DNA of 64,000 bases from Pararhodobacter aggregans (GTDB lineage: Bacteria > Pseudomonadota > Alphaproteobacteria > Rhodobacterales > Rhodobacteraceae), in assembly GCF_003075525.1 (NCBI RefSeq), contig NZ_QDDR01000007.1, positions 186,001 through 250,000 of the forward strand. The letters run 5' to 3'. Shown here one piece after another: positions 1 to 64,000 of the stretch. The translations under genes were made by a program, and so were the position numbers. Positions within the stretch are counted from its first letter, which is position 1. Every line of letters starts with the position of its first letter. The notes beneath the pieces were generated by a model. The model was not told where the DNA came from. It did no database searches and saw only the letters and a list, made by a program, of their open reading frames with translations.

Positions 1-624
1 ACCCGAGGCGCGGATCTGGGCGATCTCGGCGGCGAAATCGGTCTGGCCCAGCTGGGTATAGACCTCGCCGGCCAGCGTGCCCTGGAAATAGCGCTTGAAG
101 CCGGTCAGCGCATCGACCCCGGCCGGGTAGTTCGGCGCCATGATGAAGGCGTTCTGATAGCCCAGCGTGTTGGCGTATTGACCGGCCGCCTCGTGCATCG
201 TGTCGTTCTGGTAGGCGGCGTTGAAATAATTCGGCGTGCAGCCCGCGCCGGCCAGCGCCGAAGGCCCGGCGTTGGGCGAGACATAGATCACGTCCTGCGC
301 CGTGACGGCGGGCACCACGGCCATGGCGAGGTTCGACCAGATGATCCCGGTCAGGATCTGCGCGCCTTCGGACTGGATCATCCGGTCGGCGATCTGCACC
401 GCGTTCTCGGGGCGCTGGCCGTCATCCTCGACCACCAGATGGATCGCGTCCGACCCGGCCATCTGCAGCGCCAGCTCGAAAGCGTCGCGCACATCGACGC
501 CCAGCCCGGCACCGCCCCCCGAGAGCGTGGTAATCAGGCCCACGGTGACCGGGTCGGCCTGGGCCACGCCCGCGCCCAGCGCCAGCACCGACGCGCAGGC
601 CAGCGCATTCTTGCGAAACTTCAT
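1..624 (-). CDS. ABC transporter periplasmic binding protein, branched-chain amino acid type (partial)
   Basis: The gene runs off the left edge, so only the first 208 residues are visible. It opens with a Sec signal peptide (MKFRKNALACASVLALG, cleavage near AQA-DP) and continues as a Peripla_BP_6 / LivJ-like binding protein: VTVGLITTLSGGGAGLGVDV, then a VVEDDGQRPENAV stretch and VIYVSPNAGPSALAGAGC. This family binds amino acids, amides, urea or aromatic acids in the periplasm and delivers them to a LivHMFG-type permease. The permease genes would lie off the window, so the substrate cannot be assigned. The start is the only plausible one, just before the signal peptide. Confidence 0.85.
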   Translation of the reverse strand, partial: MKFRKNALACASVLALGAGVAQADPVTVGLITTLSGGGAGLGVDVRDAFELALQMAGSDAIHLVVEDDGQRPENAVQIADRMIQSEGAQILTGIIWSNLAMAVVPAVTAQDVIYVSPNAGPSALAGAGCTPNYFNAAYQNDTMHEAAGQYANTLGYQNAFIMAPNYPAGVDALTGFKRYFQGTLAGEVYTQLGQTDFAAEIAQIRASG

Positions 625-810
625 ATCGACAACTCCCTGTGTGTTGGCGGCCGTTCTGCGCGGCCTGATAGAGCGAGACTACCGGTCAGACCGCATTCCG
701 CAAGCATTATTTTAAGCCTAAAACACCTTGCGGGAGGGGGGAGTGGTCAGGCCGAGGCAGTGGGCGGGCTTGTCGCGGGAAGCGACAGCCGGTGCGCATG
801 TCGGAGGCAG

Positions 811-846
811 AAAAGAAAACGGGCTCGACGATCACTCGCCAAGCCC
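811..846 (-). terminator. Rho-independent terminator of the tRNA-Ala gene
   Basis: Read on the minus strand, an 11-bp stem (GGGCTTGGCGA with TCGTCGAGCCC, two G-U pairs) closed by a GTGA loop is followed at once by a T-rich run (GTTTTCTTTT). It lies 12 bases past the CCA end of the tRNA gene, a classical intrinsic terminator position. Confidence 0.82.
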
Positions 847-857
847 TTGAATTCTTT

Positions 858-933
<76 letters not shown>

Positions 934-966
934 ACCGAGGTGCCGCCGTTCCCGGCTGCGAGGCGG

Positions 967-995
967 GGTTTAGGGCCTGCCGAGAGAGAGATCAA
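967..995 (-). promoter_or_regulatory. Probable sigma-70-type promoter for tRNA-Ala
   Basis: On the minus strand TTGATC (995-990) and TAAACC (972-967) are separated by exactly 17 bases and lie about 35 bases upstream of the mature tRNA 5' end. The -35 is close to consensus. The -10 is weak, as is common in alphaproteobacteria. Confidence 0.45.
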
Positions 996-1120
996 GGGGA
1001 AAAATACATGCGCTCGCGAAAGCCTGAAAACACCGCCGCCCGGCACCCCCCGTGGCCATGGAAAAGGGGCGGACACCCATGGCGCCCGCCCCCGACCAGC
1101 CCGTTGCGGGGCCGCGAATC

Positions 1121-1453
1121 TCAGCTTTCGTCGTCGCCTTCGCCGGCGACGTCGCCGAGTTCGTCGAACGACACGGTATCGTCGTCCTCGTCCTCGAGCA
1201 GTTCGTCATCCGCATCCACCGCGACATCATCGTCATCGTCCAGAAGCACGTCATCCGTGTCCAGATCGGCGGTAGCCTTGACCTTCGCCTTGGCCGTTTC
1301 GGCAGCCATGGAGACCGAACCCTTGCGGCCGGGCAGGTCGATCGGCACGACCTCGCCGGTGTAGGGGCTGATCACCGGGGTCTTGTTCAGGTCGTAGAAA
1401 CGCTTGCCGGTCGTCGGGCACAGGCGCTTCACACCCCATTCTTCCTTGGGCAT
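1121..1453 (-). CDS. FYDLN acid-domain protein (TIGR02300 family)
   Basis: A 110-residue cytoplasmic protein in two parts. The basic N-terminal part (about 1-50) carries the family signature CPTTGKRFYDLNKTPV and an SPYTG motif. The C-terminal half is extremely acidic, with long runs of Asp and Glu. The family is typical of alphaproteobacteria and its function is unknown. One cysteine pattern recalls a zinc ribbon but only a single Cys is present, so metal binding is doubtful. The start ATG is preceded by GGAAGG. A longer upstream frame exists but reads through the neighbouring divergent gene and is rejected. Confidence 0.88.
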   Translation of the reverse strand: MPKEEWGVKRLCPTTGKRFYDLNKTPVISPYTGEVVPIDLPGRKGSVSMAAETAKAKVKATADLDTDDVLLDDDDDVAVDADDELLEDEDDDTVSFDELGDVAGEGDDES

Positions 1454-1506
1454 AGACGGTCCTTCCCATGCTTGGATCGACGCCCGTTGCCATAGTTGGA
1501 TTGCCT

Positions 1507-1512
1507 TGTCAA
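1507..1512 (-). promoter_or_regulatory. Possible -35 element of the FYDLN gene
   Basis: A consensus TTGACA lies on the minus strand about 54 bases upstream of the start codon, in the gap between two divergent genes. No convincing -10 is seen at 16-18 bases, so this is only suggestive. Confidence 0.3.
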
Positions 1513-1555
1513 AGCCTTTCCTGTTTGGTGTCGCCGACCCCGCCGAGGCCCGCCG

Positions 1556-2269
1556 ATGACAAAAGACCCCGAGACGATCTCCCTGCCCGGCCCCATGCCC
1601 GGCGATCCGCCCCTTGCCGTCCGGCTCCGCCGCTCGGCCCGGGCGCGGCGCGTCTCGCTCAAGGTGTCGCGGCTGGACGGGGCGGTGACGCTGACCCTGC
1701 CCGCCCGCGCCCCCCTGCGCGGCGCGCTCGCCTTTCTGGAGGAGCGGCGCGACTGGCTTTCGGCGGCGGTGGCGGGGCTGGAGGGGCCGCTGGCGGTGGC
1801 GCCGGGCCTCGTGCTGCCGGTCGAGGGGCAGGGCCTGACCCTGACCACCGCCCCGGTCCGCGCGGCCCGGATCGAGGGCGACGCGCTGCTGGTGCCCGCC
1901 GGGCGGCCCGCGGCGGCGGCGCTGGCCTTCCTCAAGCTCCGCGCGCGGGACCGGCTGGCGCAGCAGGTGGCGCGGCACAGCGCGGCACTGGGGCGCCCGG
2001 CGGGCAAGCTCACGTTGCGCGACACGCGCTCGCGCTGGGGATCCTGCACCGCCTCGGGCGATCTGATGTTCAACTGGCGCCTGATTCTGGCGCCGCCGCC
2101 GATCCTCGATTACGTCGCGGCGCATGAGGTGGCGCATCTGGCGCAGATGAACCATTCGCCCGCCTTCTGGGCCGAGGTGGCGCGGCTTTTCCCCGCCCAT
2201 CGCGAGGCGCGGCGCTGGCTGAAGGCCGAAGGCGCGGCGCTGCACCGCTATCGCTTCGCCCCGGCTTGA
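1556..2269 (+). CDS. YgjP-type (DUF45) M48-like zinc metallopeptidase
   Basis: A 237-residue soluble protein of the SprT/YgjP metalloprotease group. The catalytic zinc site is HEVAHLAQMNHSPAFW (about residues 189-204), where HExxH is followed by the third His seen in this family. The RDTRSRWGSC motif upstream of the site is also diagnostic. The ATG is preceded by GAGG at 9 bases; an upstream in-frame start at 1496 would add 20 residues unlike the family. The gene is divergent from the FYDLN gene and followed by a gntR gene in the same direction. The physiological substrate is unknown. Confidence 0.88.
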   Translation: MTKDPETISLPGPMPGDPPLAVRLRRSARARRVSLKVSRLDGAVTLTLPARAPLRGALAFLEERRDWLSAAVAGLEGPLAVAPGLVLPVEGQGLTLTTAPVRAARIEGDALLVPAGRPAAAALAFLKLRARDRLAQQVARHSAALGRPAGKLTLRDTRSRWGSCTASGDLMFNWRLILAPPPILDYVAAHEVAHLAQMNHSPAFWAEVARLFPAHREARRWLKAEGAALHRYRFAPA

Positions 2270-2300
2270 GTCGCCGCCGCTTTTGTGATCACGCTGCGCC

Positions 2301-2954
2301 ATGTCTACCACGCGCCCCCTGCCGGACCCTTCGACCCTGTCGGCGCATGATCGCGTCTACCGGACCCTGCGCACGCAGGTCATGCACGGCGAGCTGCCGC
2401 CCGGCCATGCCCTGACCCTGCGCGGCATCGCCCGGGAATTCGGCGTCTCGATGACGCCCGCGCGCGAATCGATCCAGCGGCTGGTGGCCGAGGGGGCGCT
2501 GACCATGTCCGCCTCGGGCCGGGTGCAGACGCCGGAACTGGGCAACGAGCGGATCGAGGAGCTGGCCTCGATCCGGGCGCTGCTGGAGCCCGAGCTGGGG
2601 TCGCGCGCCCTGCCCCGCGCCCATTCGGCGCTGATCGACCGGATGGAGGCGATCAACGCCGCCAATACCGATGCGGTGGTCCGGCAGGATGCGGTGACCT
2701 ATGTGCGCACCAATCTGGAATTCCACCGCACGCTCTATCTGCGGGCCCAATCCCCGGCGATGCTGGCCATGGTCGAGACGATCTGGCTGCAGCTGGGCCC
2801 GACGATGCGGGCGCTTTACGGCCGCCTGCGCCGCAACACGCCGCCGCCGCATCACCGGATGATTATCGCCGCGCTGAAGGCGGGGGACGAGCCCGGGCTG
2901 AGGCTGGCGATCCGTACCGATGTCACGCAAGGGCTCAGGCATCTCACGCAATAA
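2301..2954 (+). CDS. GntR-family (FadR/FCD subfamily) transcriptional regulator
   Basis: A 217-residue regulator. The N-terminal winged helix (about 15-80) contains LRGIAREFGVSMTPARESIQ, and the all-helical C-terminal FCD ligand domain (about 90-210) has the ELASIRALLEPELGSRAL start and metal-ligand-type His residues (NLEFHRTLY, HHRMI). Ligands of this subfamily are usually small carboxylic acids. A palindrome GTGATCAC at 2285-2292 lies 9 bases before the start codon and could be an autoregulatory site. No catabolic partner is adjacent: the downstream gene encodes a secreted peptidase, so the target is unknown. Confidence 0.85.
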   Translation: MSTTRPLPDPSTLSAHDRVYRTLRTQVMHGELPPGHALTLRGIAREFGVSMTPARESIQRLVAEGALTMSASGRVQTPELGNERIEELASIRALLEPELGSRALPRAHSALIDRMEAINAANTDAVVRQDAVTYVRTNLEFHRTLYLRAQSPAMLAMVETIWLQLGPTMRALYGRLRRNTPPPHHRMIIAALKAGDEPGLRLAIRTDVTQGLRHLTQ

Positions 2955-3012
2955 TCGGTGAGCAGGCACCGAGCCTGTAGACAGCCCGCCCCGCGCGTTG
3001 AAAAATGCCCTC

Positions 3013-4107
3013 ATGCTGGCGCGTCTGATCCTCCTCCTGACCCTTCTCGCCGCCGCGCCTGCCGCGGCCTGGACCGATGACGTGCGCTGCGTGCAAGAGC
3101 AGCTGGTCCAGGCGGGGCAGGACCCCGGCCCCGTCGATGGCGTGGTCGGGCCGCGCACCCTGGCCGCGCTGCGAACGGTCGCGGCGCAGGAGGGGGTGAC
3201 AAGCGGCCATGCGCTGACCTCGGACACGGCGACAACCTGGTGCCGCAGGCTGGGTCAGGCGGATCCGGCGCTCCGGGCCTACTGGCCCTCGGCGACCAAT
3301 GCGGTGGTGGTGCAGACCGGGGCCGGGGTCGATCCGGTGCTGGCGCGGCTGATTCGCGTGCGCCTTCCCGAACTGCACCAGGAGGTCGCGGCGCTGCTGG
3401 GCGTCGAACTTTCGGGCACCGACCGGGTCTTCGTCGGCGCCGGGATCGACGAATTGCGGCAGATGATCACCGGCGACAGGCAGCACCGGCCGATCGCCAA
3501 TCTGGACGCCGTGCTCGAGGATCACTGCAACCCCAGCGGCCGCATCGGCGCCTTTGCCACGCCCGGGGTGATGGTGATCTGCCTGCGTCCGAACACCCGG
3601 CTGCTGACCGATCTGGCCTATAGCACCCTGGTTTTCGTGCTGACCCATGAGGCGACGCATCTGGTGCAGTTCCAGCTGACCGGCCTGCCGGGCTCGGGCA
3701 CCGCGGCCGACGGGCGGGTGCGTTTCGAGGGGCCGATGTGGCTGCTCGAAGGGCTGGCCGATGTGGTGGGCCATGCGCTGGGTGACCGGCTGGACCCGCT
3801 GGAGATCCGCGAACTGGGTGCGCGGCGCTATGCCGGGCGCAGCGTGCCCAGCCTGACGCGCCTGCAGACCCGTTCGGACCTGCTGTCGCGGCAGGACGAT
3901 GTCTATCAGGCCGGGATGTGGGCCGCCTCGATGCTGATCGAGCGGGCGGGCTTTTCCGGCGCCGGGCGGCTGTTTTCGCTGATGGGCGAGGGGCAACCCT
4001 TCCCCGATGCTTTCGCCCAGGTCTATGGCCGCAGCCTTGACACCTTCTACGCGGGCTTCACGGCCGAGGCCGGGCCCGGGCAGCCCCCGCGCCCGGTCAA
4101 GGGGTGA
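3013..4107 (+). CDS. Secreted zinc peptidase-like protein with N-terminal peptidoglycan-binding-like repeat
   Basis: A signal peptide (MLARLILLLTLLAAAPAAA) is followed by a region like a PG_binding_1 repeat (VRCVQEQLVQAGQDPGPVDG, then VVGPRTLAALR). The C-terminal half carries FVLTHEATHLVQFQ and, about 40 residues later, WLLEGLAD, the HExxH...E arrangement of gluzincin peptidases. It is therefore probably a periplasmic metallohydrolase acting on or near the cell wall. The ATG at 3013 is preferred; a TTG at 2998 is in frame and would add five residues. The gene converges with ugpC, with three bases between stops. The exact family is not recognised. Confidence 0.75.
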   Translation: MLARLILLLTLLAAAPAAAWTDDVRCVQEQLVQAGQDPGPVDGVVGPRTLAALRTVAAQEGVTSGHALTSDTATTWCRRLGQADPALRAYWPSATNAVVVQTGAGVDPVLARLIRVRLPELHQEVAALLGVELSGTDRVFVGAGIDELRQMITGDRQHRPIANLDAVLEDHCNPSGRIGAFATPGVMVICLRPNTRLLTDLAYSTLVFVLTHEATHLVQFQLTGLPGSGTAADGRVRFEGPMWLLEGLADVVGHALGDRLDPLEIRELGARRYAGRSVPSLTRLQTRSDLLSRQDDVYQAGMWAASMLIERAGFSGAGRLFSLMGEGQPFPDAFAQVYGRSLDTFYAGFTAEAGPGQPPRPVKG

Positions 4108-4110
4108 GCC

Positions 4111-5157
4111 TCAGCCGGTCCGCTTGCCGCTGGCGCTGTTGAACGGGTGCAGCGCCTCCAGCGGTGCGTGCAGCACCACCGCCGCGCCTTCGGCCACCTC
4201 GGGCAGGCCCGGCACGCGGACGGTGATCGGCTGTGCATTGCCGTCGAGGGTCACGTAGATATGGCTTTCGGCCCCGGCGGGCTCCAGCAGCGCCACCGTG
4301 CCCCGCAGCGCCATCGCCGGACTCTCGCCGGGGGTCAGCGACAGATCGTCCGGCCGCACCCCCACCAGATCGGTGCCGGCGGGCAGCGCGGGCGGCGCGG
4401 CGCCCCGGTCGCGCAGATAGGCCATGTCGATCATGTTCATGGCGGGCGAACCGATGAAGCCCGCGACAAAGACCGTCCCCGGCCGCCGGTACAGCTCCAT
4501 CGGCGTGCCGACCTGTTCGATCTGCCCGCCATTCAGCACCACCAGCCGGTCGGCCAGCGTCAGCGCCTCCAGCTGGTCGTGGGTGACGTAAAGGGACGTC
4601 GTGCCCAGCCGCTTCTGCAACTGCCGGATCTCGACCCGCATCTGCACGCGCAGCTTGGCGTCGAGGTTCGAGAGCGGCTCGTCGAACAGGAACGCCGCCG
4701 GTTCACGCACCAGCGCCCGCCCCATGGCCACCCGCTGCCGCTGCCCGCCCGACAGGGCGCGCGGCTTGCGGTCGAGGTAATCGGCGATCTGCAGCATGCC
4801 CGCGGCTTCCTGCACCCTCCGGTCGATCTCGGGCTTCGGCACGCCCTTGTTCCTGAGCCCATAGGCCAGATTGTTGTAGACCGTCATATGCGGGTAAAGC
4901 GCGTAGTTCTGGAACACCATGGCGATGTCGCGGTCGGCGGGTTCAAGCTGGTTCACCACCCGCTCGCCGATGGTCAGCGTGCCGCCGGTGATCGTCTCCA
5001 GCCCCGCCACCATGCGCAAGAGCGTGGACTTGCCGCAGCCCGAGGGGCCGACGAGCACGATCATCTCGCCATCGGCGATGTCCAGGCTGATGCCGGTGAC
5101 GGCCTTGACGCCGCCGGGATAGACCTTGTGCAGGTCGTCCATCACGATGCGGGCCAT
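4111..5157 (-). CDS. ugpC: sn-glycerol-3-phosphate ABC transporter ATPase UgpC
   Basis: The 348-residue ATPase has Walker [10 protein letters not shown], signature [15 protein letters not shown], Walker [12 protein letters not shown] and the switch His in [12 protein letters not shown]. These are followed by the C-terminal OB-fold (TOBE) domain of the MalK/UgpC group. It energises import through UgpAE. The start codon sits 2 bases beyond the ugpE stop, with GGAG inside the ugpE end. It is the last gene of ugpBAEC. Confidence 0.93.
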
Positions 5158-5159
5158 CG

Positions 5160-6008
5160 TTATTTCTCCGTCTCGACCAGGCCCTTCACGAAGAGCCGTT
5201 GCATGAAAAGAATGACCAGGATCGGCGGCAGCGCGGCCATCACCACGGTCGCCATCACCAGATGCCAAAGGGGCTCGCTGTCGCCGCCGGTGACCATGCG
5301 CTGGATGCCCATGACCACGGTGTAATACCGCTCGTCATTGGTCACCAGCAGCGGCCAGAGGTACTGGTTCCAGCCATAGATGAACATGATGACGAACATC
5401 GCCGCGATATTGGTGATGCTGAGCGGCAGCAGGATGTCCTTGAAGAACTTCATCGGCCCGGCGCCGTCGACCCGCGCCGCTTCCAGCATCTCCTCGGGCA
5501 CGGTCATGAAGAACTGCCGGAAGAGGAAGGTCGCGGTGGCCGAGGCGATCAGCGGGATGGAAAGCCCGGCGTAGCTGTTCAGCAGCCCCAGATTGGCCAC
5601 CACGGCATAGGTCGGCACGATCCGAACCTCGACCGGCAGCATCAGGGTCAGGAAGATGACCCAGAAGAAGAAGATGCGGAACCGGAAGCGGAAATAGACG
5701 ATGGCGAAGGCCGAGAGCAGCGAGATGGCGATCTTGCCGACCGCGATCATCATCGCCATGACGAAGCTGTTCCACAGCATGAGCCCGATGGGCGGGGCCC
5801 CGGCCTGGGCGCGGCCCTCGAAGATCACCGTGCGGTAATTCTCGATCGCGTGGCTGCCGGGCAGCAGCGGCATGACGCCCTGCAGGAAGGTCCCCGGCGC
5901 ATGGGTCGAGGCGATCACCGCGACATAGACCGGGAAGACCACGGCGGCGACGCCGAGGATCAGGATGAGATGGGCAAGCAGGCTGCCGAAACGGTCGTTC
6001 TCTACCAT
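5160..6008 (-). CDS. ugpE: sn-glycerol-3-phosphate ABC transporter permease UgpE
   Basis: A 282-residue inner-membrane protein with about six transmembrane helices and the MalG-type EAA loop ([20 protein letters not shown]) that contacts the ATPase. It ends with the short tail typical of this class. It lies 10 bases after ugpA and directly before ugpC in ugpB-A-E-C order. Confidence 0.93.
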
Positions 6009-6018
6009 GGCATGCCCC

Positions 6019-6903
6019 TCAATAATTCACGCGCCGCTCGATGAAGCGGAACTGGACCACGGTCAGCACCACGACGATGCCCATCAGCACCACCGATTGC
6101 GCCGCCGAGGCGCCGAGGTTGCCGTTGACGAAGCCGTCGCGGAAAACGTTGTAGACAAGGATGTTGGTGGCCTGCGCCGGTCCGCCCTCGGTCGTGGCAT
6201 GGATCACGCCGAACGTGTCGAACATGGCATAGACCACGTTCACCACCATCAGGAAGAAGGTGGTGGGCGACAGCAGCGGGAAGACGATGGTCCAGAACCG
6301 CTTGGTGCGGCCGGCACCGTCGATGGCCGCGGCCTCGAGCAGGCTTTGCGGGATCGATTGCAGCCCGGCCAGAAAGAACAGGAAATTGTAGCTGATCTGC
6401 TTCCAGGCGGCGGCGAGGACCACCAGGATCATGGCGTCGTTGCCATCGAGCCGGTGATTCCAGTCATAGCCGAAACCCTCGAGCATATAGGGCACGATGC
6501 CGACCGAGGTGTTGAACATGAACCACCAGAGCACACCGGCGATGGCGGGCGCCACGGCATAGGGCCAGACGAGGAAGGTCGTGTACCACTCGCGCGAGCG
6601 CAGCATGCGGTTCACCATGACGGCGAAGAGCAGGGACAGCGACATCGCCAACAGCGTCGTGGAAATGGCGAAGATCGCCGTGGTCTTCATCGAGGCGAGG
6701 TAGAGCGGATTGTCGAAGAGTCGCTCGAAATTGCGAAACCACACGAAGGTGGTGCGCAGGCCGAAAGCGTCCTGGCGCAGCATGGATTGCCACAGCGCCT
6801 GGCTGGCCGGCCAGATGAAGAAAACCACCGTGATCAGCACCTGCGGCGCAAGCAGCGCATAGGGCAGCCAGCGGCTGGAAAAGGTCATGCGTTTGGTTTG
6901 CAC
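6019..6903 (-). CDS. ugpA: sn-glycerol-3-phosphate ABC transporter permease UgpA
   Basis: A 294-residue permease with six membrane spans and the EAA loop [20 protein letters not shown]. The chosen start is GTG at 6903 because a strong GGAGG lies 7 bases upstream; an ATG at 6888 (MTFSSRW) is the alternative. It follows ugpB after a 64-base gap that holds a perfect 28-base palindrome, probably separating high ugpB expression from lower permease expression. Confidence 0.92.
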
Positions 6904-6921
6904 CGCTGGCCTCCGAAAGGC

Positions 6922-6949
6922 GTAGGATGGGCAATATTGCCCATCCTAC
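6922..6949. repeat. Perfect 28-base palindrome between ugpB and ugpA
   Basis: Arms of GTAGGATGGGCAAT meet without a loop and are exactly self-complementary. As RNA this would form a hairpin in the ugpB-ugpA gap, a common place for processing or attenuation signals that favour binding-protein mRNA. The GTAGG-TGGG core recurs in the palindrome cluster at 23.6-23.8 kb. Confidence 0.85.
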
Positions 6950-6967
6950 CGGTCGTTCTGGGTCAGA

Positions 6968-8290
6968 TCACTGCAGCGAGGATTCGAAGTCGCGCAGCAG
7001 CTCGTTGCCACGGCGGACCACGTTGTCAGCCGCTTGCTGGGCGGTGATCGTGCCCATCAGCATGGCTTCCATCTCTTCCGAGACGACATCGCGCACCTGC
7101 AGGTAATTGCCGAAGCGCAGGCCGCGCGAATTCTCGGTCGGCGGGTTCAGGTTCATCTGCCGGATCGACACGTCCGCGCCCGGGTTGGCCTCGTAATAGC
7201 CCTGCTCCTGGGACAGCTCATAGGCGGCCTGGGTGATCGGCAGGTAGCCGGTCGACTGGTGCCACCAGGCCTGCTGTTCCGGGGTCGAGAGGAAGGCGAA
7301 GAACTGCGCGACGCCTTCGTAATCGGCCTCGTCATGGCCCGACAGCGTCCAGAGCGTGGCGCCACCGATGATCGAGTTCTGCGGCGCACCCTCCACATCG
7401 TCGTAATAGGGCAGCATCGCATAGCCGACCTGGAAGTTGGCATTGGCCATCACGCCCGCGCGCCCGGCCGAGCTTTCCATCAGCATCGCGCATTCGGCCG
7501 AATAGAAGGTCGGGCCCGCGTCGGGGCCGTCATTGCCGCCCGCCCATTTGAAGATGCCGTTGGCCTGCCAGCGGGCGAGGTTCTCCCAGTGGCGGATCAG
7601 CGGCGCCTGCTGGTTCAGCACCAGTTCCGCGTCGAAGCCGGCGAAGCCGTTCTGCTCGGTGCCCAGCGGCAGGTTATGCAGCGCCAGGAAGTTCTCCATC
7701 TGGATCCAGGACGGCCAGCGGGTGGTGAAACCGCAGGGCGCGGCGCCCGAATCGATGATCTGCTGCGAGAATTGCTCGACCTCGGCCCAGGTGGTCGGCG
7801 CGACCTCGGGGTCGAGACCGGCCGCCGCGAACACGTCCTTGTTGTAATACAGGATCGGGGTCGAGGAGTTGAACGGGAAGGACAGCATGTTGCCATCGGG
7901 GTCGGTGTAATAGCCGACCACGGTGGGGATGTATTCCTGCGGGTCGAAATGGACGTCATGGGCGGCCATGAGTTCATAGATCGGCACGATGGCGCCTTCG
8001 GCGGCCATCATCGTGCCGGTGCCCACTTCGAAGACCTGCAGGATATGCGGCTGCTCACCGGCGCGGAAGGCGGCGATCGCGGCGTTCATCGCCTCGGAAT
8101 AGGTGCCGCGGTAGCTGGGCACGACAACGTAATCGGATTGCGAGGCGTTGAAGGTCGCCGCGGTCTCGCCGACCAGCTCGCCCAGGCGGCCGCTCATGGC
8201 GTGCCACCACTGGATTTCCGTCTGGGCCGAAGCGGCGGCAGGCGCCACGAGGGCCAGGGCCGTCGCGGCCATCAGGCTATGTTTGAACAT
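6968..8290 (-). CDS. ugpB: sn-glycerol-3-phosphate binding protein UgpB
   Basis: A 440-residue periplasmic binding protein with a Sec signal peptide (cleavage near ASA-Q). Diagnostic UgpB stretches are IQWWHAMSGRLGELV, HILQVFEVGTGTMMAAEGA, FNSSTPILYYNKDVF, NSIIGGATLW and WWHQSTGYLPIT. It captures glycerol-3-phosphate or glycerophosphodiesters as carbon and phosphate sources. The start at 8290 is chosen because GGGGGAT precedes it; an upstream in-frame start lacks support. It is the first gene of the operon, so regulation (PhoB-type in enteric relatives) would act in 8291-8470. No confident Pho box was identified. Confidence 0.94.
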   Translation of the reverse strand: MFKHSLMAATALALVAPAAASAQTEIQWWHAMSGRLGELVGETAATFNASQSDYVVVPSYRGTYSEAMNAAIAAFRAGEQPHILQVFEVGTGTMMAAEGAIVPIYELMAAHDVHFDPQEYIPTVVGYYTDPDGNMLSFPFNSSTPILYYNKDVFAAAGLDPEVAPTTWAEVEQFSQQIIDSGAAPCGFTTRWPSWIQMENFLALHNLPLGTEQNGFAGFDAELVLNQQAPLIRHWENLARWQANGIFKWAGGNDGPDAGPTFYSAECAMLMESSAGRAGVMANANFQVGYAMLPYYDDVEGAPQNSIIGGATLWTLSGHDEADYEGVAQFFAFLSTPEQQAWWHQSTGYLPITQAAYELSQEQGYYEANPGADVSIRQMNLNPPTENSRGLRFGNYLQVRDVVSEEMEAMLMGTITAQQAADNVVRRGNELLRDFESSLQ

Positions 8291-8416
8291 CAGGGATCCC
8301 CCCATTGATTGGTCTGGTTACGCGCAAGGCTGCGAAACTGCTCCCCACGGCTCCGCGGGCGCGAATTTCTGCACTTTGCTGCGATATTATTCGTTTGTGA
8401 AGAGTTCATGTCAGAA

Positions 8417-8433
8417 CGCGAAAAATTTTCGCG
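8417..8433. promoter_or_regulatory. Palindromic site upstream of ugpB
   Basis: CGCGAAAA-A-TTTTCGCG is a perfect 17-base dyad about 127 bases upstream of the ugpB start, in the only AT-rich part of the gap. It may be an operator, but nothing adjacent identifies its protein. Confidence 0.35.
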
Positions 8434-8470
8434 GCTCCGGCGGGGCGGGGCCGAGGAACCCCTCGCCGCC

Positions 8471-8508
8471 AAAACAAAAGGCGCGGCCCCCGGGGGGCCG
8501 CGCCTTTG
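8471..8508 (-). terminator. Rho-independent terminator of the polysaccharide deacetylase gene
   Basis: On the minus strand a GC-rich stem (AAAGGCGCGGCCCCC with its complement) is followed by TTTTGTTTTGG. It starts 20 bases after the stop codon at 8527. Confidence 0.85.
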
Positions 8509-8526
8509 TCAGGAATTCCGGGGCCT

Positions 8527-9336
8527 TCAGCCCTGATAATGCCCCGCGGGCCCGGCGACGTAGCGCAGGCCGCGCGGCCCCCAATGCGGCCAGGCCAGAA
8601 GGTCGGACATGGTGACCGGCTGCAGCCCCTGCGCCAGGATCCCGTCCAGCGCCGCAGGCACGGCGCGAATCGTCGGCCCATGGATGTCATGCGCCAGGAT
8701 CACCGCCCCGGGCCGCGCGCCGCGCACCATACGGTCGGCCACGACCGAAACGCCGGGCCGCCGCCAATCCTGCGGATCGACCGACCAGACCACCGAGGTC
8801 AGGTTGCGCTGGTCGAAGAGCATGCGCATCTGCCGGTGGCTGAACGAGCCATAGGGCGGGCGCATGGTCACCGGCACCGCGCCGACCGTGTCCCAGACGA
8901 TCTGCTGGGTCCGGTCGACCTCGCGCAGGACATTGCCGTCGCCCAGTTGCGACAGCACCGGATGGGTGAAGGTGTGGTTGCCGATCTCGTGCCCCTCGGC
9001 GACGATGCGGCGCATGATCTCGGGGTAACGCCGGGCGTTCTGGCCGATGACGTAGAAGGTCGCCTTGGCGCGGTATTGCGCCAGGATGTCCAGCAGCCAG
9101 GGCGTGTTCTGCGGATGCGGCCCGTCGTCGAAAGTCAGCGCCACCCGCGGACGGTTGGTCTGCACGGCGGTCAATGACACCGTATCATGGGTCCGCGCCA
9201 GCGCCGGCATCGGCCTGGTCGGAACGGCCGGCACGCTTTGCGCGACGGCATGCGAAGCGAAACCGGCTTGCGCGACCCCGGCAAGGGTCAGCGCACCGGC
9301 CCCGGACATCAGCGTCCGGCGGTTGATTTTGGTCAC
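8527..9336 (-). CDS. Secreted polysaccharide deacetylase (NodB homology domain)
   Basis: A 269-residue carbohydrate esterase family 4 protein. The N-terminus has a twin-arginine-like signal (NRRTLMSGAGALTLAGVAQ). The NodB domain covers about 60-250, with TFDDGPHPQNT (catalytic and metal Asp) and GHEIGNHTFTHP (metal His pair), then RPPYGSF and a late VILAHDIHG motif. It should remove N-acetyl groups from peptidoglycan or another exported glycan. The start is GTG at 9336, preceded by GGGGGA. It is monocistronic with its own terminator. Confidence 0.9.
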   Translation of the reverse strand: MTKINRRTLMSGAGALTLAGVAQAGFASHAVAQSVPAVPTRPMPALARTHDTVSLTAVQTNRPRVALTFDDGPHPQNTPWLLDILAQYRAKATFYVIGQNARRYPEIMRRIVAEGHEIGNHTFTHPVLSQLGDGNVLREVDRTQQIVWDTVGAVPVTMRPPYGSFSHRQMRMLFDQRNLTSVVWSVDPQDWRRPGVSVVADRMVRGARPGAVILAHDIHGPTIRAVPAALDGILAQGLQPVTMSDLLAWPHWGPRGLRYVAGPAGHYQG

Positions 9337-9599
9337 ACTGTCCCCCGACAGTTGTGTTGGCAGCTGACTCGACTCCTATGTCTTTCAACAGCATGTGGAA
9401 AAGTCGAATCCGGCCCGGCTTCGCCCGTCTCTTGTGGAATGAGGCAGGAAAACCACAAGTTATGGGGATTCGGAGCACAGGCGCCCTGAGTCCTGTTGCG
9501 GCAAGGCCACTGGCAAACGATCGGCGGGCCTTTGCCGATGGGGCGGACTCGCCCCCGGCGAGAGTGATCCGGCCCGCCACGGGGCGAATCACCCCTGGT

Positions 9600-10901
9600 T
9601 CAAATCTTGTCGCGCAGGGAAAACCACAGCATCGCCGCCACCATCAGCGGCCAGCGCAGGCTGGCGCCGCCGGGGAATTGCGGGCTGGGCACGGCGGCCA
9701 TGACGTCGAAGCGCTCGGCCTGCCCGGCCAGCGCCTCGGCCATCAGCTTGCCGGCCAGCGTCGCCATCGCCACCCCGTGGCCCGAGAAACCCGCCGCACT
9801 GAGCACATTGCCCGAGAGCCGGGCGAAGCTGGGCATGCGGTTGAAGGCGATGCCCAGCGTCCCGCCCCAGGCATGGGTGATCTCGATCCCCTTGAGCTGG
9901 GGGAAGATCTCTTCCATCGGCTTCCTGACCTTGGCGGCGATATCGGCCGGGAAGCGGTAGCCATAGCTCTCGCCGCCGCCGAACAGCAGCCGGTTGTCGT
10001 CGGAGAAGCGGAAGTAATTGATGACGAATTTCGAATCCGCCACCGCGTGATCGGCGCTCATCACCGCGGCGCGCTCGGCATCCGTCATCAGCCTTGTGGC
10101 GGCGATGAAATTGTTGATCGGCATCACGCGGGCGGAAATCTCGGGCTCCAGCCGCCCGGCATAGCCGTTGAGCCCCAGCGCAACATAGCGCGCGGTGATC
10201 GTGGCCTTGTCGGTCGTAACCCGGGCCGGATCGCCCTTGGTCAGTGCCGTGACGCGCGAGCCCTCATGGATGCGCACCCCCGCCGCCGCGCAGGCCCGCG
10301 CCAGCCCCAGGGCATAGCGCAAGGGGTGCAGATGCCCGCCGCCCATGTCGATATCGCCGCCATGATAGACGGGCGAGGCCACCAGCCCCTGCATCTGCGC
10401 CCGGTCCAGCGGCCGGATCTGGTGGTAATCGTAATCGCGCGCCAGCTTCTCGGCATAGGCGTGGAACTCGGCGACGTAGCGGGCGCGATGCGCGGCATGG
10501 ATGATGCCCGGCGCATAGCCCGCCTCGGGCGCGTGCTTCTCAGCCAGCGCCCGGCTCAGCGCCACCGATTCCAGCGACAGATCCCAGAGCGCCCGTGCCG
10601 GCCCCTTGCCGACCATCCCCTCCAGCGCGCCCTGATCCAGCCGCTGCCCGGTGCCGACCTGCCCGCCGTTCCGCCCCGAGGCGCCGAAGCCCACCCGCTG
10701 CGCCTCAAGCAGCACGACGTCATAGCCGCGTTCCGCCAGATGCAGCGCGGTGGAGAGGCCGGTGAACCCGCCCCCCACCACGCAGACATCGCAGGACAGC
10801 GCCCCCTCCGCCGCCGGGAAGGGCGGCAGGGGCGTCGCGGTCTGGGCGTACCAGCTGGCGGGATAGGTCCCGGGCCGGTCGTTGGCGGTCAGCAGGTCCA
10901 T
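9600..10901 (-). CDS. FAD-dependent amine oxidoreductase, PuuB/OrdL-like
   Basis: A 433-residue DAO-fold flavoprotein. The dinucleotide fold is CDVCVVGGGFTGLSTALHL near residue 40, followed by GFGASGRNGGQV and, near the C-terminus, FSGHGVAMATLAGKL. Sequence and length match gamma-glutamylputrescine oxidases (PuuB). Its start overlaps the aminotransferase stop (ATGA), so the two are translationally coupled and probably act on polyamines or related omega-amines. No PuuA-type glutamylputrescine synthetase is in the window, so the true substrate may be another secondary amine. Confidence 0.83.
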   Translation of the reverse strand: MDLLTANDRPGTYPASWYAQTATPLPPFPAAEGALSCDVCVVGGGFTGLSTALHLAERGYDVVLLEAQRVGFGASGRNGGQVGTGQRLDQGALEGMVGKGPARALWDLSLESVALSRALAEKHAPEAGYAPGIIHAAHRARYVAEFHAYAEKLARDYDYHQIRPLDRAQMQGLVASPVYHGGDIDMGGGHLHPLRYALGLARACAAAGVRIHEGSRVTALTKGDPARVTTDKATITARYVALGLNGYAGRLEPEISARVMPINNFIAATRLMTDAERAAVMSADHAVADSKFVINYFRFSDDNRLLFGGGESYGYRFPADIAAKVRKPMEEIFPQLKGIEITHAWGGTLGIAFNRMPSFARLSGNVLSAAGFSGHGVAMATLAGKLMAEALAGQAERFDVMAAVPSPQFPGGASLRWPLMVAAMLWFSLRDKI

Positions 10902-12298
10902 CAGACGGCCTTTTGCAACAGCCCCTCGGCCTTCAGCTGGACATAGGCCTCGTCCAGCGCCTTGGTGGCGCGGTCCATCAGGATATCGATCTCGGCCGGA
11001 GTGATGACCAGCGGCGGGGCGATAATCATCCGGTCATAGACATGGCGCATGATGACATTGTTGGCAAAACAGCGCTCGCGGGTGATGAACCCGGCGGTGC
11101 CGGCCTCGGACGCAAAGCGCACCCGCTCGCCCTTGACCGGCGTCAGCGCCAAGGAGCCCATCAGGCCGACAAGGCTGGTCTCGCCGACCAGCGGATGATC
11201 GCCCAGCGCGTGCCAGCGCTCGGCCAGATAGGGATGCGCCACGTCGCGGACATGCTCGACGACGCCCTCCTCCTCCATGATGCGCAGGTTTTCCAGCGCG
11301 ATGGCGGCGGCGACCGGATGGCCGGAATAGGTGTAGCCGTGGTTGAATTCGTCAGAGGCGATGGTGGCGGCGACCTCGTCGCAGACGATGGAGCCGCCGA
11401 TCGGCGCATAGCCCGAGCTGAGTCCCTTGGCGATGGTCATGATATGCGGCCTGATGCCGAAGGTCTGGCTGCCGAACCAGTTGCCGGTGCGGCCAAAGCC
11501 GGTGATGACCTCATCGGCGATCAGGAGGATGCCGTATTTGTCGACGATGCGCTGGATTTCCGGCCAATAACTCGCGGGCGGCACGATCACCCCGCCGGCG
11601 CCCTGAATGGGCTCGGCGATGAAGGCCGCGACCTTCTCCGGCCCGATCTCGAGGATCTTGTCCTCCAGCGCCCGGGCCCGGGCGAGGCCGAAGTCCTCGG
11701 GCGTCATCTCGCCGCCCTCCAGATACCAATAGGGCTGGTCGATATGCACGATGCCCGGGATGGGCAGCATCCCCTGCTCGTGCATCGAGACCATGCCGCC
11801 GAGGCTCGCGCCACCCATGGTCGAGCCATGGTAGCCGTTCTTGCGGGCGATGATGACCTGCCGCTGGGGCTGTTCCTTCAGGGTCCAGTAATGGCGGGCC
11901 AGACGGATGTTGGTGTCATTCGCCTCGGACCCCGAACCGGCGAAGAACACATGGTTCAGATCGCCCGGCGCGAGTTCCGCAATGCGGGCGGCCAGCGCGA
12001 TGGCCGGGACATGCGAGGTCTGGAAGAAGGTGTTGTAATAGGGCAGTTCCCGGATCTGGCGGGCGGCGGCCTCGGCGATCTCCTCGCGGGCATAGCCGAT
12101 GTTGACGCACCAGAGCCCGGCCATGCCGTCGATGATCTCCTCGCCCTCGCTGTCCTTCAGCCAGACGCCCTTGGCCTGGGTGATGATCCGCGCGCCCTTC
12201 TTGGCCAGCTTGTCGTTGGTGGTGAAGGGATGCATGTGATGCGCGGCGTCCAGCGCCTGCAGCTCGGCGGTGGGCAGATGGTTGGTGATCGGACGCAT
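10901..12298 (-). CDS. spuC: Putrescine/omega-amino acid-pyruvate aminotransferase (SpuC-like)
   Basis: A 465-residue class III PLP aminotransferase. HVFFAGSGSEANDTNIRLAR binds the cofactor phosphate, KNGYHGSTMGGASLGG and LIADEVITGFGRTG follow, and the Schiff-base Lys lies in TIAKGLSSGYAPIGG. Closest recognisable relatives are SpuC-type putrescine:pyruvate aminotransferases; the reaction would give 4-aminobutanal and alanine. An ideal AAGGAGGT lies 7 bases before the ATG at 12298. It is the first gene of a two-gene operon, with a candidate GntR site 77 bases upstream. Confidence 0.88.
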   Translation of the reverse strand: MRPITNHLPTAELQALDAAHHMHPFTTNDKLAKKGARIITQAKGVWLKDSEGEEIIDGMAGLWCVNIGYAREEIAEAAARQIRELPYYNTFFQTSHVPAIALAARIAELAPGDLNHVFFAGSGSEANDTNIRLARHYWTLKEQPQRQVIIARKNGYHGSTMGGASLGGMVSMHEQGMLPIPGIVHIDQPYWYLEGGEMTPEDFGLARARALEDKILEIGPEKVAAFIAEPIQGAGGVIVPPASYWPEIQRIVDKYGILLIADEVITGFGRTGNWFGSQTFGIRPHIMTIAKGLSSGYAPIGGSIVCDEVAATIASDEFNHGYTYSGHPVAAAIALENLRIMEEEGVVEHVRDVAHPYLAERWHALGDHPLVGETSLVGLMGSLALTPVKGERVRFASEAGTAGFITRERCFANNVIMRHVYDRMIIAPPLVITPAEIDILMDRATKALDEAYVQLKAEGLLQKAV

Positions 12299-12374
12299 GG
12301 CGGGAACCTCCTTCGGCCCGGTCAACCCGGGGATTCGCCGCAGGATACGCAAGCGGGCCGCGGGCCGCAACGCG

Positions 12375-12389
12375 ATTTGATCAAATTAT
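12375..12389. promoter_or_regulatory. Candidate GntR operator upstream of the aminotransferase operon
   Basis: ATTTGATCAAATTAT contains a perfect TTTGATCAAA core. The same 15-mer with one change occurs on the opposite strand at 13275-13289, at the 5' end of the neighbouring gntR gene. Shared sites at a regulator and its adjacent operon are strong circumstantial evidence for autoregulation plus operon control. Confidence 0.6.
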
Positions 12390-12426
12390 TGATCCCCTGA
12401 AGCAGCCGCCCGACCGCCGCGCCGCC

Positions 12427-12486
12427 GGGGGTTTTCCACCCCCGGACCCCCGGAGGATATTTGCAGAACGAAGATGATGGTTAACG
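12427..12486 (+). repeat. Intergenic repeat, copy A
   Basis: This 60-base element begins GGGGGTTTTCCACCCCC (a hairpin), continues CCGGAGGATATTTG and ends near GATGATGGTTAACG. It matches the copy at 16305-16363 with only a few differences and is inverted relative to 16451-16489. Confidence 0.85.
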
Positions 12487-12511
12487 AATCGCTAATCGCC
12501 TTCTTTGCGCT

Positions 12512-12551
12512 GAAAATATCCCGGGGGGTCCGGGGGGCTGGCCCCCCGGGG
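12512..12551 (-). repeat. Intergenic repeat, partial inverted copy downstream of gntR
   Basis: On the minus strand GGGGGGCCAGCCCCCCGG is followed by CCCCCCGGGATATTTTC, the core of the 12427 element in the opposite orientation, starting just after the gntR stop. The GC hairpin may help end transcription. Confidence 0.65.
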
Positions 12552-12568
12552 CCGCCACGGGCGCCGCG

Positions 12569-13297
12569 TCAGGACCCGAGGAGATCCGCCTGAACCCGCT
12601 CGATCCCCTGCCGGATATCGGCCTCGATCGCCGCCGCCAGCGCCGGCGCATCGCCCGCCCGCATCGCTGCCACCGCCTCCTTGTGGCGGTCGGGGCCGAT
12701 CTCGCCCTCGGCATTCATCACCACCCGGAGCGAGGGCGCGAAGCGCAGCCAGAGCGATTGGGTGAGCGCGGTCAGGATCGGCGCCTCGGCCGCCTCGTAA
12801 AGCGCGAAATGGAAGCGGTAATTGCCGGCCAGATAGCCCGGCACATCGCCCGCGGCGATGGCGCGGTCGATCACCCGGTCCAGCGCCTCGAGCCGGTCGA
12901 TGCTGTCCGGTCCCAGCCGCGGCAGGGCCAGCACGGCGAGGCGCGGTTCCAGCGCCAGCCGGGCGAAGGCCAGTTCATCCGCCTGCGAGGCGCCCAGTCG
13001 CGGGACCGAGACGCGGCGGTTTTCGTGCAGCGTCAGCGCGCCCTCGGCGGTCAGGCGGCGGATCGCCTCGCGCACCGGGGTCATGCCCGCGCCCAGCGCC
13101 GCGGTAATGCCCTGGATCGTCACCTTCTGCCCCGGCTCCAGCCGGCCGAACATCACCATGTCGCGCAGCCGCCGGTAGGTCGCCTCGTGTTCAGGCATCT
13201 TGCCTGGCGCCGAACCCTGGGCCGGGGCGGAGACAGGATCGCCGGGAATGTCGCTCGATGCCATGGGGACCGGGATAATCTGATCAAATCCACGCAT
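12569..13297 (-). CDS. GntR-family (FadR/FCD subfamily) regulator, probably of the putrescine operon
   Basis: A 242-residue regulator with a winged helix at about 45-100 (ITAALGAGMTPVREAIRRL) and an FCD ligand domain at about 115-235. It lies upstream of, and on the same strand as, the aminotransferase/oxidase operon. The start at 13297 has GGGGGAT in place. The alternative ATG at 13264 lacks a ribosome site but would leave the operator at 13275-13289 outside the coding region. It probably represses the polyamine genes until an amine or its aldehyde/acid product binds; this is inferred from position and the shared site. Confidence 0.83.
   Translation of the reverse strand: MRGFDQIIPVPMASSDIPGDPVSAPAQGSAPGKMPEHEATYRRLRDMVMFGRLEPGQKVTIQGITAALGAGMTPVREAIRRLTAEGALTLHENRRVSVPRLGASQADELAFARLALEPRLAVLALPRLGPDSIDRLEALDRVIDRAIAAGDVPGYLAGNYRFHFALYEAAEAPILTALTQSLWLRFAPSLRVVMNAEGEIGPDRHKEAVAAMRAGDAPALAAAIEADIRQGIERVQADLLGS
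13275..13289. promoter_or_regulatory. Candidate GntR operator at the gntR 5' end
   Basis: On the minus strand the sequence is ATTTGATCAGATTAT, one mismatch from the site at 12375-12389. It overlaps codons 3-8 if the upstream start is used, or is 5' untranslated if the gene starts at 13264. Confidence 0.55.
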
Positions 13298-13356
13298 AGC
13301 CGATCCCCCGCCGCCTGCCTAGCGCCTTGCGGCCCCGCGCCCCATGGCAGAGGCCA

Positions 13357-13728
13357 TCACTCGGGATAGGTCGCCTGGCACTGCGCCCGGGCGCCCTGCG
13401 CCTGCGCCTCGGCCTGCGCCAGCTGCCGCTCCAGCAGGGCGATCCGCTCACGCTCGAACGCCGGGTTGATGCGGTGGCGGACTTCCTGCGGGCCGTCGTC
13501 CCAGCGCATGCAGGGCCGGGGACCGGCGGGCCCGGGGCAGAAGCCCGGCCCGAACTCGGGCGCCGCGACCATCTCGACCGCGAAACCCCGCTGCAGGTTG
13601 AGGCGCCGGGTCTCAAGCTCGCGGGTGATGGCGCGCTGGTCCTGATCGGCCTCGATCAGGCAGTTCTGCAGGGGCGAACATCCGGCCAGCACGGCCATCG
13701 TGCCCGCGATCAGGAAAAATCTGTGCAT
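13357..13728 (-). CDS. Small predicted lipoprotein of unknown function
   Basis: A 123-residue protein with a lipoprotein signal (MHRFFLIAGTMAVLAGC, lipobox LAGC). The mature part has a Cys-containing middle (GFCPGPAGPRPCMRW) and an Ala/Gln/Glu-rich C-terminus (RIALLERQLAQAEAQAQGAR) that looks helical or coiled-coil. AGGAGG precedes the ATG. It is the last of a same-strand run after the Trm112-like gene, with a 24-base gap. No family is recognised. Confidence 0.72.
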   Translation of the reverse strand: MHRFFLIAGTMAVLAGCSPLQNCLIEADQDQRAITRELETRRLNLQRGFAVEMVAAPEFGPGFCPGPAGPRPCMRWDDGPQEVRHRINPAFERERIALLERQLAQAEAQAQGARAQCQATYPE

Positions 13729-13752
13729 CCCGTCCTCCTGGTGACCGATCGT

Positions 13753-13935
13753 TTATTCCACTTCCCGCGCCTCGCCCGCCAGCATGATCGGAATGCCGTT
13801 GCGGATCGGAAAGGCCAGATGCGCGGTCTGCGAGATCAGCTCCTGCGCCGCGGGATCATAGGTGAGCCGCCCCTGGGTCACCGGGCAGACCAGCGCCTCC
13901 AGCATGTGCCGCTCGGCGCGTTCCTCGTCGCTCAT
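13753..13935 (-). CDS. Trm112-family small protein (YcaR-like)
   Basis: Sixty residues with the Trm112/UPF0434 pattern: [16 protein letters not shown] at the front and the [12 protein letters not shown] ending. Only one of the usual zinc-binding cysteines is present, so zinc binding is uncertain. Homologues serve as activating partners of methyltransferases or as small stability factors. Its start overlaps the stop of the LON-domain gene (ATGA), a gene order common in alphaproteobacteria. Confidence 0.88.
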
Positions 13936-14582
13936 TGCATCAGCTCCCCGTTTTCACCGCTGGCGCGCAGCGCGAATTCCATCAGCGTGACCAGCGTCTC
14001 GCGCCGCGTGGCCAGCGACGGCGCTTCCAGCAGGGCCTGCCGTTCCTCGGGCTGGAAGGGGCAGAGCATCGACAGCGCATTGACCAGCAGCTCGTCATCC
14101 GCGCCCTTCAGGCTCGACCATTCGGTCGACAGCGAGACGGCGGCGAAATAGCGCCCCAGCAGGTCCATGAAGGCCTCGCGGTCCAGGAGCGGATCGCTTT
14201 CCGCCGGTCCCAGATCGCGCTGGAAGCCGTCCCATTGCACCTTCGCCCGGCGGTAGGGGAAGGTGCCCGGCAACACTTCCTCGCCCAGCCGGAAGCGGCT
14301 GACCCCGGTCAGCGTGATCATGTAGCGCCCGTCCTCGGTCTCGGAAAAGGCGGTCAGGCGGCCGGCGCAGCCGATGGCATGCAGGCGGTCACCGCCCCCG
14401 GCCGGGGTGGGCCGCGGCTGGATCATGCCGATCAGCCGCAACCGGCTCGCCATGCAATCCTCGAGCATCGACAGATAGCGCGGCTCGAAGATATGCAGCG
14501 GCAGCTTGGCCCGGGGCAGCAGCAGCGCCCCCGGCAGGGGAAACAGCGCGATGGCGTCAGGAAGATCGGTCGCTTTCAGCAT
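13932..14582 (-). CDS. LON peptidase substrate-binding-domain protein
   Basis: A 216-residue protein made only of the LON N-terminal domain. It opens [20 protein letters not shown] and [13 protein letters not shown], and has [17 protein letters not shown] and the VSRFRL core. It lacks the AAA+ and Ser-Lys protease domains of Lon, so it is not a protease. A role in substrate recognition or protein quality control is suggested by the CnoX-like gene 26 bases upstream. The ATG at 14582 has AGGA; a longer frame extends upstream but overlaps the CnoX-like gene. Confidence 0.88.
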
Positions 14583-14608
14583 GGTCCTGACATAGTGCGC
14601 GAAGCCCC

Positions 14609-15514
14609 TCAGGCAAAGATCATCGACGACAGGCGGCGACGGCCCTTCACGGCCAGCGGGTCGGTGGGTTTCAGCGCCTCGAAAATGGTGAAGAGCTGGG
14701 CCTTGGCGGCGCCCTCGTTCCACTCGCGGTCACGGCGGAAGAGTTCCAGCAATTCATCGATGGCACCGGCCACGTCGCCCTTGGCATGCAGCGCCTGCGC
14801 CAGATCGAACCGCGCCTGATGATCGGCGGGATTGGCGGCCAGCACGGCGCGCAGCTCGTCGACCGGGCCCGCGTTCTGGGCCTGCCGCGCCAGCGCCAGC
14901 TGGGCGCGCGCGGCTTCGATTTCCTGCGCCTTGGCGATCCCGGCCGGGGCATTGGTCAAAAGCGCCTCGGCCTGATCCAGCGCACCCGCCGCGATCTGCG
15001 CCCGGGCCAGACCGCCCAGCGCGCGGGCATTCTCGGGCTCCTCGGCCAGAACGGCGGCGAATACCTCGGCAGCATCGGTTGCCGCACCCTCGGCCAGCAT
15101 CGCCTCGGCCTCGTCCAGCGCGGCGGTGAGCCCCTCGTCCTCGCCGACCAGCGCCACCAGGTTGTCGATGAATTTCTTCAGATCCGAGGCCGGCAGCGCG
15201 CCCTGGAAGGCATCAACAGGGCGGCCCTGGAAGAAGGCATAGACCGTGGGGATCGACTGGATGCGCAGCTGGGCGGCGATCTGCTGGTTCTCGTCGACGT
15301 TGATCTTGACCATCCGCACCTTGCCCTTGGCGGCGGTGACGGCAGCCTCCAGCGCCGGGCCCAGCGTCTTGCAGGGACCGCACCAGGGCGCCCAGAAATC
15401 GACGATGACGGGGACCTCCTGGCTGGCGTCCACCACATCGGCCATGAAACTGGCCTCGCTCGTGTCCTTGATCCATTGCCCCTTGGCGGGCGCGGCGTCG
15501 ATATTGCCCAGCAT
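14609..15514 (-). CDS. Thioredoxin-domain co-chaperone with TPR region (CnoX/YbbN-like)
   Basis: A 301-residue cytoplasmic protein. The thioredoxin domain (about 15-125) has an intact FWAPWCGPCKTLGP active site and the cis-Pro IPTVYAF region, followed by a helical TPR-type half (about 140-300) with repeated ALGGLARAQIAAGALDQAEA-like units. The layout matches CnoX/YbbN, which protects chaperone clients during oxidative stress. A CxxC motif is present, as in alphaproteobacterial members, unlike E. coli YbbN. It is the first gene of the CnoX-like/LON/Trm112/lipoprotein run and divergent from the SGNH hydrolase. Confidence 0.88.
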   Translation of the reverse strand: MLGNIDAAPAKGQWIKDTSEASFMADVVDASQEVPVIVDFWAPWCGPCKTLGPALEAAVTAAKGKVRMVKINVDENQQIAAQLRIQSIPTVYAFFQGRPVDAFQGALPASDLKKFIDNLVALVGEDEGLTAALDEAEAMLAEGAATDAAEVFAAVLAEEPENARALGGLARAQIAAGALDQAEALLTNAPAGIAKAQEIEAARAQLALARQAQNAGPVDELRAVLAANPADHQARFDLAQALHAKGDVAGAIDELLELFRRDREWNEGAAKAQLFTIFEALKPTDPLAVKGRRRLSSMIFA

Positions 15515-15619
15515 GGCATCCCCTCACATCCGGCGTTGCCCCCTATATGCGACCAGCGGGCGCGCGTTCCAAGGGGCAAGTTCTGGACAAGCGGGGCCGA
15601 AAGCACCACCGTCGCGCGC

Positions 15620-16249
15620 ATGACCACGCTTCTGACCTTCGGCGATTCCAACACCCACGGCACCCCGCCGATCGAGACCCGCGGCCTCTATCGCCGCTAT
15701 CCGCCCGGCATCCGCTGGCCGACCTTGGCCGCCGCCACGCTGGGCTGGGATCTGGTCGAGGAGGCGCTGCCCGGCCGCACCGCGCAGTTCGACGATCCGG
15801 TGATGGACGGGATCATGAACGGCTGGCCGGCGCTGAGGCAGGCGCTGCAGAGCCACGGGCCGATCGACTGGCTGACGATCATGCTGGGCACGAATGACAG
15901 CAAGACCCGCTTCGGGGCCGAGGCGCCGCAGCTCGCCGCCGGCATCGCCGGGCTGCTGGACCTGGCGCTGGGGGATGAGATGCAGACGCGCCACGGCGGT
16001 TTCCGGGTGCTGCTGATCGCGCCGGTGCCGGTCGAGGAGCGGGGCGTTCTGGCCGGCGAGTTCTTCGGCGCCCCGGCGAAATCCCGGGCGCTGGCGCCGC
16101 TGCTGGCCGGGCTCGCCCGCCACCGCGGCCTGCGGTTCCTCGATGCCGGCCAGCACGCGACGGTCAGCCCGGTGGACGGCGTGCATCTGACGCCCGAGGG
16201 CCATGAGGCGCTGGCGAAGGCGGTGGCCGGGCGGCTGAGCGAGGGTTGA
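15620..16249 (+). CDS. SGNH/GDSL-family hydrolase
   Basis: A 209-residue esterase-type protein with block I LLTFGDSNTHG (nucleophile Ser near residue 9), block III MLGTNDSK and block V DGVHLTPEGH (catalytic Asp-His). No signal peptide is seen, so it is probably cytoplasmic; homologues act as arylesterases or carbohydrate esterases. There is no clear ribosome site before the ATG. It is followed by an inverted repeat pair and converges with the FAD dehydrogenase gene. Confidence 0.87.
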   Translation: MTTLLTFGDSNTHGTPPIETRGLYRRYPPGIRWPTLAAATLGWDLVEEALPGRTAQFDDPVMDGIMNGWPALRQALQSHGPIDWLTIMLGTNDSKTRFGAEAPQLAAGIAGLLDLALGDEMQTRHGGFRVLLIAPVPVEERGVLAGEFFGAPAKSRALAPLLAGLARHRGLRFLDAGQHATVSPVDGVHLTPEGHEALAKAVAGRLSEG

Positions 16250-16304
16250 ACGCCCGCGAGTCCGGCAGGGGCAAGCCTCTGACCGCCCGCCCGTGGCGAG
16301 ACCC

Positions 16305-16363
16305 GGGGGTTTTCCACCCCCGGACCCCCGGAGGATATTTTCAGAACAAAGATGAGGGTTAAG
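16305..16363 (+). repeat. Intergenic repeat, copy B
   Basis: Same element as 12427-12486: GGGGGTTTTCCACCCCC hairpin, CCGGAGGATATTTT, CAGAACAAAGATGA. It lies just downstream of the SGNH hydrolase gene and reads in the same direction. Confidence 0.87.
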
Positions 16364-16450
16364 AAAGTCCTAATGGCGCCCCCTGCGCGCCCCGTTTCCG
16401 GGTCTCCAGACGCGCTCACCCGTCACCGGGAGAGCCGGCGCTCAGGAAGC

Positions 16451-16489
16451 GTTAACCATCATCTTTGTTCTGCAAATATCCTCGGGGGG
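16451..16489 (-). repeat. Intergenic repeat, inverted copy C
   Basis: On the minus strand CCCCCCGAGGATATTTGCAG is followed by AACAAAGATGATGGTTAAC. It mirrors copy B across about 90 bases and lies downstream of the convergent FAD dehydrogenase gene. Confidence 0.85.
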
Positions 16490-16529
16490 TGAATTGGCCC
16501 TTGGGCCAAGAGGGGGGCAGAAAGCCCCC

Positions 16530-18206
16530 CTACCCCGCCGCCCGCCCCGCGGCGCGGCCCGAGAAGAGGCACCCGCCGAGGAACGTCCCCTCCAGCGCGT
16601 TGTAGCCGTGATAGCCGCCACCGCCGAAGCCCGCGCATTCGCCTGCCGCGAACAGCCCTTCGATCCGTTCCCCCGCCCCGTCCAGCACCGCACCCTCCAG
16701 ATCCGTATGGATGCCGCCCAGGGTCTTGCGGGTCAGCACCGACAGGCGCACGCCGATCAGGGGCCCCTGCGCGGGGTCGAGGATCGCATGCGGTTTCGCC
16801 GTGCGGATCAGCTTGTCGCCCAGGTAATGCCGCGCCTCGCGGATGGCGTTGATCTGGGCGTCCTTGGCGAAGGGATTGGCGAGTTGCGCGTCCCGCGCCT
16901 CGATCTGCACGCGCAGCTGCCCGGCATCCAGCGGCGGGTCGCCCATCGTGGCGCCGATCCGGTTCATGCCGGCGACCAGCTCCTCCAGCGTCGCGGCCAC
17001 GGTGAAATCGGCGCCCTTGTCCTTGAAGGCCTCGACCGGCGCCGGGGCCTTGCCGCCCGAGCCCAGCCGGGCCTTCAGCACCTCGGCCCAGCGGCCGGAA
17101 CTCAGGTCCGGGTTCTGCTCGCTGCCGGAAAGCGCGAATTCCTTCTTGATGATCCCCTGCGTCAGGATGAACCAGCTATGCGCGTGCCCGGTCGACAGGA
17201 TGCGCCTGAGCGTTCCCAGCGTGTCGAAGCCCGGCAGGAAGGGCGGCTCCATCCGCTGGCCCAGCGCGTCGAACCACAGAGACGAGGGGCCGGGCAGGAT
17301 GCGGATGCCGTGCTCGGGCCAGATCGGATCCCAGTTGCGGATCCCTTCGCAGTAATGCCACATCCGGCCGGTGTTGATGAGCCCGGCGCCCGCCGTCGCC
17401 GCCACGTCGATCATGTCCCCATCCACATGCGCGGGCACCCCCGCCACCATCCGCGCGGGCGGCGGGCCCAGCCGCTCGACCGGCCAGGCGGCGCGCACCC
17501 GGTCGAAATTGCCGCCGATGCCGCCCGAGGTGACGATGACCGCGCCCGCCTCGACCTCGAACGCCCCAACCACGACACGCGAGGATTTCTGTCCGCGTGC
17601 CACGCTGGTGGGTTCCAGCACCTCGCCCGCCAACCCGGCGATGCGGCCGCCCGCGCGGGTGATCGCCGTCACGCGGTGGCGGAAGGCGAAGCGCAGGCGC
17701 CCGGCGGCGGCATGATCCCGCGCCATCCGCTCGAAGGGCGCCAGCACGCCGGGCCCGGTGCCCCAGGTGACGTGAAAGCGCGGCACGGAATTGCCGTGGC
17801 CCTGGGCCTGCGCCCCGCCCCGCTCGGCCCAGCCGACCACCGGGAACCAGCGCATGCCGATCCCGGCCAGCCAGTCGCGCATGCCACCCGCGGCGAAGGC
17901 GACATAGGCCTCGGCCACCCGGCGCGGCCAATGGTCCTGCGGCCCGTCGAACCCGGCCGAGCCCAGCCAGTCGGAGAGCGCCAGCGCTTCGCTGTCGCGG
18001 ATCCGCATCCGGCGCTGTTCGGGCGTGTCGACCATGAACAGCCCGCCCAGCGACCAGAAGGCCTGACCGCCGAGGTTCTGCTCGCCCTCCTGATCCAGCA
18101 GCAGGACCCGCTTGCCGCGCGCCGCCGCCTCGCAGGCCGCCACCAGTCCGGCCAGACCGCCGCCGACCACGGCCACATCGGCCTGATAGCGCAATGCCTC
18201 TGCCAT
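16530..18206 (-). CDS. FAD-binding dehydrogenase (fumarate reductase/KstD-like flavoprotein)
   Basis: A 558-residue flavoprotein. The N-terminus has ADVAVVGGGLAGLVAACEAA, a VIVTSGGIGGNFD segment lies in the middle, and the C-terminal FAD signature is GLFAAGECAGFGGGGYHGY with GTFLGGCLFSGRAAG. The length and GIHTDLEGAVLDGAGERIEG segment match the FAD_binding_2 group that includes ketosteroid and flavocytochrome-type dehydrogenases. The substrate is unknown. GAGGGGGGG precedes the ATG at 18206. An open frame continues upstream to 20429 but overlaps oppositely oriented real genes and is not coding. Confidence 0.87.
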   Translation of the reverse strand: MAEALRYQADVAVVGGGLAGLVAACEAAARGKRVLLLDQEGEQNLGGQAFWSLGGLFMVDTPEQRRMRIRDSEALALSDWLGSAGFDGPQDHWPRRVAEAYVAFAAGGMRDWLAGIGMRWFPVVGWAERGGAQAQGHGNSVPRFHVTWGTGPGVLAPFERMARDHAAAGRLRFAFRHRVTAITRAGGRIAGLAGEVLEPTSVARGQKSSRVVVGAFEVEAGAVIVTSGGIGGNFDRVRAAWPVERLGPPPARMVAGVPAHVDGDMIDVAATAGAGLINTGRMWHYCEGIRNWDPIWPEHGIRILPGPSSLWFDALGQRMEPPFLPGFDTLGTLRRILSTGHAHSWFILTQGIIKKEFALSGSEQNPDLSSGRWAEVLKARLGSGGKAPAPVEAFKDKGADFTVAATLEELVAGMNRIGATMGDPPLDAGQLRVQIEARDAQLANPFAKDAQINAIREARHYLGDKLIRTAKPHAILDPAQGPLIGVRLSVLTRKTLGGIHTDLEGAVLDGAGERIEGLFAAGECAGFGGGGYHGYNALEGTFLGGCLFSGRAAGRAAG

Positions 18207-18446
18207 GCTGTCCCCCCCCCTCGCTTGCGCTCCCAGACTAGGGCGCGCGCCCACGACTGGCCAGCCTCTCGCGCTGGGGGCATCGCGCGGCTCCGGGCTG
18301 TTGCGCCATCGCGCCGTTTGGGCAACATTCGTCGCGCCCCGCTTGTCGCACCGGGCGAAGCACAGTAGCCTCGCGCCCAAGCCTCGCTGCGGGGTGGCAC
18401 TGACATGCGGCGAAGACCCGCGTGCAGCGCGCAACGGAACGAGTGA

Positions 18447-19616
18447 GTGACAGTGGCCGGAACGATGACACAAGCGATGATCGCCCGCGCGGGCATGCGC
18501 CGCCCGGCGGCCCTGCTGCGCGGGCTGGCCGTCGCGCTTTCGCTGCCGCTGCTTGCCGCCGGTTGCGCCATGCCGCGCAGCGCCGCCCTGCAATCCGAGA
18601 TCCTGCGCGGCACCGAAGACCCGCTGAACGGCGTGCAGGTCGTGCCCGTCACCCGCGCCTCGCTGGGGGAGCTGCTGCACTGGCCCGCCGCCCATCCCGA
18701 ACTGCGCCACAACTGGCGCTCGACCGGTGCCTCGCCCGCCGCACGGACCATCCGCGCGGGCGATCTCATGAGCATCTCGGTCTGGGACAGCCAGCCGGAT
18801 TCGCTGCTGACCACGACCGAGCAGCGCGTGGTGACGATGAACGACGTCGCCGTCTCGGCCTCGGGGCGGGTCTTCGTGCCCTATGTGGGCGAGGTGCGGA
18901 TCGCCGGGATGACCACGGAACAGGCCCGGCGCGAGATCCAGGACCGCATCGCCCCCATCGTGCCCGACGGGCAGGTGCAGCTGTCCGTGGCGCCCGGGGC
19001 CGGGAACACGATCGACGTGGTGACCGGCGTTGCCCGCCCCGGCCGCGTGCAATTGCCGGAGATCAGCCCGACGATCCTGAGCGTTCTGGCCGAGGCGGGC
19101 GGCATCGCGCCGAACCTGCGCAACCCCCTTGTGCGGGTGAACCGGGCAGGGTCCGCCATGGCGATCCCGGCGCGTGAACTTTTCTCGAACCCCGCCAACG
19201 ACATCCAGATGCGCGGCGGCGACCGGGTCATGGTCGAAGAGGATCACCGCAATTTCGTGGCCCTCGGTGCCGCCGGTCGGCAGGAGGTCGTCTATTTCGA
19301 GCGCGAGCGGATCAGCGTTCTGGACGGGATTTCCAGCATGGGCGGGCTGGTCTCGAACCGGGCCAACCTCGAAGGGGTGATGATCTTGCGGCAATATCCG
19401 GCCGGTGCCGTGCGGAGCGACGGCCCCTATCCGCGCCAGCGGGAGGTGATCTTCACCTTCGATCTGACCACCGCCGACGGACTTTTCGCCGCCGAAGGCT
19501 TCCAGATCGAATCCGGCGATGTGGTGCTGGCGACGGAATCGGCGCTGCCGATGTTCGCCCAGGCCATGGCGATGCTGCGGGCCGGGTCGCAGACCGTCGA
19601 TTCGCTGGGCAACTGA
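18447..19616 (+). CDS. Polysaccharide biosynthesis/export lipoprotein (Wza-like)
   Basis: About 385 residues. A long basic N-terminus leads to a lipoprotein signal (LAVALSLPLLAAGC), then a Poly_export domain (AGDLMSISVWDSQ...VSASGRVFVPYVGEVRIAGM) and SLBB-type beta-grasp repeats (GNTIDVVTGVARPGRVQLP; RQEVVYFERERISVLDGISS). Wza-type proteins form the outer-membrane channel for capsule or exopolysaccharide. No other export or glycosyltransferase gene is adjacent. Start options are GTG 18447, GTG 18453 and ATG 18465; the shortest still retains the whole signal. Confidence 0.87.
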   Translation: MTVAGTMTQAMIARAGMRRPAALLRGLAVALSLPLLAAGCAMPRSAALQSEILRGTEDPLNGVQVVPVTRASLGELLHWPAAHPELRHNWRSTGASPAARTIRAGDLMSISVWDSQPDSLLTTTEQRVVTMNDVAVSASGRVFVPYVGEVRIAGMTTEQARREIQDRIAPIVPDGQVQLSVAPGAGNTIDVVTGVARPGRVQLPEISPTILSVLAEAGGIAPNLRNPLVRVNRAGSAMAIPARELFSNPANDIQMRGGDRVMVEEDHRNFVALGAAGRQEVVYFERERISVLDGISSMGGLVSNRANLEGVMILRQYPAGAVRSDGPYPRQREVIFTFDLTTADGLFAAEGFQIESGDVVLATESALPMFAQAMAMLRAGSQTVDSLGN

Positions 19617-19670
19617 CCCCCTTGTGCGACCCTTGCCCCGGGCCCTGAAAGACCGCAGTAAGTCAGCGTG

Positions 19671-20486
19671 ATGTCCGAGGTCGCCCTGCCCCCCCTCTCG
19701 CCCGCCCCGACCGCCGCGCAGCGGGTGGACGGGCATTTCGGCGAGCTGATGCAGGGGCGGCTGGGTCCCGGGGGGCCGCTGGCGCTGATCTCGCTGCCCT
19801 GTCCCGCGCTGTCGGTGACGGTGGGCGGGCAGGACGCCGCGCTGCTGGGGCCGCGCCGGGTGCAGGCGCTCTGCGCCGCGCTGGGGCTGGCGGTGCCCGG
19901 GGCGCTGCCCGCGCTGTCGGCGACGATGCCGCCGGGCGGCGGGGCGGGGTCCTCGACCGCGGCGCTGGTGGCCCTGGCCCGCTGGCTGGGTTTTGACGGC
20001 CCGCCCGAGGTTCTGGCCCGCGCCTGCGTCCTGGCCGAGGGCGCAAGCGACCCGTTGATGCTGCCCCGATCCGAGCGGCTGCTGTTTGCGCCGCGTGAGG
20101 GCCGGGTGATCGAGGCGCTGCCGCCCCTGCCCCGGTTCGAGGTTCTGGGCGGCTTCCTCGGCGAGGGACAGCGCACGCGGGCCGAGGATCAGGATTTCCC
20201 CGACATCGCCGATCTGGTGGCCCGCTGGCGCCTCGGCCCCGACCTGCCGGGGATGGCCGCGCTGACCAGCGAAAGCGCAGCGCGGACGCTGGCCCTGCGC
20301 GGACCGGCGGGCGATCCGACGGCGGCGCTGGCCGGACGGCTGGGCGCCGAGGGCTGGCTGATCGCCCATACCGGCAGCGCCCGGGGGCTGATCTTCGCGC
20401 CCGGCCGGGTGCCGCCCGGGGCCGAGCACAGCCTGCGCGCGGCGGGTTTCACCCAGCTCCTGCGCTTTGCCGGGGGTGGGGCATGA
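19671..20486 (+). CDS. bluE: L-threonine kinase for cobalamin synthesis (BluE/PduX-like GHMP kinase)
   Basis: A 271-residue GHMP-family kinase with ATP-binding motif PPGGGAGSSTAALVAL and an early RVDGHFGELMQGR substrate region. PduX/BluE enzymes phosphorylate L-threonine to feed the aminopropanol linker of the cobalamin nucleotide loop. It overlaps cobD by 4 bases, and cobC follows, so all the linker steps are together. The start is ATG 19671 (a GTG one codon upstream is possible). No cobalamin riboswitch was recognised upstream. Confidence 0.8.
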   Translation: MSEVALPPLSPAPTAAQRVDGHFGELMQGRLGPGGPLALISLPCPALSVTVGGQDAALLGPRRVQALCAALGLAVPGALPALSATMPPGGGAGSSTAALVALARWLGFDGPPEVLARACVLAEGASDPLMLPRSERLLFAPREGRVIEALPPLPRFEVLGGFLGEGQRTRAEDQDFPDIADLVARWRLGPDLPGMAALTSESAARTLALRGPAGDPTAALAGRLGAEGWLIAHTGSARGLIFAPGRVPPGAEHSLRAAGFTQLLRFAGGGA

Positions 20487-21418
20487 GTTTCGCGGCCTCC
20501 ATGCTGATCGCCATGGCGATTGACGCGGTGATCGGCTGGCCCGACGCGCTCTATCGCCGGATCGGCCATCCCGTCACCTGGATAGGGGCGCTGATCTCCG
20601 GGCTGGAGGCACGGCTCAACCAAGGCGGCGCCCGCCGCGCCAAGGGCGTGTTGACGGCGCTGGTGGTGATCGGCCTGACCGGTGGGCTGGCCGCGCTGGT
20701 GCTGGCGCTGCTGCCGGGCGGCTGGGTCGGCACGCTGATCGCCGGGGTGCTGGCCTGGCCGCTGGTCGCCATCCGCTCGATGCATCAGCATGTCGCGGCG
20801 GTGGTCCGGCCGCTGGCGGCGGGCGATCTGGAGGGCGCGCGGTATGCTGTCTCGATGATCGTCGGCCGCGACCCCTCGACGCTGGACGAGGCGGGGGTGG
20901 CCCGCGCCGCCGTCGAAAGCCTGGCCGAGAATACCTCGGACGGGATCGTCGCGCCCCTCTTCTGGGGCGCCGTCGCGGGGCTGCCGGGGATCGCCGCCTA
21001 CAAGGCGATCAATACGCTGGATTCGATGATCGGCCACCGCAACGAACGCTATGAGTTGTTCGGCTGGGCCTCGGCCCGGATCGACGATCTGGTGAACCTC
21101 GCCCCCGCCCGGCTGACCGGCGCCCTCTTCGCGCTCTGCTCCCCCCGCCCCGGCGCCGCCTTCCGCACCATGGCGAAGGACGCGCGCCACCACCGCTCGC
21201 CCAATGCCGGCTGGCCCGAGGCGGCGATGGCGGGGGCGCTGGGGATCCGTTTGTCGGGTCCGCGCGTTTACGGGGACAGGGTGGCGCAGGAACCATGGGT
21301 CAATGCCGGTGCCCCCGACCCCGAGCCGCAGGATCTGGCGCGGGGTCTGGGGCTTTATCGGCGCTCGATGCTGGTGCTGGCGCTGCCGCTTGCAATCTTG
21401 GCGGTGTTCGGATGGTGA
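20483..21418 (+). CDS. cobD: Adenosylcobinamide-phosphate synthase (CobD/CbiB)
   Basis: A 311-residue membrane protein with the CbiB signatures WPDALYRRIGHPVTWIGALI near the start, MIVGRDPSTLDEAGVARAAV, ENTSDGIVAPLFWGAVAG and YGDRVAQEPWVN. It attaches aminopropanol phosphate to the corrin ring. It overlaps both neighbours: bluE by ATGA and cobC by 7 bases. Confidence 0.95.
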   Translation: MSFAASMLIAMAIDAVIGWPDALYRRIGHPVTWIGALISGLEARLNQGGARRAKGVLTALVVIGLTGGLAALVLALLPGGWVGTLIAGVLAWPLVAIRSMHQHVAAVVRPLAAGDLEGARYAVSMIVGRDPSTLDEAGVARAAVESLAENTSDGIVAPLFWGAVAGLPGIAAYKAINTLDSMIGHRNERYELFGWASARIDDLVNLAPARLTGALFALCSPRPGAAFRTMAKDARHHRSPNAGWPEAAMAGALGIRLSGPRVYGDRVAQEPWVNAGAPDPEPQDLARGLGLYRRSMLVLALPLAILAVFGW

Positions 21419-22386
21419 AACGGGACCACGGCGGCAATCTGGATGCCGCGCGCGCGGAATACGGCGGGTCGGACTGGATCGACCTGTCGACCGGCATCAA
21501 CCGCCGCCCCTGGCCGGTGCCCGCGATCCCGGCCGAGGCCTGGACCGCCCTGCCGACCGAGGGCGCCCGGCGCGCGCTGGTCGAGGCGGCGTCGGCGGCC
21601 TATGGCGTGGCGTCTGACAGCATCCTGCCGCTGGCCGGGGCGCAGGCGGCGATTCAGCTTTACCCGCGGCTTGGGGTGCCCGGCGTCGCCCGGGTCCTGT
21701 GCCCCACCTATAACGAACATGCCGCCTCGCTCACCGCGCAGGGCTGGCAGGTCGAGCCGGTCGAGGGCCTGCGCGGGCTGGGCGGCGCCGATCTGGCCGT
21801 GGTCGTGAACCCCAACAATCCCGACGGTCGCTGCTGGACGCCCGAGGCGCTGGAAGGGCTGGCCAGGAAGGTCGGCCTGCTGGTGGTGGACGAAAGCTTC
21901 GCCGACCCGCAGCCCGAGCTGTCGGTCGCCGCCTCGGTCAGCGAGCGGCTGATCGTCCTGCGATCCTTCGGCAAGTTCTACGGGCTGGCGGGGGCGCGGC
22001 TGGGCTTCGTGCTGGGCGCCCCCCCGCTGCTGGACAGGCTGCGCGAGATGGCGGGCCCATGGTCGGTCAGCGGCCCGGCGCTGGAGATCGGCGCCCGGGC
22101 GCTCCGCGACCGGGACTGGCAGCAGGAGACCACCGAACGGCTGGCGGCAGATGCCGACAGGCTCGACCGGCTGGCCCTGCGCGCCGGCTGGGCGCTGGTC
22201 GGCGGCACGCCCCTGTTCCGCACCTACGCCACGCCGGATGCCGAGGCGGCGCAGATCCATCTGGCCCGCCGGGCGATCTGGACGCGGCGCTTCCCCTATT
22301 CGCGAACCTGGCTCAGACTGGGCCTGCCCGACGGCGCCGACTGGGGCCGCGTCGAGCAGGCATTCAGCGAATGGAGACCCGCATGA
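21412..22386 (+). CDS. cobC: Threonine-phosphate decarboxylase (CobC/CobD-type PLP enzyme)
   Basis: A 324-residue fold-type I aminotransferase-like protein. Motifs are DHGGNLDAARAEYG at the N-terminus, VVNPNNPDGR, VDESFADP and the PLP-lysine SFGKFYGLAGARLGF. It decarboxylates threonine phosphate to aminopropanol phosphate, the CobD co-substrate. Its start lies inside the cobD end (21412) and its stop overlaps the next gene by ATGA. Confidence 0.92.
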   Translation: MVKRDHGGNLDAARAEYGGSDWIDLSTGINRRPWPVPAIPAEAWTALPTEGARRALVEAASAAYGVASDSILPLAGAQAAIQLYPRLGVPGVARVLCPTYNEHAASLTAQGWQVEPVEGLRGLGGADLAVVVNPNNPDGRCWTPEALEGLARKVGLLVVDESFADPQPELSVAASVSERLIVLRSFGKFYGLAGARLGFVLGAPPLLDRLREMAGPWSVSGPALEIGARALRDRDWQQETTERLAADADRLDRLALRAGWALVGGTPLFRTYATPDAEAAQIHLARRAIWTRRFPYSRTWLRLGLPDGADWGRVEQAFSEWRPA

Positions 22387-23084
22387 CCGAGAAAGTCGCC
22401 CTGATTACCGCCGCCGGTTCCGGCATGGGGGCGGCCTGCGCCCGGCGTCTGGCCGCCGAGGGCTGGAAGGTCGCCATCAACTCGGCCTCGGGCAAGGGCG
22501 CGGCGCTGGCCGAGGAACTGGGCGGCATCGGCGTCACCGGCTCGAACCAGGACGCGGGGGTGCTGCAAGCGCTGGTCGAGGCGGCGATGGACCAATGGGG
22601 GCGCATCGACGCGGTGGTGAATTCGGCCGGGCACGGGCCGAAGGGCCCGTTGCTGGAAATCACCGACGCGCAATGGATGGAGGGGATGGAGGTCTATTTC
22701 CTGCCCATGGTGCGCATGGCGCGGCTGGTCACCCCGATCTTCGAGGCCCAGGGCGGCGGCGCAATCGTCAATATCACCACCGCCTGGATCGACGAACCCT
22801 CGCCGATGTTCCCCACCTCGGCCGCGGCGCGGGCGGGGTTGCAGGCCTTCACCAAGCTCTACGCCGATACCTATGCGGCCAAGGGGATCCGCATCAACAG
22901 CGTGCTGCCCGGCTGGATCGACAGCCTGCCGGAACAGGAGGTGCGGCGCCAGTCGGTGCCGATGCAGCGCTACGGCACGGCCGAGGAGATCGCCGAGACG
23001 GTGGCGTTCCTGCTGTCCGAGGGCGCGGCTTATATCACCGGGCAGAAGATCCGGGTCGACGGCGGGCTGATGCGCTCGCTCTGA
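22383..23084 (+). CDS. SDR-fold protein lacking the canonical catalytic tetrad
   Basis: A 233-residue Rossmann-fold protein: ITAAGSGMGAACARRLA nucleotide-binding motif, VNSAGHGPKG, GWIDSLPEQ and a GQKIRVDGG end. The expected Ser...YxxxK active site is replaced: the SDR YSASK-like position reads FPTSA within MFPTSAAARAGLQAF, so both Tyr and Lys are missing. I recall similar FPTS...RAGL variants elsewhere, so this may be a stable subgroup rather than a decayed gene. Translation is coupled to cobC (ATGA). Either its chemistry differs from that of standard SDRs or it is a binding or regulatory protein. A role in cobalamin synthesis is unproven. Confidence 0.83.
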   Translation: MTEKVALITAAGSGMGAACARRLAAEGWKVAINSASGKGAALAEELGGIGVTGSNQDAGVLQALVEAAMDQWGRIDAVVNSAGHGPKGPLLEITDAQWMEGMEVYFLPMVRMARLVTPIFEAQGGGAIVNITTAWIDEPSPMFPTSAAARAGLQAFTKLYADTYAAKGIRINSVLPGWIDSLPEQEVRRQSVPMQRYGTAEEIAETVAFLLSEGAAYITGQKIRVDGGLMRSL

Positions 23085-23149
23085 CCGGGGTTGCATCCGT
23101 GCCGCGCGCGGTGTTTGAAGCCTGAAACACCTCAAGGACAGGATCAGGC

Positions 23150-23554
23150 ATGAGCGCGCTGCACAGCATTCAGCATCGGGTGACCTTCGGCGAATGCGAC
23201 CCGGCGGGGATCGTCTTCTATCCCAATATCTATGGCTGGTTCGACCGCTGCTTCCACGACTGGCTGGCGGGCTTCGGCGGGCATCAGGCGCTGTGCCGGG
23301 AGTTGGGCGCGGTGGGGATGGGGCTGATGGGCTCGGAAGCCGCCTTCCGCCGCCCGATGCGGCCCAATGACCGGATCGAAATCGCGGTGACCGCCCGCGA
23401 CTGGGGCCGCAAGGCGCTGGTGCTGGAGTACACGGTCACGCTGGACGGCGCGGTCACCGCCACCGGGACCGAGACGCGCGGGCTGTTCATCCCCGCCGGG
23501 ACGGGGATTTCCGCCGGAGATCTGGCGCCGCTGAGGGCGCGGCTCGGGGTGTGA
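23150..23554 (+). CDS. 4-hydroxybenzoyl-CoA thioesterase-family (hot-dog) protein
   Basis: A 134-residue single hot-dog domain with the FcbC/YbgC signature FGECDPAGIVFYPNIYGWFD, whose Asp is catalytic. It would hydrolyse an acyl- or aroyl-CoA thioester. It lies 65 bases after the SDR gene in the same direction and is followed by hairpin repeats that probably end the transcript. The substrate is not predictable. Confidence 0.85.
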   Translation: MSALHSIQHRVTFGECDPAGIVFYPNIYGWFDRCFHDWLAGFGGHQALCRELGAVGMGLMGSEAAFRRPMRPNDRIEIAVTARDWGRKALVLEYTVTLDGAVTATGTETRGLFIPAGTGISAGDLAPLRARLGV

Positions 23555-23560
23555 GGGGGA

Positions 23561-23759
23561 CGGGTGGGGTGAACCCCACCCGACAGACGACCCTCTGCGC
23601 TTGGTGGGGTGAAACCCCACCCTACGCGATCCTTGGCGACGGAGGGGTGGCGCCCCACCCTACGGGCGCCGGGTAGGGTGGGATTTCATCCCACCACCGG
23701 GCCCAGGGTGGCGTAGGGTGCGTGCTTGCACGCACCGTCCGAGGCCCTGCACCCTACAG
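23561..23759. repeat. Cluster of five short extragenic palindromes
   Basis: Five hairpin units stand nearly head to tail: 23561-23582 (GGGTGGGGTGAACCCCACCC), 23602-23625, 23642-23664, 23670-23700 and 23713-23740, with a lone complementary arm near 23749-23759. All share a GTAGGGTGGG-type arm and its complement CCCACCCTAC. The related arm GTAGGATGGG forms the palindrome at 6922. They fill the gap between a plus-strand gene and a minus-strand gene ending at 23754, so they may act as bidirectional terminators. Confidence 0.85.
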
Positions 23760-24050
23760 GCTCATCTCGTCGATCAACACCGCCAGCGCGGCGCCGTGCA
23801 TGTCGCGGTCGTCGCGGCTGCCCTGCACCACGGGGCGCGGGATCGACAGCTTCACCACCCGCAGATCCGCGATATCGAAGCGCTTCACCAGTTGCAGCGG
23901 CGTGCCGGTCAGATCCGCCACGCGCTGTGTTTCGAGCTTTCCCGAAACCTCCGCGAAAGCCTCGGGCGTGCCGCAGAAGATGTCGATGGTGATCCAGAAC
24001 GGCCCCGCGTTCTTGGACCGCACTTTCAGAACCTTGTCGCCCAGACGCAT
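23754..24050 (-). CDS. DUF4387 domain-containing protein
   Basis: A 98-residue protein matching the small DUF4387 family: LKVRSKNAGPFWITIDIFC at the front and RDDRDMHGAALAVLIDEMSL at the end. Its ATG overlaps the stop of the AtuA-family gene by one base (TGATG), the gene pairing usual for this family. The two proteins probably form one enzyme or complex. The reaction is unknown. Confidence 0.88.
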   Translation of the reverse strand: MRLGDKVLKVRSKNAGPFWITIDIFCGTPEAFAEVSGKLETQRVADLTGTPLQLVKRFDIADLRVVKLSIPRPVVQGSRDDRDMHGAALAVLIDEMSL

Positions 24051-25405
24051 CAGCCGACCTCCGAAACGGTGAGGCGGAAGGCCGACATCGGATCCTCCAG
24101 CGCCATGACGTGATTGAGCGCGAACTCGTAAAGCGGGCCGCGGTCGGTGGTTGCCGGGGAATAGGGGAAGGCGAAGGTCGGCAATTCCTCATCCTCGGTC
24201 AGCGGGTAATGCAGGACCCAGGGGTTGATGAGCTTGCCGATCTCGGACGCGATCTCCTGCGTCGCGGCGGTGACGATGCCCAGCACGCCCACTTCGGCCG
24301 GCTGGCCCTGCCGGTTCTCCAGCGCGCCGAGCGCGCCGTTCACCCCGATCATGCGGAATTCCAGCGTGTAATCGGGGGGCGTCAGGCCCATCCGCTCGGT
24401 GATCTGGGCGGTGAGGAAAGCGTGCAGCTTGTCGGCCCATTCCTGGGCATGGGTGACGTAATGCTGCTGGCGCAGGACCGCCATGATCGTCGTCTGGTAA
24501 CCCGCGGCGCGGGCGCCCTCCAGCTTCACGGTATAGGGGCCGGGCACCCATTCCGAGCCCTCGACCCGCACCCGGCGGGCGTCGAGCGCGGTATAATGCG
24601 CGCCGCGCACGTCGAGATAGCCGCCCGGCTCATAAAGCTGGAACGGGTCCGAATTCTCGTAGAGCATGTGCGCCGAGACGGAATGCGGGGTGCAGAGCGC
24701 GGTTTCGGCCATCGCCTCGACCGTGAAGCCGGTTTCGTCGAAATCGACCAGGATCACGCCCGAGGTCGGGTTGGTCGAACACAGCGCCCCGCATTCGGCG
24801 ATCTTGGCGCCGTGCCAGGCGCCGCCCGCGGCCTCGCCCCGCGCCAAGGGCAGGGCGGCGATGGTCGCGGTATCGGTCACCCGGCCGCAGAGGATGATGT
24901 CGGCGCCGGTGGCGAGGGCCGCCTGCACCTGCTCGACCCCGCCCAGCGCCACGATATTGGCCATGGCGCGCAGGCCGTCGGCGTCGATCTCGGGCGCGGG
25001 GGTCAGGGGCGTCACGCGGCCTTCCTCCAGCGCCTGGACGATTCGGCGGGCGGGCTGCTGGGAATAGAGCCGCGCGACGGTCAGCTTCTGGCCCAGTTCG
25101 GCGGCCAGCTCGGCGGTGATGGCGTACATCCAGTCGACCGTGGCATCGGCCCCGCAGGTGCCCGAGGTGCCGATGACCAGCGGCACGCCGGCTTCGGCCC
25201 GGGCCTGCATCAGGTGGCGCCATTCGGCCTTGGTCGCGGCGCGGGAGTATTTCGACTGCCCCGCCCCCAGCGACCAGGGGCCGCTGTCGGTGGAGCCGCC
25301 GTCGATGGCGATGATGTCTGGTTTCATGGCAACGCCGCGCGACAAAGCCGCGCGGTCGAAGCCCAGTCCCAGCACGCCCGAAGGCACCAGAACGCGTGTG
25401 GTCAT
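24050..25405 (-). CDS. AtuA-family (DUF1446) acyclic terpene utilization-like protein
   Basis: A 451-residue protein of the AtuA family. The signatures are IIAIDGGSTDSGPWSLG near residue 35, VIGTSGTCGADATVDW, ADIILCGRVTDTATIAAL and the EPGGYLDVRGAHY segment. AtuA is genetically needed for citronellol/geraniol use in Pseudomonas, but the biochemistry is unresolved. Here it is the fourth gene of tctC-tctB-tctA-atuA-DUF4387, so the substrate is more likely a di- or tricarboxylate brought in by TctCBA than a terpene. It starts one base after the tctA stop. Confidence 0.87.
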   Translation of the reverse strand: MTTRVLVPSGVLGLGFDRAALSRGVAMKPDIIAIDGGSTDSGPWSLGAGQSKYSRAATKAEWRHLMQARAEAGVPLVIGTSGTCGADATVDWMYAITAELAAELGQKLTVARLYSQQPARRIVQALEEGRVTPLTPAPEIDADGLRAMANIVALGGVEQVQAALATGADIILCGRVTDTATIAALPLARGEAAGGAWHGAKIAECGALCSTNPTSGVILVDFDETGFTVEAMAETALCTPHSVSAHMLYENSDPFQLYEPGGYLDVRGAHYTALDARRVRVEGSEWVPGPYTVKLEGARAAGYQTTIMAVLRQQHYVTHAQEWADKLHAFLTAQITERMGLTPPDYTLEFRMIGVNGALGALENRQGQPAEVGVLGIVTAATQEIASEIGKLINPWVLHYPLTEDEELPTFAFPYSPATTDRGPLYEFALNHVMALEDPMSAFRLTVSEVG

Positions 25406-25406
25406 G

Positions 25407-26921
25407 TCAGTCCTCGTTGGCCTCCGGCAGGGAGGGCCGTTTCAGGAAGCGCCGCAGGAACAGCGGAGCCATGAAGCCGATGATCGCCGCAACCCAGAGC
25501 CCGATGGAGACGCCGGACGAGAAGAGATAGGTCCAGTCGCCATCCGACAGCACCATGGCGCGGCGCAGGTTGTCCTCCATGGCATTGCCCAGAAGGATGC
25601 CCAGGATGATCGGCACGGTCGGGATATCCAGCTTGCGGCAGAGGTAACCCAGGACCCCGAAGGCGACCATGAGTTGCATGTCATAGCTGGAGCCGGTCAG
25701 CGAATAGATGCCCACGAAGGCCACCATCGTCACGCCCGGCAGCAGGATATGCGAGGGCACGGTCAGCACCTTCACGAAGATCTTCACCATCGGCACGTTC
25801 ATGATGAGCAGCACGACGTTGGCGATCAGAAGCGAGGCGATGAGGCCCCAGACGACCTCGGGCCGTTCGGTGAACAGCAGCGGGCCGGGGGTGATGTTGA
25901 GCGTCAGCAGCAGCGCCAGCAGCACGGCGGTGGTGCCCGAGCCGGGCACGCCCAGCGTCAGCATCGGGATCAGCGCACCCCCGGCGGCGGCGTTGTTGCC
26001 GGCCTCGGGCGCGGCGACGCCCCGGACCTCGCCCTTGCCGAAATCCTGCGGGTTCCGGGCCACGCCCTTTTCCAGGATATAGGCCAGGAACGAGCCCAGC
26101 GAGGCCCCGGCGCCGGGCAGGATCCCCGCCACGAAGCCCACGCCCGTGCCGCGCAGCATGGCGCCGGTCGAGCGTTTGAGGTCGTTCCACGGGATGCGGA
26201 CCTTGTCCAGCACCACGCCGATGGCCGAATTCTTGCCGTGGCTCTCGATGAAGAAGAACACTTCCGACACCGCGAAGAGGCCGACGATGGCGACCAGGAA
26301 GTCGATCCCGTCCATCAGGTGCAGCTCGCCGAAGGTGAAGCGCGGCATGCCGGTGGTCTTGTCCAGCCCGATCATGGCGATGCCCAGACCGATCAGCGCC
26401 GCCAGCGCCGATTTCGCCTGATTGTTCGAGCCCACGCCGCCCAGCGTGCAGAAGGCCAGCAGATAGAGGGCGAAATACTCGGCCGGGCCGAATTGATAGG
26501 CCACGCGGCTCAGCATCGGCGCCAGCAGCATCAGGCCGATGGTGGCGAGGAAGGCGCCGACGAAAGACGCCACGCCCGAGACGACCAGCGCATCGCCCGC
26601 GCGGCCCTGCCGGGCCATCGGGTAGCCGTCGAGCGTGGTCATCATCGCCGGCTCGTCACCCGGGATGTTCAGCAGGATCGAGCTGATGCGCCCGCCATAC
26701 ATCGCCCCATAATAGACCGAGGTCAGCAGGACCAGCGCCGAGATGGCATCAAGCCCCATCGAGAACGAGATCGGGATCAGCAGCGCCACGCCGTTCGACG
26801 GGCCAAGCCCCGGCAGGGCGCCGACGATGGTGCCGATGAAGCAGCCGATCACCGCCAGCATCAGCGTCCAGGGCGACAGCGCGACGCCAAAGCCCATCGC
26901 CAGGTTAGACAGGATATCCAT
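25407..26921 (-). CDS. tctA: Tripartite tricarboxylate transporter large permease TctA
   Basis: A 504-residue membrane protein with the TctA signatures GALPGLGPSNGVALLIP near residue 35 and GILPGAGASLGSFLAYIL in the middle, the paired PGxG motifs of the two inverted halves, plus GVPGSGTTAVLLALLL. It forms the transmembrane pathway of a cation-coupled, binding-protein-dependent carboxylate importer with TctB and TctC. It sits 49 bases after tctB. Confidence 0.94.
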   Translation of the reverse strand: MDILSNLAMGFGVALSPWTLMLAVIGCFIGTIVGALPGLGPSNGVALLIPISFSMGLDAISALVLLTSVYYGAMYGGRISSILLNIPGDEPAMMTTLDGYPMARQGRAGDALVVSGVASFVGAFLATIGLMLLAPMLSRVAYQFGPAEYFALYLLAFCTLGGVGSNNQAKSALAALIGLGIAMIGLDKTTGMPRFTFGELHLMDGIDFLVAIVGLFAVSEVFFFIESHGKNSAIGVVLDKVRIPWNDLKRSTGAMLRGTGVGFVAGILPGAGASLGSFLAYILEKGVARNPQDFGKGEVRGVAAPEAGNNAAAGGALIPMLTLGVPGSGTTAVLLALLLTLNITPGPLLFTERPEVVWGLIASLLIANVVLLIMNVPMVKIFVKVLTVPSHILLPGVTMVAFVGIYSLTGSSYDMQLMVAFGVLGYLCRKLDIPTVPIILGILLGNAMEDNLRRAMVLSDGDWTYLFSSGVSIGLWVAAIIGFMAPLFLRRFLKRPSLPEANED

Positions 26922-26970
26922 GGTTTTCCCCCAGGGCGCGCCGGTTCAGGCGACCCGTGTCACGACGCGC

Positions 26971-27411
26971 TCAGAACCAGTGGCGCGGAAATCCCACCAG
27001 CCCGAGGCCGAGGATCATCTTGAAAAGAACGAAGAGCCCGACCGACAGCCCGATCCCGGTCAGCAGCGCGCTGACGGGTTTGGGGTTGATCTGGTAGCTC
27101 AGCACCCCCGCGGCGACCGCCGTCGGGATGATGAAGCCCAGCGGCCGCACCGCCGAGGCATAGCCGATGAGCACCGCCAGCGCGATGGCCAGCTGCAGGA
27201 TCGTGCCCAGCCCCGGCCAGTCGGCATTGGCATCCGGGCGGATCACCAGCACCAGCGAGCACAGGATCACCGCGCCCCCGATCATGTAGGGGAAGACGCG
27301 CGGGCCCACCGGGTCGGAGAGAAAGCTGGTCTGAATGTGGGTGGCGCTGAAGAGATACCCCAGCGCCACCAGCATCATGACCAGACCGAAGATCCGGTCA
27401 GCCTTGATCAT
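26971..27411 (-). CDS. tctB: Tripartite tricarboxylate transporter small permease TctB
   Basis: A 146-residue membrane protein with four predicted helices and the TctB-type opening (IFGLVMMLVALGYLFSATHI, then GPRVFPYMIGGAVIL). Its start overlaps the tctC stop (ATGA). It has no known catalytic role but is needed for TctA function. Confidence 0.9.
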   Translation of the reverse strand: MIKADRIFGLVMMLVALGYLFSATHIQTSFLSDPVGPRVFPYMIGGAVILCSLVLVIRPDANADWPGLGTILQLAIALAVLIGYASAVRPLGFIIPTAVAAGVLSYQINPKPVSALLTGIGLSVGLFVLFKMILGLGLVGFPRHWF

Positions 27412-28367
27412 TGCAGGATCCCGATCTCGCGCGAGATCTCCTGGATTTCGGCGATATTGGCGTTGACGAAGGCCTCGAACTCGTCACCCACCAGCGTGTA
27501 GGGGGCCAGGCCGTTGTCGTGCATCACCTGCTGCCATTGCTCGCTGTCGGCGACCTGCTGCAGGCGCGCGGTCCAGGCCTCGAACTGCTCGTCGGTGATG
27601 TCATGGGGCACGTAGAGACCGCGCCAGTTCATCGCCACCAGGTCGACGCCCTGCTCGCGCGCGGTGGGGATGTCGTAGCCGTCGATCCGCTCGGGCGAAA
27701 GAACCGCCAGCGCGCGCACTTCGCCCGACGAGATGAAGCCGCCGATTTCCGAGATGTCGCCGGTCATCGCCTGGGTGAAGCCGCCGACTGTCTGGGTGAT
27801 CGCGTCGGCGCCGCCGTCGAGGCCGATGTAGCGGATGGCGCGGGCGTCCTCGAACCCGGTACGCGACATCAGCATCAGCACTTTCAGGTGGTCATAGCCG
27901 CCCACGGCCGAACCGCCGGCGAAAGCCACCGACGAGGGGTCGGCGGTGACGGCCGCGACCAGATCGCCCAGCGTCTGATAGGGGCTGTCCGCCGCCACGA
28001 CGATGACGCCCGGATCGCCGGCAATGGTGCCCAGCCAGCGGACCTGATCCGCGGTCATCCCGGCGAAGGCGTTCTGCGCCAGACGGGTCGTGGTCGCCGA
28101 CGAGGCCGCGACGATCAGGTCGCCGTCATCGCCCCGGTCGCTGACCACGGCGGTATAGGCGACGCCGCCACCGGCCCCGGCCATGTTCGTCACCTGCACC
28201 GGCGAGGGCACGGCGCCGATCTCATAGAGGATGCGGCCGATCTGGCGGCAGGTGAAATCCCAGCCGCCGCCGGGGTTGGCGGGGGCGATGCATTCGGTGG
28301 CCAGCGCCGGGGTGCCGACGGCCAGCAGAGCGCCCAGCGACAGCGCGGGCAGCGAAAGACGGGTCAT
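27408..28367 (-). CDS. tctC: Tripartite tricarboxylate transporter binding protein TctC
   Basis: A 319-residue periplasmic binding protein with a signal peptide (cleavage near ALA-TE). The ECIAPANPGGGWDFTCR motif makes the ligand pocket of Bug/TctC proteins, which bind carboxylates through two water molecules; DGGADAITQTVGGFTQAMTG follows. GGGAGGAA precedes the start. It is the first gene of tctCBA-atuA-DUF4387 and divergent from tctDE, the usual arrangement for inducible TctC expression. Confidence 0.93.
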   Translation of the reverse strand: MTRLSLPALSLGALLAVGTPALATECIAPANPGGGWDFTCRQIGRILYEIGAVPSPVQVTNMAGAGGGVAYTAVVSDRGDDGDLIVAASSATTTRLAQNAFAGMTADQVRWLGTIAGDPGVIVVAADSPYQTLGDLVAAVTADPSSVAFAGGSAVGGYDHLKVLMLMSRTGFEDARAIRYIGLDGGADAITQTVGGFTQAMTGDISEIGGFISSGEVRALAVLSPERIDGYDIPTAREQGVDLVAMNWRGLYVPHDITDEQFEAWTARLQQVADSEQWQQVMHDNGLAPYTLVGDEFEAFVNANIAEIQEISREIGILQ

Positions 28368-28499
28368 GGAGTTCCTCCCAGTTGGTGCCGGGGGCGGGAA
28401 CGGGCGGGCCGCGTCCTCCCCCTTGCGCCGGGCAGGATTCGCTGGGAACCTTGCACAGACCTGTCACGAACTTGTCAGGTCGCAAGAAAAAGAGGCGCC

Positions 28500-29165
28500 A
28501 TGCGGTTTCTTCTGATCGAAGACAATGCAGATCTTGCCCGCTCGGTCCGCGAGCGGCTGGAGATGGACGGTCACGCCGTCGATCACGCCGCCTCGCTGTC
28601 CGAGGCCGAGGACCATCTGGCCGTCGCGCCCTACGACCTGATCCTGCTGGACATCACCCTGCCCGACGGCGACGGCCGCGGCTTCCTGCAACGCCAGCGC
28701 GCGCGCAAGGCCGATACGCCGGTGATCGTGCTGACCGCGCGCTCGGCGGTGTCGGACCGGGTGGATACGCTGGATCTGGGCGCCGACGATTATCTGACCA
28801 AACCCTTCGATTTCGCGGAACTGGAGGCCCGCTGCCGCGCCGTGCTGCGGCGGCGGGGCGGCACGGTGACCAATCTGCAAAGCTACGCCGATCTGGTGTT
28901 CGATCCGATGGGCGGTTTCGTCTCGGTCGCGGGCGAGAACCGCGACCTTCGTAACCGGGAATTGCGGCTGCTGGAGGTGCTGCTGTCGGCGCCCGGGCGC
29001 ATCCTGTCCAAGGATCAGCTCTGCGACCGGCTGTTTTCCCTCTCCGAACCCGTCTCCGACAACGCGATCGAGGTCTATATCGCCCGGCTGCGCAAGAAGC
29101 TGGAGGGCTCGACCGCCCGGATCGAGACGGTGCGCGGCCTCGGCTACCGGCTGACCGGGGGATGA
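28500..29165 (+). CDS. tctD: Two-component response regulator (TctD/OmpR family)
   Basis: A 221-residue OmpR-type regulator: receiver domain with LLIEDNADLA and phospho-acceptor Asp in LILLDITLPDGDG, the conserved KPFDF, and a C-terminal winged helix (DNAIEVYIARLRKKL, IETVRGLGYRLTG). Position opposite tctC and coupling to a TctE-like kinase make it the likely activator of tctCBA. The intergenic 28368-28499 contains CTGTCACGAACTTGTCAGG, a possible but weak dyad. Confidence 0.9.
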   Translation: MRFLLIEDNADLARSVRERLEMDGHAVDHAASLSEAEDHLAVAPYDLILLDITLPDGDGRGFLQRQRARKADTPVIVLTARSAVSDRVDTLDLGADDYLTKPFDFAELEARCRAVLRRRGGTVTNLQSYADLVFDPMGGFVSVAGENRDLRNRELRLLEVLLSAPGRILSKDQLCDRLFSLSEPVSDNAIEVYIARLRKKLEGSTARIETVRGLGYRLTGG

Positions 29166-30541
29166 GGGCGCGCGCGCCCTCGCTGCGCCGTCGGCTGGTG
29201 GTGCAGCTGATCGTGCTCTCGGCCGGGCTGGCGGTGGCGCTCTACGTCGCCGTGCGGCTGGGGGCCGAGCGGGCGTCGGAGGCGACGCTGGACGGGATCC
29301 TTGGCGCCGCCACGTCGACCATTGCCGAGGAACTGCGCAGCGTCGAGGGCGGGGCCGAGCTGGACCTCTCGCCCGGGACTTTCTCCATGCTGGCGGCGAT
29401 GGGCGAGGAGCGGATCTTTCACCGCATCGACATCAACGGGTTGCCGGTCACCGGCTACGCCGACCTGCCCCTGCCGCCCCAGGCCCCGACCGCGCTGCAA
29501 CCCGTGTTCTACGACGCCGAATACCGCGATGCCGATCTGCGGCTGGTGGCCGTCGCCCGCAGCCTGATGATCGAGAACCGCGCCGCGCCGGTGCTGGTGA
29601 TCGTCGGCCAGACGCGCGAGGGGCAGCGGGCCATCGCGCTGGGGCTGGCGAACCGGGCGGCGGCGCTGGGGCTGGTGGTGTTCCTCTTCGCGATCCCGTT
29701 CAGCCTGCTGTCGGCGCGCACCCTCTTGCGCCCCATCGGTCGGCTGGCCGAGGCCGTGGGCCGTCGCGGTGGCCATGACCTGCGCCCGGTGCGCCACCCC
29801 GCGCCGGCGGAACTCGCGCCACTGGTCGAACAGCTCAACGCCTTCATCGCAAGGCTGCGCCAGACGCTGGCCCAGACCGAAACCTTCATCGCCGAAGCCG
29901 CGCATCACATCCGCACCCCGCTGGCCACGCTGAGGTCCGAGGCCGAGATGGCGCTCAGGCAGGCGGGCGACGAGCCGACGCGCGCCCGGCTGCGCGGCAT
30001 GATCCGGGCGACCGAGGAATCCGCGCGCTCGGCCAATCAGTTGCTGGACCATGCCACGGTCCTGTTTCGCGCCGACCAGAAGGCGCAGGACCGCGTGGAT
30101 CTGGGCGCCATGGCTCGGGCGCTGGCCGAACGCTTCCAGCCGACGGCCGACCTCAAGGACATGGAGATCTGCCTGTCGCTGCCCGAGGAGACGCTGGAAA
30201 CCTCGGGCGATGCGGTGCTGATCGAGGCGGCCTTGCGCAACCTGATCGACAATGCGGTGAAATATTCGCCTGCCGATTCGACGGTGGATATCAGCCTTGT
30301 CGACGATCTGGGATACGCCCGGATCGAGGTGACCGACCGCGGCCGGGGACTGGGCGGCGAGACGCAGGCGGCGCTGGCCCAGCGCTTCCGCCGGGGGGCG
30401 AATGTGGGCGGTGTGGTGGGCTCGGGTCTGGGCCTGACCATCGTCAGCGAAACGGCAACCGCCATGGGAGGCCGCTTCGCGCTGGCCGAAAGAGAGGAGG
30501 GCGGCACATGCGCCACGCTCTGGTTTCCACGCTCGCGCTGA
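29162..30541 (+). CDS. tctE: Sensor histidine kinase (TctE-like)
   Basis: A 459-residue membrane kinase. The first transmembrane helix is near residue 15, followed by a periplasmic 2CSK_N-type sensor region (about 40-165), a second helix (ALGLVVFLFAIPFSLL), a HAMP-like linker, the H-box AEAAHHIRTPLATLRSEAEM, then N-box LRNLIDNAVKYSP and G-boxes (DRGRGLGG, GSGLGLTIV). The start overlaps tctD by ATGA, and a binding-protein gene begins inside its 3' end, suggesting ligand sensing by a complex. Confidence 0.9.
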   Translation: MRARAPSLRRRLVVQLIVLSAGLAVALYVAVRLGAERASEATLDGILGAATSTIAEELRSVEGGAELDLSPGTFSMLAAMGEERIFHRIDINGLPVTGYADLPLPPQAPTALQPVFYDAEYRDADLRLVAVARSLMIENRAAPVLVIVGQTREGQRAIALGLANRAAALGLVVFLFAIPFSLLSARTLLRPIGRLAEAVGRRGGHDLRPVRHPAPAELAPLVEQLNAFIARLRQTLAQTETFIAEAAHHIRTPLATLRSEAEMALRQAGDEPTRARLRGMIRATEESARSANQLLDHATVLFRADQKAQDRVDLGAMARALAERFQPTADLKDMEICLSLPEETLETSGDAVLIEAALRNLIDNAVKYSPADSTVDISLVDDLGYARIEVTDRGRGLGGETQAALAQRFRRGANVGGVVGSGLGLTIVSETATAMGGRFALAEREEGGTCATLWFPRSR

Positions 30542-31536
30542 TCCTGTCGGTCACGCTGGCCTGGGGGTTCGAGACCGAGGCCGAGCGCCATTTCGGCCCC
30601 GAGAACGCGCCCCGTATCCGCGTATTGGGGACCACCGACCTCGCGTTCTTCTCGCCGGTGGCCGAGGCGTTTCTGGCCGAAAACCCGGGCCTTGGCATCG
30701 AGTACCTGCAGGCCTCCAGCCAATCGGTCAGCCTGGCCGTCGACGCCGAGGGCGCGCCCTTCGATCTGGTGATCTCCACCGCGATGGATCTGCAGATGAA
30801 GCTGGCCAATGACGGCTTTGCCCGGGCCCTGCCGCCCGATATCGTGCAGCGTCTGCCGGGCTGGGCGCGCTGGCGCGACCGGCTGGTGTCGATCGCGCTG
30901 GAACCCGTGGTGCTGCTGATCGCCCAATCGGCGCTGAACGGCCAGCCGCCGCCGCGATCCCGCCGCGACCTGATCGCGCTGCTCAGGGACCATCCCGAGA
31001 CCTTCGCCGGGCGCATCGGCACCTATGATCCGCGGATCTCGGGCGCGGGTTATCTGTTCCTGACGCAGGACGCGCGGATGTCCGATTCCATCTGGCGTCT
31101 GGCCGAGGTGATGGGCCGCCTCGACGCGCGGCTCTATTGCTGCTCGGGCGAGGTGATCGAGGGGCTGATCGCGGGCGATCTGGTGGTCGGCTACAACGTG
31201 CTGGGCAGCTATGCCGCCGCCAATCTGCCCGAGGGTTCGGGCGTGCTGGTCGTGCCGATGGAGGATTTCACCATCACCCTGCAGCGCACCGCCCTGATTC
31301 CGGTCAATGCCGCCGATCCCGACGGGGGCGCGGCGCTGTTGCGCTTCATCCTCTCGGATGTCGGGCAGGACATCCAGGCGCAGGTCACCGGCGGCAGCGT
31401 CATGCGCCCCGAGAGCTTCACCAGCCAGCCCTGGCTGATGCCGATCCGGCTGGATCCCGGCCTGTTGTCGACCCTCGACACCATGACCCGCGACCGCTTC
31501 CTGGCCGAATGGACCGCCGCCCTCGATCAGCCCTGA
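30508..31536 (+). CDS. Periplasmic solute-binding protein coupled to the TctDE kinase
   Basis: A 342-residue secreted protein: signal peptide ([20 protein letters not shown]), then an extracellular solute-binding fold of the iron/thiosulfate type ([58 protein letters not shown]). The ATG has an ideal GAGGAGG and lies 34 bases inside tctE, so it is co-translated with the kinase. No permease or ATPase genes follow. It is therefore likely an accessory sensor that presents ligand to TctE rather than an importer component (inference). Confidence 0.82.
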
Positions 31537-31597
31537 GCGCTGGAAAGCGCCGCGCCGCATCCCATATCTGACCAGTCATCCCCGAACTGAGGAGCCC

Positions 31598-32035
31598 ATG
31601 ACTTATTCCAAGACCCAAGACGCCCTCGACCGCCTGACGCCCGAGCAATTCCGCGTCACGCAGCAGAACGGCACCGAGCGCCCCTATACCAACGAATTCG
31701 ACGAGCATTTCGAGCCGGGGATCTATGTCGATGTCGTCTCCGGCGAGCCGCTCTTCGGCTCGTCCGCCAAGTATAATTCGGGCTGCGGCTGGCCCGCCTT
31801 CACCAAGCCCATCGTCCCCGCCCATGTCATCGAGAAACGCGACCTCACCCATGGCATGATCCGCGTCGAGGTCCGCTCGGCCCATGGCGACAGCCATCTG
31901 GGCCATGTCTTCCCCGACGGCCCGCGCGATCAGGGGGGCCTGCGCTATTGCATCAACTCCGCCTCGCTGCGGTTCATCCCCAAGGACCGGATGGAGGCCG
32001 AAGGCTACGGCGCGTATCTCGACCAGGCGGAGTGA
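31598..32035 (+). CDS. msrB: Peptide-methionine (R)-S-oxide reductase MsrB
   Basis: A 145-residue MsrB. SGCGWPAF and the metal/fold region [19 protein letters not shown] are followed by the catalytic Cys in [12 protein letters not shown]. It reduces methionine-R-sulfoxide in proteins using thioredoxin. Only one Cys of each structural zinc CxxC pair is visible, so this is probably a non-zinc MsrB. GAGGAG precedes the ATG. Confidence 0.93.
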
Positions 32036-32057
32036 ACCCATCCGATGATGAGGATGA

Positions 32058-32091
32058 AAGCAGGCCGCGGGGCGATCTCCGCGACCTGCTT
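32058..32091 (+). terminator. Hairpin after msrB, possible terminator
   Basis: AAGCAGG and CGCGG pair with CCGCG and CCTGCTT around an 8-base loop, 23 bases after the msrB stop. The tail is CCCCCTCTC rather than a T run, so factor-independent termination would be weak. The rest of 32036-32329 holds no gene. Its AT-rich end (TTAAATTATTGTGATG near 32264) probably carries the promoter of the next genes. Confidence 0.4.
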
Positions 32092-32329
32092 CCCCCTCTC
32101 GAATCATCGCGGCGATTGTCTGGTGTTGTGCCATGGCCGAGGGCTTGGTCCCCGGCGATTTCCTGAGGCGCCCCTATAGCGAATCCCGATGGCACAAGGG
32201 CCAAGGATCGACACCTTCAATCAATCCGGACCCTTCGGATCGGAAATCCGGTGCGGTGGACGTTAAATTATTGTGATGAGGATCGACGCTCCCTAGGCTT
32301 TCGCCGTCTGTTCAAGGGAGTCCTATTTT

Positions 32330-32821
32330 ATGCAAACCAGAAGATTACTGTCCGCCTTTGGCCTGTCGCTGGGCCTTGTTTCTCCAGCCCTCGTTTCACC
32401 CGCCCTTGCAGCCACCGATTTGCGCGGTGGCGGGTTCCTCACGGATTTTGTCGGCTGCGAAAGCGCGGGATGGGCTGGCACCGCGACGATCACCTCGCGC
32501 TGGCGCCTGGCCGGCCTGCCGGAAAATCACGCCACGCTCAGCCGCATTACCATTCTCCTGAACAGCGGCGTCATCAATTACTCGTTCGACTTTCAGCCCG
32601 GCGACTATCCCGAGCTCGGCGAATGGTTCCCGGTGAACACAGCATTGATCTTCGGCTCCGCGGGGACCGCCAGCGACGTGCAGCTGCGCGTTCTGGAAAC
32701 CTCGCCCATCGATCAGGTCACCGATGGCGCCACGACAGTTTTCGTCGCTTTCGAACTGCAGAATTTCGACGGTACGCCAGGGTGCAACGCCCGCGGTCGT
32801 GTCGCGCTGGCCGTACAATGA
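32330..32821 (+). CDS. Secreted protein of unknown function, paralogue 1
   Basis: A 163-residue protein with a signal peptide (cleavage near ALA-AT). The mature part starts DLRGGGFLTDFVGCESAGW and ends GTPGCNARGRVALAVQ, predicted mostly beta. One Cys near each end could form a disulfide. AAGGGAG precedes the ATG. It is 20 bases upstream of a second gene with the same plan (GGG...GCE..GW near the N-terminus, C-A near the C-terminus), so the pair arose by tandem duplication. No family is recognised. Confidence 0.78.
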   Translation: MQTRRLLSAFGLSLGLVSPALVSPALAATDLRGGGFLTDFVGCESAGWAGTATITSRWRLAGLPENHATLSRITILLNSGVINYSFDFQPGDYPELGEWFPVNTALIFGSAGTASDVQLRVLETSPIDQVTDGATTVFVAFELQNFDGTPGCNARGRVALAVQ

Positions 32822-32841
32822 CCCGGATCGGAGGAACCATC

Positions 32842-33324
32842 ATGACGCTGTTCTCCAGAACCCGGCTGACGCTGGCCGGCCTCGTCGCCGCGGCAACCCT
32901 GTCGCTCTCTCCCGCCGCGATGGCCCAGGACTTCCTCGGCGGCGGCACCATCGCCGAATTCTCGGGCTGCGAGGAGCAGGGCTGGAGCAACCCGCAGATG
33001 ATCCGCGCCCGGATGCGGCTGGCCGCGACCGCCACCAACGGCATGAACGCGCTGTCGCTGTTTCTGACCGACGGCACGGTCACGCTGACCATCCCCGACC
33101 CGCTGGCGCCCGGGGGAACCTGGCGGCGGATCTGGGGCGGCGCGGTCTGGGACGAGCCCGGCGGCTGGGATCCCCGGCCCCGCGTGCGGATCCGCAACGT
33201 CTTTGTGATCGGCGGCGCCACGCCCGCCACGGCCGAGGATCTGCTGATCCGCCTGCGGGTGCGCGGCTTCAACTGGATGCCCTATTGCGAGGCTACGGTC
33301 GTTCTGGCGTTGACCCGCCGCTGA
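32842..33324 (+). CDS. Secreted protein of unknown function, paralogue 2
   Basis: A 160-residue protein with signal peptide (AAATLSLSPAAMAQ). The mature start DFLGGGTIAEFSGCEEQGW aligns with paralogue 1, and the end (NWMPYCEATVVLALTRR) keeps the second Cys. The middle is beta-rich and Trp-rich (TWRRIWGGAVWDEPGGWD). GGAGGAA precedes the ATG at 32842. It is co-transcribed with paralogue 1 and followed by a strong terminator, so the two make a closed bicistronic unit. Confidence 0.78.
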   Translation: MTLFSRTRLTLAGLVAAATLSLSPAAMAQDFLGGGTIAEFSGCEEQGWSNPQMIRARMRLAATATNGMNALSLFLTDGTVTLTIPDPLAPGGTWRRIWGGAVWDEPGGWDPRPRVRIRNVFVIGGATPATAEDLLIRLRVRGFNWMPYCEATVVLALTRR

Positions 33325-33349
33325 GCGGCGCGCCTCTGGGCGATTGGCG

Positions 33350-33375
33350 ACGGCCGGGGAAACCCGGCCGTTTTG
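33350..33375 (+). terminator. Rho-independent terminator of the paralogous secreted-protein operon
   Basis: The stem ACGGCCGGG / CCCGGCCGT with a GAAA tetraloop is followed by TTTT. It is 25 bases after the stop of the second paralogue. Confidence 0.88.
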
Positions 33376-33483
33376 CCATGGCGGCCGCCGGAGCGGAGGA
33401 GGGCTTTCCAAGCGCGGCCTTGACGGGGAGGCCCCTGCACTAGACTAGTGCGGCAAAGGCGATTCCGATCGAAAGGAAGATCG

Positions 33484-35775
33484 ATGAAGTTCCGGTTCCC
33501 CATCATCATCATCGACGAGGATTTCCGCTCGGAGAACACCTCGGGGCTGGGCATCCGCGCCCTGGCCCACGCCATAGAGGCCGAGGGTTTCGAAGTGCTG
33601 GGCGTCACCAGCTACGGCGATCTGAGCCAGTTCGCCCAGCAGCAGAGCCGCGCCTCGGCCTTCGTGCTGTCCATCGACGACGAGGAATTCACCCCGGGCC
33701 CCGAGCTGGACCCGGTGGTGCAGAAACTGCGCGATTTCATCGAGGAGGTGCGCTGGAAGAACGCCGATGTGCCGATCTTCCTGCATGGCGAGACCAAGAC
33801 CTCGCGCCACCTGCCCAACGACATCCTGCGCGAGCTGCACGGCTTCATCCACATGTTCGAGGATACGCCGGATTTCGTCGCCAAGCACATCATCCGCGAG
33901 GCGAAATCCTATCTGGAAGGGATCCAGCCGCCCTTCTTCAAGGCGCTGCTGGATTATGCCGAGGATGGCTCCTATTCCTGGCATTGCCCGGGCCATTCCG
34001 GCGGCGTGGCGTTTCTGAAATCGCCCATCGGGCAGATGTATCACCAGTTCTATGGTGAAAACATGCTGCGCGCCGATGTCTGCAACGCGGTCGAGGAACT
34101 GGGCCAATTGCTGGACCATAACGGCGCCATCGGCGCGTCCGAAAGGAACGCGGCGCGGATCTTCAATTCCGACCATTGCTTCTTTGTGACGAACGGCACC
34201 TCGACTTCGAACAAGATGGTCTGGCACCATACCGTCGCGCCGGGCGATGTGGTGGTGGTGGACCGCAATTGCCACAAGTCGATCCTGCATTCGATCATCA
34301 TGACCGGCGCCATTCCGGTCTTCCTGCGCCCGACCCGCAACCATTACGGCATCATCGGCCCGATCCCGCGCTCGGAATTCGACCCCGAGGCGATCAAGGC
34401 CAAGATCCGCGCCAACCCGCTGTTGCAGGGCGTCGATGCCGATGCCGTCAAGCCGCGCATCATGACCCTGACGCAATCGACCTATGACGGCGTCCTCTAC
34501 AATACCGAGATCATCAAGCAGGCGCTCGACGGCTATGTCGACAACCTGCATTTCGACGAGGCCTGGCTGCCGCATGCCGCCTTCCACCCGTTCTATGGCA
34601 CCTATCACGCCATGGGCCGCAAGCGGGAACGCACCAAGCATTCGGTGACCTATTCCACGCAGTCGATCCACAAGTTGCTGGCAGGGATTTCGCAGGCCAG
34701 CCACGTTCTGGTGCAGGACAGCCAGGAGGTGAAGCTGGACCGTCACCTGTTCAACGAATCCTACCTGATGCACACCTCGACCAGCCCGCAATATTCGATC
34801 ATCGCGTCGTGCGACGTGGCGGCGGCGATGATGGAGCCCCCGGGCGGCACAGCCCTCGTTGAGGAATCGATCCTGGAATCGCTCGACTTTCGCCGGGCGA
34901 TGCGCAAGGTCGACGGCGAGTTCGGCAACGACTGGTGGTTCCAGGTCTGGGGCCCCGACGCGCTGGAAGAGGAAGGGATCGGCCGCAACAAGGACTGGGT
35001 GCTGCGCCGCACCGACGAGGATGGCGTGCAACTGGCGGATGGCGAGGACAGCTGGCACGGCTTCGGCGCCATGGCGCCCGGCTTCAACATGCTGGACCCG
35101 ATCAAGGCGACGATCATCACCCCCGGTCTGGGCATCGACGGCCGGTTCGAGGAGACGGGGATCCCGGCCTCCATCGTCTCCAAATACCTCGCCGAGCACG
35201 GCGTGGTGGTGGAAAAGACCGGGCTCTATTCCTTCTTCATCATGTTCACCATCGGCATCACCAAGGGCCGCTGGAACACGCTGCTGGCGGCGCTGCAGCA
35301 GTTCAAGGACGATTACGACCGCAACCAGCCGCTGTGGCGGGTCATGCCCGAGTTCAGCGCCAAGCAGCCGCGCTATGAACAGATGGGCCTGCGCGACCTC
35401 AGCCAGCACGTCCATACGCTTTACGCCAAATACGACGTGGCGCGGCTGTCGACCGAGATCTACCTGACCGACCACCACCCGGCGATGACGCCGACCGAGG
35501 CGTTTTCCTGCATCGCCCGGCGCAAGACCCAGCGCGTACCGATCGACCAGCTGGAAGGGCGGATCACCACCAGCCTGGTGACCCCTTATCCGCCGGGCAT
35601 CCCGCTCTTGATCCCGGGCGAGGTGTTCAACGCCAAGATCGTCGATTACCTGCGGTTCAATCGCGATTTCGCCCGCGAATGCCCGGGGTTCGAGACGGAT
35701 ATCCACGGGCTGGTGCAGGAAATCGGCCCGGACGGGACCATGCATCACTACGCCGATTGCGTGGCCGAGGAATAA
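33484..35775 (+). CDS. Arginine/lysine/ornithine decarboxylase (fold type I, AdiA/CadA class)
   Basis: A 763-residue PLP decarboxylase: N-terminal wing domain (about 1-130), PLP core (about 150-600) with GHSGGVAFLKSPIGQ, VTNGTSTSNKMVWH, the Asp of HFDEAWLPHAAFHPFYG and Schiff-base Lys397 in STQSIHKLLAGISQ, then the C-terminal domain (about 600-763) ending TPYPPGIPLLIPGE. Length and motifs match the large arginine/lysine/ornithine decarboxylases; arginine is the likeliest substrate by overall resemblance, but substrate is not fixed by sequence alone. GAAAGGAAG precedes the start. Products (agmatine, putrescine or cadaverine) could feed the aminotransferase encoded at 10901-12298. Confidence 0.9.
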   Translation: MKFRFPIIIIDEDFRSENTSGLGIRALAHAIEAEGFEVLGVTSYGDLSQFAQQQSRASAFVLSIDDEEFTPGPELDPVVQKLRDFIEEVRWKNADVPIFLHGETKTSRHLPNDILRELHGFIHMFEDTPDFVAKHIIREAKSYLEGIQPPFFKALLDYAEDGSYSWHCPGHSGGVAFLKSPIGQMYHQFYGENMLRADVCNAVEELGQLLDHNGAIGASERNAARIFNSDHCFFVTNGTSTSNKMVWHHTVAPGDVVVVDRNCHKSILHSIIMTGAIPVFLRPTRNHYGIIGPIPRSEFDPEAIKAKIRANPLLQGVDADAVKPRIMTLTQSTYDGVLYNTEIIKQALDGYVDNLHFDEAWLPHAAFHPFYGTYHAMGRKRERTKHSVTYSTQSIHKLLAGISQASHVLVQDSQEVKLDRHLFNESYLMHTSTSPQYSIIASCDVAAAMMEPPGGTALVEESILESLDFRRAMRKVDGEFGNDWWFQVWGPDALEEEGIGRNKDWVLRRTDEDGVQLADGEDSWHGFGAMAPGFNMLDPIKATIITPGLGIDGRFEETGIPASIVSKYLAEHGVVVEKTGLYSFFIMFTIGITKGRWNTLLAALQQFKDDYDRNQPLWRVMPEFSAKQPRYEQMGLRDLSQHVHTLYAKYDVARLSTEIYLTDHHPAMTPTEAFSCIARRKTQRVPIDQLEGRITTSLVTPYPPGIPLLIPGEVFNAKIVDYLRFNRDFARECPGFETDIHGLVQEIGPDGTMHHYADCVAEE

Positions 35776-35876
35776 GCCCCTCACGGCATCGTCAGGGATG
35801 GCCCCTCCCCTTGCCGGGTGGGGCGCCTTAAGACGGGCCTGTGGTGCCGGGTCCAGACCGGCGCCGGAGGTCGCGC

Positions 35877-36551
35877 ATGCGCATTCTGGTCATCGAAGAC
35901 GACCCGGTCCTGGCCAATGGCCTCGGCGTCGGGCTCAGGCTCGCGGGGTTCTCGCCCGAGGCGGTCGGCTGCCTCGGCGATGCCCGTGCGGCGCTGGCGG
36001 GCGACGGCGGGGCCTTCGGCGCCGTGGTGCTGGACATCGGCCTGCCCGATGGCGAGGGGACCGACCTGCTGGCACAGATGCGCGCGGCGGGCGACCGACG
36101 GCCGGTTCTGCTGCTGAGCGCGCGTGACCGGGTGGCGGACCGCATCGCCGGGCTCGATCAGGGCGCCGATGATTACATGGGCAAACCCTTCGATCTGGAC
36201 GAACTGGCCGCCCGCCTGCGCGCCCTTCTGCGCCGCAACGAGGGGCGGGCGCGGCCGGTCCTTGAATGGAACGGGCTGATCGCCCGGCTCGACACGATGA
36301 CCGGGGATTTCCGCGGCGCGCCGGTGAAATTCTCGCCCCGCGAATTCGTGCTGCTGCATCACCTGATGGAGCGCCCCGGCGCGATCCGCTCGAAGGCCGA
36401 GCTGGAAGAACGGCTGTATGGCTGGAACGAAGAGGTCGAAAGCAACACGGTCGAGGTCCATGTCCACAAGCTGCGCGCCAAGCTGGGGGCGGGCTTCATC
36501 GAGACGGTGCGCGGCATGGGCTATCGGCTGGCCGCCGAGAGCGGGGGCTGA
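35877..36551 (+). CDS. Two-component response regulator (OmpR/QseB family)
   Basis: A 224-residue regulator: receiver ILVIEDDPVLANGL with acceptor Asp in AVVLDIGLPDGEG, KPFDLDEL, and a winged helix (FSPREFVLLHHLMERPG, SNTVEVHVHKLRAKL, TVRGMGYRLA). GGAGG precedes the ATG. Its stop overlaps the kinase start (TGATG). It resembles QseB/PmrA-type regulators of envelope functions, and the next operon on the opposite strand encodes envelope redox and L,D-transpeptidase proteins. Confidence 0.9.
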   Translation: MRILVIEDDPVLANGLGVGLRLAGFSPEAVGCLGDARAALAGDGGAFGAVVLDIGLPDGEGTDLLAQMRAAGDRRPVLLLSARDRVADRIAGLDQGADDYMGKPFDLDELAARLRALLRRNEGRARPVLEWNGLIARLDTMTGDFRGAPVKFSPREFVLLHHLMERPGAIRSKAELEERLYGWNEEVESNTVEVHVHKLRAKLGAGFIETVRGMGYRLAAESGG

Positions 36552-37888
36552 TGTCGATCCGGCTGCGGCTGATCCTGACGCTGACGCTGGCGACGCTCGC
36601 CGTCTGGCTTTCGGCCGTGGTCTGGATCGAGCATTCGACCCGCGCGCAGGTCGAACGGGTGCTGGACACCCGGCTGGCCGAGGCGGCGCGCATGGTCTCT
36701 TCGCTGCTGTCGGACCGGCGCATCGCGCTGGCGGAAACCGGCGAGATCTTCACCAGCGACGCGGCGCCCGGCTACCTCCGGCAATTGTCCTGCCAGATCT
36801 GGTCCGAGACCGGCGCGCTGGTCGGCCAGTCCAGCGGCGCCCCCGACGGCCCGCTGACCGAGGCCCGGGCCGAGGGCTATTCCACCTCGGTGATCGAGGG
36901 CGAGGATTGGCGCGTGTTCACCGTCCTGAACGCCGAGCTCGGCCTCAGCATCATGGTGGGCGACAGCATCGCCGTGCGCGAGCGGCTGATCTTCGACGTG
37001 ATCGGCGGCTTGCTGTTGCCCGCCGCGGTGATCCTGCCGCTCTTGGCCATGGCGCTCTGGATCGGCGTGTCGCGGGGGCTGCGCCCGCTCGACCGGCTGA
37101 CCGAGGCGCTGCGCCAGCGCTCTCCGCAAGACCTGTCGCCGCTGCCGCTGGCCCCGGCCCCGCCGGAACTGAGGCCGGTGCATCAGGCGCTGGACGGGCT
37201 CTTCGCCCGGGTCCGGCAGGCCCGCGCCCATGAGCGCGATTTCACCGCCTTCGCCGCGCATGAATTGAAGACGCCGCTGGCCGGGCTGAAGACCCAGGCA
37301 CAGATCGCCCGCCGCGCCCCGGACGAGGCGACGCGGCAGGCGGCGCTGGCCGAGATCGAGGCCTCGGTCGCGCGCTCGGACCGGCTGGTGCGGCAATTGC
37401 TGGACCTGAGCGCGCTGGAGGCGGGCGAGGCCGCACCGCAGGCCGTCGCGCTGGGGGCGATCCTGGACGAGGTGCAGCGCGATCTGGCGCCGCTGGCCGC
37501 GAAACAGGGCGTAACGCTGGCCGTGACCGGGGGCGAGGCGGCAAGGCTGCTCCTGCCGCGCGTCCTGCTCTACACGCTGTTGCGCAACGTGGCCGAGAAC
37601 GCGATCCTCGCCAGCCCCGCGGGCAGCGCCGTGCAGCTGTCGGCCCGCTGTGCGCCCGGGCGCTGCGTGATCGCGGTCGCGGATCAGGGCCCCGGCATCC
37701 CCGAGGCGATCCGCGCCCGCATCACCGAACGCTTCTTCCGCGGCCCGGGGGCGCCGGTGGGGGGCAGCGGGTTGGGGCTGGCCATCGCCGCCGCCGCCGC
37801 CGATCGGCTGGGCGCCACGCTGGATTTCCCCGCGCCGGGCGCCGAGGGCGGGCAGGTGGTGCGGCTGGTGCTGCCGCGCCCGGGCTAG
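36551..37888 (+). CDS. Sensor histidine kinase (QseC/PmrB-like)
   Basis: A 445-residue membrane kinase with a first helix at about 5-25, a periplasmic sensor region (about 30-140, containing DWRVFTVLNAELGLSIMVG), a second helix (LLLPAAVILPLLAMALWI), HAMP linker, H-box FAAHELKTPLAGLKTQAQIA and catalytic domain (NVAENAILASP, DQGPGIPEAI, GSGLGLAIAAAAA). It is coupled to the preceding regulator. The stop lies 1 base before the stop of the convergent DsbA-like gene. Confidence 0.9.
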   Translation: MSIRLRLILTLTLATLAVWLSAVVWIEHSTRAQVERVLDTRLAEAARMVSSLLSDRRIALAETGEIFTSDAAPGYLRQLSCQIWSETGALVGQSSGAPDGPLTEARAEGYSTSVIEGEDWRVFTVLNAELGLSIMVGDSIAVRERLIFDVIGGLLLPAAVILPLLAMALWIGVSRGLRPLDRLTEALRQRSPQDLSPLPLAPAPPELRPVHQALDGLFARVRQARAHERDFTAFAAHELKTPLAGLKTQAQIARRAPDEATRQAALAEIEASVARSDRLVRQLLDLSALEAGEAAPQAVALGAILDEVQRDLAPLAAKQGVTLAVTGGEAARLLLPRVLLYTLLRNVAENAILASPAGSAVQLSARCAPGRCVIAVADQGPGIPEAIRARITERFFRGPGAPVGGSGLGLAIAAAAADRLGATLDFPAPGAEGGQVVRLVLPRPG

Positions 37889-37889
37889 T

Positions 37890-38486
37890 CTAGGCGCGGG
37901 CCTCGCGGATCGCCTGCTCCAGCCCCTGACGCTCCAGCACGCCGGGAAAGATCTGCGTGCCGATCACGAAGGACGGGGTGCCGATGAAGCCGAACCCTTC
38001 GGCCTGGGCATGGGTCCGGCGCAGAAGCGCGTCCCATTTCGCCCCCTCTGCATCGTAGGAAGCGAGCGCCTCCTCGGGGTTCACCACCTCGCCGACGACC
38101 GCCATCACCGCCTCGAAATCCAGCGAACCGCGGGTTTCCATCAGGGCGTGGCTCACCGCCTCGTAGGCGCCCAGCGCCACCGAGCCCAAGGCCAGCTGCG
38201 CGGCAAAGACCGAGGGCGCGCCGAACACCGGCCAGTCCTTCAGGATCAGCCGGACATTGCCGTCCCGCGCCACCACATCGGTCAGCACCGGGTGCAGGGC
38301 TTTGCAATAGGGGCATTGGTAGTCGAAATACTCAACCAGCGTGACATCGCCCTCGGGGTTGCCCAGCACCGGCGCATCGGGGTCGAAATGGACCTCGTCA
38401 AGGCTCGGCGCCTCTTGCGCGGCGAGCGTCCCGGGCAGGATCACCGAGGCACCGGCGGTCAGCAGAAGAATGCGGCGGGTCAGCAT
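37890..38486 (-). CDS. DsbA-family thiol:disulfide oxidoreductase
   Basis: A 198-residue periplasmic protein with a signal peptide (RRILLLTAGASVILPGTLAA, with an RR pair), the redox site FDYQCPYCKALHP, an inserted helical domain and the cis-Pro loop FIGTPSFVIG. It resembles the BdbD/ScsC-type DsbA group. Its start overlaps the L,D-transpeptidase stop (TGATG). It is the last gene of TlpA-Ldt-Dsb, a small envelope redox/cell-wall operon. Confidence 0.9.
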   Translation of the reverse strand: MLTRRILLLTAGASVILPGTLAAQEAPSLDEVHFDPDAPVLGNPEGDVTLVEYFDYQCPYCKALHPVLTDVVARDGNVRLILKDWPVFGAPSVFAAQLALGSVALGAYEAVSHALMETRGSLDFEAVMAVVGEVVNPEEALASYDAEGAKWDALLRRTHAQAEGFGFIGTPSFVIGTQIFPGVLERQGLEQAIREARA

Positions 38487-39202
38487 CAGTCGAGCACTCC
38501 GGTGTTGCGGGTCGCCTCGGGCGGGACGGTGCCCAGCCCGCGTTCGTCGGGGCCGAGCACGACCACACGGGTGCCGCTGCGCACGCGGGCGGCGAGGTCG
38601 ATGATGTCCTGATTGTAAAGCCGGATGCAACCCGAGGACACCGCCGTCCCCACCGTCCAGGGCTGGGGCGTGCCGTGGATGCGATAGAGCGTGTCGCGCC
38701 CGTCCCGGTGCAGATAAAGCGCGCGGGCGCCGAGCGGGTTGTCGATGCCCCCGGGCACGCCCCCCGCGTATTCGGCGTAATCGGGCCGGTTGGCGATCAT
38801 GTTCGGCGTCGGCGTCCAGCGCGGCCAGTCGCGCTGATAGGGGATCCGCGCCTCGCCGGTGAACTGGAACCCGGCCTCGCCCACCGCCACGCCATAGCGC
38901 AGCGCCCGGTTGCCCGGCTCGACCAGATAGAGGAAGCGGTCATGCGGATCGACGATGATCGTCCCCGGCGGGTGATCGGTCCAGTAATCGACCTCCTGCC
39001 GGACGTTGCGGGCGCTCAGGTTCTCCAGCGGTACGGCGGGGATGATCTCGTCCCCGTCCTGCAGCGCACGGTAACGGGCCAGAATGTCGGGCGGCAGCGG
39101 CGGCTCGGCCGGGGCCTCGGCCACCGGCGGCTCGGCATAGGGCACGGCGGCGCAGGCGCCCATCAGCAGGGCGAGGGTCAGGGTCAAGATGGGTCGGATC
39201 AT
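38486..39202 (-). CDS. L,D-transpeptidase lipoprotein (YkuD domain)
   Basis: A 238-residue protein with a lipobox (LLMGAC). The YkuD catalytic domain spans about 75-230: RFLYLVEPGNRALRYGVAVG at the start, and the active-site block YRIHGTPQPWTVGTAVSSGC followed by IRLYNQDIIDL, in which Cys is the nucleophile. It cross-links peptidoglycan stem peptides 3-3 or anchors proteins. Because its catalytic thiol must stay reduced, location between two thiol-redox genes is meaningful. Both junctions overlap (ATGA and TGATG). Confidence 0.9.
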   Translation of the reverse strand: MIRPILTLTLALLMGACAAVPYAEPPVAEAPAEPPLPPDILARYRALQDGDEIIPAVPLENLSARNVRQEVDYWTDHPPGTIIVDPHDRFLYLVEPGNRALRYGVAVGEAGFQFTGEARIPYQRDWPRWTPTPNMIANRPDYAEYAGGVPGGIDNPLGARALYLHRDGRDTLYRIHGTPQPWTVGTAVSSGCIRLYNQDIIDLAARVRSGTRVVVLGPDERGLGTVPPEATRNTGVLD

Positions 39203-40014
39203 TCCACGTCTCCTCCGGCGGCGCGCATGCCTGACAGCATGGCGGCGCGGGATACTTCGCCGGTCGCCCGGGCGCTCACCCGGCCTTCGGCGTCAAAAAA
39301 CAGCGTCGTCGGCAGGCCGACGGCGCCAAGCTCGCGCATCAGGGCGCTGTCGGGGTCGAGGACGATACCCGTCCCGTCCAACCCCTGAAGATCGAGGAAA
39401 TCCTCGATCGTGCCGCGGTCCTCGCCCTGATTGGCAAAGACCACGTCGATCCCGGGATGGGCCGCGGCCAGCGCCATCATCATCGGCATTTCGCGTCGGC
39501 AGGGCGGGCACCAGCTGGCCCAGAGGTTCACGACCAACGGCCGCCCCTCACGCCGGGTCAGCAGCACCGGCGGCCCCTCCAGCGCCGCGAAGGCACGGGC
39601 CGGAAGCGTCACGGCGGGCGCCCCGGCGAAGGCGAGGACCGACAGGCCCGCCCCCGCCGCCAGCGTCAGAACCCCCGCCAGCGCCATGCCCGAGGCGGGC
39701 CGCCGGATCAGCAGCGCCAGCACCAGCACCCCCAGCCCGGCAAAACCCCCCAGGACCGAGAAGCCCCCCTGCCACAGGGCAAGGGCACTGAGCGGTTCCC
39801 CGGCAAAGACGGCGCGGTTTTCATAGACATGCAGGATCCGCGCGCCCAGCACCCAGGCCAGCATCGCCCCGCCGACCGGCAGGGGCAGCGGACGGCCCTG
39901 CCGGCGGGCCAGCCATTCGACCAGACCGCCCAAGGCGACCAGCACGCCCGCCGCGACGATGGCGGCGAACCGGGCGATGTCGAAGACCAGCGGCCCGATC
40001 TGGACGGCGCTCAT
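39199..40014 (-). CDS. TlpA-like thioredoxin fused to an Lgt-like membrane domain
   Basis: A 271-residue protein. Residues 1-135 hold about four membrane helices with an Lgt-like pattern (IGPLVFDIARFAAIVAAGVL at the front; LWQGGFSVLGGFAGLGVLVL). Residues 140-271 form a TlpA/ResA thioredoxin domain with NLWASWCPPCRREMPMM and cis-Pro GLPTTLFFDAEG. The thioredoxin side is probably periplasmic and reductive, keeping L,D-transpeptidase or other exported thiols reduced. The membrane part could be a degenerate prolipoprotein diacylglyceryl transferase used as an anchor or electron conduit; key Lgt catalytic residues were not verified. The ATG at 40014 is chosen over an upstream in-frame start. Confidence 0.82.
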   Translation of the reverse strand: MSAVQIGPLVFDIARFAAIVAAGVLVALGGLVEWLARRQGRPLPLPVGGAMLAWVLGARILHVYENRAVFAGEPLSALALWQGGFSVLGGFAGLGVLVLALLIRRPASGMALAGVLTLAAGAGLSVLAFAGAPAVTLPARAFAALEGPPVLLTRREGRPLVVNLWASWCPPCRREMPMMMALAAAHPGIDVVFANQGEDRGTIEDFLDLQGLDGTGIVLDPDSALMRELGAVGLPTTLFFDAEGRVSARATGEVSRAAMLSGMRAAGGDVE

Positions 40015-40157
40015 GACCACCTCCGCCCGGTGGGACAGGGCAGGACGGCGACAGGCGGGCAAAGGAAGACAACGGCTTTCATGCCGCCGACTTCCCCCGC
40101 CCGCCTTACACCAACCTTAAGGCTGGCCGCCCCTTCGCCCCGATGACACAGAGGTGA

Positions 40158-41534
40158 TCAGATCAGCACGAACAGGATGGCCGGAAACAGGATCAGCAGA
40201 CCGACCCGCACCACCTCGGCCGCGAAGAACATCGAGGCCCCGGCAAAGATGCGGCCCATCGGGGTCGAGGGGGTGATCGCGCCGATGATGAAGACATTCA
40301 TCCCCACCGGCGGGGTAATCAGCCCCAGTTCGATGACGATCAGCATCAGGATGCCGAACCAGATCTTCAACTCGTCCGGCCCGAGGCCAAAGGCCGCCTG
40401 ATCGGCGCTGACATAGGGCCCGCCGTTCACCGCCAGCATCACCGGCCACAGGAACGGCACGATGACCAGGATCATCGACAGCGATTCCAGGAAGCAGCCC
40501 ATGACGATCAGGCAGCCAAGGCAGATGACCAGCATGAGATAGGGGTCGATCGCGGCCGTTGCCGCCCAATCGGCCAGCCCCATCGGCAGGCCCGAGCGGG
40601 TGAAGAAGCTGGTCAGCACCGCCGCGCCGAAGAGGATGGCATAGATCATCCCCGAGGTGACGGCGGTGCTGAGCACCGCCTCGCGCAGGCCGCTCCAGGT
40701 CAGCCCGTCGCCGGTGATGAGCCGCCGTGCGGCGCCGTAGAGGATCACCGCCAAGGCACCGATGGCCGCCGCCGGGGTGGGCGTGAACAGACCGAAGGCC
40801 AGGCCGAAGATCAGCGCGCCGAAGATCCCGGCGACCGGCAGGAAGCGCAGCAGGGCGCGCAGACGGTCGGCCCGGGGCATCGGCGGGATGACCGGCGCGG
40901 CCTCGGGGCGCAGGCGGGTGTAGAGGGCGATGACCGCGACGAAGAAGACCACGGCGATCAGCCCCGGCAGGATCGCCGCGCGGAACAGGTCCAGGATCGA
41001 GGCCTCGACGATCACCCCATAGATGACCAGCGCCACCGAGGGCGGGATGAGGATGCCCAGCGTCCCGCCCGCCGCCAGCACCCCGGCGCTGAACCCGGGC
41101 GCGTAGCCGCCCTTCTTCAGTTCGGGCAGGGCGATCCGCCCCATGGCCGAGGCCGTTGCGGCCGAGGATCCGCAGACCGCCCCGAAGCCCGCGCAGGCGA
41201 CGATGGCCGAGATGGCCAGCCCGCCGCGCATCCGGCCGATCATCGCCTGGATGCCGTCGAACAGGTCGCGGCTGAGGCCCGAGAACCCCGCCACATAGCC
41301 CATCAGCACGAAAAGCGGGATGATGGTCAGGTCATAGCTCGCCATGCTTTCCCACAGCATCGACTTGAACTGCCGCAGATAGGGCTCGAACCGCAGGAAG
41401 GGGGCGACGATGCTCAGCGCGTAACTGCCGCCGAGGCCGACGGCGATCATCGCCACCACCACCGGAATACGCAGCAGGATCAGCAACAGCAGGACGCCCA
41501 GCCCCGCCAGCCCGGTAATTTCACGCGGGTCCAT
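40158..41534 (-). CDS. dctM: TRAP transporter large permease DctM
   Basis: A 458-residue membrane protein with about 12 helices and DctM signatures: IPLFVLMGYVAGFSGLSRDL, GFGAVCGSSAATASAMGRIA, GTLGILIPPSVALVIYGV and ELGLITPPVGMNVFII near the end. It drives sodium-coupled uptake of a carboxylate presented by the DctP protein. It overlaps dctQ by 14 bases. Confidence 0.94.
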   Translation of the reverse strand: MDPREITGLAGLGVLLLLILLRIPVVVAMIAVGLGGSYALSIVAPFLRFEPYLRQFKSMLWESMASYDLTIIPLFVLMGYVAGFSGLSRDLFDGIQAMIGRMRGGLAISAIVACAGFGAVCGSSAATASAMGRIALPELKKGGYAPGFSAGVLAAGGTLGILIPPSVALVIYGVIVEASILDLFRAAILPGLIAVVFFVAVIALYTRLRPEAAPVIPPMPRADRLRALLRFLPVAGIFGALIFGLAFGLFTPTPAAAIGALAVILYGAARRLITGDGLTWSGLREAVLSTAVTSGMIYAILFGAAVLTSFFTRSGLPMGLADWAATAAIDPYLMLVICLGCLIVMGCFLESLSMILVIVPFLWPVMLAVNGGPYVSADQAAFGLGPDELKIWFGILMLIVIELGLITPPVGMNVFIIGAITPSTPMGRIFAGASMFFAAEVVRVGLLILFPAILFVLI

Positions 41535-42027
41535 GCACGGCCTCCTCGCCTTTCAGCGCGTTCAGGGTCATCACCGCCGCGACCAGCGCCCAGAGCAGCA
41601 TCGACACCACGCCCGGCCAGTAGAACGGCCATTGCGGCCATTCGAGGATGCCGGTGGTCAGCCCGTCGCGCCGCACCTCCAGCGCGCCGATGGCCATCCA
41701 CCAGGCCAGGAACAGCGCGACGCCGGTGGTCAGCGCCTGGGCGATGACGCGGTTGACGCGGCCGATCCAGCGCGGCGCCGGGTCGATCAGCAGGCCGACC
41801 GCCACATGCCCGCCCCGCCATTGGCAGAGCGGGAAGAAGGCCAGCGCCGCGACGCTGGCCAGCAGTTTCACCACATCCTCGTAGCCGTAGATCCCCGGCA
41901 CCCGGATGTCCCAGCCGCGCAGCACCATGTCGGCGGCGAGCGCGCCGACATTCACCGCGGTCAGCGCGACGATCAGGGCCAGGCACAGCCCGCCGATCAT
42001 CGCCCAGAAATTGACCAGCGCGGTCAT
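41521..42027 (-). CDS. dctQ: TRAP transporter small permease DctQ
   Basis: A 168-residue four-helix membrane protein of the DctQ family (VPGIYGYEDVVKLLASVAAL, FFPLCQWRGGHVAVGLLID). The ATG at 42027 is used; a GTG one codon earlier is possible. It lies 9 bases after the dctP stop. Confidence 0.9.
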   Translation of the reverse strand: MTALVNFWAMIGGLCLALIVALTAVNVGALAADMVLRGWDIRVPGIYGYEDVVKLLASVAALAFFPLCQWRGGHVAVGLLIDPAPRWIGRVNRVIAQALTTGVALFLAWWMAIGALEVRRDGLTTGILEWPQWPFYWPGVVSMLLWALVAAVMTLNALKGEEAVHGPA

Positions 42028-42036
42028 CACGGCCGG

Positions 42037-43071
42037 TTACTCGCCGTGGACGGCGATGGCGGCGCGGGCCCGGGCGATCAGCCCCGCCCCGTCGATGCCC
42101 TGCCCCGCCACATCGGCGATCCAGCGCTGCGCCACCGCCTCGTCCGGGGCGCGGAAACTCTCCCAGGCTTCGGGGCTCAGCTGCACCACGGGCCGCGTCC
42201 GGGCCATCCGCGCCGCCATCTCGGCCTCGAACGCATCGAAACCCGCCCCGACCTCGGCAGCGATGGTCAGGCCGGAATTGGCGTCGATCACCGCGCGCAG
42301 ATCCTCGGGCAGGCTCTCGTAGCGCTCGCGGTTCATGGCAAAGAGGAAGACCATGGTTCCGGCCCGCGCGCCCTCCGGCCCCTCGACCGAGGCGCCGGTG
42401 ATCTCGGCCAGACCCATCGGGCCCGCGGCCTCGAAAGGCAGAAGCGCGCCCTCGACCGCGCCCCGCGACAGTGCCTGCGGCAGGTCGGGCACCGGCATGT
42501 TGACGGGTTCCGCGCCCCAGGCCTCGATCAGCCAGCCACCGATGCGCGAGGGGGTCCTGAGCCGCATTCCCTGCAGATCGCCGACGCCCCCGATCGCCCC
42601 GCCCCGCATGTGCAGCACATAGCCGGAATGGACATGGACCAGCAGCGGATGCACGTCCTGTAGATCCTCGGCCAGGTCGGGCATCAGGTCCTGAATGGCC
42701 AGCGTCGTCGCCTCGGCCGAGTTCTGGTGCACGCCCGGCAGTTCGAACACCTCGAGCCGCTTGAAGAGGCCGGGCGTGTAGCTGGGCAGCGTCCAGACGA
42801 TATCGGCCACGCCGTCGCGGACCTGGCGGTACAGCTCGGGCGCGGCGCCCCCCATCGACATGGCCGGATAGATCTCGACCGCGATGCGGCCGCCCGATTG
42901 CTCCTGCACGCGCTGGGCCCAGGGTTCCAGCAGCACCCGCTGGGCGGTGGAATTCGGCCCCAGGAAATGGTGAACGGTCAGCGTGACCTCTTGCGCCAGC
43001 GCCTGTCCGGCGGCGGAAAGGCCCAGCGCCAGCGCCAAGGCGGCGGCGAAACCCTTGGATTCGATGTGCAT
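42037..43071 (-). CDS. dctP: TRAP transporter substrate-binding protein DctP
   Basis: A 344-residue periplasmic protein with signal peptide (cleavage near ALA-QE). DctP features are VTLTVHHFLGPNSTAQ at the start, SPSYTPG-like substrate region (LPSYTPGLFKRLEVFELPG), and MRLRTPSRIGGWLIEAWGAE, whose Arg normally salt-bridges the ligand carboxylate. GGGGAGTGAG precedes the ATG. It is divergent from the BKACE operon and shares its regulatory region, so the imported compound is probably the BKACE pathway substrate. Confidence 0.93.
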   Translation of the reverse strand: MHIESKGFAAALALALGLSAAGQALAQEVTLTVHHFLGPNSTAQRVLLEPWAQRVQEQSGGRIAVEIYPAMSMGGAAPELYRQVRDGVADIVWTLPSYTPGLFKRLEVFELPGVHQNSAEATTLAIQDLMPDLAEDLQDVHPLLVHVHSGYVLHMRGGAIGGVGDLQGMRLRTPSRIGGWLIEAWGAEPVNMPVPDLPQALSRGAVEGALLPFEAAGPMGLAEITGASVEGPEGARAGTMVFLFAMNRERYESLPEDLRAVIDANSGLTIAAEVGAGFDAFEAEMAARMARTRPVVQLSPEAWESFRAPDEAVAQRWIADVAGQGIDGAGLIARARAAIAVHGE

Positions 43072-43143
43072 CTCTCACTCCCCGACTGATGCCGCGCCGG
43101 GTCCGATCCTCGGCGCCGGCTGGACCTTAGCGCAGCGCCACGT

Positions 43144-43167
43144 ATCGGATTACTGGCAATTTCCGAT
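43144..43167. promoter_or_regulatory. Degenerate third copy of the divergent-operon dyad
   Basis: ATCGGA and TCCGAT flank a 12-base spacer. The left half (TATCGG) matches the two good sites nearby but the right half is displaced, so it could be a secondary or activation site. Confidence 0.35.
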
Positions 43168-43173
43168 GCGAAC

Positions 43174-43190
43174 TATCGGCCAGACCGATA
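43174..43190. promoter_or_regulatory. NodD-type LysR operator proximal to dctP
   Basis: TATCGGCCAGACCGATA is a perfect dyad with TATCGG/CCGATA arms. Its inner 15 bases fit ATC-N9-GAT, the NodD-type LysR box, and also T-N11-A. It ends 103 bases from the dctP start codon. The NodD-like LysR gene at 45506 is the obvious candidate. Confidence 0.68.
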
Positions 43191-43229
43191 CGAAACCCAT
43201 CTGCGCACCGCCCCGATCCGGCAACCAAC

Positions 43230-43246
43230 TATCGGCCCGACCGATA
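43230..43246. promoter_or_regulatory. NodD-type LysR operator proximal to the BKACE operon
   Basis: TATCGGCCCGACCGATA repeats the dctP-side site with one central change and is extended to CTATCGG...CCGATAG. It ends 103 bases before the BKACE start, mirroring the other site exactly. The two centres are 56 bases apart. Confidence 0.68.
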
Positions 43247-43348
43247 GCTCGCGTCGAAAATACGGCGAAACGCTTTGCCGGGAAGGCGGCTAGGGTCCGG
43301 CCAACCGGGCCGCCCAGGCGGCCGCCGGTCCATCCAAGGGAGGTTCGC

Positions 43349-44236
43349 TTGAGCTCGAAACTGATCATCACCGTGGCGCCGACCGGGGGCATGGCCCCGA
43401 AAGAGGCCTCGCCGCATCTGCCCACCCAGCCGGACGAGATCGCCGCCTCGGTCACCGCCTCGGCCAGGGCGGGCGCCGCCATCGCCGCGCTGCACGCGCG
43501 CCGCCCCGACCATCTGGCGACCTGCAACCCGGACATCTACCGCGCCATCAACGACAGGGTGCGCGCGGGCTCGGACATCATCATCAACAACTCGACCGGC
43601 GGCGGCTCGACCGGCGACATGGTGATCGAACGCCCCGACGGCATCTGCGAGAACAATTTCGACGAACGCCTGAAGGGCACGATGGCGGGCGCCGAGATGT
43701 GCACCATGGACGCCTTCACCGCTGTCGATACCGTGGTCCCGGGCAAGGAATTGCTGGTCCTGACCACGCCCGCCCGCTGCGAGGTTCTGGCGCAAGCGAT
43801 GCAGGCCAAAGGCATCAAGCCGGAATGGGAGGTCTTCAGCCCCGCCCATATCATCAACGACGCCGTGCGCCTGATCCAGAAGGGCTATGACAAGCCGCCC
43901 TATTTCTTCAACTTCGTGCTCGGCGCGAACCGCAATTTCCAGGGCGCCATGCCCTATTCGCACGACATCCTCGAATCGATGATCAAGCTGCTGCCGCCCG
44001 GGTCGATCTGGAACATCTCGGCCATCGGCACGGCGCAGCTGGCGGGGACCACGCAGGCGATGCTCTGGGGCGGGCATGTGCGGGTCGGGCTGGAGGACAA
44101 CCTCTATTACGCCAAGGGCGAGAAGGCGACGAACGAGCAACTGGTCGCCCGCACCGTCCGCATCGCCAGCGAGTTGCAGCTCGACATCGCCACCCCGGCC
44201 GAGGCCCGCGCCATGCTGGGGCTGAAAGCGCCATGA
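43349..44236 (+). CDS. BKACE-family beta-keto acid cleavage enzyme (DUF849)
   Basis: A 295-residue TIM-barrel enzyme. Family members react a beta-keto acid with acetyl-CoA to give acetoacetate and a new acyl-CoA. Visible signatures are IITVAPTGGMAPKEASPHLP, STGGGSTGDM and the metal/catalytic block HVRVGLEDNLYY (Arg, Glu, Asp). The usual HxH zinc motif reads ALH in IAALHARRPD, so the first His is Ala. I recall close relatives sharing this change, so it may mark a subgroup. Translation starts at TTG 43349, supported by AAGGGAGG 6 bases upstream. It is the first gene of BKACE-thioesterase-cyclase-LysR. The substrate is unknown. Confidence 0.88.
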   Translation: MSSKLIITVAPTGGMAPKEASPHLPTQPDEIAASVTASARAGAAIAALHARRPDHLATCNPDIYRAINDRVRAGSDIIINNSTGGGSTGDMVIERPDGICENNFDERLKGTMAGAEMCTMDAFTAVDTVVPGKELLVLTTPARCEVLAQAMQAKGIKPEWEVFSPAHIINDAVRLIQKGYDKPPYFFNFVLGANRNFQGAMPYSHDILESMIKLLPPGSIWNISAIGTAQLAGTTQAMLWGGHVRVGLEDNLYYAKGEKATNEQLVARTVRIASELQLDIATPAEARAMLGLKAP

Positions 44237-44673
44237 GCGGGACGGCGCTGGTCTGCACGACCGAACGGCTGGTGGCGTGGAGCGAATGCGACCCCGCCGG
44301 GATCGTCTATTACCCCCGCTACGCCGAGATGTGCGACGCCAACACCAACGCGCTCTTTGCCCAGGCCACGGGTCTGGGCAAGCGCGAGACGCAGGCGCGC
44401 TACGGAATTGTCGGCTGGCCGATGGTCTCGTCCGGCCAGCGCTATCTGAAGCCCGCGACCTATGGCGACGTGGTGCGGGTCAGCAGCCGGGTGCTGCGGT
44501 TCGGGGGCTCGTCCATCGAGCTCTCGCACCGGATCGAGCATCGGGACGGCAGCCCGATTGCCGAACTGACCGATACCCGCGTCTGGGCGGTGCCCCATCC
44601 CGAGAAGCCGGGCGCCATCAAGGCCGCAAAGCTGCCCGCCGATTTCACCGCCTGTTTCTTTACCGAAGGGTGA
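44233..44673 (+). CDS. Acyl-CoA thioesterase of the 4HBT hot-dog family
   Basis: A 146-residue hot-dog protein with the catalytic signature WSECDPAGIVYYPRYAEMCD. It overlaps the BKACE stop by ATGA, so its natural substrate is probably the acyl-CoA released by the BKACE step. The same pairing occurs in carnitine degradation, where the thioesterase hydrolyses betainyl-CoA. No carnitine dehydrogenase gene is present here. Confidence 0.86.
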   Translation: MSGTALVCTTERLVAWSECDPAGIVYYPRYAEMCDANTNALFAQATGLGKRETQARYGIVGWPMVSSGQRYLKPATYGDVVRVSSRVLRFGGSSIELSHRIEHRDGSPIAELTDTRVWAVPHPEKPGAIKAAKLPADFTACFFTEG

Positions 44674-44675
44674 CC

Positions 44676-45446
44676 ATGAGCCGCCTGATCGACCTGTCCG
44701 TCGCGCTGAAAGCCGGGATCGCCTCGGACCCGCCGCATATGCTGCCGAAGATCGACTATCTCGACCATGCCAAGGGGGCCGAGGAATTCGCCATGCTGTT
44801 CCCCGGCCTTGCCCCGGCGGACCTGCCGGGGGGCGCCGGGGCGGCCATCGAATGGGTGACGATGACCACCCATAACGGGACGCATATGGACGCGCCCTGG
44901 CATTTCCACCCGACGATGGACGGCGGCGCCCCGGCGCTGACCATCGACCAGATCCCGCTCGACTGGTGCTACGGGGCGGGGGTGAAGCTCGATTTCCGCG
45001 ACCGGCCGGACGGGCATGTCTGCTCGGCCGCCGAGGTGCAGGCGGAACTGGCGCGGATCGGGCACCGGCTCGCGCCGTTCGACATCGTGCTGGTCAACAC
45101 CGCGGCGGGCGCGGCCTATGGCCAGCCGGATTTCCTGGACCGGGGCTGCGGGCTGGGGCGCGAGGCGACGCTGTGGCTGCTGGAACAGGGCGTGCGCGTG
45201 ACCGGCACCGACGCCTGGAGCTGGGACGCCCCCTTCCGCCACACCCGCGAGCGCTTCGCCGCTTCCGGCGATCCCTCGATCATCTGGGAGGGGCACAAGG
45301 CCGGGATGGAGCGCGGCTATTGCCATATGGAGAAGCTGACCAATCTGCCCCTGCTGCCCGCCACCGGCTTTCGGGTCAGCGCCTTCCCGGTCAAGGTCGA
45401 GGGGGCCTCGGCCGGCTGGGTGCGGGCGGTGGCGCATCTGCCGTGA
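44676..45446 (+). CDS. Cyclase-family metal hydrolase (KynB/isatin hydrolase fold)
   Basis: A 256-residue protein with the metal-binding HNGTHMDAPWHFHP motif (HxGTHxDxPxH), and later GTDAWSWDAPF and WEGHKAGMERGYCHMEKLTN. The fold hydrolyses amides or lactams, as in kynurenine formamidase (to kynurenine) and isatin hydrolase (to isatinate). Either would eventually give anthranilate, which the operon at 48.6-55.8 kb can degrade, but this link is speculative. It starts 2 bases after the thioesterase stop. Confidence 0.85.
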   Translation: MSRLIDLSVALKAGIASDPPHMLPKIDYLDHAKGAEEFAMLFPGLAPADLPGGAGAAIEWVTMTTHNGTHMDAPWHFHPTMDGGAPALTIDQIPLDWCYGAGVKLDFRDRPDGHVCSAAEVQAELARIGHRLAPFDIVLVNTAAGAAYGQPDFLDRGCGLGREATLWLLEQGVRVTGTDAWSWDAPFRHTRERFAASGDPSIIWEGHKAGMERGYCHMEKLTNLPLLPATGFRVSAFPVKVEGASAGWVRAVAHLP

Positions 45447-45505
45447 CCCATTGACAGCGCGCCCGGCCTTTGCCCCCTTGGAGCCCGGGCGCGCGGAGAG
45501 ACTGC

Positions 45506-46414
45506 ATGCGGTTCAAGGGGCTCGACCTCAATCTGATGGTGGCGCTGGACCATCTGCTGACCGAGCGCAATGTCTCGCGCGCGGCGGACAAGCTGTTCCT
45601 CAGCCAATCCGCCACCTCGGGCGCGCTGGCCCGGCTGCGCGAATTCTTCGGCGACGATCTCTTGGTGCCGGTCGGCCGCAAGATGACCCTGACGCCCCGG
45701 GCGCAGGAACTGGCCGTGGCGATCCGCGCGGCGCTGATGCAGATCGAGACGACGATCATCGAACAGCCGCGGCTGGACCTGTCGACCGCCCGGCGCAGCC
45801 TGCGGGTCATCACCTCGGATTACGTGGGGATCGCCTTTTTCGCCCGCGTCGTGCAGTCGATCCAGGCCGAGGCCCCGGGGATCAGTTTCACTTTCGTGAC
45901 CCCCTCGTCCGACGCGACGCGCCAGATCGCCCGGGGGCAGGTCGACCTTGCGGTGATGCCGGAACGGTTCCTGGCGCCCGACCATCCCTCGCACCTGCTC
46001 TTCGCCGATGGCTATGCGGTGATTGTCGACGCGCAGAACGCCCGGGTGGGCGAGGCGCTGGATCTGGAGACCTTCATGGCCCTGCCGCAGGTCTCGGTCC
46101 AGCTGATCGACGGGCCGCCCAGCTACGAGACGGCGCTGGCCGACCGCTTCGGCAACAGCCGGGTGATCGACGTGCTGGCGACGAATTTCTCCAGCGTGCC
46201 GTTCTTCGTGCTGGGCACGCAGCGGGCGGCCATCGTCCACCAGCGGCTGGCGCAGATCGTCTGCGCGATGATGCCGCTGCGGATGTACCCGCCGCCGATG
46301 CCCCTGCCCGAGCTGAGGATCGCCCTGCAATGGCACCAGCTGGCCGATGGCGACCCGCTCCTGCGCCATGTCCGCACCCGGATCCTGGAGATCGCCGCGG
46401 CCGAGGGTCTCTGA
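45506..46414 (+). CDS. NodD-like LysR-family transcriptional regulator
   Basis: A 302-residue LysR protein whose N-terminus (MRFKGLDLNLMVALDHLLTE, then ADKLFLSQSATSGALARLRE) is strikingly NodD-like. The ligand domain follows from about residue 90. It lies 59 bases after the cyclase gene, with its own GGAG, and ends 2 bases before the convergent monooxygenase stop. The ATC-N9-GAT dyads at 43174 and 43230 match the NodD-type box, so it probably controls both dctPQM and the BKACE operon. Confidence 0.9.
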   Translation: MRFKGLDLNLMVALDHLLTERNVSRAADKLFLSQSATSGALARLREFFGDDLLVPVGRKMTLTPRAQELAVAIRAALMQIETTIIEQPRLDLSTARRSLRVITSDYVGIAFFARVVQSIQAEAPGISFTFVTPSSDATRQIARGQVDLAVMPERFLAPDHPSHLLFADGYAVIVDAQNARVGEALDLETFMALPQVSVQLIDGPPSYETALADRFGNSRVIDVLATNFSSVPFFVLGTQRAAIVHQRLAQIVCAMMPLRMYPPPMPLPELRIALQWHQLADGDPLLRHVRTRILEIAAAEGL

Positions 46415-46416
46415 CC

Positions 46417-47628
46417 TCAGCCGCCCGCCTTGGTGAACCCGGCGATGCGGCGGTAATTGGCGGCCACCTCGTCCAGCTCGGCCTGGGTAATCAGATCCTC
46501 GATCCGGTCCTGCGGCCCGGTGACCCGCGCGGCAGCGATATCCAGCACCTGCTCGGGCCCGCCCAGCCGGTTGGCGCGCACCACATTGGCAGCGATGGGC
46601 AGGCGCGCCTCCTCGTAGGCGCGCAGCCCCAGGGGACCGGGCGCCGCCGTCAGCGCATCGGCCAGCGCGCGGGCGTCCAGCACCGCCTGGCTCGCGCCAT
46701 TGGCGCCGATCGGGTACATCGGATGCGCGGCATCGCCCAGCAGCGTCACGCGCCCCTCGGTCCAGAAGGGCAGCGGGTCACGGTCGATCATCGGGAATTC
46801 CGTCACGATCTCCGTGGCTTCCAGAATCGCGGCGATATCCATGTCGGGCATCTGGAAGGCGCGGAACGGGGTGATGTAATCCATCGTCGCCCCCCGCCGC
46901 CAATCGGCGTCGTCGATGTGGCGCGGGGCGGAATGGCGGATCTCGGCCACCCAATTGGTCAGCGCGCGACCCTTCCGGCGGGCCTGTTCGCTGATCGGAT
47001 AGGTCACGAACTTGCAATCGTGATCCCCGGCGATGACCATCGTGCGGCCGTCGCCGATCATCGGCATCTCGACCGCGCCACGGAACATCATCGTGCCCTC
47101 GTAATTGAGCGGCCCGTCACCCGGATGCATCTGTGCCCGGATCGGCGAGCGCAGCCCCTCGGCCCCCACCACCAGATCGCCCCGCAGGCTGCTGCCATCG
47201 GCGAACAGCACCTCGGCGCCCGCCGCATCCTGCCGGTAGCCGGTGACCGGGCGCCCGGTCTCGACCGCGCCCGCCCCGGCCCGCGCCCGCAGCGCATCGA
47301 GCAGCAGGAACTGCAGCTCGCCCCGGTGGATCGAGTATTGCGGCGCCGGGAAACCCGCCGCCATGTTGCGCGGATCGGACTGGATCAGATGGCCGAAGCG
47401 CGTGCGGTACTCGATGCAGCGGGTCTGGATGGCCATGGCATCCAGCGCCTCGGTCAGGCCCAGACCGCGCAGGATCCCTGAGGCCGAGGACATGACGTTG
47501 ATGCCGACACCCAGCGGCCGGATCTCGGCCACGGATTCGAGGACCTTCACCTCGAAACCCGCCTCATGCAGGCAGAGCCCCGCCGTCAGCCCGCCGATCC
47601 CGCCCCCGGCAATGATGATCTTGACCAT
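46417..47628 (-). CDS. FAD-dependent aromatic monooxygenase (PhzS-like)
   Basis: A 403-residue group A flavin monooxygenase. FAD fold IIIAGGGIGGLTAGLCLHEAG, then IRPLGVGINVMSSASG, QYSIHRGELQFLLLDALR, YEGTMMFRGAVE, PMIDRDPLPFW and the FAD-ribityl motif GDAAHPMYPIGANGASQAV. These blocks are shared with PhzS (5-methylphenazine-1-carboxylate 1-monooxygenase), and salicylate hydroxylases are more distant. Probably a decarboxylating or simple hydroxylation of an aromatic or heteroaromatic acid. It is divergent from the AraC gene, its likely regulator. Confidence 0.86.
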   Translation of the reverse strand: MVKIIIAGGGIGGLTAGLCLHEAGFEVKVLESVAEIRPLGVGINVMSSASGILRGLGLTEALDAMAIQTRCIEYRTRFGHLIQSDPRNMAAGFPAPQYSIHRGELQFLLLDALRARAGAGAVETGRPVTGYRQDAAGAEVLFADGSSLRGDLVVGAEGLRSPIRAQMHPGDGPLNYEGTMMFRGAVEMPMIGDGRTMVIAGDHDCKFVTYPISEQARRKGRALTNWVAEIRHSAPRHIDDADWRRGATMDYITPFRAFQMPDMDIAAILEATEIVTEFPMIDRDPLPFWTEGRVTLLGDAAHPMYPIGANGASQAVLDARALADALTAAPGPLGLRAYEEARLPIAANVVRANRLGGPEQVLDIAAARVTGPQDRIEDLITQAELDEVAANYRRIAGFTKAGG

Positions 47629-47752
47629 GGTCTTCCCCTCCCCGTGGCGCAGAACTTCTGTGCCTGTCCTGCCCTCATCTCACCCCGCGGGGCCTGTGCG
47701 GACAAGCCACGCAGGTGATAAAGACTTTTCAATTCGCAACCTCGGGATTGCC

Positions 47753-48634
47753 ATGACGCGCCCCTATCTCGACCGTCACCGCTTCGTCCTCGGCGATGCC
47801 TCGGCGCATCTGGGCTTCCTGCATTGCGAGCGGCTGGCGGCGCGCAGCCATATCCATGACTGGTCGGTCGAGGCGCATTTCCACGAGGGCCTGTCGCAGG
47901 TGCTGGTCTTTGCGGGTGGCGTTGTCGAGGCGCTGGTCGACCACAGCCCGGCCCGGATCGAGGGGCCCGCCGTGCTCTGGCTGCCGGCGCTGTGCAGCCA
48001 TGCCTTCCGCTATCCCGTGGGCATGCAGGGCTGGTCGATCACGCTGCCCGCCAGCGACACCGCCCGCATCGCCGCCGAGGCGCCGTGGCTGGACAGCTGG
48101 ATCGCCCGTCCGCAGGTGCTGTCAGGACCGGGCCTGACCGAAACGCTGCTGCCCCTCGTCGCCCGGATCGAAGGCGAGAGCACCGGCACCAGCGCCGACC
48201 GCAGCATGGCGCTTGAGGCGCTGTTCCGGCTTCTGCTGATCGAGATGGGGCGCGGGCTGGCGGCCGAGGGCGCGGCCGCCACCGGCATCGCCGGGCGCAA
48301 GCAGCAGCTGGTCGCGCGCTTCCAGCGGCTGGTGGACGAAACCGCCCCCCTGCCCGACGCCGCCGCGCTGGCCCGCAGCCTGTCGGTCACGCGCACGCAT
48401 CTGACCCGGGCGATCCGCGAGGTCACCGGCCGCACCGCCAGCGAGATCCTGGCCGAACAGCGGGTGCTGCGGGCCCGCCGCAGCCTGGCCTTCAGCCCCG
48501 AGCCGATCAGCGCCATCGCCTATGAGCTGGGGTTCTCCAGCCCGTCCTATTTCACCCGCTTCCTGGTGGCCCGGACCGGCGAAACGCCCAGCGCCTTCCG
48601 CCAGCGCTTTCGCCGGGGCCTGACCGCGGGTTAG
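47753..48634 (+). CDS. AraC-family transcriptional regulator
   Basis: A 293-residue regulator with an N-terminal cupin-like sensing domain (about 1-150: SHIHDWSVEAHFHEGLSQ) and a C-terminal double helix-turn-helix (about 190-290: LARSLSVTRTHLTRAIREVT, then ISAIAYELGFSSPSYFTRFL). The layout is PobR-like, as in activators of aromatic hydroxylase genes. It is divergent from the PhzS-like monooxygenase with 124 bases between starts. An upstream in-frame extension overlaps that gene and is rejected. Confidence 0.88.
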   Translation: MTRPYLDRHRFVLGDASAHLGFLHCERLAARSHIHDWSVEAHFHEGLSQVLVFAGGVVEALVDHSPARIEGPAVLWLPALCSHAFRYPVGMQGWSITLPASDTARIAAEAPWLDSWIARPQVLSGPGLTETLLPLVARIEGESTGTSADRSMALEALFRLLLIEMGRGLAAEGAAATGIAGRKQQLVARFQRLVDETAPLPDAAALARSLSVTRTHLTRAIREVTGRTASEILAEQRVLRARRSLAFSPEPISAIAYELGFSSPSYFTRFLVARTGETPSAFRQRFRRGLTAG

Positions 48635-49035
48635 GCTTTCGGGGCGATGTAGGCCGTGGCCTCGATCTCCAGAAGCGCCTCGTCCTCGACCAGATCCTTG
48701 ACCACGACCAGCGACATGGCCGGGAAATGCTTGCCCAGCACCCGGCGATAGGCCGCCCCGATCTCGCGCTGATGGGCGAGGTAGGTGGCCTTGTCCTTGA
48801 CGAACCAGGTCAGGCGGCCGATGTCGCCGGCCTCGCCGCCCGCGGCCTGGACCACGGCCAGGATATTCGCCAGCACCTGTTCCATCTGGCCGATGAAATC
48901 CTTGGCGACGAAGACCTTGTCGGCGTTCCAGCCGATCTGGCCGCCGACATGCAGCGTGCCGTCGGCCATCAGCATGCCATTGGCATAGCCCAGCGCCGGG
49001 GCCCAGCCCTCGGGGTGAATGACGGTCGGTTTCAT
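48631..49035 (-). CDS. RidA/YjgF-family protein
   Basis: A 134-residue Rid protein (HVGGQIGWNADKVFVAKDFI, ILAVVQAAGGEAGDIGRLTW, ending LLEIEATAYIAP). The arginine needed for imine deamination in canonical RidA (the PAR motif) appears as Met in FPAMSLVVVKDL, so it belongs to another Rid subgroup. It is the last gene of the 2-aminobenzoyl-CoA operon, 22 bases after the ligase. Since that pathway passes through a cyclic enamine, enamine/imine hydrolysis would make sense but is not proven. Confidence 0.86.
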   Translation of the reverse strand: MKPTVIHPEGWAPALGYANGMLMADGTLHVGGQIGWNADKVFVAKDFIGQMEQVLANILAVVQAAGGEAGDIGRLTWFVKDKATYLAHQREIGAAYRRVLGKHFPAMSLVVVKDLVEDEALLEIEATAYIAPKA

Positions 49036-49057
49036 GGTGGTACTCCGGTTGACTGGC

Positions 49058-50677
49058 TCAGCCCGACTGACGCAGGCGGAAACGCTGGATCTTGCCCGTT
49101 TCGGTCTTGGGCAAGGCGCGTGTGAAGATGATGGAACGGGGATATTTATAGGGCGCGATGGTCGCCTTGACGTGCTCTTGCAGAAGCTTGGCCAGCGCGT
49201 CGGACGGTGTCTCGCCCGCGCCCAGCACGATATGCGCCTCGACGATGGTACCGCGCGCCTCATCCGGCACGCCGATCACCGCGCATTCCGCCACCGCCGG
49301 GTGGGCAAGGAGCGCCGCCTCCACCTCGGGCCCGGCGATGTTGTAGCCGGCCGAGACGATCATGTCGTCGTTGCGCGCGGCGAAGTGGAAATAGCCATCG
49401 TGATCCATCACGAAGGTGTCGCCGGTGATGTTCCAGCCGTTCTGCACGTATTCGCCCTGCCGGTCACCATAGAGGTAGCGGCAGCCGGTCGGCCCCTTGA
49501 CCGCCAGCCGCCCCGGCTCGCCGGGCGGCAGTTCCGCGCCATCGGGGCCGATCACGCGGGCCTCGTACCCGGTGACCGGCTTGCCGGTGCAGGCCGGGCG
49601 GTGGTCGGTGAAGCGGTTGGTGACGAAAATATGCAGCATCTCGGTGGCGCCGATCCCGTCGAGCATCGGCTTGCCGGTCTTGGCCATCCATTCGTCATAG
49701 ACCGGGCCCGGCAGCGTCTCACCGGCCGAGACGGCGGCGCGCAGCGAGGACAGGTCCGCCCCCTCGTCCATCGCCCGCATCATGGCGCGATAGGCGGTGG
49801 GCGCGGTGAAACAGACCGTCGCCCGGTATTTCTGGATGATCTCGATCATGTTGGGCGGGGTGGCGTTCTCCAGGAGCGTCGCGGCAGCGCCGAAGCGCAG
49901 CGGGAAGATGGCGAGGCCCCCGAGGCCGAAGGTGAAGGCCAGGGGCGGCGAGCCCACGAAGATATCCTCGGGCACCACGCCCAGCACTTCGCGGGCATAG
50001 CCATCGGCGACGATCAGGAGATCGCGGTGGAAATGCATCGTGGCCTTGGGTTTCCCGGTCGAGCCCGAGGTGAAGCCAATGAGCGCCACATCGTCCTGCG
50101 CGGTCTGCACCGCCTCGAAAGTCACCGGCTTTTCCAGCGCCAGCCGGTCCAGTTCCGCGTCATGGTTCGAGGTGCCGTCGAACCCCACCACCGTCTTCAA
50201 CCAGGGGCTGTCCTTGGCGCAGGCGGTGAGTTCATCCATCAGCCGCGTGTCGCACAGCGCATGGGTGATCTGCGCCGCCTCGACATATTTCGCCAGCTCG
50301 CCGGACCGCAGCATCGGCATGGTGTTGATGACCACCGCCCCCGCCTTGGTCGCCGCCAGCCAGCAAGCCACCATCGCCGGGTTGTTGGCCGAGCGGATCA
50401 GCACCCGGTTGCCGGGCTTCACGCCCAGATCCTCGACCATGGCGCGGGCCAGACGGTTGGTCCAGTCGGCCAGTTCCTTGTAGGTCCGCCGCCGCCCGTT
50501 GCCGATCAGCGCCGTGCGGTCGCCAAAGCCCTTGGCAACCATGGTATCGGTCATCTCGACGCCTGCGTTCAGCCGGTCGGGATAGTCGAACCCCTCGAGC
50601 CGCAGCTCGGGCCAGGCCTCCAGGGGCGGCAGGTTGTCGCGCGTGAAGCTGTCGACATGGGCGGAGGGTCTCAGCAT
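49058..50677 (-). CDS. Aryl-CoA ligase, probably 2-aminobenzoate-CoA ligase
   Basis: A 539-residue acyl-adenylate-forming ligase: P-loop IGFTSGSTGKPKATMHFHRD, SAGETLPGPVYDEW, A5 DGIGATEMLHIF, hinge region ITGDTFVMDHDGYFHFAARN and C-terminal Lys in LPKTETGKIQRFRL. It belongs to the benzoate/2-aminobenzoate-CoA ligase group. Position in an operon with the 2-aminobenzoyl-CoA monooxygenase/reductase strongly suggests it activates anthranilate; salicylate is the main alternative. Confidence 0.88.
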   Translation of the reverse strand: MLRPSAHVDSFTRDNLPPLEAWPELRLEGFDYPDRLNAGVEMTDTMVAKGFGDRTALIGNGRRRTYKELADWTNRLARAMVEDLGVKPGNRVLIRSANNPAMVACWLAATKAGAVVINTMPMLRSGELAKYVEAAQITHALCDTRLMDELTACAKDSPWLKTVVGFDGTSNHDAELDRLALEKPVTFEAVQTAQDDVALIGFTSGSTGKPKATMHFHRDLLIVADGYAREVLGVVPEDIFVGSPPLAFTFGLGGLAIFPLRFGAAATLLENATPPNMIEIIQKYRATVCFTAPTAYRAMMRAMDEGADLSSLRAAVSAGETLPGPVYDEWMAKTGKPMLDGIGATEMLHIFVTNRFTDHRPACTGKPVTGYEARVIGPDGAELPPGEPGRLAVKGPTGCRYLYGDRQGEYVQNGWNITGDTFVMDHDGYFHFAARNDDMIVSAGYNIAGPEVEAALLAHPAVAECAVIGVPDEARGTIVEAHIVLGAGETPSDALAKLLQEHVKATIAPYKYPRSIIFTRALPKTETGKIQRFRLRQSG

Positions 50678-50722
50678 CTCGGGTCTCCTGTTGGATCACG
50701 CCGGGTTTTCCCGGTCATGCGG

Positions 50723-51868
50723 TCATTTCTGATGGGCGGCGAGCGTCTGGCGGGCGATCACCACCCGCTGCACGTCCGACGCGCCCTCGTAGATCCTCAG
50801 CGCGCGGATCTCGCGGTAAAGGCTCTCGACCATCTGGCCATGGCGCACGCCATCGCCGCCGTGCAATTGCAGCGCCCGGTCGATGACCTGCTGCGCCTGA
50901 TCGGTGGCGAAAAGCTTGGCCATCGCCGCCTCGCGCGTGACCCGGGGGGCGCCCGAATCCTTGGTCCAGGCGGCGCGGTAGACCAGCAGCGCCGAGGCGT
51001 CGACATCGACCGCCATGTCGGCGATATGCCCCTGCACCATCTGCAACTCGAACAGCGGCGCGCCCTGCACCTGCCGGCTCGTCACCCGGTCCAAAGCCTC
51101 ATCCAGCGCCCGGCGGGCAAAGCCCAGCGCGGCGGCGGCGACGGACGAGCGGAACACATCCAGCACCGACATGGCGATGCGGAACCCCTGCCCCGGCCCG
51201 CCGATCATGGCGCTGGCCGGCACCCGGCAATCGGTGAAGCGCAGCCGGGCGAGGGGATGGGGGGCGATCGTTTCCAGCCGCTCGACCACCTCGAAGCCGG
51301 GCAGGTCGGGGGTGACGATGAAGCACGACAGCCCCTTGGCGCCCGGCGCCTCGCCGGTGCGGGCAAACAGCGTGTAGACATCGGCGATGCCACCGTTCGA
51401 GATCCAGGTCTTCTCGCCGTTCAGGACATAATCATTGCCGTCCCGCGTGGCGGTCATGGTGGAATTGGCCACGTCCGAGCCCGATTGCGGCTCGGTCAGC
51501 GCGAAGGCCGAGATCGCCTCGCCGCCCCGGGTCAGCGGCAGCCAGTCGGCGCGCTGTTCCTCGGTCCCGAAGAGCGAGATCGCCCCGGTCCCCAGCCCCT
51601 GCATGGCAAAGGCGAAATCCGCCAGCCCATCGTGGCGCGCCAGCGTCTCGCGGATCAGACAGAGGCTTCGCACATCGAGCCGCCCGTCCGGCGCCCCCGA
51701 ATGCGCGGCGATCCCGGCCGCGCCCATCGCCGTCACCAGCGCCCGGCAGGCCGCATCGGTATCCGCGTGGTCGATGTCCAGCCCGGCGGCGAAATCCTCG
51801 ACCTCCGCCGCCAGCGCCCGATGCCTTTCCTCGAAGAACGGCCAGTCCAGAAAGCTCCGATCCGCCAT
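50723..51868 (-). CDS. Acyl-CoA dehydrogenase
   Basis: A 381-residue flavoprotein with [43 protein letters not shown] and a [20 protein letters not shown] end. The usual catalytic-base Glu of the YEG motif is present. In the 2-aminobenzoyl-CoA pathway it would oxidise an alicyclic or ring-opened acyl-CoA. The ATG at 51868 (GGAG upstream) is preferred to an in-frame TTG at 51883. Its upstream region contains a copy of the genome repeat. Confidence 0.9.
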
Positions 51869-51952
51869 ATCACTTTGCTCCAAATACGCACGGGGGTTCT
51901 CAGGGGGAGCGTGCTCCCCCTGAGCGGGGGGTGCGGGGGGCTGGCCCCCCGC
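51866..51952 (-). repeat. Intergenic repeat, copy D, with two hairpins
   Basis: On the minus strand, downstream of the crotonase gene, come GCGGGGGG/CCCCCCGC (51952-51933), then CTCAGGGGGAGC with its complement (51924-51899), then CCCCCGTGCGTATTTGGAGC and AAAGTGATATG. The last part matches the CCCCCGGAGGATATTTGCAG core of the other copies, and the ATG is the acyl-CoA dehydrogenase start. The hairpins could uncouple expression inside the operon. Confidence 0.7.
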
Positions 51953-51955
51953 CTT

Positions 51956-52747
51956 TCAATCGCCCTGAAACACCGGCTTTTCCTTCTTCACGAAGGCCTC
52001 GTAGGCCCGGGTGAAATCCTGTCCCTGCATGCAGATCGCCTGGGCCTGGGCCTCGGCCTCGATGGCCTGTTCCAGCCCCATCGACCATTCCTGCGCCAGC
52101 ATGGTCTTGGTCATCATGTTGGCGAAATTCGGTCCCTCGGCGATGCGCCGGGCGAACTCGCCCGCGGTGGCCATCAGCTGATCGGGTTCGACCACGCGGT
52201 TGAAGAAGCCCCAGTTGTAGCCCTCTTCGGCCGTCATCGCGCGGCCCAGATACAGCAGTTCCGCCGCCCGGCCCTGACCGATGATGCGCGGCAGGATCGC
52301 GCAGGCGCCCATGTCGCAGCCCGCAAGCCCCACGCGGTTGAACAGGAACGCGGTCTTCGCCGAGGGCGTCGCCACCCGCAGGTCGGACGCCATGGCGATG
52401 ATTGCGCCCGCGCCCGCGCAGACCCCGTCCACCGCGGCGATGATCGGCTTGCCGCAGCCGATCATGGCTTTGACCAGATCGCCGGTCATGCGGGTGAAGG
52501 CCAGAAGCTCCTTCATGCTCATCCGGGTCAGCGGCCCGATGATGTCATGCACATCACCGCCCGAGCTGAAATTCCCGCCGTTCGGGGCGAAGATCACCGC
52601 CTTGACCGTATCATCATAGACCAGCCCCCGGAACCAGTCGCGCAGTTCCGCGTAGCTGTCGAAGGTCAGCGGGTTCTTGCGTTCGGGCCGGTCGAGCGAG
52701 ACGGTGGCGATGCCGTTTTCGATGCTGAGAAGGAAGTGCTGGGGCAT
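51956..52747 (-). CDS. Crotonase-fold protein, possible ring-opening hydrolase
   Basis: A 263-residue enoyl-CoA hydratase/isomerase-family protein: [10 protein letters not shown] oxyanion loop, [20 protein letters not shown] and [20 protein letters not shown]. Neither hydratase glutamate is at its expected place (GAGAI instead of GGGCE; FNRVG instead of GQPEI). An Asp in GCDMGA aligns with the catalytic Asp of MenB/BadI-type crotonases. BadI hydrolyses a 2-oxocyclohexane-carboxyl-CoA ring, so a ring-cleavage role fits this operon. It starts 11 bases after the SDR stop. Confidence 0.86.
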
Positions 52748-52758
52748 GGGTGCTCCTG

Positions 52759-53478
52759 TCAGATTTCGCCGCCCGAAAGGCTCAGCGCGTGTCCGTTGAT
52801 CATGCGCGCCTCGGGCGAGGCGAGGTAGAGGGCGGCGCTGGCCACCTCGTCGGGGCGGATCAGCCCGCCGATGGGGTTGCCGCTGGCGACCATGGCCTCG
52901 GCCTTGGCGCGGTCGAGGCCCTTCTTCGCCATCAGACCCTCGATGGCGGTCTGGGCCAGAGGCGTATCGACGAAGCCCGGGCAGATCGCGTTGCAGGTGA
53001 TGCCCTGTTTCGCCACCTCCTGCGCGACCGAGCGCACCAGCCCCAGCACCCCGTGCTTGGCCGAGGCATAGGCGGCAATCGCCGCGCCCCCCTTCAGGCT
53101 GGCGGTCGAGGCGATGGCAATGAGCCGTCCGCCCGGCTGCATGCCGTTCAGCGCCGCGCGGAAGGTCAGGAAGGTGCCGGTCAGCGTTACCGCCAGCGTG
53201 TCGTTCCATTGCGCCAGCGTGGTGTCGCGCAGCTTGGCGGCGGGGCCGCCGCCCGCATTGGCGATCACTACGTCGAAGGGCTGGTCGAACAGCGCCGCGA
53301 CCTGCGCCTCGTCCGTCACGTCGGCCTGCCGCAGGGTCATGGCGAAGCCTTCCGCCGTTTCCTGCAACGCATCCAGACGCCGCCCGCAGATCGTCACGGC
53401 ATCGCCCGCTTCCGCGAAGGCCCGGGCGATGGCGCGGCCGATGCCCGACCCGCCGCCGGTGACCAGAACGCGCCTCAT
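52759..53478 (-). CDS. SDR-family 3-hydroxyacyl-CoA-type dehydrogenase
   Basis: A 239-residue short-chain dehydrogenase with all active-site parts: [22 protein letters not shown], Ser in [10 protein letters not shown] and the YASAK catalytic pair, then [11 protein letters not shown]. Coupled by ATGA to the monooxygenase/reductase gene, it probably oxidises or reduces an alicyclic hydroxy/oxo-acyl-CoA intermediate. Confidence 0.9.
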
Positions 53479-55772
53479 GCCCGGATCGTCTCGGCTTCGC
53501 GGTCGGCCAGCCGCCAGGCCTGATCGCGCCCGTTGAGATAGGGCATCGGCCAGTCGGGCGCGGTGCGGTCGCCGATGCGGGTCGCCTCGTGCAGGGTCCA
53601 GTAGGGGTCGTTCAGATGCGGGCGGCCCACCGCCACCAGATCGGCGCGGCCCGCCATCAGGATCGAGTTGGCGTGGTCGGCCTCGGAGATATTGCCGACC
53701 GCCATGGTGCGGATCCCGGCCTCGTTGCGGATCCGGTCGCTGAACGGCGTCTGGAACATGCGGCCATAGACCGGGCGAGCCTCGATGGTGGTCTGGCCGG
53801 CCGAGACGTCGATCAGATCGGCGCCCGCTTCGGTGAACATCCGCGCGATTTCAACGGCTTCCGAGGGGGTCACACCCGCGTCGCCCACCCAGTCGTTGGC
53901 CGAGATACGGACCGACATCGGCGTGCCTTCCGGCACCACGGCGCGCATCGCCGCGAAGACCTCCAGCGGCCAGCGCATGCGGTTTTCCAGCGAGCCGCCG
54001 TAGTCGTCCCTGCGCTGGTTCGACGTGGGCGAGATGAAGGACGACACGAGGTATCCATGCGCCGCGTGCAGCTCGATCATGTCGAAGCCCGCGCGAACCG
54101 CCATTTCGGTGGAGGCCACGAATTCGGCCTTCACCTGATCCATCTCGGCCCGCGTGATCTCGCGCGGCATGGCGTTGCGCTTGGACCAGGGCAGGGCCGA
54201 GGCGCTGACCAGATCCCAGTTCCCGCTGTCGAGCGGCAGGTCGATGCCCTCCCAGCCAAGGTTGGTCGAGCCCTTGCGCCCCGAATGGCCGATCTGGCAG
54301 CAGATCCTGGCATCCGTCTCGGCATGGACGAAAGCGGTCAGGCGCTTCCACGCGGCTTCGTGTTCCGGCGCATAGAGGCCGGGGCAGCCGGGGGTGATCC
54401 GGCCCTCGGGCGAGACGCAGGTCATCTCGGTATAGACGAGGCCCGCGCCGCCCTTGGCCCGTTCGCCGTAATGGATCAGGTGCCAATCGGTCGGGCAGCC
54501 GTCGACGGCCTTGTATTGCGCCATGGGCGAGACGACGATGCGGTTCTTCAGCGCCATGTCGCGCAGCTGGAACGGCGCGAACATCGGCGCGCGCAGCGGC
54601 GCATCGGGCGCGGCGCCGGCGGTGTTCTGGAACCAGCGTTCGGCGCTTTGCAGCCATTCGGGGTCGCGCAGGCGCAGGTTCTCATGGCTGATCCGCTGCG
54701 AGCGGGTCAGCAGCGAATAGTTGAACTGCACCGGGTCGAGATCGAGGTAACGCTCGACTTCCTCGAACCATTCCAAGGAGTTGCGCGCCGCCGACTGCAG
54801 GCGCAGCACTTCCAGACGACGCTCGGCCTGGTAGCGCTCGAACGCCGCTTCCATGGTCGGTTCGGAATGCAGGTAATCGGCCAGCGCGATGGCGCTGTCG
54901 AAAGCCAGCCGAGAGCCCGAGCCGATCGAGAAATGCGCCGTGGCCGAGGCATCGCCCAAGAGCACGACATTCTCATGGTGCCATTTCTCGCACAACACGC
55001 GGGGGAAGTTCATCCACACGGCCGAGCCCCGCAGATGGTTGGCGTTCGACATCAGCTCATGCCCGCCCAGATGCGACGCGAAAACCTCGCGGCATTTCTC
55101 GACGATCTCTTCCTTCGACATGCCTTCGAAGCCGAATTTCTCCCAGGTGTCCTGGGCACATTCGACGATGAAGGTCGCGGTATCGGCGTCGAATTGGTAA
55201 ACGTGGGCCCAGATCCAGCCGTGATCCGTCTTCTCGAAGATGAAGGTGAAGGCGTCGTCGAATTTCTGATGCGTGCCCAGCCAGATGAACTTGCAGGCCC
55301 GCAGCTCCACGTCCGGCTTGAAAACCTCGGCATATTCCTGACGCACGCGGGAGTTGATGCCGTCGGCGCCGACCACCAGATCGTAATCCTTGCGGTATTC
55401 CTCGGCCGTCTTGAACTCGGTCTCGAAACGCAGCTCCACCCCCAGCTCGCGGGCGCGTTGTTGCAGCAGGATCAGCATCTGCTTGCGGCCGATGCCGGCA
55501 AAGCCATGCCCGCCGGAAACGGTGCGCACCCCGTCATGGATCACCGCGATATCGTCCCAATAGGCGAAATGCGAGCGGATCGCCTCGGCGCTGGTCGGGT
55601 CGTTCTGCGCCAGATTGGACAGCGCGTCGTCGGACAGCACCACCCCCCAGCCGAAGGTGTCATTGGCGCGGTTGCGCTCGATCACCACCACTTCGTGCGC
55701 GGGATCGCGCAGCTTCATCGAAATGGCGAAATACAGGCCGGCGGGACCGCCGCCAAGACAGGCTACACGCAT
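53475..55772 (-). CDS. 2-aminobenzoyl-CoA monooxygenase/reductase (or salicylyl-CoA 5-hydroxylase) fusion flavoprotein
   Basis: A 765-residue two-domain enzyme. Residues 1 to about 380 are a group A FAD monooxygenase ([57 protein letters not shown]). From about 395 to the end is an old-yellow-enzyme FMN domain ([46 protein letters not shown]). This fusion is the hallmark of Azoarcus 2-aminobenzoyl-CoA monooxygenase/reductase, which hydroxylates and then reduces the ring to 2-amino-5-oxocyclohex-1-ene-carboxyl-CoA. It is the first gene of a six-gene operon and divergent from marR. Confidence 0.9.
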
Positions 55773-55885
55773 GGATCGTCCCTCGCTCAACGCGGACATG
55801 GCGGGGCCGGGCCCCGGCAGAGGACCGGATCGACCCTCCGCTTCGGGACTCAGGAAAGCACCATTCGGGGCACGTTTCAACATTA

Positions 55886-55907
55886 AAGTTTTAAACTTGA
55901 AACTTTT
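55886..55907. promoter_or_regulatory. Candidate MarR operator near the monooxygenase operon
   Basis: AAGTTT-T-AAACTT (55886-55898) is a perfect odd dyad followed directly by GAAACTTTT, extending the repeat. It lies 114 bases upstream of the operon start in an AT-rich island of a GC-rich gap, a typical MarR-family site. Confidence 0.55.
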
Positions 55908-55960
55908 CCCCCGGCCACCCTCTGCGACCATGACAAGGCTTGATCCGCGCGCGCGGGCGC

Positions 55961-55980
55961 TTAAACTTTCAGACTTGAAA
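55961..55980. promoter_or_regulatory. Second candidate MarR operator near marR
   Basis: TTAAACTTTCAGACTTGAAA carries TTTC...GAAA arms and the same AAACTT/ACTTGAAA elements as the first site, 55 bases before the marR start codon. Confidence 0.5.
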
Positions 55981-56034
55981 TAACCGCGCGGAAGCCCTCT
56001 CACCCGCCCCGCGACCCATGACCGGAGCTGCCGC

Positions 56035-56511
56035 ATGACCGAGAGCCCTCTGCTGGACGCCGCCCCCGAACCGGCCCAGGACCCGCTGAGCAAACGCCGC
56101 CTCAAGGCCTGGATACGGCTGCTGAACGTGACCCGGCAGGCCGAGAACCAGCTGCGCGAATATCTGCGCGTCAACCACGACACCACGCTGCCCCGCTTCG
56201 ACGTGATGGCCGCCCTCTGGCGACGGCGGGACGGGCTGAGCATGTCGGACCTGAGCCGGGCGCTGCTGGTCTCGAACGGGAACGCCACGGCGGTGGTCGA
56301 CCGGCTGGAACGCGACGGGCTGGTGATCCGCACGCCGGTGGCCAATGACCGCCGCACGGTGCGGGCCACGCTGACCGATGAGGGGATGCGCGTCTTCGAG
56401 GCGATGGCAGCCGCACATGAGCGCGAGGTGAACGGCCTTTTCGCCGGGCTCGACGCCGCCGATCTGGAGGCGCTGCGCACGATCTTGCAGAAAGCCAGCG
56501 CCCAGGGGTGA
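56035..56511 (+). CDS. MarR-family transcriptional regulator
   Basis: A 158-residue winged-helix dimer protein: [20 protein letters not shown] recognition helix region and the wing [20 protein letters not shown]. Divergent from the 2-aminobenzoyl-CoA operon with two AAACTT-type repeats between them, it is probably a repressor released by an aroyl-CoA, as in related MarR regulators of CoA-dependent aromatic pathways. CCGGAG precedes the ATG. Confidence 0.9.
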
Positions 56512-56637
56512 AACGCGGCAGATTTGCCCGCTATCGAAAAGGAAATGTCCGATCGGTGAAGCCCTGCCGCTGGCCCCACCCGGCCGGTTTCGCGTCTAAT
56601 CGGGGGCAGAGAGATCCCGAACCGGAGCACCCGATCC

Positions 56638-57966
56638 ATGCACAGCCTGCTGAAAACGCTCGAAGCCCGGGGCGATCTGCGCCGCGTCGCCAAGCCCGTG
56701 GACCCGCAGCATCAGCTTGCCGCCGTGACAAGGGCCGTGCAGCGCGCGGGGGGCGAGGCGGTGCTGTTCGAGACCGTGCAGGGCAGCAGCCTGCCGGTGG
56801 TGTCCAACATCTTCGGCAGCCACCAGCGCCTTTGTGACATGATCGGCACCGGCGAGCAGACCTTCTGCCAGCGCTGGATCGCCCTGACCGAGGCCTGCAT
56901 CGCCGCGCCGCCCGGCAGCTTCACCCGCCCCGCGACCGGGGCCGAGGCGGGCGGGTTCATCTCCGGCAAACTGTCCGACCTGCCCGCGATCACCTGGCAC
57001 GGGCGCGACGGCGGCCCCTATTTCACCAGCGCGATCTTCCTGGCCAGTGACCCCGAGACGGGGGTGGCGAACCTGTCGTTCCACCGCTCGCAGCAGATTT
57101 CCGATCAGGAGTTGCGGGTGCGGCTGGGCGGCACGCATGACCTCGCCCGCTATCAGCGCGCCGCCGAGGAGAAGGGCGAGGCGCTGGAGGCGGCGCTGAT
57201 CCTCTCGGCCCCGCCCGAGATCTTCCTCTCGGCCTGCGCCTCGCTGCCCTATGAGGCGTCGGAACTGGCGATGGCAGCGCAGATCCGGGGCGAGCCGCTG
57301 GCGATGCGCAAATGCGTGACCCTCGATCTGGAGGTGCCCGCCAGCGCCGATATCGTGGTCGAAGGCCGCTTCCTGCCGCATGAACGCCGCCCGGAAGGTC
57401 CCTTTGGCGAATTCATGGGCAATTATGTGGAAATCGGCCCCAACCATGTCTTCGAGGTCACGCATGTCAGCTACCGGCCGGACGCGGTGCTGCACGGGCT
57501 CCTCTGCGGCTCGCCCGAGGATCTGCGCCCGCTGGAGGCGGTGACGGCGGCGCGGGTTTACCGCGCGGTCAACGCGGCGGTGCCCGGGGTGATCGACGTG
57601 AGCTGTCGGCCCAACGTGATGATCTCGATCATCAAGATCAAAAAGGCCTATGAGGGGCACGCGCAGCATGTGTTCCTGGCGGCGCTGGCCTCGCATCTCG
57701 ATTACAACAAGGTGGTGATCGTGGTGGACGAGGATGTGGATATCCACGACCTCGACGACGTGATGTGGGCCTATCTGACGCGGGGCCGGGCCGATACGCG
57801 GGCGATGATCCTGAACGACATTCCGGGCTTTTACCGCGATCCGAAAAAGGACCATTGGGGGCGGCTGTGCATCGACGCGACGATGCCCTGGGGGCGCGAG
57901 GCGGAATTCGCGCGCAAGTCGATCCCCGGGCAGGACGGGATCGACCTGAAGGATTGGCTGGCATGA
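56638..57966 (+). CDS. UbiD-family prenylated-FMN decarboxylase
   Basis: A 442-residue UbiD-like enzyme. Characteristic parts are [20 protein letters not shown], the ANLSFHRSQ region, and the catalytic-acid block [12 protein letters not shown], then [13 protein letters not shown]. It reversibly decarboxylates an aromatic or alpha,beta-unsaturated acid using prenyl-FMN supplied by UbiX, encoded by the next gene (ATGA overlap). It is shorter than E. coli UbiD, and its place after an aromatic-catabolism regulator points to a catabolic substrate such as a hydroxybenzoate rather than ubiquinone synthesis. Confidence 0.88.
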
Positions 57967-58532
57967 GCCGCGCGCCGGATCGGCTGATCGTCGGGATTTC
58001 CGGTGCGTCGGGGGTGCGCTACGGCGTGCGGCTGCTGGAGATCCTGCGCGACACGCCCATTGAGACGCATCTGGTGATGACCCCGGCGGCCGAGATCACG
58101 CTGGCGCATGAGACGGATCTGAAAGTCGCGCAGGTCCACGATCTGGCCGACCGGGTTCACGCGGCGAAGGATATCGCGGCCGGCATCTCCAGCGGGTCGT
58201 TCCGCACGCTGGGGATGGTGGTCGCGCCCTGTTCGGTGCGCTCGATGTCCGAAATCGCGACCGGCGTCACCTCGGGGCTGCTGACCCGGGCGGCGGATGT
58301 GGTGCTGAAGGAGCGGCGCAAGCTGGTCCTGATGGTCCGCGAGACGCCGCTGCATCTGGGGCACCTGAGGACCCTGACCCAGCTGGCCGAGATGGGGGCG
58401 ATCATCGCCCCGCCGGTGCCCGCCTTCTACAACCGTCCCGAAAGCCTCGATGATATCGTCGACCACAGCCTGGGCCGGGTGCTGGACCTGTTCGGGATCG
58501 AGACGGATCTGGTCCGGCGCTGGAAAGACTAG
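57963..58532 (+). CDS. ubiX: UbiX-family flavin prenyltransferase
   Basis: A 189-residue flavoprotein: IVGISGASGVRYGVRLLEIL, the VAPCSVRSMSEIATGVTSGL segment and RRKLVLMVRETPLHLGHL, all typical of UbiX/Pad1. It makes the prenylated FMN cofactor used by the preceding UbiD-like enzyme and is translationally coupled to it. Confidence 0.93.
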   Translation: MSRAPDRLIVGISGASGVRYGVRLLEILRDTPIETHLVMTPAAEITLAHETDLKVAQVHDLADRVHAAKDIAAGISSGSFRTLGMVVAPCSVRSMSEIATGVTSGLLTRAADVVLKERRKLVLMVRETPLHLGHLRTLTQLAEMGAIIAPPVPAFYNRPESLDDIVDHSLGRVLDLFGIETDLVRRWKD

Positions 58533-58618
58533 GGGTGTCCCATGCGTGGGGCAAGATGGCGGAGTCAGGAATTCCAAGGGTTTGGCCGGGGCCGTTACGC
58601 CTTTGGCAGGAGTGTCCC

Positions 58619-59014
58619 ATGCCGCGACCCTTGCCCGGCCAGCGCGATCTGTCTATCCCCTGCCCCATGCGCATCCTTGAGAACGTAATCAGCGACCGCG
58701 GGTCGAAATACGCCGTCTCGGGCGGGCCCTGCCAGAGCGAGGACGAGGCGAAGGCCTTCATCAAGGAGCTGTGCCGCAAGAAGAAATTCGCCAAGGCGAC
58801 GCATCATTCCTGGGGCCTGCTGACCGCGGACGGCGCCTTGAAGAACGACGATGGCGAGGCGGGCGCCGGGATGGTCATCCTGCGGATGCTGGAGCGCGCG
58901 GGGGTGACGGATCATCTGGTGGTGGTGACGCGCTGGTACGGCGGCAAGCATCTGGGCGGCGACCGCTTCCGGCATGTGCAGGACGCGGTGCGGATCTATC
59001 TGGACGCCCCCTGA
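58619..59014 (+). CDS. IMPACT/YigZ-domain protein
   Basis: About 131 residues holding the UPF0029/IMPACT domain: KATHHSWGLLTADGALKNDD, GAGMVILRMLERAG and the RWYGGKHLGGDRF motif. The ATG at 58619 is chosen because AGGAG lies 7 bases upstream; starts at 58535 and 58667 are also in frame. It lacks the second YigZ domain. Its last 19 bases overlap the convergent DUF2390 gene. The function is unknown; family members bind nucleic acid or translation factors. Confidence 0.84.
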   Translation: MPRPLPGQRDLSIPCPMRILENVISDRGSKYAVSGGPCQSEDEAKAFIKELCRKKKFAKATHHSWGLLTADGALKNDDGEAGAGMVILRMLERAGVTDHLVVVTRWYGGKHLGGDRFRHVQDAVRIYLDAP

Positions 59015-59487
59015 TCCGGGCCGAAGGCATCGAGCAACTGCCCGATCTCGCCCTCGGTCACCGGCGTCCCGCCGAGGAAGGACCGCAGGCCCGGCAGCGG
59101 ATCAGCGGCGCCGGCACCCCGCGCCGCCAGCCACTCGGCGATGATCCCGGCCTGCACCCGCTCGGCCGCCAGTTCCACCGCTTTCAGCCGGTCGCGGAAC
59201 CCTTCGCGCTGATCGTCCCCGACCCCGGCCACCGGCGCCCGCAGAGCGATGCGCAGCGCCCTTGCCGGGCGCACGGCGGCGGCGCGCCAGGGCTCGGACC
59301 GGCTGCGCAACGCCTGAACCTCGGCCGGGGACAGGGGCGCGCCCAGCTCCCGGGCGGCATAGCACAGGCCCAAGAGGACCATCACGTCGATGCCGCCCTG
59401 ATCCTGCAGACGCAGGCAGAGGGGGGCGATGCCCGGGCGGGCATAGGCGGCGGTGATCGCCGCCCATAGCGCGTCTTCGCCGTTCAT
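58996..59487 (-). CDS. TIGR02444/DUF2390-family protein
   Basis: A 163-residue helical, Ala/Arg-rich soluble protein matching the DUF2390 pattern (ALWAAITAAYARPGIAPLCL, LQDQGGIDVMVLLGLCYAAR). The function is unknown. Its start overlaps the dppF stop (ATGA), making it the last gene of the peptide transporter operon, and its 3' end overlaps the convergent IMPACT gene. Confidence 0.8.
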   Translation of the reverse strand: MNGEDALWAAITAAYARPGIAPLCLRLQDQGGIDVMVLLGLCYAARELGAPLSPAEVQALRSRSEPWRAAAVRPARALRIALRAPVAGVGDDQREGFRDRLKAVELAAERVQAGIIAEWLAARGAGAADPLPGLRSFLGGTPVTEGEIGQLLDAFGPDQGASR

Positions 59488-60296
59488 TCCGCGTCGATGC
59501 GGAAGGCGGGGGGCGTGGGGCGGGTCACATCGGGGACCGGGATGGCGTCGATCATGCGGCGGGTGAACTCGTGCTGGGGGTTGGACCAGACCTGCCGCGC
59601 GGGGCCGGTCTCGACAATCTCGCCCTTGTACATCATCGCCACGCGGTCGGCGAAGGTTTCCACCAGCATCAGGTCATGGCTGATGAACAGATAGCTCAGG
59701 CCCATGTCGCGCTTGAGTTCCCACAGCAGGTTGATGATCTGCGCCTGAATCGACACGTCCAGCGCGGAAACCGGTTCATCGCAGATCAGCAGGTCCGGCT
59801 GCATGACCAGCGCCCGGGCGATGCCGATCCGCTGGCGCTGCCCGCCCGAGAATTCATGCGGGAAGCGGCGGCCCCAGTCGATGGGCAGGCCCACCCGCTC
59901 CATCATCTGATGCGCGCGTTTCAGGCGAGTGGATTTGTCGCCGATCTGGTGGATGTCCAAGGGCTCGCGGATCAGTTGCTCAACCCGTTTGCGGGGGTTC
60001 AGCGAGGAAAACGGGTCCTGAAACACGCATTGGATATGCGGCCGGAAGCGTTTGAGCTGGAAGCGGTCGAGACCGGCGATATCGTTGCCGTCGTATTCGA
60101 TCACGCCCGAGGACGGCGCTTGCAGGCCGAGGATGGTGCGGGCGAGCGTGGTCTTGCCGCAGCCGGATTCGCCGACCAGCGCCAGCGTCTCGCCCCGGTT
60201 CAGATGCAGCGAGATGCCGCGCACCGGGTGGATCATCTCTTTGCCGACGCGGAAGCTGACGTGCAGGTCGTCGATGCGCAGGAGGGGGTTGGTCAT
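59484..60296 (-). CDS. dppF: Dipeptide/oligopeptide ABC transporter ATPase DppF
   Basis: A 270-residue ATPase with Walker A GESGCGKTT, signature FSGGQRQRIGIARAL, Walker B LLICDEPVSALDVS and the switch His LFISHDLMLVET. It is shorter than typical DppF and lacks the C-terminal cysteine motif present in its partner DppD. It starts 1 base after the dppD stop. Confidence 0.92.
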   Translation of the reverse strand: MTNPLLRIDDLHVSFRVGKEMIHPVRGISLHLNRGETLALVGESGCGKTTLARTILGLQAPSSGVIEYDGNDIAGLDRFQLKRFRPHIQCVFQDPFSSLNPRKRVEQLIREPLDIHQIGDKSTRLKRAHQMMERVGLPIDWGRRFPHEFSGGQRQRIGIARALVMQPDLLICDEPVSALDVSIQAQIINLLWELKRDMGLSYLFISHDLMLVETFADRVAMMYKGEIVETGPARQVWSNPQHEFTRRMIDAIPVPDVTRPTPPAFRIDAE

Positions 60297-60297
60297 G

Positions 60298-61281
60298 TCA
60301 GACCCTCGCGTCGGTGACGGGGTGGTGGCAGGCGTAACCATGCGCGCCCTCATAGGTCGGATCGGGGAAGCGCGCATGGCAGAGGTCGCTGGCATTGGGG
60401 CAGCGCGGAGCGAACCGGCAGCCGGGCATCGGGTCGGCGATGGAGGGGACGGTGCCGGGGATCTCGCGCAGGACACCGCCCTGGGCCGAGGCGCGCTCAG
60501 GGTTCGGCGTCGCGTCCAGCAGACCGCGGGTATAGGGGTGGCGGGGGTTGAGGAACAGGTCGCGGGTCGGCGCTTCCTCGGCCTTGTTGCCGGCGTACAT
60601 GACCATCACCCGGTCGGCGGTATGCGCCACCAGCCCGAGGTTGTGGGTGATGAGCACGATCGCCACGCCGGTATCGCGTTGCAGCCGTTTCAGAAGCCGC
60701 ATGATCTGCGCCTGAACGGTGACGTCCAGCGCGGTGGTGGGCTCGTCCGCGATCAGCACATCGGGGTTGCAGGCCAGCGCCATGGCGATGACCACGCGCT
60801 GCAATTGCCCGCCGGACAGCTTGTGCGGATAGGACCAGGCGAGGGTCTCGGGGTTCGGCAGATCGACCTTGGTCAGCAGGTCGATGACCCGGGCCCAGGC
60901 CATGGCGCGGGGGAGTTTCTCGTGCTCCTCGATCACCTCGAGCACCTGTTTGCCGACCGGATAGAGCGGATCGAGCGCGGCCATCGGTTCCTGAAAGACC
61001 ATGCCGATCTCGGCCGCGCGGACCTTGCGCATGGCGCGGTTGTCGGTGATCGGCAGCTCGCGGCCCTTGAAGCGGATGGTGCCCGAGAGCTTTTCCACCG
61101 CATCGGGCAGAAGGCCCATGATGGCGAGCGAGGTCATCGACTTGCCACAGCCGGATTCGCCGACGATGGCCAGCGTCTCGCCCGCGTTCACGTGGAACGA
61201 GACGCCGCGCAGGATCAGGACGCCGGGTTTCTTGCGCACGCAGATCTGCAGGTTCTCGACCTGGAGGATGGGGTTGCTCAT
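60298..61281 (-). CDS. dppD: Dipeptide/oligopeptide ABC transporter ATPase DppD
   Basis: A 327-residue ATPase: Walker [17 protein letters not shown], signature [15 protein letters not shown], Walker [14 protein letters not shown], and the C-terminal oligopeptide-transporter domain with [17 protein letters not shown], a cysteine cluster that may bind an Fe-S centre. It overlaps dppC (TGATG). Confidence 0.93.
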
Positions 61282-62132
61282 CACTGCCCCCTCTGGCTGC
61301 GAAGCCGCGGGTTGAGGTAATCGTTCAGCCCGTCGCCCACCAGGTTCAGCGCCAGCGCGGTCAGCAGCAGGGCGATGCCGGGGATGGTCATGATGTACCA
61401 AGCATCGCGCAGGTTGTTCTTGCCCATGCCGATCATCGTGCCCCAGGTGGTGACATTGGGATCGCCGAAGCCGAGGAAGCTGAGCGCGCTTTCCATCAGG
61501 ATGGCGGTGGCGATCATGATGGTCGACATGACGGTGACGCCGGACATGGCGTTGGGCAGGATCTGGGTGAAGATGATGCGCATGTCGCTCATCCCGACGA
61601 CGATGCAGCCCTGCACATAGGCTTTCTCGCGCAGGACCATGAACTCGCCGCGCACCAGACGGGCGATGGCGGGCCAGCTGACCACGGCGAGCGAGAAGAT
61701 GATGACCTGAATGGACGGGCCGAGGACGGCGACGACGACGATGGCCAGCATGAACTGCGGGATGGTCTGGAAGAGCTCGGTCACCCGCATCAGCAGGTTG
61801 TCGATCCAGCCGCCGTAATAGCCGGCGAAGGCGCCGACGAGGATGCCGAAGACCATGGCGACGGTGACCGAGGCGAAGCCGACCAGAAGCGAGATCTGCG
61901 CGCCGTAGAACAGCCCCGCCAGGATGTTGCGGCCCAACCCGTCGGTGCCCAGGGGCGCGCCGGCGTATTGACCGGGCCATTGCAGCGGCGGGCCCATCAT
62001 CGTGTCGGGGGGCTGCGGGAAGAACAGGGGCGCCGTGGCGGCCATGAAGAACACCGTCGCCAGCAGCAGGAGGCCGAGCAGCATCATCCAGTCGCGCAGG
62101 ATGGCGGTGAGAAGGGATTTCAGGCGGTCCAT
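61281..62132 (-). CDS. dppC: Dipeptide/oligopeptide ABC transporter permease DppC
   Basis: A 283-residue membrane protein with the DppC N-terminal helix (LLGLLLLATVFFMAATAPLF), PLGTDGLGRNILAGLFYGAQ and the EAA-like loop VQGCIVVGMSDMRIIFTQIL. It pairs with DppB to form the channel. Junctions with dppB and dppD overlap as TGATG. Confidence 0.93.
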   Translation of the reverse strand: MDRLKSLLTAILRDWMMLLGLLLLATVFFMAATAPLFFPQPPDTMMGPPLQWPGQYAGAPLGTDGLGRNILAGLFYGAQISLLVGFASVTVAMVFGILVGAFAGYYGGWIDNLLMRVTELFQTIPQFMLAIVVVAVLGPSIQVIIFSLAVVSWPAIARLVRGEFMVLREKAYVQGCIVVGMSDMRIIFTQILPNAMSGVTVMSTIMIATAILMESALSFLGFGDPNVTTWGTMIGMGKNNLRDAWYIMTIPGIALLLTALALNLVGDGLNDYLNPRLRSQRGQ

Positions 62133-63124
62133 CACTTCAGCTCCACGGTCGGGTTGATGACGGCATAGAGCAGGTCCACGATCAGATTGGCGAGGATCAC
62201 GAAGAACGAGCTGAGCACGAGGATACTGAGCAGCAGGTTCAGGTCGCGCTGGAACATGGCGTCGAACATCAGCCGCCCGACCCCGGGCCAGGAAAACACC
62301 GTCTCGGTCAGCACCGCGCCGCCGAGGAAGTTGCCAACGTTGGTGCCGACCACGGTGACCAGCGGCAGGACCGCGTTCCTGAGCGCGTGGCGATAGGAGA
62401 GGCGGCGCTCGGAAATCCCCTTGGCCCGGGCCACGCGGATGAAATCGAGGGACAGGACCTCCAGCATGCCCGCCCGGACCAGCCGGATGTAGATGGCGAG
62501 GTAGAAGATGGATTGCGCCAGCGCGGGCAGGATCAGGTGATGGGCGATATCCGCCACCCGGTCCCAGCCGGTGTTGAAGGCCAGCACGTTTTCCATGCCG
62601 GAGGTGGGCGTCCAACCCAGCGTCACGGCGAAGATCAGGATCATCATCAGGCCGATCCAATAGGGCGGCGTGCCGTAAAGCAGCAGCGCCACGAAGGAGA
62701 TCACCCGGTCCGGCCAGCGGTTGGCATAGCGCGCGGCGGTGACACCGAAGACGATGCCGCCGATGACCGCGATGACGATCGCCGCACCCATCAGCATCAG
62801 CGTGGCGGGCATCCGGCTGAAGATCAGCACCGAGACCCGCTCGTTGAAGACATAGGAATAGCCCAGATCCAGCGTCGCCAGCCGCACCAGGAAAGCCCAG
62901 AGCTGGCTGAGCAGCGGCTGGTCCAGTCCGAATTGCGCGCGAAGCTGGGCGATATAGGCGGGGTCGGCGGTGCCTGCCTGCCCGGCCAGGGCCTCGGCCG
63001 CGTCGCCGGGGGCGAGTTTCAGCAGGAAGAAGTTGATGATGGCAATGGCCAGCATCGCCAGCGCACCATAGGCCACCCGCTTGGCCAGAAAGGCCCAGGG
63101 GAAGCGGCGTCGGATCGGTTTCAT
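62132..63124 (-). CDS. dppB: Dipeptide/oligopeptide ABC transporter permease DppB
   Basis: A 330-residue membrane protein: first helix GALAMLAIAIINFFLLKLAP followed by GDAAEALAG, the loop FIRVARAKGISERRLSYRHA and ETVFSWPGVGRLM, all characteristic of DppB/OppB. The start at 63124 overlaps the racemase stop (ATGA); an in-frame start at 63145 lies inside that gene. Confidence 0.93.
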   Translation of the reverse strand: MKPIRRRFPWAFLAKRVAYGALAMLAIAIINFFLLKLAPGDAAEALAGQAGTADPAYIAQLRAQFGLDQPLLSQLWAFLVRLATLDLGYSYVFNERVSVLIFSRMPATLMLMGAAIVIAVIGGIVFGVTAARYANRWPDRVISFVALLLYGTPPYWIGLMMILIFAVTLGWTPTSGMENVLAFNTGWDRVADIAHHLILPALAQSIFYLAIYIRLVRAGMLEVLSLDFIRVARAKGISERRLSYRHALRNAVLPLVTVVGTNVGNFLGGAVLTETVFSWPGVGRLMFDAMFQRDLNLLLSILVLSSFFVILANLIVDLLYAVINPTVELK

Positions 63125-63861
63125 GCGGGGATTTCCGTAGGGCATGCAGGTGGCAGGCGGCCATCAGGCAGGGCCTGCCCCTGATGGATGGCCACAAGCC
63201 AGTCGTAGAAGCCATAGACCGGCAGGTCCAGCGCCTCGGCCAGCGCCGCCTGATAGGGCGGCAGGTTGGTGCATTCGAGGACCAGCGCCCCTGTGTCGGG
63301 CGCGCGGTCCAGAAGGGCGCGGGCGGCGGCGATCAGCTCGGCCGTGGCCCGGGCGGCGTCGATGGGGCGGTCGGGGTCGTTGGCGCGCAGGACGTTCAGC
63401 AGATGCGCATCCTCGGGCAGCGCGCCGACCGGCAGGTCGGGCGCGACCCCGGCCGCGGCCAGATGCGCCGGGGTGATCGAGCCCTGAAGCAGCCCCATCA
63501 CCGCCACCTTGCCGTGCTGCGCCTGCCGGAGCGGGATCTGGAACAGCGACGAGGCGGTGAAGGGCACCGGGCAACCCTGCGAAAGCCGCGCCTGCTGGAA
63601 GACCAGCAGCCCGCACGAGGTGGTGAGGAGTTCCGCCCCCCGCGCCACCAGCCGGTCGCGCGCGGCACGGAACCCCTCGGCCAGCGCCGGATCCTCAGGA
63701 TCGCCCTGCAGGATCCGGGTCATGCTGGCCCCGCCCACGGTTTCGTAAAGGACCCTGCCGCCGAAGGTGCTTGCATTGCCGATGTCACCGGGTGGCCGCG
63801 CGAAGCGGGTGTCCAGCAACAGGACGCCGACAGGCGGCAGGGTTGGCTGCGGATCGCTCAT
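63121..63861 (-). CDS. Aspartate/glutamate racemase-family protein
   Basis: A 246-residue protein of the Asp/Glu/hydantoin racemase superfamily. The two catalytic cysteines are placed as expected: AELLTTSCGLLVFQQ near residue 83 and TGALVLECTNLPPYQ near residue 194. It sits between dppA and dppB with overlaps on both sides, so it is fully part of the peptide-uptake operon. It may epimerise a D-amino acid, hydantoin or related product of the imported compound. Confidence 0.86.
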   Translation of the reverse strand: MSDPQPTLPPVGVLLLDTRFARPPGDIGNASTFGGRVLYETVGGASMTRILQGDPEDPALAEGFRAARDRLVARGAELLTTSCGLLVFQQARLSQGCPVPFTASSLFQIPLRQAQHGKVAVMGLLQGSITPAHLAAAGVAPDLPVGALPEDAHLLNVLRANDPDRPIDAARATAELIAAARALLDRAPDTGALVLECTNLPPYQAALAEALDLPVYGFYDWLVAIHQGQALPDGRLPPACPTEIPA

Positions 63862-64000
63862 CCGGTGAAGGCGAGCGAGCCATAGGGGGCGCGGATGCCG
63901 TCAGGGCCGGGAACGAAATTCACGACATTGGCGGCGGCGATGGTGACATAGATCGGCCGCGCCACCGGCAGGATCGGCAGATCGGTCATGGCAAGCTGCT
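63858..64000 (-). CDS. dppA: ABC transporter substrate-binding protein DppA, C-terminal fragment
   Basis: Only the last 46 residues are in the window, ending NVVNFVPGPDGIRAPYGSLA-FTG. The ending resembles family 5 peptide-binding proteins, and the position before dppB fits. The stop overlaps the racemase start (ATGA). The rest of the gene is beyond the right edge. Confidence 0.75.
   Translation of the reverse strand, partial: QLAMTDLPILPVARPIYVTIAAANVVNFVPGPDGIRAPYGSLAFTG

Follow-up and report, generated by a model that had tools for sequence, protein, structure and literature searches.

A Nine-Gene Inserted Block Encoding a BKACE with an Altered Zinc Site in Pararhodobacter aggregans and Its Probable Role in Aroylacetate Degradation

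Aroylacetate Pathways in Other Bacteria

VceA of Sphingobium sp. SYK-6 is presumably a BKACE-family protein. According to excerpts of two papers, the VceA/VceB system converts vanilloylacetate to vanillate, and hydroxyphenyl-β-ketopropionates to hydroxybenzoates; SYK-6 has a VAA-converting enzyme together with a vanilloyl-CoA/syringoyl-CoA thioesterase, and aroylacetates are intermediates of lignin-derived aromatics (PMC11837543, PMC9618137). The first-pass annotation counted two known BKACE contexts, carnitine catabolism and lysine fermentation; VceA/VceB, as these excerpts describe it, is a third, BKACE-like one. SYK-6 encodes four BKACEs, one of which, at 2.674 Mb, falls in the clade analyzed here and is 64-65% identical to the BKACE of the window, the 64,000-nt stretch of P. 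aggregans DNA analyzed; VceA would be one of these four. As in VceA/VceB, a BKACE-like gene and an aroyl-CoA-type thioesterase gene are combined in the window, where they are adjacent and overlapping. The window adds a cyclase-fold hydrolase, a TRAP importer, and a flavin monooxygenase (FMO) to this pair.

A second arrangement is found on plasmid pBAR1 of Sphingomonas bisphenolicum (L055), whose clade BKACE and thioesterase are 70% and 40% identical to those of the window. They adjoin genes for a biotin carrier, a biotin carboxylase, a carboxyltransferase, and a HAD phosphatase. The carboxylase and the phosphatase resemble those of the acetophenone carboxylation pathway Hpe (HpeHI-CBA-D / Acv), as excerpted from PMC9618137. 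No HpeHI-type kinase was identified in L055, and a UPF0261 gene is present there. No acetophenone carboxylase was found in the inserted block of the window, and therefore its β-keto acid must arise another way.

Extent and Gene Content of the Block

Comparison with the nearest sampled relative (G789) delimits a block of 8,478 bp, 40165..48642, with nine genes from DctM to AraC. The flanks of the block are 22 bp apart in that relative, so the nine-gene block is a single insertion. Homology with L096 stops on the left at 40164 and restarts on the right at 48643, and the DctM stop codon coincides with the left junction. The block was apparently acquired horizontally, in one piece. No ring-cleavage gene was found inside it.

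All the genes named by the first-pass annotation (DctPQM, BKACE, thioesterase, cyclase, and LysR) were found, with scores above the Pfam cut-offs. Its span, 42037-46414, holds DctP to LysR and leaves DctQ and DctM outside. The unit it described was also too small, as the FMO (46417..47628, minus strand) and the AraC regulator (~47753..48634, plus strand) lie in the same inserted block. They are syntenic with BKACE-thioesterase-cyclase on an Agrobacterium plasmid (L052). The BKACE and thioesterase genes overlap by 4 bases, as do the thioesterase and cyclase genes.

The adjoining aminobenzoyl/salicylyl-CoA cluster (48631-55799), which encodes RidA, a ligase, ACAD, ECH, SDR, and a bifunctional hydroxylase, belongs to the genus core.

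Two regulators are encoded. The LysR gene (~45506..46414, plus strand; PF00126 and PF03466) starts with ATG. The AraC protein, whose start is taken from the translation, is 44% identical to its annotated L052 counterpart, whose gene adjoins the FMO gene there. Two copies of the palindrome TATCGG-N5-CCGATA are found in the divergent DctP/BKACE gap: TATCGG-CCAGA-CCGATA at 43174..43190, and a second 56 bp further at 43230..43246. Apart from these two copies, the 64 kb contain no site with less than 2 mismatches to the palindrome. The paired palindromes are candidate operators and speak for co-regulation.

BKACE with an Incomplete Zinc Site

The BKACE gene (DUF849; 43349..44236, plus strand) starts with TTG, and its product matches PF05853 with 261 bits (cut-off 24.8). 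At E ≤ 1e-60, this BKACE was found in 1 of 394 sampled family genomes, namely its own. The predicted structure (pLDDT 94.1) is a TIM barrel. Re-examination of the Foldseek matches gave a Z score of 40.8 and an rmsd of 1.3 over 277 residues for 8rip, and the 13 top structural rows show Z scores of 38.9-40.8 with 29-36% identity.

The window protein shares with solved BKACEs the fold, the second zinc His, the GLEDN-motif Glu, and the catalytic-base Glu, but differs in having Ala for the first zinc His and Met for Kce Glu14. In the zinc HxH motif, the first His is replaced by Ala in all 40 sampled clade members, whereas the 25 other BKACEs of the tree all have His. The residues at the zinc-ligand columns of the window protein are Ala47, His49, and Glu249, and thus the three-ligand set (HxH plus Glu) is not complete. 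In BsfD, His48, His50, and Glu247 hold a catalytically required zinc, as stated in an excerpt of PMC12871164; BsfD lies outside the alignment and the HxH column was matched via Kce and 3c6c. Glu161 of the window protein aligns with PdKce E171, to which an excerpt of PMC11961710 assigns the catalytic-base role; E171 is taken to be Kce E143 by an inferred numbering match. A Tyr at Kce position 145 is stated, in the excerpted text of PMC12871164, to be present in all BKACEs. At this column, the window protein and 37 of 40 clade rows have Phe, but so do 18 of the 29 other rows, a set counted with its duplicates and L007, and the position is therefore non-discriminating. With one zinc ligand missing, the BKACE activity of the Ala46 clade is a prediction.

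Kce Glu14 has an amine role in that enzyme, and Met stands at its column in the window BKACE. With the Kce equivalog model, the protein scored 226.3 bits, far below the 382 required. Both observations uphold the rejection of lysine fermentation in the first-pass annotation.

Gene Neighborhoods of BKACE Relatives

The closest BKACE relative is encoded on plasmid pAt1D1609a of Agrobacterium tumefaciens 1D1609 (L052). BKACE, thioesterase, and cyclase genes are in the same order there, followed by FMO and AraC oriented as in the window, with identities of 81% (BKACE), 57% (thioesterase), 71% (cyclase), 64% (FMO), and 44% (AraC). L052 differs in having genes for maleylacetate reductase, a dioxygenase of the intradiol type, and a molybdenum hydroxylase; its TRAP system is non-orthologous (DctM 32%), and the LysR gene of the window block is lacking there. 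The nearest rows of the BKACE tree after L052 are L008, L053, L054, and L055, and carboxylase-like genes are present in L054 and L055.

A fixed panel of aromatic genes was drawn from the window, L052, L055, L056, L065, and L069. At least one panel gene was found in 21 of 39 clade loci, versus none of the 11 control BKACE loci, a small set of distant relatives, some of them short (4.2-16.9 kb); since the panel was derived from these loci, L052, L055, and L056 match by construction. Among the 39 clade loci, salicylyl-CoA-hydroxylase-like genes are present in 13, thioesterase genes in 11, gentisate dioxygenase genes in 2, and acetophenone-carboxylase-like genes in 2. In the remaining 18, the SYK-6 locus included, panel genes are absent from the stretch examined. 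The hydroxylase-like genes were checked against the two-domain salicylyl-CoA 5-hydroxylase/oxidoreductase model in two loci, L056 and L020, and match its N-terminal half only, with scores under the cut-off (371 and 425 vs. 1078 bits).

Thioesterase, Cyclase-Fold Hydrolase, and Monooxygenase

The hot-dog thioesterase (44233..44673, plus strand; 4HBT_2, PF13279) is similar to 4-hydroxybenzoyl-CoA thioesterases and carries an ECDPAG motif. Its best PDB sequence match is 1bvq, a 4-hydroxybenzoyl-CoA thioesterase (1e-12).

The cyclase-fold metal hydrolase (44670..45446, plus strand; PF04199, 128 bits) has HNGTHMDAPWH at residue 68, which fits the HxGTHxDxPxH motif of the isatin hydrolase/KynB family. 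This motif has a metal role. The family PF04199 and the motif are common to the window cyclase, isatin hydrolase, and the KynB arylformamidase; the sequence match to isatin hydrolase is just E 4e-4. The arylformamidase model TIGR03035 gave 31 bits, and 223.05 are needed. Relatives of the cyclase are found near BKACE in L052, L066, L105, L012, and L023. Among 12 plasmid cyclase regions examined, just 3 contain a BKACE gene, and 4 lack both BKACE and FAH-type genes. The amide or lactam suggested in the first-pass annotation gains neither support nor contradiction from these data; a lactone or ester is tentatively preferred as the substrate, and a bolder guess would be a lactone of a β-keto acid, of the 4-hydroxycoumarin type.

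The FMO belongs to PF01494 and matches NF005720 with 475 bits (cut-off 400); it is predicted to convert hydroxybenzoate to hydroxyquinol. Its relatives stand beside maleylacetate reductase and intradiol-type dioxygenase genes in all 6 regions examined. Outside the block, the same cell has both genes on contig C16, and their products are 74% (intradiol dioxygenase) and 51% (maleylacetate reductase) identical to the L052 counterparts. The L052 dioxygenase scores under the cut-offs of the catechol 1,2-dioxygenase models that it matches, and the C16 dioxygenase is presumably specific for hydroxyquinol.

TRAP Importer

The P, Q, and M components of the importer are encoded in one gene run and match three Pfam families above the cut-offs: DctM (40158..41534, minus strand; PF06808, 254 bits), DctQ (41521..42030, minus strand; PF04290, 61 bits), and DctP (42037..43071, minus strand; PF03480). 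Against the NCBIfam models, DctM scores slightly under the dctM cut-off and DctP under that of dctP. The best PDB sequence match of DctP is 5im2 (3.3e-66), and the matches 7nsw, 7nrr, and 7nr2 are presumably TarP structures. A single-sequence structure model of DctP (pLDDT 39) was too low for use. DctP belongs to the same family as the binding protein of TarPQM, the aromatic-acid TRAP system of Rhodopseudomonas palustris, in which TarP binds coumarate, ferulate, and caffeate at nM Kd (excerpt of PMC3610893). Among 32 matching plasmid records, four relatives of DctP were examined; three adjoin pobA, pobA/pcaHGC, or maleylacetate reductase/intradiol dioxygenase genes, and the fourth (L116) stands among peptidase genes. 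Judged from these neighborhoods, DctP is a putative aromatic-acid binder.

Proposed Pathway and Alternatives

The block 40165-48642 is considered, with moderate confidence, to have been acquired horizontally as a module that would degrade hydroxylated aromatic acids, for example plant-derived ones, via an aroylacetate route. The observed basis is the gene content, the one insertion, the conserved partners, homology, and the residue pattern; all of the reactions, together with the substitution of the ring, the step assigned to the cyclase, and the regulation, are deduced from it. TarPQM-like TRAP permeases would import an aromatic carboxylate, and the cyclase-fold hydrolase would hydrolyze a precursor, either cyclic or esterified, to the β-keto acid. 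The BKACE would convert the hydroxylated aroylacetate (Ar-CO-CH2-COO-) and acetyl-CoA to acetoacetate and aroyl-CoA, from which the 4HBT-like thioesterase would free hydroxybenzoate. The FMO would hydroxylate this product, probably with decarboxylation, to hydroxyquinol, which may be cleaved via the intradiol dioxygenase and maleylacetate reductase encoded on C16. LysR, via the paired palindromes, and AraC would control the module.

The first-pass annotation placed a thioesterase after the BKACE, and this chemistry fits the families; its view of the substrate as open goes too far, as the class is narrowed by the VceA/VceB context, by the FMO and AraC genes of the block, and by the aromatic genes around the relatives of BKACE, FMO, and DctP. 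These last contexts also bear on a non-aromatic β-keto acid as the substrate, for which the aromatic neighbors of relatives would be incidental. BKACE15 of P. denitrificans accepts β-ketohexanoate and 3,5-dioxohexanoate, among others (excerpt of PMC11961710), and 18 of the 39 clade loci have no panel gene, but relatives of BKACE, FMO, and DctP alike stand among genes of aromatic pathways and the FMO is in a family of aromatic hydroxylases, which makes this reading improbable. Cleavage of dehydrocarnitine or 3-keto-5-aminohexanoate deserves almost no credence: the pairing of BKACE with a hot-dog thioesterase is also found in carnitine catabolism, but the Kce score and the Met at Glu14, both read from the BKACE itself, argue against it, and the FMO and the aromatic contexts have no role there.

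It is rather unlikely that the Ala46 subfamily has lost the canonical zinc site along with β-keto acid cleavage and acts in some other way on a CoA or keto compound, for example by decarboxylation or acyl transfer without cleavage. The strict Ala/His partition in the tree and the zinc dependence of BsfD, a DUF849 protein with other chemistry (PMC12871164, in excerpt), agree with such a loss; the second His, the GLEDN Glu, and the Glu aligned with PdKce E171 are nevertheless kept, and the partners in several lineages, thioesterases and aroyl-CoA-hydroxylase-like genes, fit an aroyl-CoA product. The island might instead feed its neighbor: the cyclase would open 2,4-dihydroxyquinoline to 2-aminobenzoylacetate, the BKACE would form 2-aminobenzoyl-CoA, and the cluster 48631-55799 would degrade it. 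The adjacent bifunctional protein matches the salicylyl-CoA 5-hydroxylase/oxidoreductase model (1286 bits, cut-off 1078), the cluster ligase matches the benzoate-CoA ligase family model best (359 bits, slightly under the cut-off of 375), and clade BKACEs elsewhere adjoin related hydroxylase-like genes. However, the cluster hydroxylase is present in 17 of 18 same-genus genomes, its own included, G789 has the cluster without the island, and L052 has maleylacetate reductase and intradiol-type dioxygenase instead. The thioesterase would also break a CoA ester that the ligase would then remake, and this scheme is quite improbable.

Within the aroylacetate route, a more specific version is speculative and rather doubtful: the Ala46 clade would be a new BKACE subfamily with a remodelled metal site, for aroylacetates that are often ortho-hydroxylated, as the salicylyl-CoA-hydroxylase-like genes in 13 of the 39 clade loci would suggest, jointly with an undescribed lactonase-BKACE-thioesterase-FMO route from chromone/4-hydroxycoumarin to hydroxyquinol. 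In this lactone variant, the molybdenum hydroxylase found in L052 would convert chromones to 4-hydroxycoumarin-type lactones, and the cyclase-fold partner would hydrolyze such cyclic lactones of the aroylacetates.

The clean insertion delimits nine genes that travel together, and what was a vague unassigned pathway is reduced to a testable aroylacetate set. The enzymes of the block may be useful for lignin-derived aromatics, and the Ala46 subfamily could show how retro-Claisen chemistry tolerates the loss of a metal ligand.

Organization and Extent of the Island

The genome carrying the window is 5.08 Mb in 32 contigs, and the window lies on contig C7. The TRAP importer genes DctM, DctQ and DctP are on the minus strand, and a divergent plus-strand set encodes a BKACE (PF05853), a 4HBT_2 thioesterase, a PF04199 cyclase and a LysR regulator. 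The BKACE/thioesterase and thioesterase/cyclase junctions are 4-base overlaps. All of these genes had been named in the first-pass annotation, and Pfam confirmed the family of each. A flavin monooxygenase (FMO) gene, matching NF005720 above the cut-off, lies downstream of LysR and convergent with it, and an AraC gene is next.

Homology between the window and the nearest sampled relative (G789) stops at 40164 and restarts at 48643. The two flanks are 22 bp apart in G789, and thus the window contains 8,478 bp extra. These limits place the beginning of the island at the end of DctM and its finish past AraC; FMO and AraC are therefore inside the same inserted block, and the boundaries first drawn were too narrow. 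In G789, the gene preceding DctM (thioredoxin-like by eye) directly adjoins the RidA gene that here comes after AraC. The BKACE was detected at E <= 1e-60 only in its own genome among 394 family genomes sampled, and at 1e-100 in three of 385 sampled class genomes, its own included. No match to BKACE, cyclase, FMO or AraC was found in 19-kb stretches from six further genomes of the genus. The sole island-like matches there, DctP (25%) and DctM (38%) at locus L098 and a thioesterase (29%) at locus L101, are too distant in identity to represent the block. No clear shift in base composition marks the island.

DctP and BKACE are separated by 277 bp, within which TATCGG-N5-CCGATA occurs twice, with starts 56 bp apart; all other matches to this palindrome in the 64 kb have at least two mismatches. 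The pair would suit candidate binding sites of a LysR-type regulator. A promoter scan revealed no sigma-70-like site (0.7 in shuffles), and the same scan returned four terminator-like sites (2.8 in shuffles).

The Adjoining CoA Cluster

A genus-core aminobenzoyl- or salicylyl-CoA pathway adjoins the island (48631-55799). It consists of RidA, a benzoate-CoA-ligase-like ligase, an acyl-CoA dehydrogenase, an enoyl hydratase, an SDR and a bifunctional salicylyl-CoA 5-hydroxylase/oxidoreductase (1286 bits; model cut-off 1078). The bifunctional hydroxylase of G789 is 97% identical to that of the window, the hydroxylase is found in 17 of 18 genomes of the genus, its own counted, and all six of these cluster genes are present in the 19-kb stretches of the six further genomes. 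The cluster is not part of the inserted block. Coupling of the island to it was rejected as the main reading, because the island was inserted separately from this cluster, which belongs to the genus core. Further downstream are a UbiD-family decarboxylase and a UbiX-family flavin prenyltransferase (56638-58532), each above the cut-off of a subfamily model, and an ORF of Asp/Glu-racemase type by eye (63121-63861) behind a peptide ABC transporter set.

The BKACE Clade and Its Zinc Site

In the phylogenetic tree, the window BKACE belongs to one group whose members are 51-82% identical to it (support 100/99). Its nearest neighbor is L052, from the Agrobacterium tumefaciens 1D1609 plasmid pAt1D1609a, followed by L008, L053, L054 and L055. 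The group is marked by position 46 of Kce, which is Ala in 40/40 clade rows and His in 25/25 other tree rows. In the DUF849 protein BsfD, a required zinc is held by His48, His50 and Glu247 (PMC12871164); aligned via Kce and 3c6c, the window BKACE has Ala47, His49 and Glu249 at these positions. The Glu that acts as catalytic base in PdKce (PMC11961710) appears to be retained as Glu161. Other clade-specific residues include Arg52, Asn68, Asn81, Asp121, Thr139 and Trp160 (window numbering). The structure prediction shows the same fold as solved BKACEs. A Kce or carnitine role was rejected on model score and residues; the residue at Kce Glu14, which we take to serve amine recognition, is Met in the window protein.

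The plasmid BKACE rows are H1, H2, H3, H5, H6 and H9 among 35 matching records, together with L066 from the cyclase search. L007 and L081-L083 (duplicates of L058, L059 and L061) are in the residue tables and absent from the tree. L005, L051, L060, L069 and L076 were excluded as duplicates, and L006, L050, L105 and L115 are also outside. The program that built the tree warned of long branches among His46 rows and of L040 joined to the clade; those rows remain in the tree. L007 (host contig C26:9146-9952), one of seven BKACE matches of the host, has an in-frame TGA and is probably a decayed gene.

Gene Neighborhoods of Clade BKACEs

A fixed gene panel was scored at 39 clade loci: salicylyl-CoA-hydroxylase-like genes were found at 13, thioesterase at 11, cyclase and beta-oxidation genes at three each, and molybdenum-hydroxylase subunit, gentisate dioxygenase and acetophenone-carboxylase-like genes at two each. 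At least one panel gene is present at 21/39 loci and none at 18/39, including L013 of Sphingobium SYK-6; the panel was sourced from the window, L052, L055, L056, L065 and L069, which makes a match unavoidable at some loci, and L018/L070, L026/L071 and L054/L055 are near copies. None of the 11 control BKACE loci, which are few, distant and in stretches of 4.2-16.9 kb, has any panel gene.

L011 and L056 are complete, with ligase, beta-oxidation, BKACE, hydroxylase, thioesterase, gentisate dioxygenase and FAH genes. The hydroxylase-like genes of L056 and L020, the only two checked against the two-domain salicylyl-CoA hydroxylase model, score 371 and 425 bits, below the cut-off of 1078, and their matches lie in its N-terminal half. 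At L055 (S. bisphenolicum), BKACE and thioesterase adjoin biotin carrier, biotin carboxylase, carboxyltransferase and HAD phosphatase genes. The carboxylase and phosphatase genes resemble those of the Hpe acetophenone pathway (PMC9618137), and no HpeHI-type kinase was identified at this locus. The annotated neighborhood of L053, close in the tree, has no aromatic genes. Compact loci with BKACE and a salicylyl-CoA-hydroxylase-like gene occur in Alphaproteobacteria (L016, L018, L020, L021, L024-L027, L070 and L071), with an additional thioesterase at L016, L018, L020 and L070; they perhaps represent a separate pathway of aroylacetate-to-gentisate type.

In SYK-6, VceA and VceB are reported to convert hydroxyphenyl-beta-ketopropionates to hydroxybenzoates (PMC9618137), and VceB is described as a vanilloyl-CoA/syringoyl-CoA thioesterase (PMC11837543). 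SYK-6 has four BKACEs, one of them in the Ala46 clade; the locus of VceA was not found in the literature or listings examined. The acetophenone-carboxylase homolog (0.674 Mb) and the nearest thioesterase (1.359 Mb) of SYK-6 are both far from its clade BKACE at 2.674 Mb.

Probable Ring Cleavage and Uptake

The arrangement of the island is conserved at L052, with identities of 81% (BKACE), 57% (thioesterase), 71% (cyclase), 64% (FMO) and 44% (AraC). There, maleylacetate reductase (MAR) and an intradiol-type dioxygenase are next to FMO, and molybdenum-hydroxylase genes are upstream. Eleven FMO relatives were found on plasmids (95-96% coverage, 63-69% identity), and in 6/6 regions viewed, MAR and an intradiol-type dioxygenase lie within ~6 kb. 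Contig C16 of the host encodes a dioxygenase 74% and a MAR 51% identical to those of L052, and three more dioxygenase matches (42%) are in the host. From the C16 pair, hydroxyquinol is predicted as the likely FMO product. Decarboxylative hydroxylation of 2,4-, 2,5- or 3,4-dihydroxybenzoate would yield hydroxyquinol in each case.

Four DctP relatives were viewed among 32 matching plasmid records: one adjoins pobA, another is beside pobA, pcaHGC and a BKACE, the third is beside FMO, MAR and dioxygenase, and the fourth is among peptidases. The DctP model from one sequence (pLDDT 39) was too poor for use, and the literature on the PDB codes of DctP matches was not relevant, judged by title. Host contig C15 carries another TRAP set and, behind it, a cyclase ~67% identical to that of the island (L080, 5949-10451); the contig ends shortly after.

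The Cyclase and the Proposed Pathway

Among 12 cyclase regions viewed from 98 plasmid records, a BKACE is present in three (L052, L066 and L105), a FAH-family gene in five (L067, L068, L106, L109 and L110) and neither in four. L012 and L023 are two further cyclase loci with BKACE. L066 (Chelatococcus sp. CO-6) and L105 (Paracoccus denitrificans) have cyclases of the island-type subfamily near BKACEs of another type, and the L066 BKACE retains the zinc His. Identification of the L105 BKACE with the assayed BKACE15 was rejected because 8rio (364 bits) was only its third match behind 3e49 and 3e02; thus, the substrates of BKACE15 were not transferred. The contexts of the cyclase relatives fit a hydrolase that would open some precursor to a keto acid, which is afterwards C-C cleaved. 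A lactone substrate is the boldest step, proposed from chemistry alone, on which basis hydrolysis of a 4-hydroxycoumarin would give a 2-hydroxybenzoylacetate, expected to be the acid cleaved by the BKACE. Fungi are known to form 4-hydroxycoumarin from o-coumarate (PMC12388069).

The substrate had at first been left open. The contexts of relatives now indicate that the BKACE substrate is probably an aroylacetate, with more than one ring pattern possible. Titles and abstract beginnings of the literature matches listed on BKACEs, hydroxyquinol, and 4-hydroxycoumarin/chromone breakdown included no description of this gene set. The individual parts of the island are of known kinds; the new points are the zinc-site change of the BKACE clade, compared in print through the zinc and Kce literature only, and the partnership with the cyclase. 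We think that the island would convert a hydroxy-aroylacetate to a hydroxybenzoate and then to hydroxyquinol.
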